Shown: positions 1-64,000 of the stretch, piece by piece
How the letters are laid out: each line of letters starts with the position of its first letter
Position numbering within the stretch: the stretch's first letter is position 1
The notes under the pieces: generated by a model
Seen by the model: the letters and a program-made list of their open reading frames with translations, nothing else
Database searches by the model: none
Told to the model about the DNA's origin: nothing
NCBI RefSeq assembly: GCF_902506165.1
Contig: NZ_LR733817.1
Span: forward strand, 5,853,518 to 5,917,517
DNA length: 64,000 nt
DNA from: Bosea sp. 29B
GTDB lineage: Bacteria; Pseudomonadota; Alphaproteobacteria; Rhizobiales; Beijerinckiaceae
Direction of reading: 5' to 3'
Program-made: the position numbers and the translations under genes

Positions 1-1269
1 CTGGTCCAGCCCCTTGCGGACATCGTCGGTCGCCTCGGCGGTCCGGTGCGCGAGCTGCTTGACCTCGCCGGCGACGACGGCAAAGCCTCTGCCCGCCTCG
101 CCGGCACGCGCCGCCTCGATCGTGGCGTTGAGCGCGAGCAGATTGGTCTGGCTGGCGACAGTGCCGATGATGTCGATGACGTCGACGATCTTGCCGACGG
201 CCGCGCTCAGGATGACCGTGTCGGCGGTCGCCTCCTCGACCAGCGCTTTCGCCGCGTCCGCGACTTCGGAGGTGCGCTGTGCCTCGCTCGCCGCCGTGGC
301 GAGCAGCGACGACACCTCGGTGATCGCTCCAGCGACGTGATCGACATGACCGGAGACGCGCTGCGTCGATCGCGTCGCCGCCCCGGCCCGCTCATCGACG
401 ATGCCCGAAAGCTGCGCGAATTCGCCGGCGGCTTGCGACAGCCGGGCCGCATGCTGCTCCAGCGCCTGCGCGATCGCCGCGATCCGCTCCTGGAAGGCGC
501 CGTTGCGTGCCTGGGCCGCTTCCTGGCGCGCCACCTCGCCCGACAATGCGCTCATTCGCGCCTCGACAGCCTCCTGCTCGGCCTGCAGCCCGCGCTGATG
601 TGCCAGCAAGGCGCTGCCGAGCATGCCGATCTCGTCGCTGCGCATCGCGAGCATCTCGAGCCCGCGCTCCTTGCGGTTCTCCGCCAGGGCCCGCGCCATC
701 TCGGTGATCGGACGGACCAGCCAGCGGTGCTCCAGCCTGACGATGAAGACGAGGCTGAACAGCCCGAGCAACGAGAGCAGCACCTTGTTCTGGTGGGCGC
801 TCTCGACATGCTGCGACAGGTCGGCACTCAGCCGGCCGATCTCCTCGCCGAGCCCGCGCCGCAAGGCCGAGCGCTTGTCGGCGATCACCCTGAGCTCGGC
901 CCGCGCCGTCGGAATATCGGCAGCCTCGCGCATCGCCATGGCGCGCGCCACGATCACCTGCGTATCGGCCTGCAGCTTGCCGTCGAGCCGGGTGGCGATG
1001 TCCTCGGCCGCGATCGCGAGCACGTCGAGATCGGAGGGCTCTGCCCGGGCGCCTGAGAAGGTTGCGATGCTGATCCGCTCGAACAGCATGGTCGTCGCTT
1101 CGAGGCGGCTGGCAAGGTCGCTCTGGGCTTCCAGGCTGCGGGTGAAGGCTTCGAGCTTGCGCGAACCGATCAGCTCGGTCGCGACATAGAGGCATGACAG
1201 CGCGCCGAGCAGCACACCCCACAGCGCCAGGCGCTGTCCGACCGTCGCCTTGAATGTCCTGGGAAACAT
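1..1269 (-). CDS. Methyl-accepting chemotaxis protein, 3' end outside window
   Basis: Transmembrane chemoreceptor that would relay a ligand signal to CheA/CheW. The frame stays open from the start codon to the left edge (423 codons), so the C-terminus is missing. An N-terminal membrane segment (about residues 11-30), a periplasmic helical region and a second segment ([14 protein letters not shown], about 170) are followed by a HAMP-like stretch. Near the edge is the receptor signalling hairpin ([20 protein letters not shown]), the part that contacts CheA/CheW. An in-frame ATG at 1305 would add 12 residues; neither start has a strong ribosome-binding site. No che genes are visible nearby, so it may be an orphan receptor. 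The ligand is unknown. Confidence 0.93.
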
Positions 1270-1341
1270 GCCTGCCCGCCCGAAAGCCGGCGCGGACAAT
1301 CTCATACACGCCTGAAGGAGGCGTTAACTACAAAAGCACGC

Positions 1342-1370
1342 AAAAAGGGCGCCGTCTCCGGCGCCCTCGG
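1342..1370 (-). terminator. Rho-independent terminator after nusG
   Basis: A perfect 7-bp stem (gggcgcc / ggcgccc, 6-nt loop) followed on the minus strand by a run of five T. It lies about 25 bp beyond the nusG stop, so it closes the tRNA-Trp/secE/nusG transcription unit ahead of the chemoreceptor gene. Confidence 0.85.
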
Positions 1371-1392
1371 TAATCTCGACCAGCGACGAGCC

Positions 1393-1926
1393 TCAGAGCT
1401 TCTCGACCTGGCTGTATTCCAGCTCGACCGGCGTGGCGCGGCCGAAGATCGAGACCGCGACCTTGAGGCGGGCGCGAGCATGGTCGACGTCCTCGACGAC
1501 GCCGTTGAACGAGGCGAACGGGCCATCGGCGACCTTCACCTGCTCGCCGACCTCGAACACCACGGTCGGCTTCGGCCGCTCGATGCCCTCGGCGACCTGG
1601 CCCTTGATCCGCATCGCCTCATGCTCGGGGATCGGCATCGGCTTGGCCTTGTCGGCGCCGAGGAAGCCGGTGACCTTGGGCGTGTTCTTGATGAGGTGGT
1701 AGACCTCGTCGGTCATCTCGCACTTCACCAGGACATAGCCGGGGAAGAACTTGCGCTCGGTGTCGACCTTGCGGCCGCGGCGGACCTCGACGACCTTCTC
1801 GGTCGGGACCAGCACTTCATCGAACTTGTCGGAGAGGTTGCGCTGCGCGGCCTGATCCTTGATCGACTGCGCGACCTTGTTCTCGAAGTTGGAGTAGGCG
1901 TGGACGATGTACCAGCGTGTGCTCAC
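1393..1926 (-). CDS. nusG: Transcription termination/antitermination protein NusG
   Basis: NusG binds RNA polymerase through its N-terminal NGN domain (RWYIVHAYSNFENKV at the start) and couples it to Rho or ribosomes through a C-terminal KOW domain (VGEQVKVADGPFASFNG, about residues 125-141). At 177 aa it matches the usual bacterial length. I chose the GTG at 1926 because homologues begin at STRWYIVHAY and a ggaag element precedes it; the open frame runs further upstream, but that part overlaps secE. It lies 14 bp after secE, the normal secE-nusG order. No rplK follows within the window; a chemoreceptor gene comes next, so the usual link to the L11 ribosomal-protein operon is broken here. Confidence 0.98.
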   Translation of the reverse strand: MSTRWYIVHAYSNFENKVAQSIKDQAAQRNLSDKFDEVLVPTEKVVEVRRGRKVDTERKFFPGYVLVKCEMTDEVYHLIKNTPKVTGFLGADKAKPMPIPEHEAMRIKGQVAEGIERPKPTVVFEVGEQVKVADGPFASFNGVVEDVDHARARLKVAVSIFGRATPVELEYSQVEKL

Positions 1927-1940
1927 GTTCTTGCTTCCGT

Positions 1941-2132
1941 TCAGCGCGCGAGGATGAGGCCGAGACCCCAACGGATGACCGTGTCGGTGAAGAGGAAGAA
2001 CAGGCTCGACATGAGCACCATCAGCAACACCAGGCCGGTGGTGATCAGCGTCTCGCGGCGCGAGGGCCAGGTCACCTTGGAGGCCTCGTTGCGCACCTCC
2101 TGCAGGAACTGGAAAGGATTCGTCTTCGCCAT
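1941..2132 (-). CDS. secE: Preprotein translocase subunit SecE
   Basis: Essential small subunit of the SecYEG translocon in the inner membrane. The 63-residue product is the short single-span form typical of alphaproteobacteria: an amphipathic region (PFQFLQEVRNEASKVTWPSR, about residues 5-24) carrying the conserved EVRxExxKVTWPS signature, then one membrane helix (about 28-50). The ATG at 2132 was preferred because the signature sits 10-20 residues from the N-terminus in homologues; the upstream frame extension to 2267 looks non-coding. It is immediately followed by nusG. Confidence 0.97.
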   Translation of the reverse strand: MAKTNPFQFLQEVRNEASKVTWPSRRETLITTGLVLLMVLMSSLFFLFTDTVIRWGLGLILAR

Positions 2133-2266
2133 CGGGCTCGTCACCTCGGTTCCGGATCGCCACTTTCGGGCGGTGATTCGGCGGTCCTGAAAGATTCGCG
2201 GCGCGGGGCTCAGGGAGCCGCGCGCCGTCGTTAGGGGCTTCTTACAACGCGAAAGCTCGCTCGCCA

Positions 2267-2284
2267 AGCGGTTTTAAAACCGCT
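2267..2284. repeat. 18-bp perfect palindrome between methyltransferase gene and secE
   Basis: AGCGGTTTTAAAACCGCT is a perfect self-complementary sequence 4 bp after the methyltransferase stop and about 135 bp upstream of secE. It could be a regulatory site or a weak attenuator; there is no T-run to make it a standard terminator. Confidence 0.6.
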
Positions 2285-2288
2285 CTGG

Positions 2289-3020
2289 TCAAGCCCGCTC
2301 GGCAGCGATCAGCAGGAAGGCCGGCCGCTCGCGCTCCCTGGCCCAGTCGGGCTCGGCGGCGATCTGCTCTCGCGTCGGCCCCCACTCCTCGACATGCCCC
2401 AAGCGAAGGCCGAGCCCGACCAGCAGGTTGAGATAGGTACCGAGCATGCGGTGCTGCTTGACGACGCCATCGGCAAGCCAGTCGGTGACGCGCTTGCCCT
2501 CGTCGAGATAGACCCCGACCGGCCAGACCGGCAGGCCCGAAGCGTCCTCGCTCCAGAGCTGGTGACGCGGCGCCGTCATGATCGGATGCTCGACCGAGAA
2601 GACGAAGCGCCCTCCCGGCTTCAGTGCCCGCGCGACGCGGCCGAACACCGCCGGCAGATCAACGAGATAATGGAACGCGAGCGAGGAATAGATCAGGTCG
2701 AAACGCTCGGCCGGCGGCTCGTAAGCCTCGAGATCGGCCTGCTCATAGCGGACACTTGCCGCTGAAGTCTCCGCCCTCGCCCGCGCCAGCATGCGCTCGG
2801 AGACGTCGACGCCGACGATCTCCGCCGCGCCCTCGCTCGCCGCGAAGCGGCAGAACCAGCCGAATCCGCAGCCGAGATCGAGCACATTGCGTCCAGCGAG
2901 CGGCGGCAGCAAAGCGCGCAGCGCGGGCCATTCCGGCGCGCCGTCGAGCCCGCGCTGCGAGCGCGGCAACTGGCTGTAGTTCTGGAAGAAGCCGGCGTCG
3001 TCGTAGATGTTCTGGGTCAT
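2289..3020 (-). CDS. Class I SAM-dependent methyltransferase
   Basis: Predicted soluble methyltransferase of 243 aa with a Rossmann SAM-binding fold. Motif I is VLDLGCGFGWF (about residues 46-56), the acidic end of strand 2 is EIVGVDVSERML, and the post-motif region is FDLIYSSLAFHYL with LKPGGRFVFSVEHP after it, the layout of Methyltransf_11/25 proteins. The substrate cannot be read from sequence. The ATG at 3020 starts 20 bp after the 3' end of tRNA-Trp on the same strand, so the gene is probably co-transcribed with the tRNA. Its position between tRNA-Trp and secE is unusual, because these two are normally adjacent. Confidence 0.9.
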   Translation of the reverse strand: MTQNIYDDAGFFQNYSQLPRSQRGLDGAPEWPALRALLPPLAGRNVLDLGCGFGWFCRFAASEGAAEIVGVDVSERMLARARAETSAASVRYEQADLEAYEPPAERFDLIYSSLAFHYLVDLPAVFGRVARALKPGGRFVFSVEHPIMTAPRHQLWSEDASGLPVWPVGVYLDEGKRVTDWLADGVVKQHRMLGTYLNLLVGLGLRLGHVEEWGPTREQIAAEPDWARERERPAFLLIAAERA

Positions 3021-3039
3021 CTCGAATCTGACGAGCGGC

Positions 3040-3115
3040 TGGCAGGGGCGGTAGGGCTCGAACCTACGACAACCGGTTTTGGAGACCGGTACTCTACCAA
3101 CTGAGCTACACCCCT
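3040..3115 (-). tRNA. tRNA-Trp (CCA anticodon)
   Basis: Full cloverleaf: acceptor stem AGGGGTG paired with CGCCCCT, D arm GCTCAGTTGGTAGAGT, anticodon loop CTCCAAA giving CCA, T arm with GGTTCGAGCCC, discriminator G and an encoded CCA at 3040-3042. It stands upstream of secE-nusG as in most proteobacteria, but a methyltransferase gene lies between. Confidence 0.98.
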
Positions 3116-3290
3116 GTAGTCCGGCTGTGCTTTGCCCGAACCTCACGGCATTTTCAAGTCGAAATCGCAATCGGCTCGTTCGAAGTTGACTCATATCCTC
3201 AGCCGACCACGGCAAAGCCCCGCGGATTCAGCATATTTCGCCGAAGGCCGATCACGGAGGAGTTGTTTCTGGAAGTGGCCGCACAGCGAT

Positions 3291-3317
3291 AAAAGGCGGC
3301 GCTACCCGCCGCCTTTC
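3291..3317 (-). terminator. Terminator after the substrate-binding protein gene
   Basis: Ten-bp stem AAAGGCGGCG / CGCCGCCTTT, 25 bp beyond the stop at 3342, ending in TTTT on the minus strand. It separates the catabolic cassette from tRNA-Trp. The 3116-3290 stretch holds no gene and presumably the tRNA-Trp promoter. Confidence 0.8.
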
Positions 3318-3341
3318 CGAACAATGACCCCGGTTGGTCGC

Positions 3342-4469
3342 TTACTTAGGCAGGCGGCCGATGATCTTCTGCTTGCCGTCGACCACCTCGGCCAGGAAGC
3401 TCTCGCGCTGGACGTCGCCCTTCGCGTCGAAGGTCGTCTCCATCAGGATGCCGGGCTCCTCCTCCGGCCTGATCGTCGCGCCGTGCAAGGTCGCTGCGAC
3501 CTTGGTCGGCTCGAACTTGCCTAGCTTCTCCGTCGCCCATTTCACCGCATGGACGGCCATGTAGCCCTTGATGCCGTTATGGTCGGGCACGAACTTGAAG
3601 CGCGCCTCGAAGCGCTTGCCGAAATCCTGCAGAGCGGGGATCGGCGCATCGACGGTCTGGCCGACATGGCCGCGCACGCCATCGGCTGCCTTGCCCGCGA
3701 GCTCGATCACCTTCTGGCTCAGGATCGTGGTCTCGCCGATCACCGGCTTGCCGACATTCTGGTCGCGCATCGCCACCAGCAGCCGGGCGCTCTCCTCCTC
3801 GTTGAGATAGACGAAGACGGCGTCGACCTGCGCGTTCTTGACCTTGATCGCCTCGCCGGCGAAATCGGCCTGGCCCTGCTCGGTCGAGAGATCGACCGGC
3901 ACCTCGATGGCGCGGCTCTTCAGCTCCTTCAGGATGGCCTCGTGCCCGCCCTTGCCGAAGTCGTTGTTGACCCAGACCACCGCGACCGACTTGGCCTTGA
4001 CCTGATCCTTCAGATAGGCGGCGATCTTCGGCATCGCCGCCGACTGGCTGAGCGAGGTCCGGAAGATGAAGGGATTGCCCTGGGCGGTGTAGGCCGTGCC
4101 GTCGCCGGCCGCCAACTGCGCGATCTCGGCGCGCTGTGCGATCTGCATCGAGGCCATGATCGAGCCGGTATAGACCGGCCCGAGCACCGCATGCGTGCCC
4201 TCGTCGATCGCGCGCTGCACGGCGGCCCGCGCATTGGCCGGGTTGGTCTGCGTGTCATAGGCGACGAGATCGATCTTGCGCCCGAGAATGCCGCCCTTGG
4301 CATTGATCTCCTCGACAGCGAGCTCGATGCCGCTCTTCCAGTTGGTGCCGGCGGTCGCGCCCGGCCCGGACAATTCGGCGATGGTGATCAGCTTCACCTT
4401 GTCCTGCGCCAGGGCTGGCGTCGCCGCCAGTGCGAGCGCCAGGGCAACAGCTTTCAGGGCGATGTTCAT
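3342..4469 (-). CDS. ABC transporter substrate-binding protein, branched-chain amino acid type
   Basis: Periplasmic binding protein of the Leu/Ile/Val type (Peripla_BP_6 fold), 375 aa. Residues 1-21 form a signal peptide ending ATPALA-Q. The mature start (KLITIAELSGPGATAGTNWKSG) is the typical first strand and ligand loop of this family, followed by GGILGRKIDLVAYDTQTNP. No permease or ATPase gene is adjacent, so it is an orphan binding component that would borrow a transporter encoded elsewhere. It lies downstream of a GntR regulator and a PEP mutase-family lyase on the same strand, which suggests a role in importing the substrate of that pathway; the ligand is unknown. Confidence 0.93.
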   Translation of the reverse strand: MNIALKAVALALALAATPALAQDKVKLITIAELSGPGATAGTNWKSGIELAVEEINAKGGILGRKIDLVAYDTQTNPANARAAVQRAIDEGTHAVLGPVYTGSIMASMQIAQRAEIAQLAAGDGTAYTAQGNPFIFRTSLSQSAAMPKIAAYLKDQVKAKSVAVVWVNNDFGKGGHEAILKELKSRAIEVPVDLSTEQGQADFAGEAIKVKNAQVDAVFVYLNEEESARLLVAMRDQNVGKPVIGETTILSQKVIELAGKAADGVRGHVGQTVDAPIPALQDFGKRFEARFKFVPDHNGIKGYMAVHAVKWATEKLGKFEPTKVAATLHGATIRPEEEPGILMETTFDAKGDVQRESFLAEVVDGKQKIIGRLPK

Positions 4470-4535
4470 GGGGCTCCTCCCGAGCTTCGACGGCCGTTAC
4501 AGGCTCTCAGCCGAAAGCATAGGCTCTAGGACACT

Positions 4536-4546
4536 GTATGCAAGAT
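4536..4546. promoter_or_regulatory. Candidate GntR operator, copy 1
   Basis: GTATGCAAGAT occurs here, about 67-77 bp upstream of the substrate-binding protein start, and again at 6103-6113 upstream of the lyase gene. The regulator gene lies between the two copies. A second half-site is less clear at this copy (GTAT-N5-ATGA). Confidence 0.5.
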
Positions 4547-4580
4547 GATTTGGTAAGCCGCGCCAAGTGCTGCTGACCGT

Positions 4581-5258
4581 TCAGCCCGGCGCCTCGCCGC
4601 TGCGCAGCACGTCGGCATAGGCGTCCCAGGCCCGCATGATGTGCCGATGCAGGATCGAATCGAGGTCGGCCAGGCGCCCGGCCGCAAAGGCCTCGACCAT
4701 CAGGTGATGCTCGGCCATGGAGCGCTCCTGCTCGCCTTCCAGCGGGACCGAGAGATGCGTGCGCAGCGCCGCAACGCGGCCGGAGACCCCGCGATAGGCG
4801 TTGCCGAGATAGCGGTTGCCGCAATGCTGGAAGAAGACCTCGTGGAAGACAGTGTCGGCCCGGGCATAGTCGCGGCGGCTGCCGTTCGCCTGCGCCGCCT
4901 CCATGGCCGCGAGCCCATCCTTCATCGCGGCCAGCGCCGCCGCCCGCGCCTTGCTCATGCATTCGCGCAGGGCCTGCGTCTCCAGCATGTAGCGGAAGAC
5001 GCAGAGCTCGGAGACGTCCTCCTCGGTCGGCGCGAAGACGAAGGTGCCCTTCTTCGGCACGATCGTCACCAGCCCCTGCAATTGCAACCGCGCCAGCGCC
5101 TCGCGCACCGGCGTGCGGCTGACGCCCAGGGCCTCGCTCAGCGCCTCCTCGGACAAAGTCTCGCCAAGGCGCATCTCGGCGTCGACGATCGCATCGCGCA
5201 GACGCTCCTCGACGATGGCGACCAGTGATTTCGGCTGCTCGACCTTGAGATCAGGCAT
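4581..5258 (-). CDS. GntR-family transcriptional regulator (FCD domain)
   Basis: DNA-binding repressor or activator of the FadR/FCD subgroup, 225 aa from the ATG at 5258. The N-terminal winged helix-turn-helix spans about residues 12-75 ([21 protein letters not shown] is its recognition region; [13 protein letters not shown] is the wing). The C-terminal all-helical FCD domain follows, with possible metal-binding residues in FHEVFF and EHHLM. A GTG at 5267 would add three residues. The start overlaps the stop of the lyase gene by 8 bp, implying translational coupling. Likely regulator of the lyase and binding-protein genes, both of which carry GTATGCAAGAT upstream. Confidence 0.93.
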
Positions 5259-6087
5259 AGTTGTCACGACCCAGGAAAGCCTCGTAGCTCGGCAGGTCGA
5301 GCATGGCGGGCTCCAGCCCGCGCGTCGTGCCCGTGCGCTTCAGCTCGCGCGCAAAGGCCGCCATCATATGGGCGTAGGCCAGGGTCGAGGCCACCGGATA
5401 GCTCAGCACTTTGAAGCCCAGCCGCTCGAAATCCGCCGTCGTCAATGGCGGCACCCTGCCCTCGACATAGTTGAACATCAGCGGCGCCTCGATCTCGCCC
5501 AGCGCCCGCTTCATCTCCTCCTCCGACTGCAGCATCTCCAGCAGCACGAGATCGGCGCCGGCCTTCGCATAGGCCTTGCCGCGCGCGATCGCCTCGTCGA
5601 GGCCGAGCGGCAGCCTGGCATCCGAACGGCCGATGATCAGGAAATCCGGATCGCGCCGGGTCGCGACAGCGATGCGGATCTTCTCGGCGTGCTCCTCGGG
5701 CGTCACCAGCGCCAGCCCCTTCATCGCGCCGCAGCGCTTGGGCGTGACCTGGTCCTCGAGATGGATCGCGGCGACGCCTGCGGCCTCGTATTCGGCGACG
5801 GTGCGGGCAACGTTGTTGAGGTTGCCATAGCCGGTATCGGCATCGGCGATCAGCGGGACCCTGATCGCTGCAGCGAGCGCTCGGCCACGCGCCACCATCT
5901 CGGTCATGGTCAGGAGGCCGATATCGGGCGCGCCGATCAGGCTGGCGGAGAGGCCGTTGCCGGTCATGTAGACCGCCTCGAACCCGGCCTGCTCGATCGC
6001 CCTGGCGCCGATGGCGTCATGGCAGCCCGGCGCGACGACGAGGCCGGGCTGGCGCAGCCTGTCGGCAAGCGAATGGCGGGGACTCAT
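5251..6087 (-). CDS. Isocitrate lyase/PEP mutase family protein
   Basis: TIM-barrel enzyme of the PEP mutase/isocitrate lyase superfamily, 278 aa. These enzymes cleave or form C-C or P-C bonds alpha to a carboxylate with Mg2+. Visible motifs are the [10 protein letters not shown] substrate loop, [11 protein letters not shown] with the Mg-binding Asp residues (about 80-90), [12 protein letters not shown] (about 113-124) whose Cys matches the lyase catalytic KKCG segment, and IIGRSDAR. This suits methylisocitrate lyase-like, dimethylmalate lyase-like or oxaloacetate decarboxylase activity better than isocitrate lyase itself, which is far longer. First gene of a probable operon with the GntR regulator. 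The exact substrate is not determinable. Confidence 0.92.
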
Positions 6088-6102
6088 CGCGATCTCCAGT
6101 CC

Positions 6103-6115
6103 GTATGCAAGATAC
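6103..6115. promoter_or_regulatory. Candidate GntR operator, copy 2
   Basis: GTATGCAAGATAC, 16 bp upstream of the lyase start, reads as an interrupted palindrome GTAT-N5-ATAC. Its first 11 bases are identical to copy 1 at 4536. FCD-type GntR proteins bind short palindromes of this kind near the promoter. Confidence 0.55.
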
Positions 6116-6190
6116 AGGAAGCTGACACGGGACGCTCCGTGACGCCAGCCCTACCCCTCTGCGCCCACGGACCGAGGAATGCTGGAATCA

Positions 6191-6218
6191 AAAAGGGCGG
6201 CGTTGCCGCCGCCCTTTC
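6191..6218 (-). terminator. Rho-independent terminator downstream of tuf
   Basis: Eleven-bp stem AAAGGGCGGCG / CGCCGCCCTTT with a 4-nt loop, then TTTTT on the minus strand. It is about 95 bp beyond the tuf stop and just past the tuf 3'-end relic. Confidence 0.8.
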
Positions 6219-6239
6219 CCAAATCGCTATGCGCGTCGA

Positions 6240-6274
6240 TCAGGCGATGATCGAAGCGACGACGCCGGCGCCGC
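6240..6274 (-). pseudogene. Relic of a second tuf 3' end
   Basis: Read on the minus strand this encodes AGVVASIIA and a stop, the same last residues as the intact EF-Tu, with different synonymous codons (GCCTGA instead of GCTTGA at the end). It starts about 40 bp beyond the intact stop. It looks like what remains of another tuf copy after recombination or gene conversion. Confidence 0.75.
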
Positions 6275-6312
6275 AAAGTTTGCGGTTTCCGCGAACGTCG
6301 TTGTTGCTTCGA

Positions 6313-7503
<1,191 letters not shown>

Positions 7504-7698
7504 GACACCTTAGTTCCTGACGACGCCCGCGCAGGGCCGGAAAACGCGGTCGCATTAGGGCGTTTTGGGGCGCGATGCAAGCTGGAGGGCATCAGGGCGA
7601 CACGCAACCGCCGCAAGCGGCATGGCATCGACCGTTTCCGGTACTATGCTGCCCTCTCTTCTACCGGCGCTCCACGCGATGAGGCGTCCCGCTGCTCT

Positions 7699-8604
7699 TT
7701 AGCGAAACGGCTGCAATCCGCCGGGTGCGAGGCGGAACAGCATACGACTGACCGGATAATCGTCCTTCATCGCAGCGATCTCTCGCAAGGCCGCGACGGC
7801 TTTCGGATCGTCGCCATCGCCGAAGGCGAGCACGCTGCGCCCCGGCATGGCGATCACGACCGTCTTCGGCAGACGGGGAATGTACTTCCAGGGATTCGGC
7901 AGCAGGAGCAGCGAGACGGTGTAGTCCGACGGCTTGAAGTCGAAGGCGCGGATCGCACCGCGAACGAGGATATCAAACGTCCTGGCGCGGCGTTCGAGAT
8001 TGGCGAGCGCCGCCTCGAACACGTCCGCATCGCTCAGGCCATAGCGCCGCCCCTCGCCCACCGAAACGAAACGGGTGATGCGCGGCAGATCCTGCGCCGG
8101 CACGACGATGACGTCGCCGGCGAGCGGCAGATGCAGCAGCTTGCCCTCGGGCACGCCCTGCTTGCGGGCGAGCGCCGCGAACTCCTCGACATAAGAGCGG
8201 TTCTTGAGGACAGGCAGCAGCGCATCGCGGAAGCGGGCGATCTCCGCCGGGCTGGGCTTGTTCGGGTCGCCATTGGCCGCGACCCGGTCGAGCTTCTGCA
8301 AGAGGCTGTCGAAGCCCCGCTGCCTTCCGGCTGCATCGGGCTCGGCGTTGAGCTGGGCCGACAGTCTCGCCAGCCCGAAGCGCATCTCGGTGCCGCCGGC
8401 CATGACGACGAAGTCGCCGCCATCGACACGCGCGCTGCTGATGCCGGTCCGCCCGCGACTGGCCGCCTGCAGCAGCTCCGCCAATTCGGCCTCGCTGATC
8501 AGACGGGCCTCGTTCAACCGTGCCCGATCCAGCGCCCCCACAGGCGCAATCAAGCCCGCCAGGCACAGCAATGCCAGCAGGAACGCACGCAACGCGCTGC
8601 CCAT
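7699..8604 (-). CDS. Secreted DUF1444-like protein
   Basis: A 301-residue product from the ATG at 8604, which gives a clean signal peptide ([23 protein letters not shown] is the hydrophobic region, cleavage near ALA/L). The mature part has the alternating helix-strand pattern of DUF1444/YtpQ proteins: [21 protein letters not shown], then [19 protein letters not shown] and a C-terminal [20 protein letters not shown] region. Function unknown. The assignment to DUF1444 rests on pattern memory; what is certain is an exported soluble protein. It is transcribed divergently from the Rdx gene. Confidence 0.75.
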
Positions 8605-8750
8605 GAGGCCCCCACCCCATACGTCACGAGTCAATGCTCGCACACAACCTGAGCGAGAGCAATGACGCAACGGCACTCGCCCTGGAAGAGGCTGGCGTGC
8701 GACACCGGCCGCGGCTTAAGAGAACTCTCCTACTCGTTCAGGATCATCCC

Positions 8751-9062
8751 ATGACCGAACCCAAGCCCGGCCCGCGCATCGCCATCACCTATTGCAGCAT
8801 GTGCAACTGGCTGCTCCGCTCCGCCTGGATGGCGCAGGAGCTGTTGCAGACCTTCGGCCAGGATCTCGGCGAGGTCGTGCTGATCCCGCGCACCGGCGGC
8901 ATCTTCCAGATCCACTATGACGGCGATCTGATCTGGGATCGCACCGTCGATGGCGGCTTCCCGGATGTGAAGCAGCTCAAGCAGCGCGTGCGCGACCGGC
9001 TCGATCCCGAGCGCGATCTTGGCCATCTCGACGACCACAAGAAGAAGCTCGTGCAGGGCTGA
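8751..9062 (+). CDS. SelT/SelW/SelH (Rdx) family redox protein
   Basis: Small thioredoxin-like protein, 103 aa, of the selenoprotein W family. The redox motif is YCSMCNWLLR (about residues 13-22), a CxxC version of the CxxU found in selenoprotein members, so no selenocysteine is used. WMAQELLQTF and the GGIFQI beta strand follow as in the family. The ATG at 8751 was chosen because the family start lies about 10 residues before the CxxC. Function is presumed to be thiol redox chemistry. A hairpin (gaaggcc / ggccttc) at about 9088-9108 lies 26 bp downstream, without a T-run. Confidence 0.92.
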   Translation: MTEPKPGPRIAITYCSMCNWLLRSAWMAQELLQTFGQDLGEVVLIPRTGGIFQIHYDGDLIWDRTVDGGFPDVKQLKQRVRDRLDPERDLGHLDDHKKKLVQG

Positions 9063-9239
9063 TCAGAGCCCACACCTGGCATGGGCCTGAAGGCCACCCG
9101 GAGGCCTTCTCGAAACTCGCTCCGGCGAGTCGGCTGGCGGTGTTTTCGAGAACCGGAGCGCAGCGGACATTGGTCCGTGAGCACCGGAAGCGCAGAAAAC
9201 GCCGTCAGACGGCCGCTGGAGTAGAGTTTCGGGGCGGCC

Positions 9240-10088
9240 TCAGATGCCGCCGCCGCAATCGCCGGCCAGGATCTGGTCCATCGAGCGCGAAGGCTCGGCG
9301 CAGCCGGCCTCGCCCACCACCTTCGCCGGCACGCCGGCGACGGTGGTGTTGCGCGGCACCGCCGCGAGCACGACCGAGCCGGCGGCAACCCGAGCGCACT
9401 GTCCCACTTCGATATTCCCAAGAATCTTGGCGCCGGCGCCGATTAGCACGCCCTTGCGGATCTTGGGGTGGCGGTCGCCGCCCTGCTTGCCGGTGCCGCC
9501 CAAGGTCACGTCCTGCAGCATCGAGACATTGTCCTCGATCACCGTGGTCTCGCCGACGACGAGGCCGGTGGCATGGTCGAGGAAGATGCCCTTGCCGATC
9601 TTCGCGGCCGGGTTGATGTCGGTCTGGAACACTTCCGACGAGCGGCTCTGCAGATAGAGCGCGAAGTCGCGCCGATCCTGCCGCCACAGCCAGTTCGCCA
9701 GGCGGTGCGTCTGCAGCGCGTGGAAACCCTTGAAATAGAGCACCGGCTCGATCAGCCGATAGCAGGCGGGGTCGCGGTCGAGCACGGCGAGAACGTCGGC
9801 GCGAATGCCCTGCCCGATCTCAGGATCGGCGTCGATCGCCTCGTCGAAGGCCTGCGCAATCAGTTCGGCCGGCACGGCGCCATGGCCGAGACGCGCCGCG
9901 ATGCGATGCCCCACCGCCGCCTCGAAGCTCGGCTGGTTCGAGATCGTCGCCAGGATGAAGCTCGCCATCGCCGGCTCGCTCACGATCGCCTGCTCGGCCT
10001 CGTTGCGCAGCCGCGACCAGACGGGATCGACGCGGTCGAGGCCGGTGGCGGGATCGCGGATCTCGATATTCGGGCGCCCGGATGGCAT
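9240..10088 (-). CDS. cysE: Serine O-acetyltransferase
   Basis: Acetylates L-serine with acetyl-CoA to give O-acetylserine, the first step of cysteine synthesis. The 282-aa protein has an N-terminal helical domain (about 1-150, with YFKGFHALQTHRLANWLW) and a C-terminal left-handed beta helix made of hexapeptide repeats (INPAAKIGKGIFLDHATGLV, with the catalytic Asp-His in DHATG, and later HPKIRKGVLIGAGAKILGNI). The C-terminal tail ends ...DCGGGI; the terminal Ile is the residue that contacts cysteine synthase in CysE-CysK complexes. Start at the ATG at 10088; a GTG/ATG extension to 10121 is possible. Confidence 0.96.
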   Translation of the reverse strand: MPSGRPNIEIRDPATGLDRVDPVWSRLRNEAEQAIVSEPAMASFILATISNQPSFEAAVGHRIAARLGHGAVPAELIAQAFDEAIDADPEIGQGIRADVLAVLDRDPACYRLIEPVLYFKGFHALQTHRLANWLWRQDRRDFALYLQSRSSEVFQTDINPAAKIGKGIFLDHATGLVVGETTVIEDNVSMLQDVTLGGTGKQGGDRHPKIRKGVLIGAGAKILGNIEVGQCARVAAGSVVLAAVPRNTTVAGVPAKVVGEAGCAEPSRSMDQILAGDCGGGI

Positions 10089-10227
10089 GGCGTTCTCCGC
10101 TACGGTTCGCTCGTAGATCAATCTGGTGCGATCAGCTCGCGCCAGAGCACGTGGTGCCGCCTTCTAGCTGAATCAAGCCGCGAAGAACAAGAATCGATTT
10201 GCGAGGCAATAGTCACAAGCCATTGTC

Positions 10228-10265
10228 GTAGAATAATATTCTACTTGAGGAGAATTTTATTCTAC
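10228..10265. repeat. AT-rich palindrome plus third half-site
   Basis: GTAGAATAATATTCTAC is an 8-bp inverted repeat with a 1-nt spacer (10228-10244), and TATTCTAC recurs at 10258-10265 over the stop codon of the hydrolase gene. It is strikingly AT-rich against the surroundings. It lies between the cysE promoter region and the 3' end of the hydrolase gene. Role unknown; a protein-binding site is possible. Confidence 0.5.
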
Positions 10266-11029
10266 GGACGACGAGCCAGAAACTCGACGACTGCCTGCTT
10301 GTGGGTGCGATCGCCGACCGCGAGATTATGGTCGCGCCCTTCGATGGCAAAGCTTTGCGCGCCCGGGATCAGCGCCGCCAGCTCCGGACCGGAGCCGGAG
10401 ACGTCGTCCTTCGTGCCGACGCTGACCAGGGTCGGCACGGCGATCTGGCCGACCTCTTCCTTGCTCAGCGTCTGGCGCGTACCGCGAATGCACGCCGCGA
10501 GGGCCCGCAGGTCGCTGCCGGTGTTCTCGGCGAAGGCGCGGAACATGCGCTGCATCGGGTCGGTCAGATCGGCGAGCGAAGGCGCCTCCATCGCATCGGC
10601 GATGCCGAGCGGCAGCCCGACGCCCTCGACGAGATGAATGCCGAGCCCACCGAGCAGGAGCGAGCGCACGCGCTCGGGGTGGGCGAGCGTCAGATGCGAG
10701 GAAATCCGCGCACCCATCGAATAGCCCATAATGTCGGCGCGCTCGATCGAGAGATGGTCCATCAGCCGGCGCGCATCCTCGGCCATGATGTTCGAGTGAT
10801 AGGCCTCGGGATCATAGAGCTTCTGGCTGCGGCCATGGCCGCGATTGTCGTAGAGCACGACACGCCGGCCGGCATGGGTCAGCGTCTTCGTCCACTGCGT
10901 GTTGACCCAGTTGACCGCATGGCTCGAGCCGAAGCCATGGATCAGCACGATCGGATCGCCACTACCTTCACCGGTCGGGGCGAAGTCGAGATAGGCGATG
11001 GACACGCCGTCGGAATCGAATGTCTGCAT
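10262..11029 (-). CDS. Alpha/beta hydrolase
   Basis: 255-aa serine hydrolase from the ATG at 11029. The oxyanion region is IVLIHGFGSS (about residues 26-35), RVVLYDNRGHGRS is the next strand-loop, and the nucleophile elbow is GYSMGA (Ser about 110). The acid is likely in VSVGTKDDVSG and the catalytic His in GRDHNLAV near the C-terminus. The order fits esterase, lactonase or 3-oxoadipate enol-lactonase-like enzymes; substrate unknown. It sits alone, tail-to-tail distance from cysE about 170 bp on the same strand. Confidence 0.92.
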   Translation of the reverse strand: MQTFDSDGVSIAYLDFAPTGEGSGDPIVLIHGFGSSHAVNWVNTQWTKTLTHAGRRVVLYDNRGHGRSQKLYDPEAYHSNIMAEDARRLMDHLSIERADIMGYSMGARISSHLTLAHPERVRSLLLGGLGIHLVEGVGLPLGIADAMEAPSLADLTDPMQRMFRAFAENTGSDLRALAACIRGTRQTLSKEEVGQIAVPTLVSVGTKDDVSGSGPELAALIPGAQSFAIEGRDHNLAVGDRTHKQAVVEFLARRP

Positions 11030-11115
11030 CGGCCCTGCCGCCAAGCTGCTCTGATCTGAGGATTGGTCTGCCACGACGCAGGGAATTTGGGTAGCGTCCT
11101 CGCATATGGGCACTG

Positions 11116-11222
11116 GTCGTCCCGGGCGGAGCGAAGCGGAGACCCGGGACCCATGCCTGAACCTCATTCGGAAAAGCTCCGGCATGGATCCCGGATCTTC
11201 GCTGCGCTCCGTCCGGGATGAC
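11116..11222. repeat. REP-like intergenic inverted repeat, copy 1
   Basis: About 107 bp framed by gtcgtcccgggcgg and gtccgggatgac, with internal ccatgcctga ... ggcatggatc arms, so it can fold as a long imperfect hairpin. A close relative is at 20644-20756 and a more diverged one at 29393-29498; all are intergenic. Confidence 0.8.
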
Positions 11223-11287
11223 TCGCGCAAGTTGATGAAAGGTGCCCGCCCCTTTCCGCGACGCCGCGCGCCGCTTATGACGAGACC

Positions 11288-12259
11288 ATGAGCGAGCAAG
11301 CCCAATCCTCGGCCGGCGGCCGTATCGAACTGGTCGACCTGGCCCGCGGCATCGCGCTGCTCGCGATGTTCGTCTACCACTTCGCCTATGATCTCTCCTA
11401 CTTCCGGCTGATTCGGGTCGATGTCGTCAGCGACCCCGCCTGGCGCGCCTTTGCCCGGCTGATCGCCGGCTCCTTCCTGGCGATCGTCGGCTTCAGCCTG
11501 GTCCTGGCGACCCAAAAGGGCTTCGACCGCGGCAATTATCTGCGCCGTGTCGCCCTGATCGCCTGCGCTGCGATCCTCGTCACCTCCGCCACCTGGTTCG
11601 CACTGCCGGACGTCTTCATCTTCTTCGGCATCCTCCACCACATCGCGCTGGCGAGCGTGCTGGCCCTGCCCTTCCTGTTCCTGCCGACACTGGTCATCGC
11701 CATCACGGCGGTCATCGTCTTCGCCCTGCCCTTCATCCTCGGTAGTGGCGTCTTCACGCAGGACTGGCTGTCCTTCCTCGGCTTCGGCCCCTGGCCGCTT
11801 ACTGCCGATTTCGTTCCGGTCTTCCCCTGGTTCGGCTGTGTGCTCGCGGGCATGGTGCTGGCGCGGACAGCTCTGCCGAAGGCGCTGGGCAGTGGCTGGG
11901 CGAACTGGCGGGCGACCTCCACTCCGGCCAAGATCATCGTCCTCGGCGGCCGCAACAGCCTGTTCGTCTATCTCGTCCACCAGCCGCTCTTCATCGGCGC
12001 GCTGTTCCTGTTCATGCAGGCGACCGGGCATATGGCCGCGAAGCTGCCGGACGCCGAAGCCGTGCCGTTCCTGACCGCCTGCCAGCGTTCCTGCACCGGT
12101 ACCGGCACGCCGAAGGAGATCTGCGAGCGCGTCTGCGGCTGCTCGATGGACGGGCTCAAGCAGGCGAATCTCTGGGTCAAGGCAATGGCCGACGCGCTCA
12201 GTCCGGCGGAAACCGAGCAGGCTCGCGGGATCGGCCAGAGCTGCGCCCGCCAACCCTGA
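11288..12259 (+). CDS. DUF1624 integral membrane protein (HGSNAT-like)
   Basis: Multi-spanning inner-membrane protein, 323 aa, with about 7-8 hydrophobic segments. The N-terminus RIELVDLARGIALLAMFVYHFAYDL carries the (L/I)DxxRGxA(L/I)xxM signature of the DUF1624/heparan-alpha-glucosaminide acetyltransferase catalytic domain, and the Tyr-His pair in VYHF is the family position. A soluble C-terminal tail of about 80 residues holds five cysteines (CQRSCTG...CERVCGCSMDG), an unusual addition that could form disulfides or bind metal. Acyl transfer to an envelope sugar is possible but unproven. Confidence 0.88.
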   Translation: MSEQAQSSAGGRIELVDLARGIALLAMFVYHFAYDLSYFRLIRVDVVSDPAWRAFARLIAGSFLAIVGFSLVLATQKGFDRGNYLRRVALIACAAILVTSATWFALPDVFIFFGILHHIALASVLALPFLFLPTLVIAITAVIVFALPFILGSGVFTQDWLSFLGFGPWPLTADFVPVFPWFGCVLAGMVLARTALPKALGSGWANWRATSTPAKIIVLGGRNSLFVYLVHQPLFIGALFLFMQATGHMAAKLPDAEAVPFLTACQRSCTGTGTPKEICERVCGCSMDGLKQANLWVKAMADALSPAETEQARGIGQSCARQP

Positions 12260-12380
12260 TCGCCTCGCCGCGCGCAGCGGCGACAGGTCACGGCAGCATC
12301 GAAGCCGATCTGTCGCGCACACGCTGGCGCGGCCCGCCACGAGCGATTATGGTGCCGCCCAAATCGCAAGGACGAGAGCT

Positions 12381-12635
12381 ATGGCCGATCACGGCACCCC
12401 GCATTTCCACAATGATCCCGGCGTCGCCGTGATCCATGTCGGCGCGCGCGAGTTCATGTGCATCGGCGCCAAGCCGCCGTTCGACCATCCGCACGTCTTC
12501 CTCGACATGGGTTCGGACGATGAGATCGTCTGCCCCTATTGCTCGACGCTGTTCAAATACGAGCCGTCGATCGGCCATGGCCATTGCAAGCCGGCCGAGT
12601 GCGAGTACCACGACACCGCCGCCAAGGCGGCGTGA
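12381..12635 (+). CDS. Zinc-finger (CHCC) domain protein
   Basis: 84-aa protein of the zf-CHCC family, related to the NDUFS6/13-kDa accessory subunit of alphaproteobacterial and mitochondrial complex I. The Zn site is formed by the C/H in CIGAKPPFDHPHVF and the VCPYCSTLFKY motif. Homologues are encoded away from nuo operons in many alphaproteobacteria, as here. It is followed 36 bp later by a FAD monooxygenase gene on the same strand, so the two may be co-transcribed. Confidence 0.92.
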   Translation: MADHGTPHFHNDPGVAVIHVGAREFMCIGAKPPFDHPHVFLDMGSDDEIVCPYCSTLFKYEPSIGHGHCKPAECEYHDTAAKAA

Positions 12636-12671
12636 GGACATCCTGCCGGGGGCGCGGCAGGACATGACATC

Positions 12672-13868
12672 ATGGCCACTCTCCCGATCCTCATCGCGGG
12701 CGCCGGCATCGGCGGCTTGACCGCCGCGATCGCCCTCGCCCGCCGCGGCATTCCCGTCGCCATCGCCGAGAAGCGCACCCGTTTCGACGAGGCCGGCGCC
12801 GGCATCCAGGTCTCGCCCAATGCCGGGCGCGTGCTGGAATCGCTCGATCTCGGCCTGGCCCTGCGCCGCGCCGCGATTCGGCCCGAGGCACTGGCGATCG
12901 GCCATTGGGGCGGCGGCAAGCCGCTGCTCGCCATGCCCTTCGCGCCGCCGGTCGAGGACGCGACGCCGTCGCGCTCGCTGAAGCGGGCCGACCTGCACCA
13001 GCTCCTGCTCGATTCGGCCCGGACCTTGCCGAACATCCGCTGGATCATCGGCCGCGGCCTCGTCGATGCGCATGAAACGGAAGCAGGCGTCGCGGTCACG
13101 CTCGGCAGCGAGAGCGGTGGAACCGAGACGGTCGAAGCCATGGCCCTGATCGGCGCCGACGGCCTCTGGTCGCGCGCCCGCGCCCTCGTCGGCGATACAA
13201 CCGAGCCCGGCTTCACCGGCTGGGAGGCCTGGCGTTCCTTGATTCCCGCGGAAGGCTTGCCGGATGCGCTACGCCGCCCGGCGGTGGCGCTGCATCTCGG
13301 CTCAGCCCGCCATGCGGTGCATTACCCCGTCTCCGGCGGCAAGGAGATCAACCTCGTCCTGATCCGCGCCGCACGCGAGGCGCAGGCAGGCTGGTCGCGC
13401 GAGGGCGAGGCCTCGCAACTGACCGAGATCGCCGGCAATGCCGGCCCCGGCCTGCGCGAACTGATCGAGCGCGCCCCGAACTGGCGGATCTGGTCGCTCT
13501 ACGACCGTGCGCCCGCCCGGATGGCGAAGGGCCGCATCGCTTTGCTCGGTGACGCCGCCCATCCGATCCTGCCCTTCCTCGCCCAGGGCGCCGCCCTGGC
13601 GATCGAGGACGCCGCCGTTCTCGCGCACGAGCTCGCGACAAGACTGGCGAGCGAAGGTGCATCGTCGGTGCCAGCGGCGCTGGCCGCCTATGCCAAGGCG
13701 CGCGGCGAGCGCGCGGCGCGGGTCCAGCAGGCCAGCCGCAAGAATGGCGAGGCCTACCATCTCGGCCGCCCGTGGAGCTTCGCGCGCGACTTCGCAATGC
13801 GCCGCATGGGCCCCGACGGCATGCGCCAGCGCCATGCCTGGATCTACGACTGGCGCGCGCCGGGCTGA
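12672..13868 (+). CDS. FAD-dependent monooxygenase
   Basis: 398-aa flavoprotein hydroxylase of the PHBH/salicylate hydroxylase class. Motifs: Rossmann GAGIGGLTAAIAL (residues 9-21), the FAD/NADPH-binding DG motif as IGADGLWSRAR (about 157-167) and GD motif IALLGDAAHPILPFLAQGA (about 288-306). The length and motif spacing fit salicylate 1-monooxygenase-like or 3-hydroxybenzoate 6-hydroxylase-like enzymes, but no aromatic degradation genes are adjacent, so the substrate is left open. Confidence 0.93.
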   Translation: MATLPILIAGAGIGGLTAAIALARRGIPVAIAEKRTRFDEAGAGIQVSPNAGRVLESLDLGLALRRAAIRPEALAIGHWGGGKPLLAMPFAPPVEDATPSRSLKRADLHQLLLDSARTLPNIRWIIGRGLVDAHETEAGVAVTLGSESGGTETVEAMALIGADGLWSRARALVGDTTEPGFTGWEAWRSLIPAEGLPDALRRPAVALHLGSARHAVHYPVSGGKEINLVLIRAAREAQAGWSREGEASQLTEIAGNAGPGLRELIERAPNWRIWSLYDRAPARMAKGRIALLGDAAHPILPFLAQGAALAIEDAAVLAHELATRLASEGASSVPAALAAYAKARGERAARVQQASRKNGEAYHLGRPWSFARDFAMRRMGPDGMRQRHAWIYDWRAPG

Positions 13869-13959
13869 CGAAATCGTCATCGCTTCGGCTCGGCTGATCT
13901 CGTCAACGCCGCATTCGCTTCCTAGATTGTCCGCGGGTGACACGAAACGAAACGAGCCA

Positions 13960-14271
13960 ATGATCCGTATCGACCTCAACAATGCCGCCAGTGCCCGCCT
14001 GGTCCGCTTGCCCCGCTGGGCGAGCTGGCTGGTCATGGCCGGAGCCTTTGTCGTCGGCGTGCTGATTTTCCTGGTCGCGGCTAGCCTGGCACTGATCCTC
14101 GTGCCGCTGGTCATCGCCGGCGGCGCCTTCGCCGCCTGGCAGATGCGCCGCCGCATGCGCGCGGCCGGCATCGATCCGCAGAACCCCTCCGAGCGCAGGC
14201 AGCCCGAGACCGCGCGCGGCGAGATCGTCGACGCCGAATACCGGGTGATCGAGCCCGGCGAGCGGCGCTAG
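13960..14271 (+). CDS. Small membrane protein of unknown function
   Basis: 103 aa with two adjoining hydrophobic segments (WASWLVMAGAFVVGVLIFLV and SLALILVPLVIAGGAFAAW, about residues 21-62) and a basic then acidic cytoplasmic tail (GEIVDAEYRVIEPGERR). The tail motif EIVDAEYRVIE resembles short C-termini of several uncharacterised alphaproteobacterial membrane proteins. The ATG at 13960 was chosen as the first after the monooxygenase stop. It ends tail-to-tail with the next gene: both stops share the CTAG at 14268-14271. Confidence 0.8.
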   Translation: MIRIDLNNAASARLVRLPRWASWLVMAGAFVVGVLIFLVAASLALILVPLVIAGGAFAAWQMRRRMRAAGIDPQNPSERRQPETARGEIVDAEYRVIEPGERR

Positions 14272-14900
14272 ACCGGAGCCCGCGCGGCCAGTTCGGCCCG
14301 CAGCCGGACATTCTCCGCTTCCAGCTCTTCGAGCCGCTGCCGGACCGGCGCGAGCGCCGGCGCCAGCTCGGCCTCACTGAAGCGCGGCGTGATGTGCTGC
14401 GGGCAATTCCAGTCGAAGGCCTCGACCTTGATGGTGACGCCGCGCTCCGGCACGGCGCGATAACCCGGCACGATCAGGCGCTGCACCAGCTCAGGCTCGG
14501 CCGCGAGATCATGGAAGCGCGCCCGCCCGAAAATTTTCAATCGCGCCCGGTGGCCGTAGTCCATCAGGAACAGGCAGAGCCGATCGTCGGCGCTGAGGTT
14601 GCCGAGGCTGAGATATTGCCGATTGCCGCGCAGGTCGGCGAAGCCGAGCGTCGTCTCGTCGAGCACGCGCAGGAAGCCAGCCGGCCCGCCGCGATGCTGC
14701 AGATAGGGCCAGCCCGTCTCCGACACGCTCGCAAGATAGAAGGAATCGCGCGCCGCGATGAAGCCAGCCTCGGCCTCGCCGAGCCGGTCATTATGCGGCT
14801 CGCCCTCTTCCTGCCTGGCATAGGCGCGCCGGCTGCCTTGCGCCTCCTGCGCCGCCTTCACGGCTGGTGTCGTCGCGATCTCGAGAAAACGGTGGGTCAT
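14268..14900 (-). CDS. Pyridoxamine 5'-phosphate oxidase-family protein
   Basis: 210-aa flavin-binding split-barrel protein. The barrel covers about residues 30-170: DSFYLASVSETGWPYLQHRGG is the first strand pair and FMN loop, FADLRGNRQYLSLGNLSADDRLCLFLMDY the next. A C-terminal coiled-coil-like helix (RQRLEELEAENVRLRAEL, about 188-205) follows. The FMN-binding stretch GNLSADDR is typical of the family. Likely an FMN-dependent oxidoreductase; the partner is unknown. Start at the ATG at 14900; an extension to 14972 is possible. Confidence 0.9.
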   Translation of the reverse strand: MTHRFLEIATTPAVKAAQEAQGSRRAYARQEEGEPHNDRLGEAEAGFIAARDSFYLASVSETGWPYLQHRGGPAGFLRVLDETTLGFADLRGNRQYLSLGNLSADDRLCLFLMDYGHRARLKIFGRARFHDLAAEPELVQRLIVPGYRAVPERGVTIKVEAFDWNCPQHITPRFSEAELAPALAPVRQRLEELEAENVRLRAELAARAPV

Positions 14901-15039
14901 CACATCGCTCCGCAAGGATGGCTGCCGGGCATCGCCCGGAGTAGCGACGCCGATATCAGCGCCCGTCGCCATGCCGAGGTATCGGCCGAGTGCGTTCTTG
15001 CCCTTCGGCCGTCGCCGGCCGAAGGGCCCATGCCAAGCG

Positions 15040-15585
15040 TCAGGCCGCTTCGGCAGCGAGCACGACCGGAAAGTCGATATCGGTTTCGGCGAGGTTGTTG
15101 AGGTAGTTGGTGAAGACGTTGACGGCGACGAGCCCGACGATCTCGATCAGCTGCGCCTCGCTGAAGCCGGCACTGCGAATCTCGGCCAGCTCGGCATCGC
15201 TGACCCGCCCTCGCGTCTCGACGATGCGCAGCGCAAAGCGCAGCGCCGCGTCCGATCGCGGATCGCTGGAGCCGCCGGCGCGATTGCGGGCGATCTCGGC
15301 GACGTCGAGCTTAGCCAGATTGGCGCCGAGATAGCTGTGCGCCGACAGGCAATAGTCGCAGCCATTGCTCTGCGCGACGGCAAGCGCGACGCTTTCACGC
15401 AAACGGCCATTGAGCGTGCGGCCGAGCGCGCCGTTCAAGCCGAGAAAACCTTCGAGAGCCGCCGGGCTCTGAGCCAGCAAGCGGAACAGATTAGGCACCG
15501 AGCCGAGTTGCTTCTCGACGGCATCGAGTAACGGCCGCGCTGCTTCGGGCGCCTCGGCGCGCGAGGGAATGGCGATACGGGACAT
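15040..15585 (-). CDS. Carboxymuconolactone decarboxylase-family peroxidase-like protein
   Basis: 181-aa AhpD-like protein. The redox motif is NGCDYCLSAHSYLG (about residues 81-94): CxxC followed by His, the AhpD active-site pattern used for peroxide reduction. PNLFRLLAQSPAALEGFLGL before it and VGLVAVNVFTNYLNNLAETDIDFP near the end are typical of the uncharacterised peroxidase-related subgroup. It probably acts as a cytosolic peroxide or disulfide reductase. A strong hairpin (gcccttcggcc / ggccgaagggc) at about 15002-15027 follows the stop, without a T-run. Confidence 0.92.
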   Translation of the reverse strand: MSRIAIPSRAEAPEAARPLLDAVEKQLGSVPNLFRLLAQSPAALEGFLGLNGALGRTLNGRLRESVALAVAQSNGCDYCLSAHSYLGANLAKLDVAEIARNRAGGSSDPRSDAALRFALRIVETRGRVSDAELAEIRSAGFSEAQLIEIVGLVAVNVFTNYLNNLAETDIDFPVVLAAEAA

Positions 15586-15707
15586 GGTGGTCTCCTGAGA
15601 CTGGCAGCGGCCGATCATTGGCAGCCATCAGGATATGTCCCTGCACGCCTGGAAAAATAATCAGCGGACCAAGCAGTTCAGAATTCCATTTCCTGAAACA
15701 ATCTGGA

Positions 15708-17105
15708 TCAGCCCATCAGCTTCAGCAACACGACTCCCGCCGCCGCGCAAGCAGCCAGCACCGGCACCATGCCAAGCTTGAAGCGCAGCAGCGCAATCAT
15801 CGCCACCGCCGCCAGCAGCGCGGCCCGCCAGTCGAGCGAGGCCAGAACCGGCAGGTCCGGCGCCAGCGGCCCTATAACGACGGGCCGCACGACCTTGAAC
15901 AGCACATGCAGGCCAAACCAGAGCGCGAGATTGGCGATGACGCCGACGACCGCGGCGGTGATCGCGGTCAGCGCCGCCGAGAGCGCCCTGTTGCCGCGCA
16001 GGGCTTCGATGTAGGGCGCGCCGAGGAAGATCCAGAGGAAGCAGGGCGCGAAGGTGACCCAGACCGTCAGCAAACCACCGAGGCTGCCGGCGACGAGCGG
16101 ATCGAGCCCGCCATGCCCGCGCCAGGCGGCGAGGAAGCCGGTGAACTGCAGCACCAGGATCAACGGTCCCGGCGTCGTCTCGGCAAGGCCGAGCCCGTCG
16201 ACCATCTCGCCGGCGACGAGCCAGCCATAGGTCTCGACCGCCGCCTGCGCGACATAGGCCAGCACGGCATAGGCGCCGCCGAAGGTGACGACCGCCATGG
16301 CGCTGAAGAAGGCGCCGATCTGGGTGAAGACGTTGCCGCTTCCGAGCAGCGCCCACAGCAACACCACAGGCCCGAGCCAGAGCGGCAGCCAGAGCGCCAG
16401 CACCTTGAGTGCCCTCCCCGTCGAGGGCTCGGCATGGGAAAGCTCGCCGCGCTCGAACATCAGGTCGACCACGCCCTTGAACTCCGGCGCGCCATCCTTG
16501 CCGGCATGACCGCCGCCGCCGAACAGCGCCGGCGCCCAGCGATTGCCGAGCCAGCCGACCAGCCCGGCGCAGAAGATCACCAGCGGGAACGGCGCCTTGA
16601 GCAGGAAGAGAGCGAGGAAGGCGGCGATCGCGATCGCGATCATCGCCTGGTTCTTCAGCGCCCGCCGGCTGATCCTGAGGCCCGCCTCGACGACGATGGC
16701 GAGCACCGCCGCCTTGACGCCGAAGAAGATCGCATCGACCAGCGGAACCTGGCGATAGAGCACGTAGAGCAAAGAGAGGCCCCACATCACCAGCGCGCCC
16801 GGCAGGATGAAGAGCAAACCGGCGATCAGCCCGCCGATCGTCCGGTGCATCAGCCAGCCGATATAGGTGGCGAGCTGCTGCGCCTCGGGGCCGGGCAGCA
16901 GCATGCAGTAGTTGAGCGCATGCAGGAAACGGCGCTCGCCGATCCAGCGGCGCTCGTCGACCAGCTCCTTGTGCATCAGGGCGATCTGCCCGGCCGGCCC
17001 GCCGAAGGAAAGCAGGCCGATCTTGAGCCACACCCGTGTCGCCTCGGCGAGGGTCGGCGTGGCGGGGGCGGCCATCGCCGCCCCTTCGTTGATTGCAGTC
17101 GTCAT
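15708..17105 (-). CDS. chrA: Chromate transporter ChrA
   Basis: Inner-membrane chromate efflux protein of the CHR superfamily, 465 aa, long-chain (two-domain) form. Each half carries the CHR motif: LLSFGGPAGQIALMHKELVDE and LLPGPEAQQLATYIGW in the first, VVTFGGAYAVLAYVAQ with GLAETTPGPLILVLQFTGFLA in the second. About 10 membrane helices. The ATG at 17105 lies 11 bp after the rhodanese/ChrB-like gene, so the two form an operon for chromate resistance. Confidence 0.95.
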   Translation of the reverse strand: MTTAINEGAAMAAPATPTLAEATRVWLKIGLLSFGGPAGQIALMHKELVDERRWIGERRFLHALNYCMLLPGPEAQQLATYIGWLMHRTIGGLIAGLLFILPGALVMWGLSLLYVLYRQVPLVDAIFFGVKAAVLAIVVEAGLRISRRALKNQAMIAIAIAAFLALFLLKAPFPLVIFCAGLVGWLGNRWAPALFGGGGHAGKDGAPEFKGVVDLMFERGELSHAEPSTGRALKVLALWLPLWLGPVVLLWALLGSGNVFTQIGAFFSAMAVVTFGGAYAVLAYVAQAAVETYGWLVAGEMVDGLGLAETTPGPLILVLQFTGFLAAWRGHGGLDPLVAGSLGGLLTVWVTFAPCFLWIFLGAPYIEALRGNRALSAALTAITAAVVGVIANLALWFGLHVLFKVVRPVVIGPLAPDLPVLASLDWRAALLAAVAMIALLRFKLGMVPVLAACAAAGVVLLKLMG

Positions 17106-17115
17106 CGCCCGGTCC

Positions 17116-17934
17116 TCAGATCTTTCCCGGCGCGGACGGCCAGTTATGGGTTTCCTCGCCGGCATCCCGGCACCAGCGATAGAAGGCGTCGTAGAGCAGC
17201 ATGCCGGCATCGAGCTGTGCCAGGTCGTCGCGATACATCCGTGACAGGCCGAGCGACGCCGCAAGGAAGCCGGCCGCTTGCGGCACGAGATCAAGCCGCG
17301 CGGTATCGGCCGCCCGCACGATCATGGCAAGCTGGTCGAGCGCCGGCGACGACAGCCCGAACTCCTCGATCATCGTGTCGAAGCTGCAGCGCTCGCCGCG
17401 ATGGCTCCAGAACACGCCGTCGATGTCGAACGGCGTCGCCCCGAAGCGGTCGGCGACATCCGCGACCTCCGAAGCCGAGACGAACAGGAAGACGGCGTTT
17501 CGATCGATGAAGCGGCGGATCAGCCAGGGACAGGCGATGCGGTCGACCTTCGGCCGTGCCCGCGTCACCCAGAGCGTGCGCCCTGCGGCATCGCGCTGCG
17601 GCAGCTTCCCGGTCTCGACGAGCAGTCCGCCTGCCTCGCGCCAGGCCTCGAACCCCCCAGTGAGATTCTCCGCCGCGACGCCTTCGTGGCGCAGCCAGGC
17701 GGCGACGCCCTCGCTGAGCTTCTGCCCCCGCTGGCAGATGACGACGACCGTGCGGCCGGCATAGGCCGAGGCCCAGGCGGCGACGTCGCGATGGCTGCGA
17801 CGTTCGCTCGCCGGCAACAGGCGCGGATCGGCGGCGACGTCCTCGTCGATGCGGACGTCGATCAGGGTGGGCGCATCGGGCAGGCCGACGAGCCGGGACA
17901 ATTGCGCAGGCGTGATCTGGATATTGGAAGACAT
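17116..17934 (-). CDS. Rhodanese plus ChrB-type chromate resistance protein
   Basis: 272-aa two-domain cytosolic protein. The N-terminal rhodanese domain (about 10-110) has the active-site loop ICQRGQKLSEG with Cys about residue 67, a persulfide-carrying position. The C-terminal half (about 120-268, from WVTRARPKVDRIACPWLIRRFID to the end) matches the ChrB C-terminal chromate resistance domain. Such fusions usually precede chrA, as here, and may serve in chromate sensing or in handling chromate-damaged sulfur metabolism; which applies is unproven. Confidence 0.92.
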   Translation of the reverse strand: MSSNIQITPAQLSRLVGLPDAPTLIDVRIDEDVAADPRLLPASERRSHRDVAAWASAYAGRTVVVICQRGQKLSEGVAAWLRHEGVAAENLTGGFEAWREAGGLLVETGKLPQRDAAGRTLWVTRARPKVDRIACPWLIRRFIDRNAVFLFVSASEVADVADRFGATPFDIDGVFWSHRGERCSFDTMIEEFGLSSPALDQLAMIVRAADTARLDLVPQAAGFLAASLGLSRMYRDDLAQLDAGMLLYDAFYRWCRDAGEETHNWPSAPGKI

Positions 17935-18044
17935 GAGCGTCCATCCTTGAGCAAGGAGTGTGGACGCGATCCTTGGGCTGACGCCTCACGGGGCGGTCGC
18001 GATTGGCCCCTGCGGGAAGTTTAGATCACCAGTAATTGTTAGCG

Positions 18045-18584
18045 TCAACGGCCGTCTGCTCCTCCGGCCAGAGCCAGCCTGTGCAGGACCTGTACTGGCG
18101 GCCAGGAGACGCAATCGACGCTGTCGAATGTCAGCTCGAATGCATCAAGGGATCGCGAAACCAGCTTCAGTACATCTGGCCGCTTCGAAGCTGGAATCGC
18201 CATCGCGACGGTCAAATGCGGCTTCCACTGTGCAGGGGCATAGTGGGGGTCACACGCCGGCACCTTCGGTCCAAGCGTCGCATGAAGCCGATGATGCAGG
18301 TCGAGCAGGCGCTGGTCCTGTCGTGGCGCCAACCAGAGCATGAGCGGATCGCTGTCGAAGAAATCGACCCGGTCGAAATACAGCGAGATCGCGGCTTGGC
18401 GGTCGAATGTCTCCATGCCCTTTCGGAGCACGGTGAGATCGACCGTCGAGTAGCGCGTCAGCGTCAGGTGAGGCCGATAGCCGAGCGCTCGGATCGATGG
18501 AGCGTCCTCTAAGGCCGAGGCCTCATCGACCTGATCCCAGAACGGCTGCGCGAGAGAGCTTGCGCTCAGGGTGATGCCCAGCAT
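18045..18584 (-). CDS. 2'-5' RNA ligase family protein (2H phosphoesterase)
   Basis: 179-aa member of the 2H superfamily. The two catalytic H-h-[ST]-h motifs are HLTLT (about residue 39) and HLTVA (about 123), each on the expected strand. The family includes bacterial 2'-5' RNA ligase and cyclic phosphodiesterases that act on RNA 2',3'-cyclic ends. No RNA repair partner (RtcB) is adjacent, so the substrate remains open. Confidence 0.88.
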   Translation of the reverse strand: MLGITLSASSLAQPFWDQVDEASALEDAPSIRALGYRPHLTLTRYSTVDLTVLRKGMETFDRQAAISLYFDRVDFFDSDPLMLWLAPRQDQRLLDLHHRLHATLGPKVPACDPHYAPAQWKPHLTVAMAIPASKRPDVLKLVSRSLDAFELTFDSVDCVSWPPVQVLHRLALAGGADGR

Positions 18585-18634
18585 GGCGCTTCCCTCGCAT
18601 CAGCCTTCCAGTCGCGTGAACAACCAGCCTCGCC

Positions 18635-19909
18635 TCAATCCACCCTACTGACCAAGAGCTTGTCGATCCGCCTGCCGTCGAGATCGACCACCTCGAAGCG
18701 CCAATGGCCCTTTTCGAAGCTCTCACCGACATTGGGCAACCGGTTCATCTCGGCCAGCACGAAGCCGGCGACGGTCTGGTAGTCGGCGTCGCGCGGCACA
18801 TGGATGCCGAGCTCATGCGAGAACTCGTCGACCTGCATCCAGCCCGCGACCAGGAAGGAGCCGTCGGCGCGCGTGACGATCGCAGGCTCTTCCTCATCCT
18901 CGTCCTGGAAGACGCCCGTGATCGCCTCGAGCACGTCGCTCGAGGTGATGATCCCCTCGAAATGCCCGTACTCGTCGAAGACCAGCGCCATGTGGACATG
19001 GGTGGCGCGGAGCGCGCGCAGCACCTCGAGCGCACCGGTGGTGTCGAGCACGACCGGAGCCTCGCGGACCAGGCTGCGCAATTCGACCTTGTCGTCGGCG
19101 AGCGCCTCGAACAGGTCCTTCATCTCGATGATGCCGATGATCGAATCGGCCTCGCCATCCTGCACCGGCAGGCGGTTGCGCCTGGTCGCGCGAACCTGAG
19201 CGCGGATCTCGTCGAGCGTGTCGGAGAGATCGATCACCTCGACCTCGCGGCGCGGCGTCATCAGCGCCCGGGCCGAGCGGTCGGCAAGGCGCATCACGCC
19301 CGAGATCATCTCGCGCTCGTCACGCTCCAGCACGCCGGCGTTCTCCGCCTCGGCGATGATGGTGCGGACCTCTTCCTCGGTGACCGTCTCCTCCGATTCG
19401 CCTTTCTGGCCGAGCAGCGCCAGCACCAGCTTGCCCGACGTGTCGAGCAACCAGACCAGCGGCGAGGCGACCTTGGCCAGCACCACCATCGCCGGCGCGA
19501 CGCGCGCGGCAACGCGCTCGGCATCGCGCAAGGCGATCTGCTTGGGCACCAGTTCGCCGATGATCAGCGAGAGGTACGTGATGAGGACGACGACAGTGCC
19601 GACGCCGAGTGCATCGGCAGCCGTATTTGAGAATCCCTGCGTGCCGAGCCATTCCGACAGGCGTGCACCGAGCGTTGCGCCCGAAAAAGCGCCGGACAGC
19701 ACGCCGACCAGCGTGATGCCGATCTGCACGGTCGAGAGGAAGCGGCCCGGATTTTCGGCGAGCCGGATCGCCTTCGCGGCCCCTTTGCTGCCTTGATCGC
19801 TGAGGACTTTCAGCCGTGCCGGGCGGGATGAGACGACCGCAAGCTCCGACATGGCAAGCACACCGTTAATGACGGTGAGGACGACGACGACCAGAATCTC
19901 CGTTAACAA
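18635..19909 (-). CDS. CNNM/CorC-family membrane protein (hemolysin-related)
   Basis: 424-aa inner-membrane protein with three domains in order: an N-terminal CNNM/DUF21 transmembrane domain (about 1-190, with SELAVVSSRPARLKVL and ITYLSLIIGELVPKQIAL), two CBS repeats (about 215-335; MTPRREVEVIDL and VLDTTGALEVLRA), and a C-terminal CorC_HlyC domain (about 350-424). Such proteins are linked to Mg2+/Co2+ transport or efflux; the hemolysin name is historical. Start ATG at 19909. Transcribed divergently from a DUF938 gene. Confidence 0.94.
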   Translation of the reverse strand: MLTEILVVVVLTVINGVLAMSELAVVSSRPARLKVLSDQGSKGAAKAIRLAENPGRFLSTVQIGITLVGVLSGAFSGATLGARLSEWLGTQGFSNTAADALGVGTVVVLITYLSLIIGELVPKQIALRDAERVAARVAPAMVVLAKVASPLVWLLDTSGKLVLALLGQKGESEETVTEEEVRTIIAEAENAGVLERDEREMISGVMRLADRSARALMTPRREVEVIDLSDTLDEIRAQVRATRRNRLPVQDGEADSIIGIIEMKDLFEALADDKVELRSLVREAPVVLDTTGALEVLRALRATHVHMALVFDEYGHFEGIITSSDVLEAITGVFQDEDEEEPAIVTRADGSFLVAGWMQVDEFSHELGIHVPRDADYQTVAGFVLAEMNRLPNVGESFEKGHWRFEVVDLDGRRIDKLLVSRVD

Positions 19910-20002
19910 AACCAGCTCGGGGGCTGCAGGACCGCGCTCGCTATCGGCCTGCTTCTGAGCCGCTTATAACGCATTGACGGCCGAACGCGATGGGAGAAGA
20001 CG

Positions 20003-20626
20003 ATGCCCCAGGACGATCTCCATCACCATGATCCCCGCCAGCTTGCCCCGGCGACACAGCGCAACCGCGAGCCGATCCTTGCCGTGCTCCGCGAAGTGCT
20101 CCCGCATCAAGGGCTCGTGCTGGAGATCGCCAGCGGCTCCGGCGAGCATGCCATCCACTTCGCAGCCGCCTTTCCGGACCTGAGCTTCCAGCCGAGCGAC
20201 CCCGATCCGGCTGCGCTGGCCAGCATCGACGCCTGGGCACGCGAGAGCACTCTGCCGAACCTGCGCCCGGCCATCCGGCTCGATGCGATGGCACCGCGCT
20301 GGCCGGTCGCCAATGCGGATGCGATCCTGTGCATCAACATGATCCACATCTCGCCCTGGGCGGCGACCGAGGGGCTGATCCGGCAGGCGGCACAGCTTCT
20401 GCCGGCCGGCGGGCCGCTCTATCTCTACGGCCCCTATCGCCAGCACGACGTGCCGCTGGCGGCAAGCAACGCCGTCTTCGACGACAGCCTGCGCCGGCGC
20501 AATCCGAAATGGGGTCTGCGCGAGCTCGAAGCTGTCGCCGAGCTTGCAAGAGCCGCCGGCTTCGGTGAGCCAGCTGTGACGGCGATGCCGGCGAACAATC
20601 TCAGCGTGGTGTTCCGGCGGCTCTAA
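20003..20626 (+). CDS. DUF938 SAM-dependent methyltransferase-like protein
   Basis: 207 aa, the normal length for DUF938. The N-terminus (LAPATQRNREPILAVLREVLP) is the family signature, followed by the SAM-binding motif VLEIASGSGEHAIHFA (about 39-54) and the acidic DPDPAALASI strand. NADAILCINMIHISPW and LYLYGPYRQ complete the Rossmann core. Substrate unknown. ATG at 20003 with a gggaga element upstream. Confidence 0.92.
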   Translation: MPQDDLHHHDPRQLAPATQRNREPILAVLREVLPHQGLVLEIASGSGEHAIHFAAAFPDLSFQPSDPDPAALASIDAWARESTLPNLRPAIRLDAMAPRWPVANADAILCINMIHISPWAATEGLIRQAAQLLPAGGPLYLYGPYRQHDVPLAASNAVFDDSLRRRNPKWGLRELEAVAELARAAGFGEPAVTAMPANNLSVVFRRL

Positions 20627-20643
20627 ATTAACCCAATCACCGT

Positions 20644-20756
20644 GTCGTCCCGGGCGGAGCGTAGCGAAGACCCGGGACCGATGCCTGAACCTCTTTCTGG
20701 AAGGCTCAGGCATGGATCCCGGATCGGCGCGGCTATCGCCGCTTGTCCGGGATGAC
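20644..20756. repeat. REP-like intergenic inverted repeat, copy 2
   Basis: About 113 bp, starting gtcgtcccgggcgg and ending cttgtccgggatgac, with the same internal atgcctgaacctc and ggcatggatccc elements as copy 1 at 11116. It sits between the stops of two convergent genes. Confidence 0.8.
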
Positions 20757-20769
20757 CAGGAGAAGTGCC

Positions 20770-21447
20770 CTACCCCCCGTCGCAGCTCGTCTCCTGCGTC
20801 GCGCAGATTCGGTCGACCCAGGCGCGGAAGCGGCCGGCCTCGACTCCCGCCTTCGCTGCTGGAGCGATGGTGAGCCCCGACACGGCCTCGCTGTCGGCAG
20901 GGAACGGGCCGTATTCGACCTGCACCCATTTGCCGCTGCAGCCGAGAAGGCGGCCATTCTGGACGAAGGCGTCGCCGTCGAAGCTTGCCCCGTCCTGACC
21001 TGAGAGGACAGCCGGCGCCTTGGCGTCCGGGCGCAGCCGGCCGGCGGCAGCCTGCGACTTCACCGTCAGCTTGCGCCCGCTGACCCAGCCCGAGCCCTTG
21101 AACATCGGCCGTGGCGCGGCATCGGTCAGCATCTCGTTGTCGCGCGCCTTGGCGATCCTGAACCAGCCATTGGCGCCGGCCGAAACCTCGACCTCGACCA
21201 TGGCGCGCACCGGCGGATCGTCGCCGCTGAGCTTCACCGGCGGCAGCGTGCCGACCACCTTGTGACTGGTGCTCGGGCCGGCGCGGACGTTCAGCCCCGC
21301 AGGGTCGGTCTCGCTGACGAAGGCGCCGAAGGAGCAGGCGACCTGCCCGCCAGGCGCAGGCGTGACGCCCTCCGACTGCGCCCGCACGGCCGGAGTAGCG
21401 AGCAGGACGACAGCCAGACTGGCGGCAAGGGCTTCAGGACGCAGCAT
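20770..21447 (-). CDS. Exported SH3-domain protein
   Basis: 225-aa exported protein. The signal peptide (ALAASLAVVLLATPAVRAQ) spans about residues 5-23. A bacterial SH3b region follows (DPAGLNVRAGPSTSHKVVGTLP, about 44-65), the motif used by envelope proteins to bind peptidoglycan peptides, with a second strand set FKGSGWVSGRKLTV. Six cysteines in the mature region could form disulfides. The ATG at 21447 overlaps the preceding gene by 14 bp; an ATG at 21459 is an alternative. The overlap ties it to the transpeptidase-like gene upstream, suggesting joint work on the cell wall. Confidence 0.85.
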   Translation of the reverse strand: MLRPEALAASLAVVLLATPAVRAQSEGVTPAPGGQVACSFGAFVSETDPAGLNVRAGPSTSHKVVGTLPPVKLSGDDPPVRAMVEVEVSAGANGWFRIAKARDNEMLTDAAPRPMFKGSGWVSGRKLTVKSQAAAGRLRPDAKAPAVLSGQDGASFDGDAFVQNGRLLGCSGKWVQVEYGPFPADSEAVSGLTIAPAAKAGVEAGRFRAWVDRICATQETSCDGG

Positions 21448-22378
21448 TGACCAGCACATAGTAGAAGGCGCCCGGGGTCCCGACCGCCTTGAGGAAGGTC
21501 GGGTAGCGGTTCTTCGGGATGGTCTGGCAGCCGGCCGACCAGGTGTTCGGTTCCAGCACATTGTCCGCCCCGCCGCGGTGAATATACATGCTGGTCCCCG
21601 CCCCTGACGGGTCGATCCGGCTCTTGTCGTCCTGGGTGAAGCGTCCGTCGCCGTCGGTGTCGCGCTCGGCGACCTGCGTCGCCTTCACCTGGAAGGCACG
21701 ATCTCCCAGGAAGCCGCCCTTCTTCTCGAAATACTGGTAGGTGCCCTCGGTCAGGCGGCCGGCATCCTTGATGCCGTCCTTGTTGATGTCGACGCCATCG
21801 GCCTTGCTGAATTTGACGCCCTTGTAGCGCGCGTCGCCGCCGCTGGCGCGCTGCGAGTACTGGGCGCCCGGCTCGGTGCAGATCGGAAAGCTCGTGAGCT
21901 CGCGGAAGCGCCCGGTCCGACGCATCACCACGACAAGGTCGTCATAGGAGCCCTTGCCGCGATTGGCGATCGTGCTGCTTTCCTTGCGCAATGCCAGCAG
22001 GACGAGGCGGCCGAATCTCTGGTCGAAGCGCGCATCGGTCGAGCCGAAGCGCCAGAAGATCGCCGAATAGGAATCGAAGGCCTGCTTCGGCGTGCGGAAT
22101 TGCGGGCGCTCGGCGGAGGGGCGCCGGAAGCGGGTGTCGAGGACCTCGCCATGGAAGTCGCGCCAGTCCCGCAGGCCCCGCAGCCGCGTCTCCGCAGCCG
22201 GGCTGAGATGGGCCTCGACGACTCGCCAGAAGAAATCCTGCAGGCCGGGCGGCACTGCTTCGACGATGTCGCGCCAGCGCGAGAAGGCGATGACCTTGTC
22301 TTGCCTGAGGCAGCGGTCGAACTGCCGGGCAAAATTGGCGAAATCGAGTTCGGCGAGATCCGGGCGACGGGCGCTCAT
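21434..22378 (-). CDS. L,D-transpeptidase-like protein with EF-hand-like loops
   Basis: 314 aa from the ATG at 22378. The C-terminal third has MYIHRGGADNVLEPNTWSAGC, i.e. a His then SxGC, spaced as in YkuD L,D-transpeptidases and related catalytic Cys-His enzymes. Two acidic loops, DINKDGIKDAG (about 208-218) and DTDGDGRFTQDD (about 245-256), look like EF-hand or dockerin calcium loops. No signal peptide is evident; the gene may start further upstream at 22453, but that adds no signal either. Probable calcium-influenced cell-wall enzyme or structural protein; the family name is not certain. Confidence 0.65.
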   Translation of the reverse strand: MSARRPDLAELDFANFARQFDRCLRQDKVIAFSRWRDIVEAVPPGLQDFFWRVVEAHLSPAAETRLRGLRDWRDFHGEVLDTRFRRPSAERPQFRTPKQAFDSYSAIFWRFGSTDARFDQRFGRLVLLALRKESSTIANRGKGSYDDLVVVMRRTGRFRELTSFPICTEPGAQYSQRASGGDARYKGVKFSKADGVDINKDGIKDAGRLTEGTYQYFEKKGGFLGDRAFQVKATQVAERDTDGDGRFTQDDKSRIDPSGAGTSMYIHRGGADNVLEPNTWSAGCQTIPKNRYPTFLKAVGTPGAFYYVLVNAAS

Positions 22379-22526
22379 GCCTCGCCATCCGATCGTTGGA
22401 GTGGGCGCATCGAACCCTCCAGCGCTGCATCGTTCAGGGCGACCATAAGGCATCGCCGCCCGAAGGTCAGGCGGCGAGCAGCCGGTCGATCAGCAGCTTG
22501 TGGAGGTCTGGGAGCTTTTCGCTCTC

Positions 22527-23108
22527 TCAGAGCACCATCGGCAGCACGAAGAAGCCACCGATGACGACCACCGCCAGCGCCAGCGCCGTCATCGGCAGGT
22601 GCTTCTCGATGAAAATGCGGATGTCGTCGCCGTAGAAGCGCAGCGCCACCGCGATCATCGCGAAGAAGGTGACGCGCGAGATCACCATGCCGAGCGTGAA
22701 CTTCCAGATGTCGAAATGCAGGAAGCCGGACATGATCGTGACAATCTTGAACGGGATCGGGGTCAGGCCCTTGGTCAGCAGCACCCAGAACCAGTAGTCC
22801 TGCGAGGTGTGGATCAGGTGGGCCGCCTTCTCCTGCAGGCCGTAGATGCCGATCAGCCAGGCGCCGACCGATTCATAGAGCAGTGCGCCGATCGCGTAGC
22901 CGAGATAACCGCCGGTGACGGCGCCGAGCGAGCAGACGCCGGCGTAGACCCAGGCGCGGTCGGGCCGCGCGATGCACATTGGGATCAGCAGCGGGAGCGG
23001 CGGCAGCGGGCTCACCGAACTTTCGACGAAGGTGATGGCGAAGAGCAGCCAGGGCGCGGCAGGGTGAGACGCGTAGGAAACGCACCAGTCGTAAGCACGC
23101 TTGAGCAT
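22527..23108 (-). CDS. YqaA/DedA-family membrane protein
   Basis: 193-aa inner-membrane protein of the SNARE-associated/VTT family, YqaA branch. It has the FVESSVSPLPPLPLLIPM re-entrant loop (about 26-43), GYLGYAIGALLYESVG, and the conserved LLTKGLTPIPFKIVTIMSG segment (about 112-130) with the basic Lys and the proline. Likely a lipid scramblase or flippase relative in the envelope. Start at the ATG at 23108; the upstream frame extension is not supported. Confidence 0.92.
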   Translation of the reverse strand: MLKRAYDWCVSYASHPAAPWLLFAITFVESSVSPLPPLPLLIPMCIARPDRAWVYAGVCSLGAVTGGYLGYAIGALLYESVGAWLIGIYGLQEKAAHLIHTSQDYWFWVLLTKGLTPIPFKIVTIMSGFLHFDIWKFTLGMVISRVTFFAMIAVALRFYGDDIRIFIEKHLPMTALALAVVVIGGFFVLPMVL

Positions 23109-23278
23109 GAAGGGGAAACCGTTCCTGGGTTCTCGCGCCGGTTGCAGGGCTGCCCTGCGTCCCATGCATTAATTCAATTGTCGCGGTCAGGCCACTAATC
23201 TCTTGGGCTAGAGTCAACATCGCGACGGGTTCGTGGCAGCCAAGAGGCAGCTCGATCTCGCACGCCGCTAGCAGGGCT

Positions 23279-24907
23279 TCACACCAGCGTCATGCCCGGC
23301 TGCCCGGCCTCGACGACGAAGCTCGCCCGAGTCGAGACCGCACCGCCGGCCACGGTGACCTTGTCGAGAACGCGGTAATCCGCCTGCCAGCGCTCCTTCG
23401 ACAGGCTGTGGCGCATATAGCCGCGCTGGTTGTTGAAGAAGCCGATATGCGGGTTCTTCTTCAGCCCCGCTTGCCCCGCCTTGGTCATGTCGGCGCCATC
23501 GCCGCCCGAGGTGATCGAGGTCGAAACGAACTCGACGCCGAGCGTCTTCGATTTCGGATCGTCGAAATCGGCCTTGAGCTCGCCCGCCCAGTTCTGGTGG
23601 ATGTCGCCGGTCAGCACCACGGCATTGCCGATGCGGGCGCTCTCCAGCGTGTCGAACAGCCGCTTGCGTGCCGCGACGGCCCCGTCCCACTTGTCCATGC
23701 TGTAGCCCACCTTCTCCGGGTCCGGATCGCGGTCGTGGCGCATCAGCATGACCTGCTGCGCCAGCACGTTCCAGCGCGCCTTCGAGGCCCGCAGGCCTTC
23801 GCCGAGCCAGGCCTCCTGCTTCTCGCCGAGCATGGTGTTCTCCGGCTTCAGCGCATCGGCGCAGGCCGCGTGCGAGCCGTCGCCGCAAGGCTGGTCGCTG
23901 CGGAACTGGCGGGTGTCGAGCACGTCGATCTGGGCGAGATCGCCATAGTGGAAGCGGCGATAGGCCTGGATCCACGGCCCGTTCGGCAGCGAGGTCCGGC
24001 GCAGCGGCATGTGCTCGTACCAGGCCTGGAAGCCGGCGGCGCGGCGCAGCGCGAAAATCTCCGGCGGAATGTTCTCCTCCGAGACCATGCCGGCGAAATT
24101 GTTGTCGACCTCGTGGTCGTCGAAGGAGACGATCCAAGGCGCCGAGGCGTGGGCGAGCTGGAGATCGGGATCCATCTTGTAGATGGCATAGCGCTGGCGA
24201 TAATCGGCGAGCGCGTAGATCTCGTCGGGCTCGCCCGGCATCACTCGCGCCACCGGCAGCGGCCGCTCGTTCGGCCTGACCATCCGGTACTCGTAGATGT
24301 AGTCGCCATAGTGGAAGACGAAGTCGAAGCGCTCCTCGGCGACATGGCGGAAGGCACTGAAGAAGCCATCCTCGTAGCGTTGGCAGCCGAGCACGCCGAA
24401 GTTCACCCGCTCGACGCTTGCCCCCGCCGCCGGCAGCGTCCGGGCGCGGCCGATCATGGTGCGCTCGCCGCCGCAGCTGAAGCGGTAGAAATAATCGCGG
24501 TTCGGCTCCAGCCCGGCGATCTCGACATGGACCGCGTGGCCGAGTTCCGGCCGGGCCAGCGCCGTGCCACGCTGCACCGCCCCGCGCATATTGGCCTCGG
24601 TCGCGATCTCATAGGCGACCTCGACCGCCTTCATCGGCATGCCGCCATTGCGGGCGAGCGGCAGCGGCGCCAGCTTGGTCCAGATCACGAAGCCGTCGGC
24701 GGACGGGTCGCCCGAGGCGATGCCGAGCCCGAACGGATAGGCGGCGAAGACCGGATTGGCCCAGACGCGCTGGTCGATGACGCCGCCACCGGTCAGCAGC
24801 AGGCCCGAGGCTGCGAGCCCGGTCAGGAACCGCCGCCGCGACGGCGTGCCGGCCTCGGTCAGGAAGTCATCGACGCTGAACTGACCGAAGGCGTTGCGGC
24901 GGAACAT
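23279..24907 (-). CDS. phoD: Alkaline phosphatase D (PhoD family), Tat-exported
   Basis: 542-aa phosphodiesterase/phosphomonoesterase. A twin-arginine signal (SRRRFLTGLAASGLLLTGG, about residues 23-41) marks export by Tat. The metal-binding catalytic motifs are FGVLGCQRYEDGFF, FVFHYGDYIYEYR, IVSFDDHEVDNNF and VVLTGDIHQNWAG, in PhoD order. No Pho-box could be confirmed. It lies alone between yqaA and valS, transcribed in the same direction. Start at the ATG at 24907 puts the RR motif at the usual distance. Confidence 0.95.
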   Translation of the reverse strand: MFRRNAFGQFSVDDFLTEAGTPSRRRFLTGLAASGLLLTGGGVIDQRVWANPVFAAYPFGLGIASGDPSADGFVIWTKLAPLPLARNGGMPMKAVEVAYEIATEANMRGAVQRGTALARPELGHAVHVEIAGLEPNRDYFYRFSCGGERTMIGRARTLPAAGASVERVNFGVLGCQRYEDGFFSAFRHVAEERFDFVFHYGDYIYEYRMVRPNERPLPVARVMPGEPDEIYALADYRQRYAIYKMDPDLQLAHASAPWIVSFDDHEVDNNFAGMVSEENIPPEIFALRRAAGFQAWYEHMPLRRTSLPNGPWIQAYRRFHYGDLAQIDVLDTRQFRSDQPCGDGSHAACADALKPENTMLGEKQEAWLGEGLRASKARWNVLAQQVMLMRHDRDPDPEKVGYSMDKWDGAVAARKRLFDTLESARIGNAVVLTGDIHQNWAGELKADFDDPKSKTLGVEFVSTSITSGGDGADMTKAGQAGLKKNPHIGFFNNQRGYMRHSLSKERWQADYRVLDKVTVAGGAVSTRASFVVEAGQPGMTLV

Positions 24908-25078
24908 GACGGGGCTCCAGGCTCGTTGCCTGGAACCATACCAAGTTTCGCCTGACGCACACGTGACAGAAGCGGCGACAGCATCGGACCGAAAAGTGGA
25001 ATCCACTTTTCGGACAAATCCGATGCTATAACAAATCGATAGATCGCCGTTATCGCGTCCTGTCGGACGCGCGGCGAT

Positions 25079-27907
25079 CTATTGCAGCCGCTCCAATGCC
25101 TCCGCGATCTTGAGCTTGCGGGCTTCTGCCGCAGCCTTGCGCTCGCGGTTCTCCTCGACGATCTCCTCGGGCGCGCGTGCCATGAAGTCGGGATTGCCGA
25201 GCTTGCGCTCGACCGCGACGATGTCCTGGTCGAGCTTGGCAAGTTCCTTGTTGAGGCGGCCGCGCTCGGCGTCGAGATCGATGATCCCCGCCAGCGGCAG
25301 CGCCGCGACCTCACCGCGCACGATGATCTGCGCCGACTGGCCGGGCGCCTCATCGGCGAACTCGATCGCGGAAAGCCGCGCCAGCCGTTCGATCATCGGC
25401 GCCCAGGCCTCGACCGCCGCCTTCGTCGCGGCGCTCGCCTTGACCAGCACCAGCGGCACCTGCGTCCCGCCCGGCACATTGGTCTCCGAGCGGATCGAGC
25501 GGATGTCGGAGATGAGATCGACGACGAAGCCGATCTCGGCCTCGGCCGTCTCATCGACCAGCGCCGACAGCTCCGGCCAGCGCGTCAGGCAGACCAGGCC
25601 CGCCTCCCCGGCCGGCACCGTGCGCGGTGCGCCGGCATTGGCCTTCTGCGCCCAGAGCTCCTCGGTCAGGAACGGCATGAACGGGTGCAGCAGCTGGCAG
25701 ATCAGGTCGATGACATGGGCGACCGTTGCCTGCGTCTCCGCCCGCGCCGCGGTGCCGGCCGCGTCCAGTTCCTCGGCCTGCAGCACCGGCTTCGACAGTT
25801 CGAGATACCAGTCGCAGAACTGGCCCCAGACGAAGCGATAGGCTGCATCCGCCGCCTCGTTGAACTTGAACTCGGCGATGCCGGCCGCGACCGCATTGGC
25901 GGTGCGGGCCGCCTCGGACAGGATCCAGCGGTTCAGCGGCAGCTTGGCCCCGGCAGGGTCGAAGCCTTCCGCCCGCAGGCAGCCATTGATCTCGGCGAAG
26001 CGGGCTGCGTTCCAGATCTTGGTCGCGAAGTTGCGGTAGCCCTCGACGCGCGAGGTCGCGAGCTTGATGTCGCGCCCTTGCGCCGCCATCGCCGCGAAGG
26101 TGAAGCGCAGCGCATCCGCGCCATAGGTGTCGATCAGCACGAGCGGATCGATGACGTTGCCCTTCGACTTCGACATCTTCGCGCCCTTCTCGTCGCGAAC
26201 CATCGCGTGGAGATAGACGTCGCGGAACGGCACCTCGTCCATGAAGTTGAGGCCCATCATCATCATCCGGGCGACCCAGAAGAAGATGATGTCGAAGCCG
26301 GTGACCAGCGTCGCGGTCGGATAGTAGCGCTTGAGCTCGGCCGTCTCTTCCGGCCAGCCCAGGGTCGAGAACGGCCACAGCGCGGACGAGAACCAGGTGT
26401 CGAGCACGTCCTCGTCGCGCTTGAGCTCGACTGCTCCGCCATAATGACCAAGCGCCAGCGCCTGCGCGCCGGCTTCCGACTCGGCGACGAAGCATTCGCC
26501 GTCCGGCCCGTACCAGGCCGGGATCTGGTGGCCCCACCAGAGCTGGCGCGAGACGCACCAGGGCTCGATGTTCTCGAGCCAGTCATTATAGGTCTTGGTC
26601 CAGCTTTCCGGCGTGATCCTGGTCTTGCCGTCCCTGACCGCCGCGAGCGCGCGCTGCGCCAGCGGCTGGACGTCGACATACCACTGATCGGTCAGCCAGG
26701 GCTCGATCACCACGTCCGAACGGTCGCCATGCGGCACAGTGTGGGTGTTCGGCTCGACCTTGCGCAGCAGCCCGCGGGCCGCCATCAGCCCGACCACGAC
26801 CTTGCGGGCCGCGAAGCGATCGAGGCCATGCAGCGCCAGCGTCTCGCGCTCGGGCGCCGCGCCTTCCAGGAAGTCGGCATTGTCCTGAATCAGGATGCGA
26901 GCTTCACCGTCCAGGATATTGACGACCCTCAGCGAATTGCGCTTGCCGACGTCGAAGTCGTTGAAGTCGTGCGCCGGGGTGATCTTGACAGCGCCGGTGC
27001 CCTTCTCCGGGTCGGCATAGTCGTCGCCGAAGATCGGAATGACGCGGTTGACCAGCGGCAGAACCGCGCTCTTGCCGATCAGCCCCTTGAGCTTGTCGTT
27101 CTCGGGATGGACCGCAACGCCGGTGTCGCCCAGCATCGTCTCCGGCCGGGTCGTCGCGACGGTGATGTAGGTGTCAGGGTTCTCCGCATCGTAGGCGACG
27201 CCTTCGATCGGATAGTCGAAATAATAGAGATGGCCGTTCGGGTCCTTGGCCAAGGCCTTCTCCAGCTTGGCGGCGTCGAACGCCTCCTCGCCACCGCGCT
27301 GCCATTTGAACGAGCCGGTCTTCTCGAGCTGCAGCACCTCGATGTCCGAGATTGCGGTCTGGAACTTCGGGTCCCAGTTCACCAGCCGCTTGGCGCGGTA
27401 GATCAGCCCCTGCTTGTGCAGGCCGACGAAAACCTTGAGGACAGCAGCCGAAAGCCCCTCGTCCATGGTGAAGCGCTCGCGCGACCAGTCGCAGGAGGCA
27501 CCGAGGCGCTTGAGCTGGTTGACGATCGTCCCGCCGGACTCGTCCTTCCACTTCCAGACCTCGGCCAGGAAGGCCTCGCGGCCCATGGTCCGGCGATCGG
27601 TCTTGTTCTCGGCCGCGAGCTTGCGCTCGACCACCATCTGCGTCGCGATGCCGGCATGGTCGGTGCCGGGCTGCCAGAGCACGTCCTTGCCACGCAGGCG
27701 CTCGAAGCGGCAGAGCAGGTCCTGCAGCGTGTTGTTGAGGGCATGGCCCATATGCAGCGAGCCGGTGACGTTCGGCGGCGGGATCACGATGCAATAGGGT
27801 TCGGCCCCGGGCGCAGCCCCGCGCCCCGCCTTGAAGGCGTCCGCCTCCTCCCAGGCCTTGTTGATGCGCGCCTCGACGGAGGCCGGCTCGAATGTCTTGT
27901 CCATCAT
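25079..27907 (-). CDS. valS: Valyl-tRNA synthetase
   Basis: Class I synthetase, 942 aa. Catalytic signatures: HMGHALNN (HIGH motif, about residues 51-58) and KMSKSKGNV (KMSKS, about 583). The editing domain lies between, and a C-terminal coiled coil (AERGRLNKELAKLDQDIVAVERKL) ends the protein, as in bacterial ValRS. The start at 27907 gives MMDKTFEP; an ATG at 27904 is an equal alternative. In alphaproteobacteria valS is often near a PopZ-type gene and tolC, which is so here, though dps and a flavoprotein gene intervene. Confidence 0.99.
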   Translation of the reverse strand: MMDKTFEPASVEARINKAWEEADAFKAGRGAAPGAEPYCIVIPPPNVTGSLHMGHALNNTLQDLLCRFERLRGKDVLWQPGTDHAGIATQMVVERKLAAENKTDRRTMGREAFLAEVWKWKDESGGTIVNQLKRLGASCDWSRERFTMDEGLSAAVLKVFVGLHKQGLIYRAKRLVNWDPKFQTAISDIEVLQLEKTGSFKWQRGGEEAFDAAKLEKALAKDPNGHLYYFDYPIEGVAYDAENPDTYITVATTRPETMLGDTGVAVHPENDKLKGLIGKSAVLPLVNRVIPIFGDDYADPEKGTGAVKITPAHDFNDFDVGKRNSLRVVNILDGEARILIQDNADFLEGAAPERETLALHGLDRFAARKVVVGLMAARGLLRKVEPNTHTVPHGDRSDVVIEPWLTDQWYVDVQPLAQRALAAVRDGKTRITPESWTKTYNDWLENIEPWCVSRQLWWGHQIPAWYGPDGECFVAESEAGAQALALGHYGGAVELKRDEDVLDTWFSSALWPFSTLGWPEETAELKRYYPTATLVTGFDIIFFWVARMMMMGLNFMDEVPFRDVYLHAMVRDEKGAKMSKSKGNVIDPLVLIDTYGADALRFTFAAMAAQGRDIKLATSRVEGYRNFATKIWNAARFAEINGCLRAEGFDPAGAKLPLNRWILSEAARTANAVAAGIAEFKFNEAADAAYRFVWGQFCDWYLELSKPVLQAEELDAAGTAARAETQATVAHVIDLICQLLHPFMPFLTEELWAQKANAGAPRTVPAGEAGLVCLTRWPELSALVDETAEAEIGFVVDLISDIRSIRSETNVPGGTQVPLVLVKASAATKAAVEAWAPMIERLARLSAIEFADEAPGQSAQIIVRGEVAALPLAGIIDLDAERGRLNKELAKLDQDIVAVERKLGNPDFMARAPEEIVEENRERKAAAEARKLKIAEALERLQ

Positions 27908-28040
27908 CGCTCTGCTCGAACGCCAAACGGCCGGGGAGCCTGCCCCGGCCGTGAAAACGAAGCCAAAAGGTCTACGGTCTTAAGAGCGCACGGACGGGCG
28001 TCACGTCAACGATTTCGATGCATGGCGGCCTTGTCGGCAT

Positions 28041-28520
28041 TCAGGCGGCGCTCGATTGCAGGAACCACAATGCCTTGTCGAGGCTCTGCGAGTAGGCTGT
28101 GAGCAGATCGGCCGTGCCGGCATCCCCAGCCTCGTCGGTCTTGTCGATCGCATCGCGCACACTGTTCGCCGCGCCGGCATAGCGCTCGATCAGCGCGTCG
28201 AGATGGTCTTTCACGGCGACGATCTCCGTCGGATAGGGCTTGAGGCTACTGCCGGATGCGACCGTCTGGGTCGTGCCGAGCGCCGTGCCGCCCAATTGGG
28301 CCACGCGCTCGGCGACGGTGTCGACATGCTCGTCGAGTTCCTTGCGAAAGCCGTCGAGCATCAGATGCACGCCGATGAAGCCCGGACCTTTCAGGTTCCA
28401 GTGCGCCTGCTTGGTGGCGAGCGCCAGATCGATGCCGTCCTGCAGGCGCTCGTTGAGAATGGCGATCACTTCGTTCTTGGCGTTCGACGGCATGTCGATC
28501 CGCGAGGCGGGCTTCTTCAT
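28041..28520 (-). CDS. dps: DNA protection protein Dps
   Basis: 159-aa ferritin-like dodecamer subunit that stores iron and protects DNA in stress. The ferroxidase site is visible: KQAHWNLKGPGFIGVHLMLDGFRKELDEH (His about 39, Asp/Glu at about 52-67). The ATG at 28520 is the family start; the longer upstream frame overlaps the divergent neighbour promoter. It is transcribed divergently from the broken flavoprotein gene, and the ~130 bp between them should carry both promoters. Confidence 0.95.
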   Translation of the reverse strand: MKKPASRIDMPSNAKNEVIAILNERLQDGIDLALATKQAHWNLKGPGFIGVHLMLDGFRKELDEHVDTVAERVAQLGGTALGTTQTVASGSSLKPYPTEIVAVKDHLDALIERYAGAANSVRDAIDKTDEAGDAGTADLLTAYSQSLDKALWFLQSSAA

Positions 28521-28653
28521 GGGGACACTCCAGACCAGGCGCGCGCGTGCTTTGGCGCCGCATGACCTCTCGAACGCGGATCCCGCCCAAGCGTTCCGCG
28601 GGAACAGACCGGCCTGACGCCAGTTGGGCATAGAACCGCACAAGGAGGCCCCA

Positions 28654-29139
28654 ATGACCAGGAAGACCGACCAGGACCGCGCCTGGGAGCTGATCGAGGA
28701 GATCTGACTGTGCATGTTCGTCAGCCATGACGGCAATGGCGACCAACTGCGCGCCCGCCCGATGAGCGCCCATGCCCACCGCGACGAGGATGCGATCTAT
28801 TTCCTCACCGACCTGCGTGCCCACAAGGACGACGAGATCGAGATCAACGAGAATGTCTGCCTCTGCTTCGGCGACAACGGCTCGTATAAATATGTTTCCG
28901 TCACCGGCACGGCGAACCTGCTGGATGACCGCGATCGCGTCGCCGAACTCTGGTCGCAGGCGGCGCGCGCCTTCTGGGAGAGCAAGGACGATCCCAACAT
29001 CCGCGTCCTCAAGGTGCGGCCCGCTTTGGCAGAGTTCTGGGACAGCCCTGGCAAGATCGTGACTTCGGTCAAGATGGCGGCCGCCGCGATCACCGGCTCG
29101 CGGCCCGATCTCGGCAGCAACCGCAAAGTCCTGCTCTGA
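28654..29139 (+). pseudogene. Pyridoxamine 5'-phosphate oxidase-family stress protein, in-frame TGA
   Basis: A GS26-type FMN-binding split-barrel protein. The natural start is the ATG at 28654, preceded by a strong aaggagg (28642-28648), giving MTRKTDQDRAWELIEEI, then TGA at codon 18 (28705-28707), then LCMFVSHDGNGDQLRARPM and the rest of the barrel to 29139 in the same frame. Homologues have Gly at that position (EEIGxCMxVTHDG), so a single GGA-to-TGA change explains it. Reinitiation at the ATG at 28714 (141 aa, gaggag 12 nt upstream) would lose the first helix. The rest of the frame is intact, so the change is recent or tolerated. Confidence 0.8.
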
Positions 29140-29149
29140 GGGGGCGACG

Positions 29150-29365
29150 ATGAGACTTCTCGTTCACCTGGTCGGCGCCTGGGTAGCGTCGGAAGCGGCG
29201 TCAGGCCGCTATCCCCGCTCCCTGTCCCTCGGCATGCAGCTTCTGGTCTCGCGGCTCGGCCCTCAAACCGCGCTGATGGCGCTCGCCGGCTACGCCATCC
29301 AGAGCCTCAACGAAGGCGGGGCGTTCGGGCTGCGCCGGACACAGCGCCGACGGCGGCGCGGCTAA
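29150..29365 (+). CDS. Small hypothetical protein
   Basis: 71 aa, no family recognised. It starts 10 bp after the flavoprotein stop with a gaggggg element upstream, so it may be co-transcribed. The protein has a moderately hydrophobic middle (LGPQTALMALAGYAIQSLN) and a very basic end (RRTQRRRRRG), which could suit a small membrane-associated or nucleic-acid-binding protein. Confidence 0.5.
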   Translation: MRLLVHLVGAWVASEAASGRYPRSLSLGMQLLVSRLGPQTALMALAGYAIQSLNEGGAFGLRRTQRRRRRG

Positions 29366-29392
29366 AGCGTACTGTCGTCACACGGAACCACC

Positions 29393-29498
29393 GTCGTCAT
29401 TCTGGGCGAGCGAAGCTCGGCCCGGGATCCATCGTAGAGCTCCGGAGCCTTACGATGGCTCCCGGAACTGCGCGCCTTCGGGGCTTGTCCAGGATGAC
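29393..29498. repeat. REP-like intergenic repeat, copy 3 (diverged)
   Basis: Starts gtcgtcattctgggcg and ends cttgtccaggatgac, with a cccgggatccatcg / cgatggctcccgg inner pair. Its ends match the family at 11116 and 20644; the centre differs. Confidence 0.65.
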
Positions 29499-29536
29499 GG
29501 TGCGGTTCCGAGGATTATCAGCGTGCTCGAGAAGCC

Positions 29537-30154
29537 TCAGCGTCGCCCGCCGCGGGCGACGCGCTCGATCTCCGCCCGCACCAGCCGCTCGACCATGGTC
29601 GGCAGGTTGTCGTCGAGCCAGGTCTTGAGCATCGGCTTCAGCATGTCCTTGACCAGATCCTCCAGCGTGCGCGCATTGTTGCTGAGGACGGTATTGGCGA
29701 GCGCTCCGAAAGCGCTGTGCACCGCGGCGCCGGCCTGGTCGGAAATCAGCGCCGCCATGTCCATCGGCGGGGCCGGCTGCTGCTGGATTGGCGGCGCCGG
29801 TTGTGGCTGGATCGGCGGCGGCACGAAGGCCTGGGGCTGAGGTGACTCCGGTTCGGGCTCGGGCAGCGCCACGGCCTGCGGCTCGACGAAATCGATATCG
29901 TCCGCAGCTCCCGCGATCGGCGCGGGCGGCTCTTCAACGACGCGCTCGGCCTCGGCACCGAGGTCCAGCACGTCGTCCTCGATCAGCTCCGGCTCTGGTT
30001 CGGGTTCCGGCTCGGGCTGCGGCGCCAATGCGACCGGCTCCGGAGCGGCTTCCTCCGGCGGCGCGGCAGGCTTCTCGTCATCGGCGATGATCCGCCTGAT
30101 GGAGGCGAGAATCTCCTCCATCGAAGGTTCATTGGCCTTGGGCTGCGCGCTCAT
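29537..30154 (-). CDS. popZ: PopZ-type polar organising protein (DUF2497)
   Basis: 205-aa protein of three parts: an N-terminal helix EPSMEEILASIRRIIADDE (about 9-27), the site used by PopZ to bind partner proteins; a long Pro/Glu/Gln-rich acidic disordered linker (about 30-120, many PEP repeats); and a C-terminal oligomerisation helix region (LEDLVKDMLKPMLKTWLDDNLPTMVERLVRAEIERVA). In Caulobacter this protein builds the polar scaffold that anchors ParB-parS. The ATG at 30154 is preferred over a GTG at 30169. Located between valS and tolC, its usual position. Confidence 0.93.
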   Translation of the reverse strand: MSAQPKANEPSMEEILASIRRIIADDEKPAAPPEEAAPEPVALAPQPEPEPEPEPELIEDDVLDLGAEAERVVEEPPAPIAGAADDIDFVEPQAVALPEPEPESPQPQAFVPPPIQPQPAPPIQQQPAPPMDMAALISDQAGAAVHSAFGALANTVLSNNARTLEDLVKDMLKPMLKTWLDDNLPTMVERLVRAEIERVARGGRR

Positions 30155-30370
30155 GCTGATTCCGGTCACTCGACTCAGAGGACGCCTAAGGAATCAGTGC
30201 GCCCCGCTGCATGAGTATTTCATCGGAAAACCGGCAGGCAAGGCGCCTGGGGGCCGGCCCACAGGAGAAATCCGGAGTGTTGCACCGGCGCTGCGGCGCG
30301 CCGGCTTCAAAGCATCTTCGCGCGAAACGGATCCCCGGTCGCCCGGAGGCTACGACGCGGTAAGGCGCGA

Positions 30371-30407
30371 GGGCATGTCCGCGTTTCGGAAACACGCGAA
30401 CATGCCC
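30371..30407 (-). terminator. Hairpin after tolC
   Basis: Fourteen-bp stem with one mismatch (gggcatgtccgcgt / acgcgaacatgccc) 13 bp beyond the tolC stop. It has no clear T-run, so it is a likely but unproven terminator or mRNA-stabilising hairpin. The rest of 30170-30370 holds no gene. Confidence 0.5.
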
Positions 30408-30419
30408 GAGAACGCGGAC

Positions 30420-31838
30420 CTAGCGTCCGTCCGGCGTCTGCGTGCCCCAGAGCAGGCCCTTGACCTGATCATAGTGCTTGCGCGCATCGTAGCGCTCGGC
30501 CTTGAGCTTCAGCGTGTCGGACGAGAGCTTGCCGATCGCGGAGAGGACGGCATAGGACGCCACGACGCGGTCGCGCTGAGCCGTGACCAGCGTCGAGCGG
30601 GCGCTGACCAGTTCCTGCTGGGCGTTCAGCACGTCGAGCGTGGTGCGCTGGCCGACCTTGGCCTCTTCGCGCACGCCGGCGAGCGCGGTCTCGGCCGCCT
30701 GCACCTGTGCCTGTGCGGCGACGATCTGCGCCTTGGCCGCATCATGCGCGCCCCAGGCGGACACGACCGCGGCCCGGACGGTGTCGCGCGAGGTGTCGAC
30801 CTCGATCCGGCGCTGCCCGGCCGTCTCCTTGGCCTGGCGGGTGCGCGAATAGACCTGCCCGCCCTCGTAGATCGGGATGGTCAGCGTCGCCACCGCGCTG
30901 GCCGAGGTGCGGTTGTCGCCGAAGAACTGGTTGTCGTAGCGCTGCTGCACGAGGCCGCGCACGCCGACCGTGGGACCAAGATCCGCCTCGGTGACCTTAA
31001 CCTGCAGCTCCGCCGCATCGACGCCGTGCAGCGCCGCGATGATCGCCGGGTGCCCCTGCAAGGCGCCGTTCAGCGCGGCCGGCAGCGACTTGGGCAGCAG
31101 GTTCTCGACCGGACGACCGGGAGCGAGCTGCTTGGGCTCGGTACCGACATTCTGGCGGAAGCGCGCGATCGAGGTCTTGAGATTGGATTCGGCCAGGATC
31201 GCCTGCGACTGCGCCGAGGACAGGCGCGCCTCGGCCTGGGCCACGTCGGTCCGCGTCACCTCGCCGACCTGGAAACGATCCTTGGTCTGCCGCAGCTGCT
31301 CCTCGAGAACCTCGACGTTGTTCCGGTTGAGGTTGAGGATCGCCGTGTCGCGCAGCACGTTCATGTAGGACGTCGCCGCGTCGAGCAGGACGTTCTGCTC
31401 GGTGTTGCGCAGCGTCGCGCGCGCTGCCAGCACCTGCGATTCGGCCTGGCTGACGGAGCTGCGGGTCTTGCCGCTGTCGAAAATGTTCTGGTCGACCTGC
31501 AGCCCGCCGCCACGCGGGTTGAGGCGGGAGACGGAGTTGCTGTGCGCAGCGCCGCTCTTTTGCGCGTTGAACGGAATGTCGCTCTCGGTGATGCTGGCGC
31601 CGATATCGGCCGACGCGGTGATGCGAGGCCGGTAGCCCGAGAGCGCCTGCGGCACGTTCTCGTTGGTGGCGCGCACCGCGGCGCGCTGTGCGTTCAGCGT
31701 CGGATTGGCCGAATAGGCACGCCCCAGCGCCGCTTCCATCGTCTGCGCCAGCACCGGCGAGCCCGTCACGGCTCCCAGCATGCCGGCGAGCAGCAGGCGG
31801 CTCGCGGTCTTCTTCAACGTCGGTCGCGTTACAATCAC
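30420..31838 (-). CDS. tolC: TolC-family outer membrane efflux protein
   Basis: 472-aa outer membrane channel for tripartite efflux or type I secretion. Signal peptide about residues 1-31 (LLLAGMLGAVTGSPVLAQ). The mature part shows the TolC duplication: two blocks of long coiled helices with heptads (ESQVLAARATLRNTEQNVLLDAATSYMNVLRD and its second-half counterpart KAQIVAAQAQVQAAETALAGVREE) separated by barrel strands. The start is a GTG at 31838 with an aagaggcg element upstream. No periplasmic adaptor or pump is adjacent. Confidence 0.95.
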   Translation of the reverse strand: MIVTRPTLKKTASRLLLAGMLGAVTGSPVLAQTMEAALGRAYSANPTLNAQRAAVRATNENVPQALSGYRPRITASADIGASITESDIPFNAQKSGAAHSNSVSRLNPRGGGLQVDQNIFDSGKTRSSVSQAESQVLAARATLRNTEQNVLLDAATSYMNVLRDTAILNLNRNNVEVLEEQLRQTKDRFQVGEVTRTDVAQAEARLSSAQSQAILAESNLKTSIARFRQNVGTEPKQLAPGRPVENLLPKSLPAALNGALQGHPAIIAALHGVDAAELQVKVTEADLGPTVGVRGLVQQRYDNQFFGDNRTSASAVATLTIPIYEGGQVYSRTRQAKETAGQRRIEVDTSRDTVRAAVVSAWGAHDAAKAQIVAAQAQVQAAETALAGVREEAKVGQRTTLDVLNAQQELVSARSTLVTAQRDRVVASYAVLSAIGKLSSDTLKLKAERYDARKHYDQVKGLLWGTQTPDGR

Positions 31839-32058
31839 TGGACGCCTCTTGTGCGGACTCTAGTCACGCCCAGGCATCGCCCCAGCCTCGGCACTCGATT
31901 TAAAATCATAAGCTTCGCAGCCCGCCTCGCCAATGTCGCGAGACGAACTGGTCGCCTTTCAATTCTGCACTGCCGCAAAAATGCGACACTCTCGCCGGCG
32001 ATTAGTACCGACGGTCTACCTCTCCTGGGGAAAACCGGCCCGAAGGACGGCTCTTCCC

Positions 32059-32700
32059 TCACAGCGCGAACACCTCCGCCTTGCGGAACTCACGCAGAAT
32101 CGGCGCCGCCGCATCGAAGACCGGCCTGCCGGAGATCGATTCGCCCACCTTGCGGTGGAGCATGACGCGCGCCGCGCGCCCCACTCCTTCGATGACGATC
32201 AGCCGCCCGCCCTGTCGGACATGGCGAAAGAGCGCCTCGGGCTGCGTCTCGCAGGCACCGCTGACCAGCACGGCGTCGAACTGCCTGTGCTCCGGCAGCT
32301 TCGCGAGCAATTCGGCGGTGGGAACGCCCGGCTGGGCGAAGGCGGTGCGCGCCAGCGCCAGAGCAGCCTCGTCCGGCTCGAGCAGCGTCGTCGCGGCGCC
32401 CATCGCCGCCATCAGCGCCGCGCCATAGCCCGAGCCGCCGCCGTATTCGAGGGCTTCCTCACCCGGCTGCAGGTCGAGCACCTGGATCATCCGCGCCGTC
32501 ACCATCGGCGCCGGCAAGGCCCGGCTCGTGCCCGGCAGCGGCTCCTGGCGGTCGAGATAGGCCAGATGCGAGAGCTCGCCCGGCAGGAATGCCTCGCGCG
32601 GCACCGAATCTGCCGCGGCGAGCACGGCCCGATCGGTCACGTCATAGGTGCGCAACTGGCAATCGACCATCATGCGCCGCAGTTCGGCGAAGCTGCTCAT
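32059..32700 (-). CDS. Protein-L-isoaspartate O-methyltransferase-like protein
   Basis: 213 aa. The PCMT-like core is present: MVDCQLRTYDVTDRAVLAA, the REAFLPGE segment, and the SAM motif ALEYGGGSGYGAALMAAMGA (about 79-98) in place of the usual VLEIGTGSGYQAA. The conserved active-site segment of true PCMT (repair enzyme) is degenerate, so it may be a divergent alphaproteobacterial paralogue that sits upstream of tolC. The ATG at 32700 is followed by the start typical of this group (MSSFAELRRMMVDCQLR). Divergent from the OmpA-domain gene. Confidence 0.88.
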   Translation of the reverse strand: MSSFAELRRMMVDCQLRTYDVTDRAVLAAADSVPREAFLPGELSHLAYLDRQEPLPGTSRALPAPMVTARMIQVLDLQPGEEALEYGGGSGYGAALMAAMGAATTLLEPDEAALALARTAFAQPGVPTAELLAKLPEHRQFDAVLVSGACETQPEALFRHVRQGGRLIVIEGVGRAARVMLHRKVGESISGRPVFDAAAPILREFRKAEVFAL

Positions 32701-32903
32701 GCTCAAATCTCCGGAGGAAGGCGCCCGAACGGACACCTCGACCCTGCCCGCGGGTTTTGGGCGAGGCGGCGGCAAAAGGCAAGGCCGGGCATCGCTCCAT
32801 GTCGGGAGGCGAGGCCGTGCTGACGGCTCGTCCGAATGAAGGACGCAGATGGGCCGGCCTTGCCGCCATCCTGGCGACGAGCCCTCCACCACGAGCATGC
32901 GCC

Positions 32904-33893
32904 ATGACAGCAAGATCCCTCTTCTGGCCGGCACTGATGCTGGCCTGCCACCTCGCCACGCCGGGCCTGGCCCAGGATCATCCCCTCCTCGGCCGTTTCC
33001 AGGGTGCGCAGCAGGTCGGCTTCAAGGAGGCGGCCTTCGACGAGGCCCGCATCATCACCGGCCCGATCGACGAGCGCAGCTCGCGCGAGCAGAGCGGCGC
33101 CGGCTGGCAGAGCGTCGAGGGCAAGGTCTTCACGCTCTACTACAAGCTTCCGCCCGGCCGCACCGGCCTCGAGGCGCTGCGCAACTACCAGGCGAGCCTG
33201 ACCGGGGCCGGCTTCGAGGTTCCCTTCATTTGCTCGACCGATGCCGGAACCTGTTTCAGCGACGGACGCAAATATCCCGGCCTGTTCCTCGGGCTGGCGC
33301 TGGACGGCACCACCGACCTGCCAAAGCTGCAGCTCGGCGATTTCGTGCGCAACTTCTTCGGAAATGGCACCGGCCGATATCTCTACGCCAGGCTGGACCG
33401 GCCGGGCGGCACCGTCCATGTCAGCCTCGCCTTCTCCGAGGATGAAAGCCGTGGCCGGACCGTGATCGCACGCGTCATCGAGGCCGGCACAATGCAGACG
33501 GGGCAGATCCAGGTGGTCGAGGCGAGCCAGCTCGGCCGCGAGATCGACCAGAACGGCCGCACCAACGTCTATGGCATCCTGTTCGACTACGACAAGGCCG
33601 ACATCAAGCCGGAATCGCAGCCCCAGCTCAAGGCGATCGCCGAATTGCTGAGCAAGAGTCCGGCCCTGCGGCTCGACGTCGTCGGGCACACCGACAACCA
33701 GGGCAGCGCCGCCTATAATCTCAAGCTCTCCGACATGCGGGCCTTCTCGGTCGTCGCCGAGCTGTCGACCCGCTACGGCATCGATCGCAACCGGCTCAAC
33801 GCACTCGGCAAGGGGCTGGAGCAGCCGGTCGCGTCGAATGCCGATGAAGGGGGCCGGGCGCGCAATCGCCGCGTCGAACTGGTCCGGCGCTGA
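32904..33893 (+). CDS. OmpA-domain protein with DUF4892-like N-terminus
   Basis: 329-aa periplasmic/outer membrane protein. Signal peptide about 1-23 (FWPALMLACHLATPGLAQ). The N-terminal part (about 24-215; VGFKEAAFDEARIITGPID, then VFTLYYKLPPGRTGLEALRNYQ) resembles DUF4892; two cysteines (FICSTDAGTCF) may form a disulfide. The C-terminal OmpA domain (about 215-329) has VYGILFDYDKADIKPES and the peptidoglycan-binding LDVVGHTDNQGSAAYNLKLS with RNRRVELV. It likely anchors an envelope complex to the wall. Confidence 0.92.
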   Translation: MTARSLFWPALMLACHLATPGLAQDHPLLGRFQGAQQVGFKEAAFDEARIITGPIDERSSREQSGAGWQSVEGKVFTLYYKLPPGRTGLEALRNYQASLTGAGFEVPFICSTDAGTCFSDGRKYPGLFLGLALDGTTDLPKLQLGDFVRNFFGNGTGRYLYARLDRPGGTVHVSLAFSEDESRGRTVIARVIEAGTMQTGQIQVVEASQLGREIDQNGRTNVYGILFDYDKADIKPESQPQLKAIAELLSKSPALRLDVVGHTDNQGSAAYNLKLSDMRAFSVVAELSTRYGIDRNRLNALGKGLEQPVASNADEGGRARNRRVELVRR

Positions 33894-33912
33894 GCGATGG
33901 ATCGGAGCAACG

Positions 33913-35037
33913 CTATCGTGTCCGCACCGGTAGTTCCGCCGCACGCAGCAGGGCCGCGACCTGGCTCTGCTGTCGCGTTCCGGTCTTCCAGAACACCCGA
34001 GCAAGATGGGTGCGCGCCGTCGTCATCCTGATGCCCTGCTGCTGCGCCACCTCCGTCAGCGACAGGCCGGAGGCGAGCCCCAGCGCCAGCTTCGCCTCGG
34101 CCTCGGTGAGGTCAAACATCTGCCTTACGGCGGCGAGGCCACCGCCGGCCGGTTCGAGCGGGCGCGCCACGATCATCACATCGTTCATCCGCCCGGGCAA
34201 GGCGTAGGCCGCCGATAGCGGCGTGGCGCAAAGCGAGACGTCGCACCCCTCCCCGCCGCGCGCCCGCATCAGCATCTGCCCCCGTGCACCGGTGACGTCG
34301 CTCGCCTTGGCGACCAGATCCTTCAGCCCATGCTGCTCGGGCGCCGCCCGAGCCCACAATCTGCCCCCTTGCAAGCCGAGCGGCCCCGCCGGATCGGCCA
34401 GCAATTCGTCGCCGGCCGCGTTCGCGTAGGCGAACTGCATGGCTCGATCGACGATGATGACGGCGAGCGAAAGCTCGTCGAGCGCCCGCCGCGCCATCTC
34501 GCGCTCGATGCTGACGCCGCCGAGCTGCTGATGCAGCAGCGTCACGCGTCGCATCACTCCCGCAACCCGTTCGAACAACGCGAATTCGGCGGCGTCGAAC
34601 GGCTCCTGCCGGTGCCCGCGCTGAACGTCGAACATCCAGAACGAGCCATCGACATCGAGCACACGGCTCCCCATCCCGCCAAACATGTCCTGCGGCGCCA
34701 TCCATTCGCGCCACAGGCGGCTGTCGCGGAAGTGCTCGCCGAACAGAATGTGATCCCGGTAGGCTGAGCCGATCGGCACCGCCGCGACCCGCGCGCTGAA
34801 CCGCAAGGCGTCGGGCATCAGTTCGCGGTAGAGGAATGCGTTGAGGTCGGGGTCGGAGGCGTTGGTGATCGCGTCGTCGGGATGAGAATCCGGTCCGAAA
34901 TAGCCCAGGCAGATCTTGGAACCGTCGAAGAGACGGCGAACCTGCTCGATCGCCCCTGGCATCTGGCGGAAGTCGAGCGCCGCATCCAGCAGCCCGTCGA
35001 CGGCGCCGGTGACCACATCGAGATTCGCCCGCGCCAT
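33913..35037 (-). CDS. LuxR-type transcriptional regulator
   Basis: 374-aa regulator. The C-terminal LuxR helix-turn-helix (about 312-370) reads FDLTEAEAKLALGLASGLSLTEVAQQQGIRMTTARTHLARVFWKTGTRQQSQ, a typical GerE fold. A PAS-like segment lies before it (ELSLAVIIVDRAMQFAYANAAGDELLA, about 195-221); the N-terminal half has no recognised sensor. It may sense a small molecule or redox state. Target genes cannot be inferred; it is convergent with the OmpA-domain gene, 19 bp apart. Confidence 0.9.
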   Translation of the reverse strand: MARANLDVVTGAVDGLLDAALDFRQMPGAIEQVRRLFDGSKICLGYFGPDSHPDDAITNASDPDLNAFLYRELMPDALRFSARVAAVPIGSAYRDHILFGEHFRDSRLWREWMAPQDMFGGMGSRVLDVDGSFWMFDVQRGHRQEPFDAAEFALFERVAGVMRRVTLLHQQLGGVSIEREMARRALDELSLAVIIVDRAMQFAYANAAGDELLADPAGPLGLQGGRLWARAAPEQHGLKDLVAKASDVTGARGQMLMRARGGEGCDVSLCATPLSAAYALPGRMNDVMIVARPLEPAGGGLAAVRQMFDLTEAEAKLALGLASGLSLTEVAQQQGIRMTTARTHLARVFWKTGTRQQSQVAALLRAAELPVRTR

Positions 35038-35222
35038 CAAAGTCCTCGGCCAGCCATGCGCTCTGCCGGCGCGGCCTGACCTTCCCCCTCGGCCCGGCAT
35101 CGTCCGCTACGGCACCGGCCGCGGAATGCTGGCCGGAGAATCAGGCTAACCTCATGATCCGGCGGAGCAAAGCCTAAATCTTCCCCAGGGTCACCCGGCA
35201 GCCGAGGTCTCGTATATCCGTC

Positions 35223-36323
35223 TCAGGCGTGCCGCCGGCGCGCCTTCAGCACCTCGTCGGCCTCGGACAGAGTCTCGAAGGCGTAGATGAACTTGTCGTC
35301 GAGCGTGTCGCCGTACCAGATCTCGGGCACGATGGTGCGGAAGCGGGTTTGGAGCAGGTCGGCCAGCGCCTCGGTGTCCTTCATCCACTCCAGCATGTCG
35401 GCATAGAGGTTGAAATTGCTCGGCGCGGGGAAACGGGCGACGAGATCCTCGAAGCCCTGCTTGACCAGCACGGGATCGCAGAGCGTGTCCTCGATCTCAT
35501 GCTCGCCGACTTCGGTGTTGGCGGCCTGGATCAGGGCGTAGAAGCCGTAGCCGAAACGATCCTTGGTCAATTCGGCGGCGCGGCGGGCGAAGACCTCGAG
35601 ATCGTGCTCGTCGCGGCCGAGCCAGCGCGGCATGATCATCCGGGCGAAGTTGCGACAGAGATCGATATTGTGGCGGTCGAGCGCCCAGGCCGCCTCGAAT
35701 CGGCGCTGGTACTCGCTGAACGAGCCGGTCTCGGCCCCGCGCCGGAAATCGCTGGCGCGCCAGGCGAAATCCGCAGGATCGGGCTGGCTGTCGAGCACCG
35801 CATCCGCCTGCCGCAGGAATTTACGGAACTGATCGGCCTGGTCCAGGTTGACGTCGGCGGCGCAGGCCGTGCCGCGCCAGGCATAGGCCGTCACCCTGAG
35901 CGCATCGGCATAGGTCGCCGCCGAGAAGGGCGAGGGATCCTCGCGGAAATAGCTGGCGAAGCCGTCGAGCAGCGCCTCGTGCCGCGGCCCGGCATCGTCG
36001 CTGTCGGGAATCGCCATGAACTCTTCGAGGAACCAGTCCTTGACCAGCTGGTAGCGCGGCTTGCCGTTCTCGGCGAGGTCGCCCTGCGCCCGCGCCGCCT
36101 CGAAAGCCGCGCGATAGGCGGCGAAATCGCGCTCCTGCCAGGCCCGGCGCATCGCGTCGCGCTCGCCATAGAGACGCGGGATCTCGTCATGCAGGAAGAG
36201 CGAGCCGATCCCGTACTCCTGCAGCAGGATCTCGTACTGGGTGAGTTCCTCGGCCGGCTCCGGTGCAGCCCGCCGGCCCAGCACCTTGTCGCGCACGCTG
36301 CGGACCAGGTCTTTCCAGCCCAT
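35223..36323 (-). CDS. Hypothetical protein, alpha-helical
   Basis: 366 aa, no family recognised. No signal peptide or membrane segment. It is rich in Asp, Glu, Arg and aromatic residues and appears all-helical, with WQERDFAAYRAAFEAARAQG and FRRGAETGSFSEYQRRFEAAW as TPR-like helical repeats that suggest a scaffold of helical hairpins. Transcribed divergently from a small membrane protein gene with about 185 bp between. Confidence 0.8.
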   Translation of the reverse strand: MGWKDLVRSVRDKVLGRRAAPEPAEELTQYEILLQEYGIGSLFLHDEIPRLYGERDAMRRAWQERDFAAYRAAFEAARAQGDLAENGKPRYQLVKDWFLEEFMAIPDSDDAGPRHEALLDGFASYFREDPSPFSAATYADALRVTAYAWRGTACAADVNLDQADQFRKFLRQADAVLDSQPDPADFAWRASDFRRGAETGSFSEYQRRFEAAWALDRHNIDLCRNFARMIMPRWLGRDEHDLEVFARRAAELTKDRFGYGFYALIQAANTEVGEHEIEDTLCDPVLVKQGFEDLVARFPAPSNFNLYADMLEWMKDTEALADLLQTRFRTIVPEIWYGDTLDDKFIYAFETLSEADEVLKARRRHA

Positions 36324-36508
36324 CTCGCCTCCCCCGCCCCTGCTCGTACCGGCGCGGCATTTGGCCGCCCGGCGCTCCGTCCCGGCGCCTTGGGGCTGTC
36401 AGCGCTGCTTTCGTATCCCATTTCTCGATCGTCTCCGCAGCTATGGAGAACGACGAACGATCGCGCCGGCCGCGCGTTTCCGTCGAGTAGCGACACGACC
36501 GAGGTGAC

Positions 36509-36820
36509 ATGAGCCTTCCATCCGCGAGACAGGAGCTGAGGATCGCCTTCAAGCGGATCGAGGCCGAGCTCCCTCCCCGCCTCGCCAAGGCGATGCGCTG
36601 GCTCCGCCACCGCGATTCGCACCTGATCCGGATTCCGGCGGGGCTCGCGCTGATGATCGGCGGCGTGTTCTCGTTCCTGCCGGTTCTCGGCGCCTGGATG
36701 CTGCCGCTCGGCCTGATGCTGCTGGCGGCCGACGTGCCGCCGCTGCAGCGGCCGATGGCGCGCTTCGCCCATTGGTGCCTTGGGTTGCTGGAACGCTTCA
36801 GGCGACGCCGTTCGGGCTGA
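36509..36820 (+). CDS. Small transmembrane protein (PGPGW-like)
   Basis: 103 aa with a basic N-terminal stretch and two closely spaced hydrophobic segments (PAGLALMIGGVFSFLPVLGAWMLPLGLMLLA, about 43-73) that hold the LPVLGAWMLPLGL motif found in small alphaproteobacterial membrane proteins. Function unknown. Confidence 0.75.
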   Translation: MSLPSARQELRIAFKRIEAELPPRLAKAMRWLRHRDSHLIRIPAGLALMIGGVFSFLPVLGAWMLPLGLMLLAADVPPLQRPMARFAHWCLGLLERFRRRRSG

Positions 36821-36905
36821 TCGCCCGACTCGCGCCCGGCCCGAAGCGCCGCCGCGGACCAGCCCGCTGGGCGTTTCCAGGGATATCGGCACTGGAAGAA
36901 GAATT

Positions 36906-36979
36906 TGGAGGCCTCGCCCGGAATCGAACCGGGGTGCAAGGATTTGCAGTCCTCTGCGTAACCACTCCGCCACGAGGCC
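36906..36979 (-). tRNA. tRNA-Cys (GCA anticodon)
   Basis: Acceptor stem GGCCTCG paired with CGAGGCC, anticodon loop CTGCAAA giving GCA, T arm GGTTCGATTCC, discriminator U and an encoded CCA at 36906-36908. 74 nt. Confidence 0.98.
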
Positions 36980-37170
36980 ATCCGGTAGAGTCGCCCAAGG
37001 CGCGCTCCACGGCTGGGCCTATAACCACATGCCGCGGCGCGCCGCAACCGAAACTCTCGCGCCAATGTGAATTGACGATAGGGCAGATCGCCTGCCCACG
37101 ATTTTCTCCGCCTCGATGCCAGCAAAGGGGTTGCGTGTTCCGGGCAGCGTCGGTATACGCCGCCCACCGA

Positions 37171-37245
37171 TCCCGGATAGCTCAGCGGTAGAGCAATCGA
37201 CTGTTAATCGATTGGTCGCAGGTTCGAATCCTGCTCCGGGAGCCA
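37171..37245 (+). tRNA. tRNA-Asn (GTT anticodon)
   Basis: Acceptor stem TCCCGGA paired with TCCGGGA, anticodon loop CTGTTAA giving GTT, T arm GGTTCGAATCC, discriminator G and an encoded CCA at 37243-37245. Confidence 0.98.
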
Positions 37246-37303
37246 GCATTTTCGAGGGCTTGAGCGATGACCGCTTGGGCCCTTTCTGCTTTCCGGGGAC
37301 GGA

Positions 37304-37732
37304 ATGGTGCAACGGCAGATGCAGAAGGCGGCGATGCGGTTCTTCAGGGACGAGCGTTCCATGCGCCGCTGGGCTGCGCTGATCGGCTGGGGCGCCGTCG
37401 CCCTCGTCGTGTTCGCGACGCTGTCGCCGATCGGCGCGCGCCCGCATCTTGCGCATATGGGGCCGCAGCTCGAACGCTTCATCGCCTATCTGGTCGCCGC
37501 AGCCGCACTCGCCACCGCCTACCCGGCGCGCAAGGGTACGATTCTCCTGTGCATCGTCGCCGGCGCCGCCGGCCTCGAGATCGCCCAGCATTTCGAGGCG
37601 AGCCGGCATGCCCGCGCGCTGGATGCGCTGGTCAAGATCATGGGCGGCGTCAGCGGGCTTGCCGTCGTGAGCCTATGCGAGCGGCTCTGGTCGAAGCGCG
37701 CCACCCTCGCCGTCGCCCGCCGGCCGAACTGA
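37304..37732 (+). CDS. VanZ-like membrane protein
   Basis: 142 aa with four hydrophobic segments, the layout of short VanZ-like proteins. The conserved pattern includes LSPIGARPHL, FIAYLVAAAALATAYP and the loop GLEIAQHFEASRHARALDALVKIMGG, where (E)xxQ(x)F..R..D resembles the VanZ E-Q-F-R-D signature. The start could also be the ATG at 37319 or 37334. Inverted repeat 37739-37779 (ggcgctcctcgcg / cgcgagaggagcgcc) follows and may terminate transcription. Confidence 0.8.
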   Translation: MVQRQMQKAAMRFFRDERSMRRWAALIGWGAVALVVFATLSPIGARPHLAHMGPQLERFIAYLVAAAALATAYPARKGTILLCIVAGAAGLEIAQHFEASRHARALDALVKIMGGVSGLAVVSLCERLWSKRATLAVARRPN

Positions 37733-37738
37733 TCCCCG

Positions 37739-37779
37739 GCGCTCCTCGCGCGGCGGCAGGCCCGCGAGAGGAGCGCCCC
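37739..37779. repeat. Inverted repeat after the VanZ-like gene
   Basis: GGCGCTCCTCGCG and CGCGAGAGGAGCGCC pair with one bulge. It follows the VanZ-like stop directly. No T-run; possible terminator or mRNA-end hairpin. The remaining 37780-37980 contains no gene. Confidence 0.5.
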
Positions 37780-37980
37780 CGGGACCGGCGATTCGATCGG
37801 TTGATCGGCGTGCGGATGGCTACGGCCGGCTCGTCCGCCCGGCTGACAGTCCTTGTCAGCAATCATCATCGCGGCCTGAGCGGTGCCATGATCGCGCCAC
37901 CATCGCCCCTAGCGTGACGCTTCCCTGAACGGCGCAGCCGCGATCGACCGTGGCGCGCCCGTCCCTGGAGACCCGATCCG

Positions 37981-39162
37981 ATGCTCGCCCGTTCCGTGCT
38001 CCTGCCCCCGCTGCTGCTGGCGCTCGCCGGCTCCGCCCTCGCCCAGACCGCAACGACGACGCCCGCGCCGGCCACCACCGAGCCGATTGCCACACCGGGC
38101 AAGGCTCCCGACGCCTGCCGGCTGCTGCCGCAGGCCGATCTGGAGGCGCTTTTCCCCGGCCGCCCCATCACCGCCAAGGGCCCGACACTGAGCCCGATCA
38201 GCCGCGGCCCGCAATATGCCGAGAGCTGCATGTACTCGGTGAAGCTGCCGAGCCCGACCTCGAAGCTCGACCATGCCCGCTTCGCCTCGGTCACGGTGAT
38301 CCGCTGGGACGGCGTCGCCAAGGGCCGCGAGACGCCGGCGCAGGCCTTCGCCTCGATCAAGACGATGCGCGAGAAGGTCGCGAGCGATCCCAAGCTCACG
38401 CTCAAGCTCGAATCGCTTTCCGGCGTCGGCGACGAGGCCTTCCAGGAAACGACAAGCTCCAGCGTGGTGGTCCGCACCCGCAAGGACGACCTGATCTATT
38501 CGGTCTCGCTCGATGTCTATTCCGAGCAGACCGCGCCGAATGCGCTCGCTTTGGCCAAACAGGCGGCGGCGCGCTGGCAGGGCGGCACCGGAATGGTCGA
38601 CGCGCCGACCCAGGTTGCCGCCAACAGCGCAGTGACGGTGCCGGCGGACACCCGCCCCTCCTCTGTCGCCCCGGTCGATCAGTGGCCGGACGCCTGCGCC
38701 CTGCTGACGCCGGCCGAGGTCAAGGCCGCCTTCCCCGAGATGCGCGTCAGCGAGCCGCGCAAGCTGATGGGCAAGATCACCCATGAGAGCCGCGAGAACC
38801 GGCAGGAAGCGCTGCCGAACCCGATCGGCTGCCAGTTCGACGCCAAGCGCACCGTCGAGAAGGACGGCAAGCGCACGATCGAGCTGAACCAGATCCAGGT
38901 CAGCGTCCGCAATGTCGCCGCTACCGAGGAGCTGTCGAAGCGCTGGTTCCTGAGCGCGATCAAGGTCTCCGAGGCGAAGACCCCGGTCGACGGGCTCGGC
39001 GACGAGGCGGCGCTCGACATCATGAACCGCATCCATATCCGCAAAGGCCTGACCACGGTCGATGTCCGCGTCTCCGGCGGCGAGCGCGACCAGGCGCTGC
39101 ACGATCAGGCCAAGGCGCGCGTCGGCGAGCTCGCGAAGATCGTGGCCGCGCGGCTGAAGTAG
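37981..39162 (+). CDS. Exported protein with two DUF3558-like repeats
   Basis: 393-aa exported protein: signal peptide about 1-21 (LLPPLLLALAGSALAQ), then a Thr/Pro-rich linker, then two homologous domains. Each starts with an (D)AC-LL--(A/D)(D/E)(L/V) pattern: DACRLLPQADLEALFPG (about 44-60) and DACALLTPAEVKAAFPEM (about 236-253); each then has a second Cys (ESCMYS, IGCQFD) and a SGVGDEAF / DGLGDEAAL element. The cysteine pair and motifs recall DUF3558 lipoproteins. Function unknown. A strong hairpin follows at 39183. Confidence 0.75.
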   Translation: MLARSVLLPPLLLALAGSALAQTATTTPAPATTEPIATPGKAPDACRLLPQADLEALFPGRPITAKGPTLSPISRGPQYAESCMYSVKLPSPTSKLDHARFASVTVIRWDGVAKGRETPAQAFASIKTMREKVASDPKLTLKLESLSGVGDEAFQETTSSSVVVRTRKDDLIYSVSLDVYSEQTAPNALALAKQAAARWQGGTGMVDAPTQVAANSAVTVPADTRPSSVAPVDQWPDACALLTPAEVKAAFPEMRVSEPRKLMGKITHESRENRQEALPNPIGCQFDAKRTVEKDGKRTIELNQIQVSVRNVAATEELSKRWFLSAIKVSEAKTPVDGLGDEAALDIMNRIHIRKGLTTVDVRVSGGERDQALHDQAKARVGELAKIVAARLK

Positions 39163-39182
39163 CGCTGTCGCGGCCGACACAT

Positions 39183-39214
39183 GCCGCCGCCGCGCATTCC
39201 CGCGCGGCGGCGGC
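39183..39214 (+). terminator. GC-rich terminator-like hairpin
   Basis: Thirteen-bp perfect stem gccgccgccgcgc / gcgcggcggcggc with a 6-nt loop, 20 bp after the exported protein stop and upstream of tenA. It ends CCTGTT rather than a T-run. Confidence 0.65.
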
Positions 39215-39252
39215 CCTGTTAGGGAGGGCCGATCAGCGAAAGGCCTGACCTT

Positions 39253-39900
39253 ATGACCACCCGCTTCACCGAGACTCTTCGCCAGGCCAGCCAGCCGGCC
39301 TGGTCGCAATCCGCCGGCCACCGCTTCGTGCGCGAGCTGCTCGCCGGCACGGTGTCCGATGCGGTGATGGTCCGCTACCTCGTCCAGGACCATCGCTTCA
39401 TCGACAGCTTCCTGACGCTCCTGGGCGCAGCGCTCGCCGGCGCCGACAGCTTCGAGGCCCGCATCCGCTTCGGCCGCTTCATCGGCATGGTCAGCGGCGA
39501 GGAGAACACCTATTTCCTGCGCGCCTTCGAGGCCCTCGGCGTCAGCGCGCAGGAGCGGTCTGCCCCGCCTGACAGCAAGGCGACCGCCGGCTTCAAGGCG
39601 CTGATGCGCGAGGCCGCCGCGACGCGCTCCTATGCCGCTGCCCTCTCCGTGCTGGTTGTGGCCGAATGGCTCTATCTCGACTGGGCCCAGCAGGCCTCGC
39701 AGCCGCTGCCGGCGAACTTCATCCATGCCGAATGGATCACCCTGCACGACAACCCCGATTTCCGCGATTTCGTCGGCTTCCTGCGGGCGGAGCTCGACCG
39801 CATCGGCCCAAGCGAGGCGGAAACGAGCCGGGGCTTCTTCCTACGCGCCGTCGCGCTGGAGAAGGCGTTCTTCGATTCGGCCTATGATGGCGAGGGCTGA
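39253..39900 (+). CDS. tenA: TenA-family thiaminase II-like protein
   Basis: 215 aa, all-helical TenA fold. TenA enzymes hydrolyse aminopyrimidine breakdown products of thiamine for salvage. The protein contains no cysteine at all, so it belongs to the TenA_E type (a Glu replaces the nucleophile Cys) rather than the TenA_C type. Conserved segments: YLVQDHRFIDSFL, EENTYFLRAFEALG, VLVVAEWLYLDWA and the C-terminal EKAFFDSAY. It lies directly upstream of a TPP riboswitch and the thiX/thiY-like genes, supporting a thiamine role. ATG at 39253. Confidence 0.93.
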   Translation: MTTRFTETLRQASQPAWSQSAGHRFVRELLAGTVSDAVMVRYLVQDHRFIDSFLTLLGAALAGADSFEARIRFGRFIGMVSGEENTYFLRAFEALGVSAQERSAPPDSKATAGFKALMREAAATRSYAAALSVLVVAEWLYLDWAQQASQPLPANFIHAEWITLHDNPDFRDFVGFLRAELDRIGPSEAETSRGFFLRAVALEKAFFDSAYDGEG

Positions 39901-39965
39901 CCGACGCCGCCTTAGCCTGAGGCAGGCGTGACAGCCGCAAGCCGCTCTGTCACAAGGGCGGTCGA

Positions 39966-40045
39966 GAGACGGGGGCGTTCGCCGCGAGGCGAGCTGAGAA
40001 GCACCCTTCGAACCTGACCCAGATCATGCTGGCGGAGGGAGTCGC
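39966..40045 (+). promoter_or_regulatory. TPP riboswitch (THI element)
   Basis: Contains the conserved CTGAGA (39994-39999), ACCCTTCGAACCTGA (40003-40017), GATC and TGGCG with GGGAGTC at the end, in thi-box order; GAC at 39968 can pair with GTC at 40041 as P1. It lies between tenA and the permease start at 40102, so thiamine pyrophosphate should turn off the transporter genes. tenA is upstream and outside its reach. Confidence 0.95.
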
Positions 40046-40101
40046 TCGGGGCAGCCTCGCCAGCATTTCCCCGTGCCCGCCTTCCACCGGAAAGGCGGAC
40101 C

Positions 40102-40899
40102 TTGACGACGCAGGACGCGACAGAACGGAACCCGGCTGCCGGCATGAAGCCGGTGATGACCGCGCTCGCCCCTGCCTTGCGCACCATCCTCGTCCTCCTG
40201 CTGGCCTGGCAGGGGGCGATCTGGCTGTTCCAGCCGCCGCGCTACATCCTGCCCTCGCCGCTCGACGTGGCGCTGGCCTTCCAGCGCCAGCCCGGCTTTC
40301 TCTTTGGCCACAGTCTGACCACCATCGCGGAGATGGCGCTTGGCTTCGTGCTCGGCTCGCTGTTCGGAGCGCTGACGGCGCTCGCCATCGTGGCGCTGCC
40401 GCGGCTCGGGCGCCTGCTCTGGCCGGTCCTGCTCGTGCTCCAGTCCTTCCCGGTCTTCGTCATCGCACCGCTTCTGGTCGTCTGGTTCGGCTTCGGCATG
40501 GGCTCGAAGGTGATCATGGCGACGATCATCATCTTCTTCCCGGTCGCCTCCGCCTTTACCGACGGCCTGCGCCGGACCGATCCCGAACTGATCGACGCCA
40601 CCGCGCTGACATCGGCGACGCATTGGCAGACGCTGCGTTATGTCCGCCTGCCCCTCGCCATGCCGAGCCTGCTCACCGGCCTGCGGGTCGCAGCTCCGCT
40701 GGCACCGCTCGGCGCGGTAATCGGCGAATGGGTTGGTGCCTCCGCCGGGCTCGGCTTCGTCATGGTCCAGGCCAATGCCCGCATGCAGACCGACACGGTC
40801 TTCGCCGCGATGACCGTGCTCGCCGTGCTCAGCCTCGTCCTGCGCCATCTCGTCGATGCGCTCGGCCCGCGCCTGCTGCCCTGGACGAGCGAGCCGTGA
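40102..40899 (+). CDS. thiX: ABC transporter permease for thiamine precursor (ThiX-like)
   Basis: 265-aa permease of the BPD type, about six helices. The EAA loop is seen in DATALTSATHWQTLRYVRLPLAMPSLLTGLRVA (about 180-210). The start was set at the TTG at 40102 with aaaggcgga before it; an ATG at 40144 would shorten it by 14 residues. Being right after a TPP riboswitch and before a ThiY-like binding protein, it probably moves HMP or a formylaminopyrimidine thiamine precursor. No ATPase gene is present. Confidence 0.92.
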   Translation: MTTQDATERNPAAGMKPVMTALAPALRTILVLLLAWQGAIWLFQPPRYILPSPLDVALAFQRQPGFLFGHSLTTIAEMALGFVLGSLFGALTALAIVALPRLGRLLWPVLLVLQSFPVFVIAPLLVVWFGFGMGSKVIMATIIIFFPVASAFTDGLRRTDPELIDATALTSATHWQTLRYVRLPLAMPSLLTGLRVAAPLAPLGAVIGEWVGASAGLGFVMVQANARMQTDTVFAAMTVLAVLSLVLRHLVDALGPRLLPWTSEP

Positions 40900-40943
40900 C
40901 GCCGCCCCCTCCTCAAGCCGATCACGCAGAAGGATTTCGCCTG

Positions 40944-41903
40944 ATGACCCTCCGCGCCCTCTCCAGACGCGCTCTGCTCGCCACGGGCCTCGCTTTGGCT
41001 GCCGGCCTCGCCAGCCCGGCCCGCGCCGCCGACAAGCTGACCGTGATGCTCGAATGGTTCGTCAACCCTGATCACGCGCCGCTGGTCGTCGCGCAGCAGC
41101 TCGGCCTGTTCAAGGAAGCAGGGCTCGAGGTCACCATGGTGCCGCCCTCCGACCCCTCGGCCGTGCCGCGCCTCGTCGCCGCCGGGCAGGCTGACATCGG
41201 CATCCACTACCAGCCCAATCTCTATCTCGACCACGCCGCCGGCATCCCGATCGTCCGCGTCGGCACACTGGTCGAGACCCCGCTCAACAGCGTCATCGTC
41301 AAGGCCGATGGGCCGATCAAGTCGCTCGCCGATCTCAAGGGCAAGACGATCGGCTACGCCGTCTCGGGCACCGAGACCACTTTGCTCGGCCAGATGCTGG
41401 CCAAGGCCGGCCTCAAGCTCGACGACGTCAAGCTCGTCAACGTCAACTTCGCGCTCTCGGCCGCGCTGATCGGCGGCAAGGTCGACGCCACCATTGGCGG
41501 CTACCGCAATTTCGAGCTGACCCAGCTCAAGCTAGAAGGCCATCCCGGCACGGCCTTCTATCCCGAGGAGCACGGCGTTCCCGCCTATGACGAATTGATC
41601 CTGATCGCCCGCCGCGACGGGCTCAACGACAGCCGCCTGCCGCGCTTCCTCGACGCGATCGAGAAGGCGGCGCTTTACCTCACCAACCACCCGCAGGAGG
41701 CCTGGAAGCTCTTCATCGCCGCCCATCCCGATCTCGATGACGCCCTCAACCGCCAGGCCTGGACCGACACGCTGCCGCGCTTCGCCAAGCGCCCGCGCGC
41801 TCTCGACCAAGGCCGCTACGAGCGCTTCGGCGCCTTCCTCGTCGAGCGCGGCCTGATCCAGAAGGCGCCGGCGCTCGCCGAGATCGCCGGCGAGGTGAAG
41901 TAG
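40944..41903 (+). CDS. thiY: Thiamine-precursor substrate-binding protein (ThiY/NMT1-like)
   Basis: 319-aa periplasmic binding protein with a Tat-like signal (LSRRALLATGLALAAGLASPARA, about 6-28). The N-terminal mature segment KLTVMLEWFVNPDHAPLVVAQQLGLFKEAGLEV is the classic NMT1/THI5-like start that binds the pyrimidine; GVPAYDELILIARR and WTDTLPRFAKRPRALDQGRYERFG are also family-like. Starts 45 bp after thiX and is controlled by the same riboswitch. Confidence 0.93.
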   Translation: MTLRALSRRALLATGLALAAGLASPARAADKLTVMLEWFVNPDHAPLVVAQQLGLFKEAGLEVTMVPPSDPSAVPRLVAAGQADIGIHYQPNLYLDHAAGIPIVRVGTLVETPLNSVIVKADGPIKSLADLKGKTIGYAVSGTETTLLGQMLAKAGLKLDDVKLVNVNFALSAALIGGKVDATIGGYRNFELTQLKLEGHPGTAFYPEEHGVPAYDELILIARRDGLNDSRLPRFLDAIEKAALYLTNHPQEAWKLFIAAHPDLDDALNRQAWTDTLPRFAKRPRALDQGRYERFGAFLVERGLIQKAPALAEIAGEVK

Positions 41904-42080
41904 CCGGTGGATAGGCGGCAGCAGCTTCACCAGCCGCCGCCCCCATCCCGCGTCCACATCAGGGCGGCCCTGTGCTGTTTGCTCTGGGTTCTTCGCCGAT
42001 CGCGATGCTATGAGCCGACTTTGCAGCTATCCAGCGGGCCCTCGCCCGCCCTCCGGGCTGCCTCCGGTGACATCAGCCGC

Positions 42081-43304
42081 ATGAACGCCAGCCAGCCGAT
42101 CGCCCAGACCCGCCGCGCCGACCTGCCGGTGCTGTTCGTGCTCAGCGCGACGCATCTGCTCAACGACATGATCCAGTCGCTGATCCCGGCGATCTACCCG
42201 ATCATCAAGACGGCCTATGCGCTCGATTTCGGCCAGATCGGCCTGATCACGCTGACTTTCCAGATCACTGCCTCGCTGCTGCAGCCGGTCGTCGGCCACT
42301 ACACCGACAAGAACCCGATGCCCTATTCGATGGTCGTCGGCATGGGCTGCACTCTGACCGGGTTGATCGGCCTCGCCTATGCCGGCAGCTATGCGCTGCT
42401 GCTGATCTCGGCGGCCTGCGTCGGGCTGGGCTCCTCGATCTTCCATCCCGAGGCGACCCGGATGGCCCGCAACGCCTCGGGCGGCCAGCAGGGGCTGGCG
42501 CAGGGCATCTTCCAGGTCGGCGGCCAGAGCGGCGGCGCGCTCGGCCCGCTGCTTGCCGCCTTCATCATCGTGCCGCGCGGCCAGACCAGCGTCGCCTGGT
42601 TCTCGGCCGCAGCCCTGCTCGCCATGGTCCTGATGGTCTGGACGGCGCGCCGCTATGCCGAGCTGAGCAAGGCGGCCGCTGCCGCCGCCGCGGCGAAACC
42701 CGCGAAGGTCGCGGCGGCCGCGCCCGCCACCCCCGCACATTCGAAGGGCCAGATCGTCTTCGCGATCACCATCCTGGTGATCCTGCTGTTCTCGAAGAAC
42801 GCCTATTCGTCGAGCTTCAGCTCCTATTACACCTTCTACCTGATCGGGAAGTTCGGCGTCTCCGTGCAGGGCTCGCAGCTGATGCTGTTCCTCTTCCTCG
42901 CCGCAGCGGCCGTCGGCGCGCTCGCCGGCGGCATCATCGGCGACCGGGTCGGCCGCAACCGCATCCTCTGGTTCTCGATCCTCGGCGCCCTGCCCTTCTC
43001 GCTGATGCTGCCCTTCGCCGACCTGTTCTGGACCGGCGTGCTGACGGTGGTGATCAACCTGATCATGGCGAGCTCCTTCGCCGCGATCCTGATCTACGCG
43101 ATGGAATTGATGCCGGGCCGGATCGGCCTGATCGGCGGGCTGTTCTACGGCCTCTCCTTTGGCCTCGGCGGGCTCGCGGCGGCGATCCTCGGCGAGGTCG
43201 CCGACTGGATCGGCATCGAGGCGGTCTACCGCATCTGCGCCTTCCTGCCGGCGATCGGGCTGCTCGCCTGGTTCCTGCCGAAGGTCGAGCACCGGCGGGG
43301 GTAG
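42081..43304 (+). CDS. fsr: MFS transporter, fosmidomycin-resistance type
   Basis: 407-aa inner-membrane exporter with 12 predicted helices. The N-terminus LPVLFVLSATHLLNDMIQSLIPAIYPI is characteristic of the Fsr group (HLLNDM(I/V)QS); HPEATRMARNASGGQQGLAQGIFQVGGQSGGA is the second conserved block. A central cytoplasmic linker is Ala/Lys-rich (KAAAAAAAAKPAKVAAAAP). The true drug or metabolite is unknown. Two decayed copies of parts of this gene lie at 49214-49296 and 50367-50490. Confidence 0.92.
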   Translation: MNASQPIAQTRRADLPVLFVLSATHLLNDMIQSLIPAIYPIIKTAYALDFGQIGLITLTFQITASLLQPVVGHYTDKNPMPYSMVVGMGCTLTGLIGLAYAGSYALLLISAACVGLGSSIFHPEATRMARNASGGQQGLAQGIFQVGGQSGGALGPLLAAFIIVPRGQTSVAWFSAAALLAMVLMVWTARRYAELSKAAAAAAAAKPAKVAAAAPATPAHSKGQIVFAITILVILLFSKNAYSSSFSSYYTFYLIGKFGVSVQGSQLMLFLFLAAAAVGALAGGIIGDRVGRNRILWFSILGALPFSLMLPFADLFWTGVLTVVINLIMASSFAAILIYAMELMPGRIGLIGGLFYGLSFGLGGLAAAILGEVADWIGIEAVYRICAFLPAIGLLAWFLPKVEHRRG

Positions 43305-43411
43305 GATTCGCTACCGCCGCCAGCAGGACCGGGGTCGGGTCACTCAATCGGGGCAGGCCATCCTTGCGGCAAATTGCCTGCTGCAAGAACGACAATAGGA
43401 CGTGATTTTCA

Positions 43412-43738
43412 ATGATCTACGAAATGCGCGTGTATCGCTGCTTGCCTGGCCGGCTTCCGGCTTTGCTCGACCGCTTTGAGAAGGCCACACTGAAGCTGTG
43501 GGACAAGCACGGCATCCGGCAAGCCGGATTCTTCACCACGCTGATCGGGGAGTCCAATCAGGACCTGACCTATTTCCTGGCCTGGGAATCGCTCGCCGAG
43601 CGCGAGACGAAATGGACGGCGTTCGCGACCGACCCGGACTGGGTCGAGGCGCGCATCAAGAGCGAAGCGGACGGCCAGATCGTTGGCAACATCGTCAGCC
43701 AGATTCTGGCGCCGACGGCCTTCTCCGCGGTCAAGTAA
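43412..43738 (+). CDS. NIPSNAP-family protein
   Basis: 108-aa dimeric ferredoxin-like alpha-beta barrel protein. Typical NIPSNAP start MIYEMRVYRCLPGRLPALLDRFE, then YFLAWESLAERETKWTAFATDPDW. Function unknown in bacteria. It sits about 107 bp after the MFS gene on the same strand; both could be one transcript. Confidence 0.92.
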   Translation: MIYEMRVYRCLPGRLPALLDRFEKATLKLWDKHGIRQAGFFTTLIGESNQDLTYFLAWESLAERETKWTAFATDPDWVEARIKSEADGQIVGNIVSQILAPTAFSAVK

Positions 43739-43770
43739 GCGCCGGGCAGACGATCGCCTGTGCCAGGACA

Positions 43771-43800
43771 AAAGCAGCAAGGGCGATGTCGCCCTTGCTG
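43771..43800 (-). terminator. Terminator-like hairpin between convergent genes
   Basis: An 11-bp perfect stem CAGCAAGGGCG / CGCCCTTGCTG with a 4-nt loop. On the minus strand it is followed by CTTTTG, so it can end the DUF1254 operon; it also follows the NIPSNAP stop on the plus strand. 43801-43975 has no gene. Confidence 0.7.
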
Positions 43801-43975
43801 TCAGGTGAGTTGAAGCCCTTGCGGTTATGCAGCTGTGGCAACGGTCCGGAGTTCGTCGCCGAGGCCAGTCGGGCTTGTAGTATCCCGCCGCGCCGGTTCC
43901 AGCATTCGGCTAACGGCAAGATCGGGTGAAAAGTCACCACCGCTTGCCGTACCAACTGGGCGAGGCTGCTGCGGG

Positions 43976-45007
43976 TTACGATGCCGGCTGCGCCTCCGGG
44001 ATTTTCCACGTGCCGTTCAGGACCTCGGCGCGGGGGCGGTAGAGCCGGAATGTGTAGTTCCACCCCTGCGTGATCGGCAGGCAGTTCGCGATCTTGCCGT
44101 CGCAGCCGCCGAACTGGATGTCGATCGCGCCATCGGCGCTTGTCTTGCCGGTGATGCTGTTGACCGAATAGGCGTCGTAACCGTTCTTCTGGAAGAAGCC
44201 CTTGTCGTTATAGACGCTGATCGACCAGAACGCGTCGACGGGAACGTCCTTGACCCTGAGCTTGTAGACCGTCTTGCCGTCGTTCCTGGCCGGGGTGAAC
44301 GAGGGGTAGGATGCGTCCTTGTCGGGGTTGCCGCCCCAGCCCGCTGCCGTGCCGAGCAGGTGCATCACCGGATCGACCTTTCCCTTCGGGCCGAAAGCGT
44401 TGGTGAAGCTGCCCGATGATGCGGCGGAGAGCGCTTCGAGCGCATCACGGAGCTTCTTCTGTTGAGCCAGGTCCCAGTTCGGAGCCTCGAACTTGCCGGC
44501 CGATTTCTGCTCCACCTTCAGCGCATCCTGCAGGGCGTGAACCTGCGCGAGGTCCTTAGCGTCGTTGGGATCGACAAGGATACGGACCGCAACGAACACA
44601 TAGCGCGTGCCGACCTTGTCCTTGGTGAGCGTCGTACGGCCCGGCTTGTAGACCACCATCGGGGTATAGTGGTCCTCGCTGATGACCTGCATCGAGACGA
44701 AGCGCTTGCCGGCATCGGGAAGGGTGATGGTCACCGGGCCGGCATCGAGGTCGAAGAGCGCCTGGGAATAGAGCGTATCCCGGTTCATCCGGACCACGGG
44801 CTGGTTGTCGATCGGCGTTGGCGTCCTGGTGTGGGCGAACTTGCCGAGACCGCCTGCGTCGACGGTCTTGCGCATGTAGAAATCGGTCTCGGCTCGCTTG
44901 AAATTGCCGACATTGACCGGAACCGACTGCGCGATCGCCACGCATGGCGCAAGAACCAGGAAACCCAGGCTGTAGACCGACTTCATTCGCATTGAACGGT
45001 ACCTCAT
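43976..45007 (-). CDS. DUF1254/DUF1214 exported protein
   Basis: 343-aa exported protein with both domains. Signal peptide near MKSVYSLGFLVLAPCVAIAQ; the N-terminal DUF1254 segment has NFKRAETDFYMRK and VRMNRDTLYSQALFDLDAGPVTITLP; the C-terminal DUF1214 part has VPVDAFWSISVYNDKGFFQKN and NCLPITQGWNYTFRLYRPR. Function unknown; often in envelope or stress loci. The start could be the ATG at 45007, 44992 or 44986. Last gene of a three-gene run with an acid phosphatase and an outer membrane protein. Confidence 0.93.
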   Translation of the reverse strand: MRYRSMRMKSVYSLGFLVLAPCVAIAQSVPVNVGNFKRAETDFYMRKTVDAGGLGKFAHTRTPTPIDNQPVVRMNRDTLYSQALFDLDAGPVTITLPDAGKRFVSMQVISEDHYTPMVVYKPGRTTLTKDKVGTRYVFVAVRILVDPNDAKDLAQVHALQDALKVEQKSAGKFEAPNWDLAQQKKLRDALEALSAASSGSFTNAFGPKGKVDPVMHLLGTAAGWGGNPDKDASYPSFTPARNDGKTVYKLRVKDVPVDAFWSISVYNDKGFFQKNGYDAYSVNSITGKTSADGAIDIQFGGCDGKIANCLPITQGWNYTFRLYRPRAEVLNGTWKIPEAQPAS

Positions 45008-45034
45008 TGGTGCCTTTGATCGATTTGCTCGTCG

Positions 45035-45898
45035 TTACCGCGCAGACAGCGCAGCGGCCTCTGCGGCGCATTCGGAGGCCGAGAGCGGCCGCCTCGCCTT
45101 CGCGGCCTTCACTTCCGCTTTCGCGGCCTTGAGATCGGCGAGAAAGGTCGGGTCGGTCTGCAGCCGCGCCACCGTCGCCGCGCCCATGATCCGCCCGGCA
45201 TCGACATCGCTCTGCCAATGCGCGTTGCAGATCACGCGGCTCTGCCCGAACTCGATGCCGCGCTTGAGCAGCGCATCCGCACGCTCGGGATTGATCTGCG
45301 CGAAGACGAGAGCCCAGCCCCAGCCCGCAGCCGTGTGGCCTGACGGGTAGGAGCCGTCGCTCCGCAGAATGGCCTCCTGATCCGCCCGGCAGGTCGCTTC
45401 GTTGTGCACCATGAAGGGGCGGACCCGGTTGTACTTGTTCTTCACGCCATAGGTGGAAAGGCCGAAATCCGACAGCATCTTCTGCGTCATCGCATAGAGG
45501 CGCGGCGTCTGCTTGCCGTCGATCCTGACACCCATCGCGCAGGAGAAGTTGTCGGCGGCCTGCGGAAAGGCGAGGTCGGCGTCGGTATAGGCGAGCTTCG
45601 AGCGTGCGGTGTCTCGCAAGGGGATCGTCGCCTTGCGCGCTTCCTCGTCCCGGGCCAGCGCAGCAGAACCCGGCTCCGGCGGCGGGCCGAGCAGGATCAG
45701 GCTGTCCGGCAGGTCCGGCCGCTTCAGATAGCCCGGCGCGATCTTGAAATGCGGATCAGTGACCTTGGGCTGCGCTTCGGCCGCTTGCGCCAGGGCCTGC
45801 CCGCAGAGCGCCAGCAGCGCCAGCGCGGAAACGCCTGCGGTCCGAAACGCATTCGCAGTCATCGCCATTCCCATTTCTTTCGACATTGCCGAACTCAT
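45035..45898 (-). CDS. Class A non-specific acid phosphatase (PAP2 family)
   Basis: 287-aa periplasmic phosphatase (PhoN type). A signal peptide follows a Met-rich start (about 1-36, SALALLALCGQALAQ). The catalytic triad of motifs is complete: KKYNRVRPF-like KNKYNRVRPF, GSYPSGHTAAGW, and GQSRVICNAHWQSDVDAGR (KX6RP - PSGH - SRX5HX3D). It dephosphorylates a broad set of organic phosphates. It starts 11 bp after the outer membrane protein gene and ends 27 bp before the DUF1254 gene, so a three-gene operon is likely. Confidence 0.95.
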   Translation of the reverse strand: MSSAMSKEMGMAMTANAFRTAGVSALALLALCGQALAQAAEAQPKVTDPHFKIAPGYLKRPDLPDSLILLGPPPEPGSAALARDEEARKATIPLRDTARSKLAYTDADLAFPQAADNFSCAMGVRIDGKQTPRLYAMTQKMLSDFGLSTYGVKNKYNRVRPFMVHNEATCRADQEAILRSDGSYPSGHTAAGWGWALVFAQINPERADALLKRGIEFGQSRVICNAHWQSDVDAGRIMGAATVARLQTDPTFLADLKAAKAEVKAAKARRPLSASECAAEAAALSAR

Positions 45899-45909
45899 TG
45901 AGGTCTCGA

Positions 45910-46707
45910 TCAGAACCGGTACGTTGCTGCGACGGCGGGCCCATGCTGGGTCACGTCGTACGAGAAACCACCGCTGCGATAATCGACATGGAGCGCCCGG
46001 TAGCCCGCTTTCAGCGTCAGGTTTTCGCTCCAGGCGTAGTTGACGCTGCCCAGGCCCTGCCAGGTCAGGCGCGAGCCGGCCCCGAAGCCGCCGACATCTC
46101 CTGCGAGCGTCAGGCTCCAAGGACCGCCGAGCTTCACGCCGAGGCGGGCGCCGATGACGGGATCGGCCCACATCTCGGATTGACGGTGGTCGATCCGAAG
46201 ATTGGCAAGGCCGGGCAGGACCTCGAGCTTGGTGTTCAGGTTCCAGAACCGGACGCCGCCGCCGACATCGAGCGCAAGCACGCTGTCCTCATAGACCCGG
46301 TAAAAGACGGAGCCCTGAACGGTGGTGGTCTGCGAGCGCAGCTTCAGCCCTGAAAAGAACGGCCCGGGCAGATTGCCTCCGGTCGTCACTTGCGAGAACT
46401 GCCCATCGACAAGAACGCTCCAGCGCTCGATGCGCATCTCGGCAGATGCCATCAGCGCGCCGTTGAGCTCCTTGAGCACGTCGCGGAAGCGCAGGTGGAT
46501 ATCCGCCGCCGGCAGCGGCGGCAGCGTCGCGCTCTTGCCGTCGATGGCCGTCGCCCAGACATAGCTGGTCACCGAAAAGCTCGGTCCCGACGTAAGGACG
46601 GGAGCCGGCGGCGCGGGGGGCTGCCGGAGATCCGATGCCCAGGCCGGCCCGCACAAGGAAGCCACCATCGAGCCGATGGCGAGATTGCGCGCCGTTGCGC
46701 CTGACAT
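45910..46707 (-). CDS. Outer membrane beta-barrel protein
   Basis: 265 aa with signal peptide about 1-24 (SMVASLCGPAWA). Mature region of alternating amphipathic strands ending in the outer-membrane C-terminal signature VAATYRF with terminal Phe. The Pro-rich N-terminal segment DLRQPPAPPAPV is common in alphaproteobacterial porin-like and OMP25-type proteins. Site A upstream (46837-46874) is a candidate operator. Confidence 0.88.
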   Translation of the reverse strand: MSGATARNLAIGSMVASLCGPAWASDLRQPPAPPAPVLTSGPSFSVTSYVWATAIDGKSATLPPLPAADIHLRFRDVLKELNGALMASAEMRIERWSVLVDGQFSQVTTGGNLPGPFFSGLKLRSQTTTVQGSVFYRVYEDSVLALDVGGGVRFWNLNTKLEVLPGLANLRIDHRQSEMWADPVIGARLGVKLGGPWSLTLAGDVGGFGAGSRLTWQGLGSVNYAWSENLTLKAGYRALHVDYRSGGFSYDVTQHGPAVAATYRF

Positions 46708-46836
46708 TGCTGCGTGTCCCCTGCCTTGCCCGCCCTGACGGCACGTGCGCGAACGCTCCGGCTCAGCAGCACGCAATCGCGGCCCGAGCGGCCGGCGACT
46801 ATCGTTGCGAGCATTTCGTGCATGGGCAGCCCGCCC

Positions 46837-46874
46837 GTCTTGCCATTTCGCGCCAATCGCGACCGGCTATTCTT
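46837..46874. promoter_or_regulatory. 38-bp repeated element, site A
   Basis: Almost identical to site B (48076-48113): both carry GTCTTGCCATTT, GCGCCA, and CGCGACCGGCTATTCTT in register, with about 3-4 differences. Site A is about 130 bp upstream of the outer membrane protein start and lies between it and the porin gene. Similarity continues a little 5' (gtgcatgggc). Candidate AraC-family binding site. Confidence 0.6.
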
Positions 46875-46966
46875 TATCTCCGCGGGGCGGAAATCCCCCG
46901 AGTGCCAGCCCTTTGGCGCTGGTTTCACCGGGATGCGGCCGAACCTGTGTTGCATCGCGACTGCAC

Positions 46967-47797
46967 CTATGTCGGAAACAGGAACGTCAACCCCACGCGG
47001 GGCCCCCAGCCGCGCGGTCCGTTCTTCGGCGCAGCCGCCCAATAGCGCACGCCTGCGGAGAGGCTCACCGGCTGCTCGCCAAATTTCACAAGCTTCGAAA
47101 CTTGGAAATTGATCGGCACCGACCATTGTTCGGCCGTCCAGTCATAGGTGCTCTCCGTATTGAGCGTGAACGTCCAGGCGTCCGATGTCCTGTAGGAGAT
47201 GAAGGGCTGCAGGTAGGTCGCGCTGATATCGGACCTGCCTCCCTTCCCCGCAACGGACCAGATGTGGTTTGCAAGCGCGCCGACCGTCCATGGCCCTTCC
47301 TGCTTCAGAACGACGGCAGTCAGACCCATCCCGAACTTGCCGCCTCCGAGCAGATCGTCGGTCGCCGTCGGAAGCAGGAAGACAGGACCTGCTCCCCAGA
47401 TGATCCCGCCAGCGGTCGGCTGTTTCGGGGAAATGAAGAAGCTTTGCGTGACGTCTCCCAGACCGGACTGGTTGCCGGAGGGGCCTGCGATGTCGTGCTG
47501 CCAGATGACCGGGACGACGGTCCGGGAAATGACATTCCAGTCCTCGTTCAATGAAAACGGGATGACCGGTTGGATATCGAGCGTTTTTCGGTCGCCACGG
47601 TTGTTCGGTCCGAAGCCTCGGTCGTAGTTGAACTGGAAGGGCACGCTGATCAGCGATGACACGGGATTGCTGAGCTTTTTCGCCAGCTCGGCAGTCGCGT
47701 CCTGTGCCAGTGCGACACCGGTACCAGTCAAGCCAATGCCTTGACCAACCAATGCGAGGGCCGAGAACACAGACAGTTGGGAGAGTCTCGACAGCAT
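46967..47797 (-). CDS. Porin-like exported protein (transporter/neuromedin-U-like)
   Basis: 276 aa with a signal peptide about 1-32. The mature sequence (LSNPVSSLISVPFQFNYDRGFGPNNRGDRKTLDIQPVIPF) is typical of a family of uncharacterised outer-membrane proteins sometimes labelled transporter or neuromedin U, with a beta-rich body and a C-terminal LTFLFPT. It is divergent from the AraC gene; site B lies between. Confidence 0.85.
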   Translation of the reverse strand: MLSRLSQLSVFSALALVGQGIGLTGTGVALAQDATAELAKKLSNPVSSLISVPFQFNYDRGFGPNNRGDRKTLDIQPVIPFSLNEDWNVISRTVVPVIWQHDIAGPSGNQSGLGDVTQSFFISPKQPTAGGIIWGAGPVFLLPTATDDLLGGGKFGMGLTAVVLKQEGPWTVGALANHIWSVAGKGGRSDISATYLQPFISYRTSDAWTFTLNTESTYDWTAEQWSVPINFQVSKLVKFGEQPVSLSAGVRYWAAAPKNGPRGWGPRVGLTFLFPT

Positions 47798-47966
47798 TCA
47801 GGTCTCCTCAATATGCAATCTCAGAGGGCCATCTGCGGATGGCCGAGCAATTCAATGGCAATCAAAATGGCCCGCGAAGCGGGGCTTCGAGCAGCTTGCG
47901 GTGACGTTCACCGGCCAAATGATGACTGGAAGGCATGCGAGCGCCGGCTTTGCGAATAGGAAGCCC

Positions 47967-48007
47967 CCACTGCCGACTTTCCGTGAGATAGAGGCTCCCG
48001 GCAGTGG
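47967..48007. repeat. 9-bp inverted repeat in the porin/araC intergenic region
   Basis: CCACTGCCG (47967-47975) is the exact complement of CGGCAGTGG (47999-48007), with a 23-nt spacer. It lies upstream of site B. A regulatory site or leader hairpin is possible; no further assignment. Confidence 0.45.
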
Positions 48008-48075
48008 ATGCTCCGTGCGGCGGATCACTTTCGGATCAGCCGACAGGCTCTGTTTGGTGCATGGGCGGGTTGTCG

Positions 48076-48113
48076 GTCTTGCCATTTTGCGCCACCCGCG
48101 ACCGGCTATTCTT
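48076..48113. promoter_or_regulatory. 38-bp repeated element, site B
   Basis: Partner of site A (46837-46874), 77-114 bp upstream of the AraC regulator start and within the divergent porin/araC promoter region, so it could serve both genes. The orientation is the same as site A. It has the GTCTTGCCATTTTGCGCCA core and then CCGGCTATTCTT. Confidence 0.6.
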
Positions 48114-48189
48114 CACGCTCGCCGGCCGCGAATCCTCGGAAGATTCGGCCTTGTGAAAAGCGTCAACGCGGTGACCGCGGCGAGGTCCG

Positions 48190-49188
48190 ATGGCTGATAT
48201 CCCCTTGACGCGCGGCCAGTTCCTGCTGCCCTTCGTCAGTATCCTCGACGATATCGGCGCGCCGACGGAGGCGCTCCTGGAGCGCTCCCGGCTGCCATCG
48301 TCCCTGGCCGAAAAGAGCGAGCTCTATTTGCCGCTTCTGCCGGCGCTGCGTTTCGTCGAGACCGCCCAGAGAACCCAAGGCATCGAGGATTTCGGCTTTC
48401 TCGCTGCCCAGCGCCTGCATTTCTCTCATATGCGGGAAAAGACACGGGCCCTGATCGCGCATTCACCGACACTGCTCGTCGCGCTCCGGCACGCCTGCCA
48501 TGAGGCGTCACGGGAAGACACCATTCTGAGCATGTGGATCGAACATGACGCGGATCATGTTCGGGTCTGCAGCCGGCTTGCGGGGACGGGGCTCCTGCAT
48601 CTGAAATACGCGCAATGGATCCAGAATATCTTCTCGGTCTACATCATCAGGCAATTCGCAGGGCCTGGCTGGATGCCGACGGCGATCGCCTTCGAATCGT
48701 CTTATGCGCCAAGCCCGGCAACGCGATCCTGCTGGCCGAATGTGCGATTCCTGTCGGGCCAGCATGCCGCCTGGATCAGCCTGCCGATCGCGCTGCTCAG
48801 CCTTCCCAACCGGTCGGCCGTCTCGTTTGCGCCGGCAAGGAACCAGGAGGACGGCCCTTCCGCCTACGACATCGTCGAACTGCTCAAGCTGATGCTGCCG
48901 GCCTATCTCGACGAGGGAACCACGGCTCTCGCCGACGTCGCCGAGATCGCGGGCGTCAGCACGCGGACGCTTCAGCGCAAGCTCGCCCTCATCGGCCTGT
49001 CCTATTCGGACATCCTCGACACCGTCAGGTACGAGCATGCGAGCCGGCTGCTGCAGGACACCGATTGCAGGATCATCGACGTCGCCTTTTCCTCCGGCTA
49101 CACCGATCCGGCGCATTTCAGCCGCGCCTTCCGCCGGATGACGGGCATCACGCCGCGCCAGTTTCGCGAGCAATCGCGCCTTGGCTAA
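48190..49188 (+). CDS. AraC-family transcriptional regulator
   Basis: 332-aa regulator with an N-terminal arabinose_bd-type domain (about 15-200; LTRGQFLLPFVSILDDIGAPTEALLERSRLP) and a C-terminal AraC HTH (about 235-332): TTALADVAEIAGVSTRTLQRKLALIGLSYSDIL for the first helix-turn-helix and RIIDVAFSSGYTDPAHFSRAFRRMTGITPRQFR for the second. It is transcribed away from the porin gene and probably governs the porin and the omp/phosphatase/DUF1254 operon, given the repeated element upstream of both. Confidence 0.94.
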   Translation: MADIPLTRGQFLLPFVSILDDIGAPTEALLERSRLPSSLAEKSELYLPLLPALRFVETAQRTQGIEDFGFLAAQRLHFSHMREKTRALIAHSPTLLVALRHACHEASREDTILSMWIEHDADHVRVCSRLAGTGLLHLKYAQWIQNIFSVYIIRQFAGPGWMPTAIAFESSYAPSPATRSCWPNVRFLSGQHAAWISLPIALLSLPNRSAVSFAPARNQEDGPSAYDIVELLKLMLPAYLDEGTTALADVAEIAGVSTRTLQRKLALIGLSYSDILDTVRYEHASRLLQDTDCRIIDVAFSSGYTDPAHFSRAFRRMTGITPRQFREQSRLG

Positions 49189-49213
49189 ACGGCTCCGCGA
49201 TCAAGAGAGCACG

Positions 49214-49296
49214 CCGGCAGGAGCCGGCGCAGGGCTCTTCCAGGTGACGGCCAGAGCGGCGGCGATCCTCGGCGAGGTCGCCGACCGGATCTCGGT
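49214..49296 (+). pseudogene. MFS transporter gene relic 1 (internally deleted)
   Basis: Positions about 49214-49262 match 42484-42537 of the intact MFS gene (gcgcagggc, tcttccaggt, ggccagagcggcggcg), then run at once into the segment matching 43174-43206 (cgatcctcggcgaggtcgccgac). About 640 bp of the gene is missing at a shared gcggcggcg, which suggests a deletion at a short repeat. Not translatable. Confidence 0.75.
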
Positions 49297-49437
49297 AGAT
49301 GTTACTGCCGATAGTCGTTCAAATGCGCGCAAAGGCATCCGGGGCAAGGCTTCCGCCAATTTTATGCAGCCTGCTCGTTGAATTGACCCAATACCTTGAA
49401 GCCACCCGTTGGTTTAAATAGTTTATGGAGCTTCGGA

Positions 49438-49839
49438 ATGGAGCATATCTTGAAGCCCGAGAGCGGCAAGTCTCTCGAGGCAAGCTACAGTGGAACCTCA
49501 TATACAAACGCAAAAGGCAACGCCGAGTGCGTGGAGTTCATTCAGCAGACTCTCAAAGCGCCGCAGACCAGTGCCTGGAAAGAGGGGCGCAAGGTCACCA
49601 AGGACGGCCCCGTGCTTCCGGTGGGCACGGCCATCGCGACGTTCGTTGATGGCAAATATCCGCAGACCGGGAGCACCGGCAAGCACGCGGCGATCTATCT
49701 GGGGCAGGATGCCGTCGGGATTCAGGTCCTGGATCAATGGCGCACGCAAGGGGAAGTCAGACGTCGTACAATTCGCTGGACACCGACAAAATCGGGATTG
49801 AGCAACGACGGCAACGCGTTTTCAGCGATCGAATGGTAG
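49438..49839 (+). CDS. BPSL0067-family protein, putative papain-fold amidase
   Basis: 133 aa. The sequence NAECVEFIQQTL (Cys about 31) and HAAIYLGQDAVGIQVLDQW (His about 82 and the DQW end) give the Cys-His arrangement of the NlpC/P60-like BPSL0067 family. In enterobacteria a member (STY0300) sits beside STY0301, as this gene sits beside a STY0301 homologue. A cell-wall peptide-cleaving effector is the most likely role, but it is unproven. No signal peptide, which would suit delivery by another system. The ATG at 49438 has an SD-like ggag upstream. Confidence 0.85.
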   Translation: MEHILKPESGKSLEASYSGTSYTNAKGNAECVEFIQQTLKAPQTSAWKEGRKVTKDGPVLPVGTAIATFVDGKYPQTGSTGKHAAIYLGQDAVGIQVLDQWRTQGEVRRRTIRWTPTKSGLSNDGNAFSAIEW

Positions 49840-49854
49840 CGAGGCGATAGCGGC

Positions 49855-50277
49855 ATGAGCAGGATTCTAGTTGCAGCGGGGCTGTTCGTGGTCCTCGCCG
49901 GCGAGGCAGTCGCGGCGCCGCAATGCCCGTCCGAAGTGGACACGCAGCAGCAGCTCACGGCGGCCGTTCCGGGCTGGCGCGATCTGCGCAGCAAGACGCC
50001 ACATCGCTTCAGCCAGGTTACGTTCTATGACGGCCAGCCGGCCGAGCAGGTCAGTTTGGCTCCGGACGCGACAAGGAAGGTTAGGGATCGCGAGGTGTCG
50101 ACCTGGCAGTTCGCAAACACATCCGAGCGCCGGGTCTGGATCGAATGCGGCTATGCCGGCACCTCGATCTCATTGGCCCAGGAGCTCCCGGCCGGCACGA
50201 AAAGCTGTTCCGTCAGCTACAATCCCAAAGTCCGCCTGTCGGGCTTGCCGCGGATCGAGCAGTTGGAGTGCAAGTAG
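49855..50277 (+). CDS. STY0301-family protein, putative periplasmic partner
   Basis: 140 aa with signal peptide about 1-21 (ILVAAGLFVVLAGEAVAA-P). The mature protein has the STY0301 pattern: CPSEVDTQQQL, FSQVTFYDGQPAEQVSLAPD, REVSTWQF, VWIECGYAGTSISLAQELP and a final CSVSY. Three paired cysteines may form disulfides. Starts 16 bp after the BPSL0067 gene. Exported partners beside amidase effectors usually act as immunity proteins; that is the inferred role here. Confidence 0.85.
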   Translation: MSRILVAAGLFVVLAGEAVAAPQCPSEVDTQQQLTAAVPGWRDLRSKTPHRFSQVTFYDGQPAEQVSLAPDATRKVRDREVSTWQFANTSERRVWIECGYAGTSISLAQELPAGTKSCSVSYNPKVRLSGLPRIEQLECK

Positions 50278-50366
50278 GTCCTTAGGCAGGCGACAGTCTC
50301 CTCCCGAAGGCCCACTGCCCCACGGAGCCGGGCTTGCCCATCTCGCAATAGGAGATTGGTGCGGAC

Positions 50367-50490
50367 GGCGGCAACCTTCGGCGAGGTCGCCGACTGGATC
50401 GGCATTGAGGTGGTCTATCGGCTCTGCGCCTTCCTGCCGACAATCGGGCCGTTGGCCTAGTTCCTGCCGAAGGTCGAGCATCGCAGGGGG
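50367..50490 (+). pseudogene. MFS transporter gene relic 2 (3' end)
   Basis: Matches the last 120 bp or so of the intact MFS gene at 43174-43304 (gcgaggtcgccgactggatcgg, gcgccttcctgccg, ttcctgccgaaggtcgagca and a final gggggtag) with scattered changes and an in-frame TAG within GLL-AW position (gttggcctag). The similarity continues about 35 bp past the stop. Start of the frame is absent. Confidence 0.85.
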
Positions 50491-50505
50491 TAGGTGCCGC
50501 TACCG

Positions 50506-50835
50506 CTACCGAACGGATCGGCGTCGCGACACCCAAAAGTGCATCGCCAGCGCTGCCGCCGTGCCAATGTTCAAAATCGCCCAGATTTCGCGCTTCATAT
50601 GTAGCGGAGCAACGGGGTTAAAGACCAGGGCCAGCACGGCAAGTATGATCGCCCATACTCCAAGCCCAATGCGCTGATACTCCCCATAGGCGAGATATCC
50701 GGCTGCCGCGCAGACGACGATGCGAAGCATCTGATAGTAGGCGTAAGGCCAAGGCACGAGCGCTAGCAAAAGCAGTGCTATCGGCATCAGCCAGGTGGCG
50801 GGATGAGCTGCGGCGCTCGCACGGGGCCTAGACAT
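50506..50835 (-). CDS. Small membrane protein (DUF6804-like)
   Basis: 109 aa, four hydrophobic segments (WLMPIALLLLALVPW, MLRIVVCAAAGYLAYG, LGVWAIILAVLALVFNPVAPL, IWAILNIGTAAALAMHFWV). The NPVAPLHM motif between helices matches DUF6804 proteins. Function unknown. It starts 1 bp after the end of the frameshifted gene on the same strand. Confidence 0.75.
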   Translation of the reverse strand: MSRPRASAAAHPATWLMPIALLLLALVPWPYAYYQMLRIVVCAAAGYLAYGEYQRIGLGVWAIILAVLALVFNPVAPLHMKREIWAILNIGTAAALAMHFWVSRRRSVR

Positions 50836-50836
50836 C

Positions 50837-51441
50837 TCAGAGCAGCCTCAGTTCGGCTTTAAAGGCGCTGGGGACGAATTCAGCTCCTATAAGCCACTCT
50901 CCCAGAGGCACTGTATCGAACATCATGCTGGTGTCCTCGCCAGTCACCTCCTGCGTGGCAATCTCGATGCTCTTAAGACGAAGTATGGCATCACGAATAT
51001 GCTCGCGAGACCCACTCAGATGCTGCCATATCTTCCTCACATCATCGCGGACATCGGGTACGATTCCGCATCCAACCGTGCACATCCAAATCTCGATGCC
51101 ACGGTTTGTGTCTTTGACGTGCTGAATCGCGAAATCTGGCATCTTTATGCCGAACTTGGGCATCGTCTTCTGCAGGTGCTCGTTCTGGCGGGCCGCGTTA
51201 TTTCGTATCGTCTCAAGCATGCCGTAGAAGCGCACTAGGTCGGCGCGCGTATAATCCAGCGGCCGATCGAGCAAGGTATTGGGCAGCCCCCGTCGTCCGT
51301 CATCGTCAAACGGAACCATTGGGCGAGCATTAGGAGGGTGGCTCGACGAAGGCCGTCAGCCTTCTCCAAATCCCAAAGCACCTCCTTCACGCACATATAG
51401 ACGCGGGCGTTCTCGCTCTTCTTCGCTAACCAGCCTAGCAT
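50837..51441 (-). pseudogene. Hypothetical gene with a frameshift
   Basis: Two overlapping frames form one product: the first (start 51441) gives MLGWLAKKSENARVYMCVKE ... FRLTMTDDGG; the second continues LPNTLLDRPLDYTRADLVRFYG ... AELRLL to 50837. The break is at a C5 run (51287-51291; G5 on the coding strand), and adding one G joins them as TDDGGLPNTLL, so a 1-nt deletion is likely, real or a sequencing artefact. About 200 aa if repaired. No family recognised. Confidence 0.7.
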
Positions 51442-51734
51442 CAGCGCCTCCCCTAAGGCGAACTCGACCCCGCGCTCGCGTTTTAGTCAATGGCTCAGCT
51501 TCAGGCAGCTCTAGTTGGAAGAAACCATGCAAGATTGGTGCGGACAGCGAGGGGACGAACCCACACGCCGTTTCCGGTAAGGCACTTCCAAAACTTCTGG
51601 CCGGCACCTTGGGCCAAGCTGCGCGCGTCCGTTATGAACGAAGGCTCAAGCCTATCGACCTTCACCGGAGTTCGAGCGAAAGCAGGGAGAGCTCTCGGGG
51701 AGCCATAACATTTGTGGAGGAAGTGCTTCAGCCA

Positions 51735-52367
51735 ATGCAGATAAACTCCCAGTTCCCCCGAATTTTTCAAGCCAATATCGACCGCTTTTATCATCGCGTT
51801 GTGAGAGCCACTCTCGACCGCTTGCCTCAGCACGCCGAAGTGATTTTCCGCAATACGGAAACCCATAAAGAACTTCTCGATCAGCTGACTCTCCATATCG
51901 ACAATCACACCGCTCAAGAGGCGCGCCGGTCTTTTGCGCTGCTGCTATGCGGACTTTTCGAACGGCAATTGCGGAGCTGGGCCCGCATTATCTTGCCAGA
52001 TGAGAACAGAAGAGCTGTCGCCAAATGGCCCTTTGTCGACCTGCTGCACAGGACCGCCCACTCAGCTGAGATTGATTTGCAGATCGATGATGTTGGCGAC
52101 ACCATCGAAGAGCTTTTCTTGCTAGCGAACGCAGTAAGACACGGCGACGGAACTTCGTGTACCGCCCTCTATGCACGTTCTCCGCGCTTCTGGGATCACC
52201 TGGACGACCATAGCATCGCGATCACTGGCGATATCGAGATGCTGAGTGAGGCGATCCGAGTGAAAGAGAAAGACATACGCCGATATACGCGTGTCTTAGC
52301 CCAATTTTGGGGGTTGGCCGACAATCTGCAGGGCGCCGAGAAACGCCCCTTTTACTACGAAGAGTGA
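51735..52367 (+). CDS. Hypothetical protein adjacent to tRNA-Leu
   Basis: 210 aa, no family recognised; all-helical in appearance, with LLLCGLFERQLRSWARIILPDENRRAVAKWPFVDLLHR in the middle and NAVRHGDGTSC (reminiscent of RNA- or ATP-handling HEPN-like helices) near residue 136. A possible HEPN-type fold (R-x4-6-H at NAVRHG) is only a guess. It ends 5 bp before the 3' end of tRNA-Leu. Start at the ATG at 51735 with ggagg upstream. Confidence 0.75.
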   Translation: MQINSQFPRIFQANIDRFYHRVVRATLDRLPQHAEVIFRNTETHKELLDQLTLHIDNHTAQEARRSFALLLCGLFERQLRSWARIILPDENRRAVAKWPFVDLLHRTAHSAEIDLQIDDVGDTIEELFLLANAVRHGDGTSCTALYARSPRFWDHLDDHSIAITGDIEMLSEAIRVKEKDIRRYTRVLAQFWGLADNLQGAEKRPFYYEE

Positions 52368-52372
52368 AGCTA

Positions 52373-52675
52373 TGGTGCGGGCGGGGGGAATCGAACCCCC
52401 ACGGGCCGAAGGCCCTACGGATTTTCTTACCCACCACGGCTTTCGCCGCCGCCCCGAAAGGCGTTTGGAGTCTGGACTATCCCTTCACCATAGCGTCTGC
52501 CGTAGGTGCTGCCCGTCTAGTCTCTACACCTTCCCTGAAGCTTGCCGCCTCAGGGCTTGGCTCGGGATCGCCATCTGACAGGATTCCCCGAATTTGAGCA
52601 GTTCTGCATCTGGCGTTTCCGCCGGAGCACTCAATCATTCAAGTCCGATGCGTCTACCAGTTTCGCCACGCCCGC
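52373..52675 (-). tRNA. tRNA-Leu (UAA) gene interrupted by a group I intron
   Basis: Exon 1 is 52641-52675 (35 nt, GCGGGCG start, ends ...CGGACTT); exon 2 is 52373-52425 (53 nt, AAAATCCG start, ends CGCCCGC-A-CCA). Joined they give acceptor GCGGGCG/CGCCCGC, loop CTTAAAA with anticodon TAA, a long variable arm (GGGCCTTCGGCCC) and T arm GGGTTCGATTCC. The intron lies after U34, as in cyanobacterial tRNA-Leu(UAA). One weak U-U at the base of the anticodon stem (27/43). Confidence 0.93.
52426..52640 (-). ncRNA. Group I self-splicing intron in tRNA-Leu (IC3-like, 215 nt)
   Basis: The intron begins GAATGATTGAGTGC: exon ACUU pairs with intron GAGU, giving P1 with U-G at the 5' splice site. The core contains AAATTCGGGGAATCC (P/Q region), GATCCCGAGCC, GTGTAGAGACTAGACGGG (R), and GAAGGGATAGTCCAGACT (S), the P3/P7 elements of group I. 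It ends with G at 52426. No open reading frame for a homing endonuclease is present. Confidence 0.93.
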
Positions 52676-52742
52676 GTGACGTGCACTCGTTAGCCGCGCT
52701 GCTCGCAGCCGACAAGCTCCGATTGAAAGCCGACGGGATCGC

Positions 52743-53393
52743 TCAGCGCCGATGCGCCGGCTTGTACCATTCGACCCCGTCGGGATCGACATAGAGCCCG
52801 GGCGCAACGTCGGCGCCGATCTTCTTCTCCTGCATCGGCACGCGCACCGTGTCGTCGCGGTCGCCGCGGCGGATATAGGGGCCGCTCGCCTGCTGGCTGT
52901 GCTGGCCGCGCCCGCCATCGCCGCCCCCCATCACCGCCCGGCGGGCCGCGACCTTGTCGTCGAGCGCCGCGACCTGGCGCGCCGAGAAGGCGACCTTGGC
53001 CGCCCCCTCGATGATCGGCAGCGCCTTGCCCGCGGAGCCCTCGCCGGTGACGCGGATGCCGACGAAGCGCGGCACGTAAGTCTGTCCGCCGCCGCCGCGC
53101 GCCAACGCATCCCAGCCGCCGGTGGTCGAGACCTGGGCACCGCAGCGCTTATGGGCGCGCTCGCAGGAGGCGCGCGAGGCATAGCGCGGCGCCTTCTGCT
53201 CGAATTCGGCGCGGGCGTTGCGATAGGCATGCTCGCACTGCTCGGCCGAGAGCTTGCCGGCTTCGATGCATTCGTCGCGGCGGACATAGGTCTGGCCGGC
53301 GGCCTGGGCGACGACATCGGCGGGCGTCAGAGCGATCCCGGCCACGGCGAAGGCCGCCGCGCGGGCGAAGACAAGGGGAAGAAGCGTGATCAT
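52743..53393 (-). CDS. DUF1190/YgiB-family exported protein
   Basis: 216 aa with signal peptide about 1-29 (RAAAFAVAGIALTPADVVAQ). The family core has Cys pairs: YVRRDECIEAGKLSAEQCEHAYRNARAEFE and ASRASCERAHKRCG (about 36-85). The C-terminal half is Gly/Arg-rich low-complexity with GGGDGGRGQHSQQASGPYIRRGD. YgiB homologues are envelope proteins of unknown role. Confidence 0.88.
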   Translation of the reverse strand: MITLLPLVFARAAAFAVAGIALTPADVVAQAAGQTYVRRDECIEAGKLSAEQCEHAYRNARAEFEQKAPRYASRASCERAHKRCGAQVSTTGGWDALARGGGGQTYVPRFVGIRVTGEGSAGKALPIIEGAAKVAFSARQVAALDDKVAARRAVMGGGDGGRGQHSQQASGPYIRRGDRDDTVRVPMQEKKIGADVAPGLYVDPDGVEWYKPAHRR

Positions 53394-53422
53394 GCGGCTT
53401 CCCTGAGCATGCGATTGTGGCG

Positions 53423-55003
53423 TCACAGCAGCGGCCTCATCATGATGGCGAGCTCGCGCGTGCCACCATAATCGATCTTGCCGTTGCCGAGCACCGGAAT
53501 CGTGGCGGTGACGAGAATGGCCTTTGGCAGCCACAATTCCGGGAAACCCTGGCGCTTGGCCTCGTCCTGCAGCGCCTTCTTCTCGGCATCGGGCTTTTCG
53601 GTGACGAGGACGAGCTGCTCGCCCTTGCGCAGATCGGGCAGCGCCACGACCACGTGATTGTGACCGGGCCATAAGCCAGCGACCATCGATTCGACCGCCG
53701 CCAGCGAGACCATCTCGCCGCCGAGCTTGGCGAAGCGCTTGGCCCGGCCCTTGATCGCGACGAAGCCGTCATCGATCGCGACGATGTCGCCGGTGTCGTG
53801 CCAGCCGCCCTCCGGCGGCACGATCGCGCCGGGATTGTCGGCGTTGAGATAGCCGAGCATCACGTTCGGCCCCTTCACGCAAAGTCGTCCACCCTCGGTG
53901 ATGCCCTCGACCGGCTCGAGCCTGGCCGTGATTCCGGGCAGGAGCCGGCCGACCGTGCCCTCGCGCATCGCCACCGGCGTGTTGCAGGCCAGCACCGGCG
54001 AGCACTCGGTGCAGCCATAGCCTTCGAGGATGGTGGTACCATAGGGCTCCCACATCCGGCGTGTCTCAGGCTTCACCCGCTCGGCCCCGGCGACGACATA
54101 GCGCACGCTCTTGAGGTCGCCCTCATCCGCAGCGCGCGCATAGCCTTGGAGAAAGGTATCGGTGGCGAACAGGAAGGTCGCGCCGGTCTCCCCGATCAGC
54201 TTGGGCACCTGCTTGTAGTGCAGCGGGCTCGGATAGAGCACGACCTTCATGCCGTGCGTCAGCGGCATCAGCAGCGCCGCCGTCAGCCCGAAGGAGTGGA
54301 AGGCCGGCAGCGGGTTCATGACGATGTCGCGCTCGCTGAGGAAGCCGGCGGCGAGCTGGAAGATCTGGTTGGCGTTGGAGACCAGATTGGCGTGGCTCAG
54401 CACCACGCCCTTGGGCTTGCCCTCGGTGCCGGAGGTGAACAGCACGACCGCCGGATCGTCGGGCCTGGCCGCATGATTGCGAAGAACCAGCCCGGGCGCC
54501 AGCGAGGCGAGCGCGCCGAGCGCCTTGTCGAGGCTGGTCAAGCCCTTGCGGACATCTTCGAGATAGATCACCCGCCGCCCCGGCGCGAGCGCCTCGACGA
54601 TGTCGTCGAGCTTGGCCTGGTCGATGAAGCGCCGCGAGGTGACGATCGTCGAGATCGGCCCGATCTCGCAGGCGGCGGTGAGGTTTTTCAGGCCGGCGGT
54701 GAAGTTGAGCAGCGCCGGCACGCGGCCATAGGCAGAAAGCCCGAACAGCGTCACCGCCATGCCCTGGACGTTGGGCAGCATCAGCCCGACCTTTTCGCCC
54801 GGCCTGGTCAGCCCCGAAAGCTTGCGGCCGAGCACCAGCGCGCCCAGCACCAGACTGCCATAGCTGAGCGGCTTGCGCTCCGGATCCTCAAGCGCGATGC
54901 GGCTCTTGCCGTGCTTGCCGGCAGCCGCCAGCAGCGCCTGGAACAGCGTTGTCCTGGCGGCTTCGACGTCGAAGGGCTGTGCCGGCAGTTCGATCGCGGC
55001 CAT
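53423..55003 (-). CDS. AMP-binding acyl-CoA/acyl-ACP ligase
   Basis: 526-aa adenylating enzyme of the ANL superfamily. The P-loop motif is VVLFTSGTEGKPKGVVLSH (about 186-204), the second core is YGCTECSPVLACNTP, then the adenylate motif LCVKGPNVMLGYLN and the C-terminal hinge GGWHDTGDIVAIDDGFVAIKGRAKRFAKLGGEMVSL. The catalytic Lys is in PVLGNGKIDY near the end. Overall this matches the ligase half of Aas-type acyl-ACP synthetases, so fatty-acid activation for phospholipid remodelling is plausible; no acyltransferase domain is fused. Confidence 0.92.
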   Translation of the reverse strand: MAAIELPAQPFDVEAARTTLFQALLAAAGKHGKSRIALEDPERKPLSYGSLVLGALVLGRKLSGLTRPGEKVGLMLPNVQGMAVTLFGLSAYGRVPALLNFTAGLKNLTAACEIGPISTIVTSRRFIDQAKLDDIVEALAPGRRVIYLEDVRKGLTSLDKALGALASLAPGLVLRNHAARPDDPAVVLFTSGTEGKPKGVVLSHANLVSNANQIFQLAAGFLSERDIVMNPLPAFHSFGLTAALLMPLTHGMKVVLYPSPLHYKQVPKLIGETGATFLFATDTFLQGYARAADEGDLKSVRYVVAGAERVKPETRRMWEPYGTTILEGYGCTECSPVLACNTPVAMREGTVGRLLPGITARLEPVEGITEGGRLCVKGPNVMLGYLNADNPGAIVPPEGGWHDTGDIVAIDDGFVAIKGRAKRFAKLGGEMVSLAAVESMVAGLWPGHNHVVVALPDLRKGEQLVLVTEKPDAEKKALQDEAKRQGFPELWLPKAILVTATIPVLGNGKIDYGGTRELAIMMRPLL

Positions 55004-55136
55004 TCGGCTCGTGCTCCCCTTGTCGTTCCTCTTGCCCGCAACCTAAGGCGAACCGGCCGGGATACAATCCGCCGCCAGCAACTTCCCCAGCGTCATCCAA
55101 CGCGTTAGGGTTGTACCGCCACTGGAGGCTACCGCC

Positions 55137-57080
55137 ATGCCTCGACTGCGCCTGCTCCTGTCATCGCTTCTCATTGTGAAAGCCGGATTCGTCGCTGGCG
55201 GCGCGGTCGCGCAGCCGCGCATCGAATGGGAAATCGCCAACCGCTTCCGCCTGTTCCGCGAGGAGGCGCAGTTCCGCAAGCTGGCCGAGATCTATGCCGC
55301 CCTCCCCGCGGCCGACCGGCGCGAGCGTCCGGCCATCGCCTTCGAGGATGCGATGCAGCGCGCCGCAGCCGCCCGCACGCTCGGTCCCGCCTTCGGCGAT
55401 CCCGTGAGCATCGCGCGCTGGGGCTGGACCTCGGCGGTCACGCGCCGGACCTGCTTCCAGAACGGCAATCGCGGCCACTGGCAATGCCTGCTCGACACCG
55501 GCGATCAGTTCATGGAGCCGCGCGTCGCCGACGTGCTCGTGCGGCTCGCCGAGCTGCCGCCGTCGCTCGCCGGCAAGACCTGCCGCTGGACGACTGGCGA
55601 GCTTGCCGTGGTCGCTCCCTGCTCCAAGGAGGCCAGGCTTCCGCGCCGCACCTTCGGCGCACCGCTCGACATCGCGGTCAGCGCCGACAATGCACCGCTC
55701 GCCGAAGCGAAGGCTGTGAAGCTGCGCCACATCGCCATCGCCGGCTTCGGCGATTCCTTCTCCTCGGGCGAAGGCAATCCCGACCGGCCGGCCGAGCTGG
55801 TCGACGACGGCATCGACACCTATCGCAATTCCTCGCCCCTGCCCGATCGCCCCGGCTTCCGCAACTATCCGCGGCGGCGCGGCGCAACCGACAGCTCGCT
55901 CGGTGGCGCGGCCGCGGCGATCTGGCTCAACGCGCAATGTCACCGCTCACTCTATTCGCAGCATGTCCGCGCCGCGCTCGTCCTGGCCCTCGCGCATCGC
56001 GACGTCGCGGTGACGCTGACGCCCTATAGCTGCACCGGGGCGGAGGTGAGCGCCGGGCTCCTCGGCTATTACGCAGCCCGCGACGATGTCGGCGATGCCG
56101 TCTACGACGCCTCGCCGCAATTGATGCGCTACTGGCGCGACTACTGCCGCAGCTTCGCCGGCTACAACCGCTTCGACGACGAAGGCTCCGGCTTCGACTG
56201 GCGCCGCGATCTCCCGCGCTGCAGCCAGCCGCGCGCCATGAAGCCCGATGCCGTGCTGCTCAGCATCGGCGGCAACGATATCGGCTTCTCCAGCGTCATC
56301 GCCGAGGAGGTGGTCGGGCGCGGCCGCTTCGGCCTGCGCGTCGGCCTGCTCTACAAGCTCTGGCTCAGCCAGATCGACACCAAGACCTTCGCCGAGGCGC
56401 GCCGGGCTGTCGACGAGGTCATCCCGGCGCGCATCCGCGAGCTCTCCGCAGCCTTCGAGAAACATCTCGACGTCCCGGCCTCGGCCATCGTCCAGACCGC
56501 CTATCCGCAGATCACGCGCGGCGAGAGCGGCCCCTGCGGCGTCAGCACCAGCGGCATGGACGTGCACCGCATCCTTTCGATCAGCAAACCGAGCACGGGC
56601 GGTGAGGCCGCAGCGTTCGTCCCCCATCTCAATCGCGGCATCGCAGCGGCGATCGCCACGCTTCCCGAAGCGCGGCGCTGGCGTTTCGTCGATGCCCATG
56701 TCGAGCGCTTCGCCGGTCATGCCCTGTGCTCGGCAGGAGCCCCCGCCGACGCGCCAGACCGTGTGGCTTCCGGCGCCATGCGCTTTCCGACCTGGAATTT
56801 CGTCCAGCACCGCTGGGAGCCGTTCGCTCCGAGCGCCTGGCGGGCCTATCGCCCGCGTCAGCGCTGGCTCATCACCCCCAACGACTCGTTCCTGACTGGA
56901 CATTACATGCGTGTCGGCACCATCGAAGGCTCCGACACCACCGATCCGCTCAGCCCGGAGCAGCCGCTTTTCGCCGCCACGCTTGGCGGCTCCTTCCATC
57001 CCAACGCCAGCGGCCATGCCGCGATCGCCGATGCGACCATTCCCGTGCTGCGCGAGGTGCTAGGCCTTCCACAGCCTTGA
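55137..57080 (+). CDS. SGNH/GDSL-type hydrolase, exported
   Basis: 647-aa exported esterase. Signal peptide about 1-25 (LLSSLLIVKAGFVAGGAVAQ). The catalytic blocks are GFGDSFSSGEGNP (Ser in GDS, about 208-220), SIGGNDIGFSS (block III GGND, about 378), and GGSFHPNASGHAAIADA near the end (His/Asp block V). The length is unusually large: a 200-residue N-terminal part with cysteines precedes the SGNH core. Transcribed divergently from the AMP ligase. Confidence 0.9.
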   Translation: MPRLRLLLSSLLIVKAGFVAGGAVAQPRIEWEIANRFRLFREEAQFRKLAEIYAALPAADRRERPAIAFEDAMQRAAAARTLGPAFGDPVSIARWGWTSAVTRRTCFQNGNRGHWQCLLDTGDQFMEPRVADVLVRLAELPPSLAGKTCRWTTGELAVVAPCSKEARLPRRTFGAPLDIAVSADNAPLAEAKAVKLRHIAIAGFGDSFSSGEGNPDRPAELVDDGIDTYRNSSPLPDRPGFRNYPRRRGATDSSLGGAAAAIWLNAQCHRSLYSQHVRAALVLALAHRDVAVTLTPYSCTGAEVSAGLLGYYAARDDVGDAVYDASPQLMRYWRDYCRSFAGYNRFDDEGSGFDWRRDLPRCSQPRAMKPDAVLLSIGGNDIGFSSVIAEEVVGRGRFGLRVGLLYKLWLSQIDTKTFAEARRAVDEVIPARIRELSAAFEKHLDVPASAIVQTAYPQITRGESGPCGVSTSGMDVHRILSISKPSTGGEAAAFVPHLNRGIAAAIATLPEARRWRFVDAHVERFAGHALCSAGAPADAPDRVASGAMRFPTWNFVQHRWEPFAPSAWRAYRPRQRWLITPNDSFLTGHYMRVGTIEGSDTTDPLSPEQPLFAATLGGSFHPNASGHAAIADATIPVLREVLGLPQP

Positions 57081-57298
57081 ACCCTTTGCTGGCGCATGAC
57101 CGGGATGCGCCGGGCGCGACAACCATGCTGCACCGCAGCGAAAATCGCCGCAGAATCGCCCCCGGTTCAACGATCTCGAAATGCCGGCACTGCAATCGCT
57201 GAAATTTGACGAAGAAGCCGTTCATCACGTCGTGCTGTCGTCATTGAGATCGGGTATGTTTATCGCTATCTCCGGTTGCGGAGCTGGGGATTGCAGCC

Positions 57299-57835
57299 GT
57301 GTCGACCATTTCGAAACAGATCATTGCCGCCGCTGCCCTGACAGCGGCTGCCATGGCACTCGCCTCGCCGGCGAGCGCCGCGGGATTCTGGGAGACGTTG
57401 TTCGGCGTCCCGCAACGGCCAACCTATGCGCCCGTGCCCGACAATCCCCTGCACATGACAGTCCGGCCCAAGCGCAAGAAGGCAACGGCGAAGCTCGATG
57501 GCGCCACCAAGGACGTCAAGGACGGGCCGAAGACGCCGCTCGTCAAGCCGATGGAATATGCCAACGACCCGTTCTGGTATCTCAGGGACGAGACGCTGAA
57601 GAAGGGCGATATCGTCGTCCTGAAGGATCGCGTCGTGGTCTTCGACGGCGGCGCTCGCGCCTATGCCAACTTCGCCAGCTTCCAGACCAGCAGGCTGCTC
57701 TCGGCCAAGGCCAAGAGCCAGCTCAAATACCTGGTCTCGACCCCGCGAGACAACCACACCGTCTGGGAGCCGGTCCAGTCGATCTCGGATCGCAACACCA
57801 GCGCATCGGCCGAGCTCTCCGAGCGCACGCGCTGA
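57299..57835 (+). CDS. Hypothetical exported protein
   Basis: 178 aa from a GTG start. Signal peptide about 1-27 (AAALTAAAMALASPASAA). The mature part is basic then polar, with a conserved-looking FWETLFGVPQRPTYAPVPDNPLHMTVRPKRKK and ANDPFWYLRDETLKKGDIVVLKDRVVVFDGG. No family recognised; likely periplasmic. The 57081-57298 gap upstream holds no other gene. Confidence 0.75.
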   Translation: MSTISKQIIAAAALTAAAMALASPASAAGFWETLFGVPQRPTYAPVPDNPLHMTVRPKRKKATAKLDGATKDVKDGPKTPLVKPMEYANDPFWYLRDETLKKGDIVVLKDRVVVFDGGARAYANFASFQTSRLLSAKAKSQLKYLVSTPRDNHTVWEPVQSISDRNTSASAELSERTR

Positions 57836-57956
57836 GCCTCGGAGCCAGGCCAGCGCCTTCGACGAGCACTTATACCGAGCCGCTTTCCGGCTTGTCCGAG
57901 AGGACGCGGTCTTAGCTTCCAGCACAATCGGTTGGCCGCATCGCCGGATCACCCCC

Positions 57957-60770
57957 TCACCCGAACGCCCCGATCTCGTGCTGGATCGCGCCTGAGACCT
58001 CACGCAGCAGCGCAAAGCACTCCCGCATCGGCTCGACCACGTCGCGATGGAAGGTCGCATAGGCGCCGCCCTCGCGCGGGCCGGCAGGCTCGCCGAAATC
58101 GAGCCCGAGCGCCGGATCGGGATTGAGCGGGAAGATCTCGCCGAGCAGCGCGAGCGCGCCGGTCATGTCGAGCCGCAGGATGCGCTCGAGCAGGAGTTCG
58201 CGCGTCACCCCGGCATGCGGTCGGAAGTCCGGGATATGCGTCGCCGACAGCCAGATCCGGTGCAGCAACGAAAGGCGCAGCGTATGCAGCGCCACCAGCC
58301 GGACCGGCATCGCCGGCGGCTCACCCGCCGCTTCCTTCAGCTTCAGCCGATCGGAGGCGAAGCGCCAGAATAGCCTTCGCAGCGAAGGCGCAAGATCGAG
58401 TCGCGCCAGCGTCTCGGCCACCGCGAGCAACTCGTCGCGGCGCCCCTCCTTCTCGGTGCGCCGGGCCCGGTCGAACCAGGAGCCGGCATCGAGCGTGTCG
58501 AGATAGGCGCGCAGCACGTCGAGATCGCTGTTCGCCATGGCATGGGCCGCAAGCCGGTAGGCCCGGCCGAAGCGCTCGGAACTCTCGCGCATGCTGGCGA
58601 ACAGATCCGGCGCCCGCGCCGCCGCCTGGCCGATACCGTGCACGCTGTTCGCCAGCCAGCCGAGCTGTTGCAGGATCGCGTTGTTGGGAATGGCGCGCAG
58701 CTCACGGGGATGGCGGATCACCGTCGGCCCGCCGGCATCGCTCTGCCGCGCCGCCGGGCGCGAGCCGGTCTTGTCGAGCAGCGAGGGGCCGAAGGTACCG
58801 ATCAGCGCCGCATAGCCGGGATCGTCGACGAGATGCGTCATCTCCTCGCGCACGGTCTGGAAGAACTCAGTGGCGAAATCCGGCTCGGCATAGATCGGAT
58901 CGTCTGCGCCGGCAGCCGCGTCAGCGAAGACGGCTTCGGCGATGCGCGCCACCGTCGCGCCCGCTAGCCCCCTGGTGCCGAACAGCAGATAGCCGTCGCT
59001 GCCCTGGAAGCTGGTCTCGCGCGTCACCTTGACGCCGGCCTTGGCGAAGGCGCGCCGCGGCCATTCCGGATCGAGATAGGCGAGCCGGTCGCTGAGGCTG
59101 TCGGGATGGGCGCCGCGCCCGGCCGACTCGCCATGCGTGTCGAAGATCACCAGCTCGATATCGGTGAGCCCGTAGCGCTGCAGCAGGTCGAGGATGCGGC
59201 TGCGCAGGCGCTCGACCCAGAAGGTCGCCGCGACCTGGCCGATATAGCGGCCGGAATCGGAATAGCCGAACTGGACGCAGAGCCGGCCATGGCGCTTGAG
59301 ATAGTCGCGCCAATGCGGGCTGCGCAACGCCTCGTCGATGATGCGCGGCCCCTGCTCCAGCGCATCCGACGTCTCGAACAGCGGCGAGATCTCGACGAGA
59401 TCGGCGATACCGAAGCGCCTGGCGAGATAGAGCGCCGACAAGAGCGTATAGCCCGTCTCGGTCTCAGCGATCAGGAAGCGCACCGGCCGCGAGCCGTCGA
59501 CATGCTTCACGATCTGCGCGACCATCATCATCATTCGCGCCGCCGAGGCGCGCTCGACTGCAAGCGCCCCGAAATCGACCGGCGTCGGCTTCACCCTGGC
59601 GAGCGCCTGGTTCACTGCCGCGAGGAAGGCGCGCCGCTGCGCCGGCTGGGCCGGTTCCTCATCGAGCGAGATCACACCGCGCATGGCATTGTGGAGCTGC
59701 GAGGCGTTGAGCCGGAAATGCGGCAGCGCGATCGAGACGCCGTGGGCGATGACGCCCGCCCGTGCCAGGATCAGAGCTTCCGCCGTCGCCTCGTCCTCGG
59801 CCAGCACGATCGCCTTGTCGAGCGCCGCCAGCAGCTTCGAAGCATCCGGCATCGCCGCCTTGCGCTCGCCGACCAGCGCCAGCGAGAACGCCTGCAGCGG
59901 CTCGATTGCGGGCTGGCTGTTGAGCGCCGGACAGAGCGCGAGCTGCCGCTCGACGGCGGCATGTGCGGCCTCGACCAGCGCCTTCACCTCAGCGGTCGCC
60001 GGCGCCCCTGGCAGCTTCTCCAGCAGCCGGAAGAACTGGCCGCGCTTCGATTCCAGCCGGTAGCGCAGCGTGTCCCACCAGCCGATATCGGTGCGCCCGT
60101 CGGTGTCGCAGCCGACCCAGGACGCGAGTTGCAGGGCGCGCGGCCTGAGCTCGCGCCAGCGCTGCGGCCAGCGCGCCCGCGCCTCGGCCAGGAAGGCGGC
60201 ATTCAGCCGGTCGATCGCGTCGCGGGCATGGCGCACCGCAAAGCGCGCCTGCTCGAACTCGTCCTGCAGGGTGATCGCCGCATCCGGCCGGAAGGAGAGA
60301 TCGGTCGCCATCAGCGCCGCCGCCTCGCCCTCGTTCGAGGCGAGCTCCGCCAGCGCATGCGCCACCACCCGGCTCATCCCGAAGGTCGGATGCGCCGTGA
60401 AGACAGCGGCGAAGCGCACCCGCGCCAGCGCCGCGCCATAGGCCTCGAAGGGCTGCGCCGAAGCGCTCGCCTCGTCCGCGACACGCCGAGCCAGCGCGGC
60501 ATAGGCTTCGCTCTCGTCGCGCTCCAGCCCGACATAGGCGGCGACGCGCGCGGCCCGATCAGCGAGCGCGGCGCGGCCGAGCTGGCGGATCAATGCGGCA
60601 GTGTCGGCAAGCGTCACCTCGCCGCGATCCATCTTCCGGGTCAGCCAGAGCGTGACACGCAGGACCGGATTGCCGAACGGGTCCTCGCGCGCATCCGAGC
60701 GCGCCTGCACGATCGCCGCCGACAAGTCGCCCGCCAGCGCCGATGGCGACAATCCCTCCGCACCCGCCAC
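57957..60770 (-). CDS. ppc: Phosphoenolpyruvate carboxylase (divergent)
   Basis: 937 aa. It carboxylates PEP with bicarbonate to oxaloacetate. The catalytic His motif is FTAHPTFGMSR (usual LTAHPTE), and GYSDSGRYIGQ plus FDTHGESAGRGAHP correspond to the GYSDSGKD and FHGRGG regions but with key changes (HGESAGRG for HGRGGSVGRGG; the His-Gly and one Arg kept). The length and order match PEPC. Anaplerotic function is likely but the altered loop invites caution. Start ATG at 60770. Confidence 0.88.
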   Translation of the reverse strand: MAGAEGLSPSALAGDLSAAIVQARSDAREDPFGNPVLRVTLWLTRKMDRGEVTLADTAALIRQLGRAALADRAARVAAYVGLERDESEAYAALARRVADEASASAQPFEAYGAALARVRFAAVFTAHPTFGMSRVVAHALAELASNEGEAAALMATDLSFRPDAAITLQDEFEQARFAVRHARDAIDRLNAAFLAEARARWPQRWRELRPRALQLASWVGCDTDGRTDIGWWDTLRYRLESKRGQFFRLLEKLPGAPATAEVKALVEAAHAAVERQLALCPALNSQPAIEPLQAFSLALVGERKAAMPDASKLLAALDKAIVLAEDEATAEALILARAGVIAHGVSIALPHFRLNASQLHNAMRGVISLDEEPAQPAQRRAFLAAVNQALARVKPTPVDFGALAVERASAARMMMMVAQIVKHVDGSRPVRFLIAETETGYTLLSALYLARRFGIADLVEISPLFETSDALEQGPRIIDEALRSPHWRDYLKRHGRLCVQFGYSDSGRYIGQVAATFWVERLRSRILDLLQRYGLTDIELVIFDTHGESAGRGAHPDSLSDRLAYLDPEWPRRAFAKAGVKVTRETSFQGSDGYLLFGTRGLAGATVARIAEAVFADAAAGADDPIYAEPDFATEFFQTVREEMTHLVDDPGYAALIGTFGPSLLDKTGSRPAARQSDAGGPTVIRHPRELRAIPNNAILQQLGWLANSVHGIGQAAARAPDLFASMRESSERFGRAYRLAAHAMANSDLDVLRAYLDTLDAGSWFDRARRTEKEGRRDELLAVAETLARLDLAPSLRRLFWRFASDRLKLKEAAGEPPAMPVRLVALHTLRLSLLHRIWLSATHIPDFRPHAGVTRELLLERILRLDMTGALALLGEIFPLNPDPALGLDFGEPAGPREGGAYATFHRDVVEPMRECFALLREVSGAIQHEIGAFG

Positions 60771-61004
60771 GCCGCTCTCCGCTTTTCAATCGTTTGATGA
60801 GCGGGAGCAGGTGAGCAGGAATCCGATTTTGCTGCAACTGCGAAATGAAATGCGGCTTCGCAGCAAGAGTGTGTCGCGCCGATTGTAGGCGCTCGCCCTC
60901 GCGTCGGCAGCGCGATTGCGGACGTGACGCCCGCGTCGCGCGCCGCATCCCGCCCTTACAATCACCGTTTCCATAGCCATATCGGGATGGACCCGGAGGA
61001 AGCC

Positions 61005-61262
61005 ATGGATACGACCGTGCGGCGTAATCTCTCCGGCAACTGGGGTGTCTCCGACCTGCTCGAACGCTCGATCTGCTCGATCATTCGCGACCCGCATGGC
61101 AGTTGCTGGATCGTTCTCTCGCAGGAGCAGGTGGCGCGCCTGAGCGACATCCGGAAAGGGCCATTCCTGTCGGTGGATGCTGCCATGACGGCCATCGAGA
61201 AAAATCTCAACGGACCATGCCGTCACCGTACGGCAACTGTTCCGACAAACTATTTCCCATAG
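61005..61262 (+). CDS. Small hypothetical protein
   Basis: 85 aa, no family recognised. The ATG at 61005 has a near-perfect ggagga SD 5 nt upstream, which decides the start. The sequence RSICSIIRDPHGSCWIVLSQEQVARLSDIRKGPFLSVDAAMTAIEKNL has the look of a small folded domain. Upstream is the divergent ppc promoter region. Confidence 0.7.
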   Translation: MDTTVRRNLSGNWGVSDLLERSICSIIRDPHGSCWIVLSQEQVARLSDIRKGPFLSVDAAMTAIEKNLNGPCRHRTATVPTNYFP

Positions 61263-61505
61263 AATCTCGGCAGGCACGAAATAGCAGGCCCCGTCTGTAC
61301 AACTTCATTTGGCCACATTGCTTCGATAGAAGCAGCAAGCAGGCGAAGACTGACCAGCGGCTCCCTTGATCGGAACCGGCAGCGAGCCTCCTACCCTACC
61401 CATCGAGAACAGATCGCTGCCCATGGCAGCCGCATCGCCGCACGCATGTGCTCGGCGATTTCACCACAAGACCGTGCGGCCTTTGCCGAGCGGCACAAGG
61501 ACTAA
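61263..61505. other. Stretch without a recognised gene
   Basis: 243 bp between two small genes. One frame is open through it and ends RAAFAERHKD at 61505, immediately before the next start, but has no convincing initiation codon, so no gene is called. Confidence 0.5.
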
Positions 61506-61679
61506 ATGCAAGAATCAACACGACTGAAGTCCCCCGAGACCGGGCGTATCGCCGATGCGATCGCCAATATGCTTCCGCCGAAATCCGCGCCCGCAAAATC
61601 CGCGCCCGACTGGAAGCCGCAGCCCTGCGGCCTCTCCCGCGAGGAACTGCGTCGGATCGTCAGGAAGATGCTGGGATGA
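61506..61679 (+). CDS. Very small hypothetical protein
   Basis: 57 aa, shorter than usual gene-finder limits. The ATG at 61506 has aagga upstream. It has a Pro/Lys-rich centre (PPKSAPAKSAPDWKPQP) and a helical end (LSREELRRIVRKMLG) similar to short alphaproteobacterial proteins. It is followed 11 bp later by a DUF4167 gene, suggesting one transcript. Confidence 0.6.
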   Translation: MQESTRLKSPETGRIADAIANMLPPKSAPAKSAPDWKPQPCGLSREELRRIVRKMLG

Positions 61680-61690
61680 GGAGGCTGGAC

Positions 61691-61918
61691 ATGACCACAC
61701 GCCAACCCGGATCCGCGGACTACGACATCCACTTCGCCTCTTCGGGCCCACGCACCAACGCCGCGCCGGCGCGGCGGGGCTCATCCGCACAGGCCAGTTA
61801 CGAGCGTTACCTCGCCCTGGCCAAGGCCAAGGCCCTCGCCGGCGACCGGATCGAGGCCGAGCGCTATTACCAATATGCCGAGCACTATCACCGCCTGATC
61901 AAGGGCACGGCGGCCTGA
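61691..61918 (+). CDS. DUF4167-like protein
   Basis: 75 aa. The C-terminal region AQASYERYLALAKAKALAGDRIEAERYYQYAEHYHRLI is the DUF4167 core (SYERYLxLAxxxxxxGDRIEAExYYQHAEHY). Full-length family members are longer and carry NYRGN-type repeats; this is a minimal version. The ATG at 61691 has a gaggagg SD; an ATG at 61676 overlaps the preceding stop and is less likely. Function: possibly RNA-associated, unproven. Confidence 0.85.
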   Translation: MTTRQPGSADYDIHFASSGPRTNAAPARRGSSAQASYERYLALAKAKALAGDRIEAERYYQYAEHYHRLIKGTAA

Positions 61919-61952
61919 CGCCCCGTCTCACCTGTCCGGCGCACAAAAGCCG

Positions 61953-62330
61953 TCACGCGACATAGCATCTGGCCAGGGCGATCTCGGCGCGCAGCGTTTG
62001 CGCCAGCTCGGCCCGTCCAAGACGCTCCATTTCGCCAGCCGCATGCTCGCGCTCGTCGATTTCCGCCATTAGCGCCGCCCGCACCTCGGAGCGGCCCAGG
62101 AGAAGCCGCTCGACCTCGGCCGAACCGCTGCGGAAATCATGCTGGGCCATCGCCCCCTGCCCGGCGGTCGCGGGCAGTGCCTCGGCATTGTCGATCGCGG
62201 CGATGAGTGCCCGGATCAGCTTCGCATCGCCAGCGCGCCCGCTCTTCATCGCGATGCGCAGATCGGCGCGCAGCCGGGTCTTCATCTCCGCGCCCGCGTC
62301 CATTTGCGGGACGATCCCTTCTGTCGTCAT
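61953..62330 (-). CDS. GatB/YqeY-domain-like protein
   Basis: 125 aa. The core MKTRLRADLRIAMKSGRAGDAKLIRALIAAIDNAEA matches the YqeY start (Lx-DLKxAMKxxD), and VRAALMAEIDEREHAAGEMERLGRAELAQTLRAEIALA matches its C-terminal helix. An internal ATG at 62285 fits the usual YqeY start better than 62330. YqeY proteins resemble the tail of GatB and may touch tRNA, with no proven role. Divergent from the excisionase-like gene. Confidence 0.8.
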   Translation of the reverse strand: MTTEGIVPQMDAGAEMKTRLRADLRIAMKSGRAGDAKLIRALIAAIDNAEALPATAGQGAMAQHDFRSGSAEVERLLLGRSEVRAALMAEIDEREHAAGEMERLGRAELAQTLRAEIALARCYVA

Positions 62331-62393
62331 GATCCTTATTGATCCCTAAAATTCCTTGTATTAGGTTTTTATGGGAACAATAGGGAATATTCA
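62330..62393. promoter_or_regulatory. AT-rich divergent promoter with inverted operator-like pair
   Basis: TCCTTATTGATCCCT near 62331 on the plus strand resembles TCCCTATTGTTCCCA (reverse strand at about 62378-62392): 12 of 15 identical and inverted to each other. The region is far more AT-rich than its neighbours. It likely carries both promoters and the binding sites of the HTH regulator. Confidence 0.55.
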
Positions 62394-62816
62394 ATGTCGG
62401 ATGGACTCGTCACGGTCGAGCAGGCGGCCGCGGAGCTGAACCTCCACCCCAAGACCGTGCTCCGCTACATCCGCGAGGGGCGGCTGCCAGCGACGCGGGT
62501 CGGAAAATCCTATCGGATCGCCCGCTCCCGGCTGGATGCCTTCGCCGGCCTCGCCAGCGGCCGGCCCGAGCCAGGCACCGCCGCCCGGGCGACCTGCATC
62601 CTCGATATCCCCGACATCGCCGTCGAGCGGGCGGAGCGCATCGCGACCTTCCTGCAAGCCGTGGCGCTGACCGGCGATGCCGACACTCCGCCCTTGCACC
62701 TCAGCACGGCGTTCGATCCCCAGGCCAGGAGCCTCAAGGTCGTGCTGATCGGCGATCCGGCCGATGTCGGACGGCTCCTCGAGATGCTGCAGATGCAGAT
62801 CGGGAACCGGCCATGA
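62394..62816 (+). CDS. Helix-turn-helix regulator, excisionase-type
   Basis: 140 aa. The N-terminal MerR/excisionase-type winged helix (VTVEQAAAELNLHPKTVLRYIREGRLPATRVGKSYRIARSRLDAF, about 6-50) is followed by a C-terminal domain of about 80 residues with no recognised name (ATCILDIPDIAVERAERIATFLQAVAL). Such pairs often regulate the following gene. It overlaps the alpha/beta hydrolase by 4 bp (ATGA), so the two are translationally coupled. Confidence 0.9.
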   Translation: MSDGLVTVEQAAAELNLHPKTVLRYIREGRLPATRVGKSYRIARSRLDAFAGLASGRPEPGTAARATCILDIPDIAVERAERIATFLQAVALTGDADTPPLHLSTAFDPQARSLKVVLIGDPADVGRLLEMLQMQIGNRP

Positions 62817-63685
62817 GCGATCCCGTCTACGCGAGCGCCGAGACTGCCAACGCGGTGGAGGCGCATTACCGGCGCGTGCTCGCGAAGTGGCCGGTACCGA
62901 GCACGCAGTGGCATCTGCCGACGCGCCAGGGCCCGACCTTCGTCGTCGCCTGCGGGCCGGAAGACGCGCCGCCCGTCGTACTGTTCCACGGCTCGCAGGC
63001 CAATTCGGCGGCCTGGCTGCTCGATGTCGCGCTCTGGTCGACCAGGTTCCGGCTCTACGCGATCGACATGATCGGCGAGCCCGGCCTCAGCGCGCGAGTC
63101 CGGCCGGCGCTCGCCGGAGATGCCCACGCCCTCTGGCTCGACGACGTCTTCGCCGGCCTCGGGCTGTCGCAGGCTGCGCTTGTCGGCATGTCGCTGGGCG
63201 GCTGGCTGGCGCTCGATTATGCCAGCAGGCGGCCCGGCTTCGCCCGGGCGCTCGCCTTGATCGGCCCGGCCGGTATCGGCCGGCAGAAGAACTTCCTGCT
63301 GAAGGCTCTGCCGCTCCTGCTGCTCGGCGGCTGGGGCAGACGCAAGGCGCGGGAACTGGTGCTGGGTCCCTTCCCGAAAGTGCTGCCGGACGCCGTGCGG
63401 CCGCTCGCCGAGCTTATGGAGGATATCGGCCGGGCCGTGCGCCCGCGGATCGTCAGCATCCCCCGGCTGACGGATGCCGAGCTTGCCGGCCTTGGCGTAC
63501 CGATCCTGGCGGTCCTGGGCGGGCGGGACGTCCTGCTCGACTCGGCGGATACGCGGGCAAGGCTGCAACGCAACGCGCCGCAGGCCGAAATCTGCTTCCT
63601 CGCGGACGGCTACCATTTCCTTCCGGACCAGACGGCCCGGGTGATGACGTTCCTGGAACGGAACGCCGTCCTGGCAGCGGGCTGA
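62813..63685 (+). CDS. Alpha/beta hydrolase
   Basis: 290-aa serine hydrolase. Oxyanion region VVLFHGSQANS (about 55-65), nucleophile elbow GMSLGG (Ser about 124), acid region VLGGRDVLLDSAD, and catalytic His in FLADGYHFLPDQTA. Substrate unknown. Coupled to the HTH regulator by a 4-bp overlap, so it is probably the regulated enzyme of a small sensing module. Confidence 0.93.
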   Translation: MSDPVYASAETANAVEAHYRRVLAKWPVPSTQWHLPTRQGPTFVVACGPEDAPPVVLFHGSQANSAAWLLDVALWSTRFRLYAIDMIGEPGLSARVRPALAGDAHALWLDDVFAGLGLSQAALVGMSLGGWLALDYASRRPGFARALALIGPAGIGRQKNFLLKALPLLLLGGWGRRKARELVLGPFPKVLPDAVRPLAELMEDIGRAVRPRIVSIPRLTDAELAGLGVPILAVLGGRDVLLDSADTRARLQRNAPQAEICFLADGYHFLPDQTARVMTFLERNAVLAAG

Positions 63686-63728
63686 CACCGGTCAGGCCGC
63701 CCTCCTCTGACAGGGCCCCTGCCTTTCC

Positions 63729-63822
63729 CGTCATGGTCGGGCTTGTCCCGACCATCCACGTCCTCCTGCGGCCAGGGCGGTGTTGAAGACGTGGATGCTC
63801 GCCACAAGAGCGAGCATGACGG
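63729..63822. repeat. REP-like intergenic inverted repeat, second family
   Basis: Starts cgtcatggtcgggcttg and ends gcgagcatgacgg, with inner accatccacgtc / gacgtggatg arms, so it folds as a hairpin. It differs from the family at 11116 but has the same overall plan (outer GTCAT / ATGAC). It lies after the hydrolase gene. Confidence 0.7.
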
Positions 63823-64000
63823 TCGAGCGGACGGGGACAAATCCCCAATCAATCCCCGCCCCCGAAACCTGGCTTATGCTTCTCCCCGTCCCGCCCGAAC
63901 CGAGGGGGCTTCGCGAGGCATCATGAGGCCGGGCGGGAGAGCGGTGTTTCGTGGCGAAAGGACCGTTGCGGGTCCAAAGTAGCTGCGGAGGGTTGTCGTC
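63823..64000. other. Right-edge stretch without a recognised gene
   Basis: No convincing coding frame or RNA is seen. It holds partial inverted sequences (cccgcccg / cgggcggg at about 63891 and 63931) and may be the upstream region of a gene beyond the edge. Confidence 0.4.

Follow-up and report, generated by a model that had tools for sequence, protein, structure and literature searches.

A group I intron in the tRNA-Leu(UAA) gene of Bosea sp. 29B that probably arrived with foreign DNA displacing the native tRNA half

On the minus strand of the window, by which we mean the whole 64-kb stretch of DNA analysed here, Bosea sp. 29B carries a tRNA-Leu(UAA) gene of 303 nt (52675-52373) that is split by a group I intron. 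The 5' exon (52675-52641, 35 nt) extends from tRNA position 1 to U34 and ends in CTT, the intron fills the following 215 nt (52640-52426), and the 3' exon (52425-52373, 53 nt) encodes the CCA end and is of a foreign type by identity comparison. When the exons are joined, ARAGORN recognizes the resulting 88 nt as a tRNA-Leu(taa) with a cloverleaf, which bears out the original prediction of two halves that join after U34 into a complete tRNA-Leu(UAA) with CCA; the 215-nt intron that it placed within 52373..52675 proves exact to the base, and the strand is added here. Run on the whole window, the same program does not list the split gene, and when given the unspliced gene with introns allowed it returns a wrong tRNA-Phe. 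The Rfam model RF00028 matches 52453-52650 with 53.1 bits (E 9.5e-12) over its full length (model positions 1-253 of 253), compared with a gathering score (cut-off) of 50 bits; this is the covariance-model check that had been proposed for the group I identity, and it supports that identity. The other predicted hallmarks are present as well: a P1 in which exon CTT pairs with GAGT of the IGS (GAGTGC), with a U-G pair at the 5' splice site; the core's R and S elements (52474-52526, minus strand), whose pattern TAGAGACT...ATAGTCC has one match in the 64 kb and 0 in 100 shuffles; and a terminal G that closes the intron. At 215 nt the intron is too short to leave room for an endonuclease gene, in keeping with the predicted absence of an endonuclease frame.

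The intron assignment draws in addition on a consensus fold. The 20 alphaproteobacterial tRNA-Leu introns used for it, of 22 intended (L086 and L089 were left out), score -119.2 compared with -63.6 (sd 3.5) in 20 column shuffles, with two-sided change in 18 of the 56 pairs. Splice sites were read with a script that often gave several solutions per locus, of which the one with the shared splice motif was taken; for the window locus the alternatives beside the Leu reading were a Gln and a Pro reading. A tmRNA identity for 52344-52447 was considered and rejected, as the Rfam matches there fall below cut-offs and overlap the 3' half of the tRNA. We conclude that the tRNA-Leu(UAA) gene very likely contains a working, self-splicing group I intron. 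In the folding pre-tRNA, P1 (exon CUU with IGS GAG) and the core would position the splice sites, guanosine would attack behind U34, and the freed exon would then attack behind the terminal G, as the structure implies. Joining of the exons would yield the tRNA-Leu(UAA) that the cell needs for reading UUA.

The genome seems to have no tRNA-Leu(UAA) gene besides this intron-bearing one. The 6.33 Mb of Bosea sp. 29B, nearly all of them in one contig, hold one RF00028 match in total. A second tRNA-Leu(UAA), which the original prediction had named, together with unspliced RNA only, as a finding that would speak against it, is absent from the 43 tRNAs found with RF00005, and the intronless pattern has 0 matches in the whole genome. 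The tRNA list itself has a gap, because tRNA-Ile(GAU) and tRNA-Ala(UGC) were not found among the 43 either, perhaps because an rRNA operon is masked or collapsed. Since ARAGORN lists no tRNA-Leu(UAA) here, the genome can seem to be without an essential tRNA.

Immediately upstream, the minus strand encodes a DUF1190 protein and an AMP-binding ligase (52743..55003; Pfam and congener alignment), both native; the ligase is 73-94% identical to Bosea proteins, in agreement with the alphaproteobacterial host that had been predicted. The native tRNA-Leu adjoins the same two genes in 7/7 aligned congeners, and the intron-bearing gene therefore stands at the native locus. This upstream side is collinear with the congeners, at 88-91% for G028, G035 and G003 and 77-83% for the other five aligned, and in G035 native DNA resumes 79 nt behind the tRNA. 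A different arrangement is seen in congener G013 (locus L067), where the ligase lies on the 3' side of the tRNA-Leu and on the opposite strand, so that the tRNA seems inverted relative to its usual neighbours; locus L055 of congener G002 is alike. By pattern search, an intronless tRNA-Leu(UAA) is present in 34 of 36 congeners; the pattern can mislead if an intron starts with AAAA (as in G059). No pattern-positive congener has a group I match in tRNA-Leu, the match in G036 being in tRNA-Arg. The two congeners without the intronless pattern are G015, which has an intron of its own, and G030, a genome of 94% completeness in which RF00028 finds nothing.

Between the native 5' side and a decayed remnant of the native tRNA lies a foreign unit of 1,053 nt, made up of the intron, the foreign 3' exon and 785 nt behind the tRNA. 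These 785 nt have a GC content of 54.1%, compared with 68.6% upstream and 61.0% in the native DNA downstream. The remnant (51533-51587, minus strand) corresponds to the native tRNA-Leu(UAA) 3' half, from tRNA position 37 to CCA, together with native flank. It was found by alignment to congener genes, short exact words not having shown it, and its local alignment score of 64 (68 with flank) compares with a maximum of 32 in 200 shuffles covering 40001-52372 on both strands. The remnant is 73-85% identical to the native genes of seven congeners, and the window's 3' exon is 64-73% identical to these same genes; with intron-bearing genes elsewhere the 3' exon shares 78-87% identity in seven of nine cases, the other two being L032 (71%) and L033 (61%).

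The borders of the unit are defined less sharply than its interior. The 5' exon is identical to the seven congeners' native genes at 31 of 35 positions and to the intron-bearing genes L141, L098 and L204 at 34 of 35, and because it is thus nearer to some intron-bearing genes, the gene may be foreign as a whole. The promoter spacer of 66 nt is similar to that of the four nearest congeners, with 1-2 of 300 shuffles equally good; it has no clear likeness to the other three (26-88 of 300) and resembles none of nine intron-bearing genes (24-300 of 300). The exon and spacer comparisons leave the left border anywhere in 52641-52741. A search for clean direct repeats at the unit ends brought up no shared exact word longer than 11 nt, the native half being decayed and beginning at about tRNA position 34-37. 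All six PF00589 (tyrosine-type integrase) matches of the genome lie outside the window.

Farther downstream, a second native tRNA-Leu tail (CCGCCGTCCGCACCA; 50357-50371, minus strand) is followed by native downstream DNA. Aligned to congener G035, this tail scores 45 against a maximum of 26 in 500 shuffles, and only its last 9 bases are specific, because its first bases are shared with a neighbouring repeat. Its presence suggests that more than one insertion has struck the tRNA-Leu locus. The position 50371 had been a candidate for the end of the foreign segment and was displaced by 51587 once the remnant alignment was known. The repeat that abuts the tail (50368-50506) and a second stretch at 43176-43304, each about 130 nt long, resemble the same DNA of congener G028 and each other, and one of the two is therefore probably a partial copy.

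Convergent with the tRNA lies an accessory gene of 211 aa (51732..52367, plus strand), and a longer frame of 362 aa that opens with TTG (51279-52367, plus strand) extends across the tRNA remnant. A search of 5.8 billion database proteins gave 96 of similar length for the 211-aa protein, its own record included, and the gene occurs in 5 of 385 genomes of the class, again including Bosea sp. 29B. The 362-aa frame has no Pfam match, and neither frame has a PADLOC match.

We propose that the intron came with foreign DNA that displaced the native tRNA half, as a tRNA-targeting element would, and we put the probability of this reading at roughly 0.8. The order of events can be read and tested at this locus, since congeners show the empty site and the window shows both the foreign unit and the displaced native half. 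Against the reading count the lack of a PF00589 match in the window and of a clean direct repeat around the unit, and the likeness of the 5' exon to some intron-bearing genes. Foreign DNA comprising the intron, a foreign tRNA 3' half and the accessory gene would have entered the native tRNA-Leu, most likely in the anticodon arm, leaving the native promoter side in place, while the native 3' half would have ended up some 0.8 kb away on the downstream side and decayed. Such a scar would be of the type left by a tRNA-targeting mobile element that restores the tRNA with a 3' half of its own. The displaced half, the foreign 3' exon and the native flank are seen directly; from them we infer the recombinase and the order of events. 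We do not class the segment as an island, because an integrase was sought and not found. Of the earlier suggestion that the intron was transferred, the transfer is supported and the idea of a lone intron falls away, because foreign origin extends to the 3' exon and to the DNA that follows, and because the displaced native 3' half sits downstream.

On a different course, a distant donor would have supplied the whole intron-bearing tRNA gene through ordinary recombination, homologous or illegitimate, in which one crossover fell upstream and another inside the tRNA and no tRNA-targeting recombinase took part. We regard this as possible and rather doubtful: the 34/35 identity of the 5' exon to L141, L098 and L204, a window free of PF00589 integrase and a distal border at 50371 that resembles a microhomology junction would all fit, but the spacer is like that of the nearest congeners and unlike that of intron-bearing genes, the anticodon arm is where the break falls, a position shared with G007, and low-GC cargo arrived too. 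Entry of the intron alone, by reverse splicing or homing, with the adjacent mobile DNA as a separate event, is improbable. The related tRNA-Arg(CCU) intron of congener G036 implies that such introns change host gene, but an intron arriving by itself would leave exons of the congener type, in contrast to the foreign 3' exon and the displaced native one seen at this locus, and 215 nt cannot accommodate an endonuclease. For this locus it is hardly credible that the tRNA-Leu(UAA) intron was inherited vertically from an ancient ancestor in common with cyanobacteria and then lost from most congeners. Passages of PMC4033280 place the intron of cyanobacteria and plastids in the same host tRNA, but 34/36 congeners have an intronless gene, which in the seven that were aligned occupies the same locus, and the displaced native half argues that the ancestor here had no intron.

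The tRNA-Leu locus takes insertions in the genus Bosea. Congener G007 has a copy of tRNA positions 27-87 located 4.2 kb downstream of an intact gene, G002 has a tyrosine integrase enclosed by two tRNA-Leu copies, and G015 has an intron of another type at the same locus with arsenic genes behind the tRNA; ArsH, Acr3, ArsA and an arsenite methyltransferase score over NCBIfam cut-offs, and an ArsC-like protein scores below. A stretch of 4,479 bp containing the intron-split tRNA-Leu is 99.9% identical between G015 (L394 8555-13033) and the metagenome-assembled genome (MAG) AGun1 (L120 3522-8000), whose upstream DNA, over 3.5 kb, has no match to G015 or to the AMP-binding ligase. Such identity is consistent with tRNA, intron and cargo having recently been transferred together; alternatively, because AGun1 is filed as Bradyrhizobiaceae, it may be a close relative with a rearranged upstream side.

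The scar in the window is clear, and a general rule for intron-bearing tRNA-Leu genes is only suggested. Among intron-bearing genes, 3 of 57 have a displaced 3' half in the 2 kb downstream, as does 1 of 88 intronless genes, a difference that is not significant (Fisher p 0.30); among the three, L436 is weak (score 32, shuffle maximum 27), and the intronless case is a complete second tRNA. Of the intron-bearing tRNA-Leu genes of genomes, 6 of 64 have an integrase no more than 1.4 kb away, compared with 0 of 103 intronless ones (Fisher p 0.003). This excess is no more than suggestive: the sets are of different taxonomy, the integrase profile was home-made (it took in 4-12 hits from these same loci), the flanks often span only 1.5 kb, and the integrase is upstream of the tRNA in all six cases, whereas in a classical island it would be at the 3' end. 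Group I introns in bacterial tRNA genes are patchy in distribution and, at this size, without room for an endonuclease, which makes their movement hard to see. As a tentative and rather unlikely generalization, endonuclease-free bacterial tRNA introns might mainly be passengers of mobile DNA that targets or carries tRNAs, with a cassette replacing the native gene, and an intron in the anticodon loop could shield the new tRNA. If this were true, shielding from the next element would be a reason for the tRNA-intron pair to persist, the anticodon loop being a possible integrase landing site.

The original prediction implied that such an intron is rare in Alphaproteobacteria, which the survey does not support: RF00028 matches occur in at least 31 of 385 class genomes and at least 34 of 398 phylum genomes, in scans whose filters lose weak matches, and 16 of the 30 class loci typed are tRNA-Leu(UAA), including the doubtful L081. 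Three class loci (L080, L103, L104) lack the shared splice motif. Introns of this kind in tRNA-Leu(UAA) occur patchily in Alphaproteobacteria and other bacteria, and also in phage contigs and plasmids, with at least 64 intron-bearing genes from genomes, at least 83 from viral contigs, at least one from a phage and at least one from a plasmid; duplicates were removed before counting, the near-identical L033 and L120 were both kept, and two resistance-plasmid loci were left out. When 125 introns, trimmed of their P1 end, were placed in a tree (phage introns dereplicated from 81 to 45, L248 dropped), the window intron fell beside L032 and L135 among alphaproteobacterial tRNA-Leu introns; resolution is low, with 17 of 120 inner branches reaching 95. 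Among the sequences compared, none of them cyanobacterial, this placement points to alphaproteobacterial tRNA-Leu introns as the nearest kin. A phage origin of the window intron was considered and rejected, as most phage introns stand apart in the tree and the window intron stands with the alphaproteobacterial ones, in a poorly resolved topology. Cyanobacterial introns had 0 matches among the viral contigs searched.

Several other introns lie in other tRNAs or replicons. The tRNA-Arg(CCU) intron of congener G036 (L034) falls inside the Leu introns in the tree, which fits a change of host gene, and the tRNA-Leu of that congener is itself intronless. Group I introns in alphaproteobacterial tRNA-Lys (L084, L090, L092, L102, L106) sit after position 34 or 35, with splice sites partly read by eye, and form one tree group, and the introns typed as Ile/Met(CAU), L249 and L253, are on long branches elsewhere. 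Phage contigs (L228-L242 and L265-L384, from IMG/VR; L399) carry a split tRNA-Leu(UAA) in 7/18 and 51/80 cases among the matches listed; the longest such contig measures 490 kb, and Agrobacterium phage Atu_ph07 matches too. In Gordonia phage Daredevil (L398 2711-2733, 2883-3193), a tRNA-Lys(UUU) read by eye is seemingly intron-split at the anticodon loop, the splice script returning no solution for it, and it adjoins an integrase and an intronless copy of the anticodon arm that resembles an attachment site. Among plasmid records, 1,284 of 72,556 match the window tRNA gene, most of them from Escherichia, Klebsiella, Salmonella and Acinetobacter, and in 6/6 inspected (L385, L386, L446-L449) an aminoglycoside-resistance gene annotated as aac(3)-II is found 0.7-1.2 kb from the match. 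The sequence of L385 reads as a complete intron-split tRNA-Leu(UAA) at 5001-5301; its intron falls among the alphaproteobacterial ones in the tree and is 84% identical to L120, a kinship that may hint at the origin of that plasmid region.

In the literature, searched at the level of titles and abstracts and with partial coverage, we found no alphaproteobacterial tRNA-Leu(UAA) intron or integration scar. Vepritskiy reportedly described, in 2002, a tRNA-Leu intron in a gammaproteobacterium. The title of Rudi 2002 points to a proposed transfer of an entire tRNA-Leu locus, intron included, and the protection of split tRNA genes from integration is attributed to Randau and Soell in passages of PMC4033280. 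A 2014 review (PMC3984707), in the sections available, has phage introns all in protein genes. For cyanobacteria, portions of PMC5733544 describe introns of 22-49 nt in tRNA-Lys, -Arg and -Gly, and what is accessible of PMC4476775 likewise concerns cyanobacteria.

Set beside known systems, the window intron has a first counterpart in cyanobacteria and plastids, where an intron lies in tRNA-Leu(UAA) according to passages of PMC4033280. The two are alike in host tRNA and group I class. The cyanobacterial site is between U34 and A35, and the cyanobacterial P1 presumably reads GAGCC compared with GAGTGC in the window. A second counterpart is the alphaproteobacterial tRNA-Arg(CCU) intron of Agrobacterium and of Bartonella (BbgpI), which shares the class, the host group and a related core, and whose gene, like that in the window, is detected by a tRNA finder only when spliced; it differs in its host tRNA and in its site, after position 36 rather than 34. 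Splicing of BbgpI has been shown experimentally, with self-splicing in vitro and splicing in vivo in the available parts of PMC7717549, whereas splicing of the window intron is predicted. The tRNA-Ile(CAU) intron of Azoarcus differs in tRNA and site. Its R-to-S core is very similar to that in the window, and the IC3 subgroup label given in the original prediction would agree with the Azoarcus features. Finally, tRNA-targeting genomic islands share with the window a displaced native 3' half, a restored tRNA and low-GC cargo; unlike them, the window has no integrase left, and its restored tRNA has an intron. The intron is thus of a known kind, and the new part is how it got here, with the scar of its arrival well preserved.
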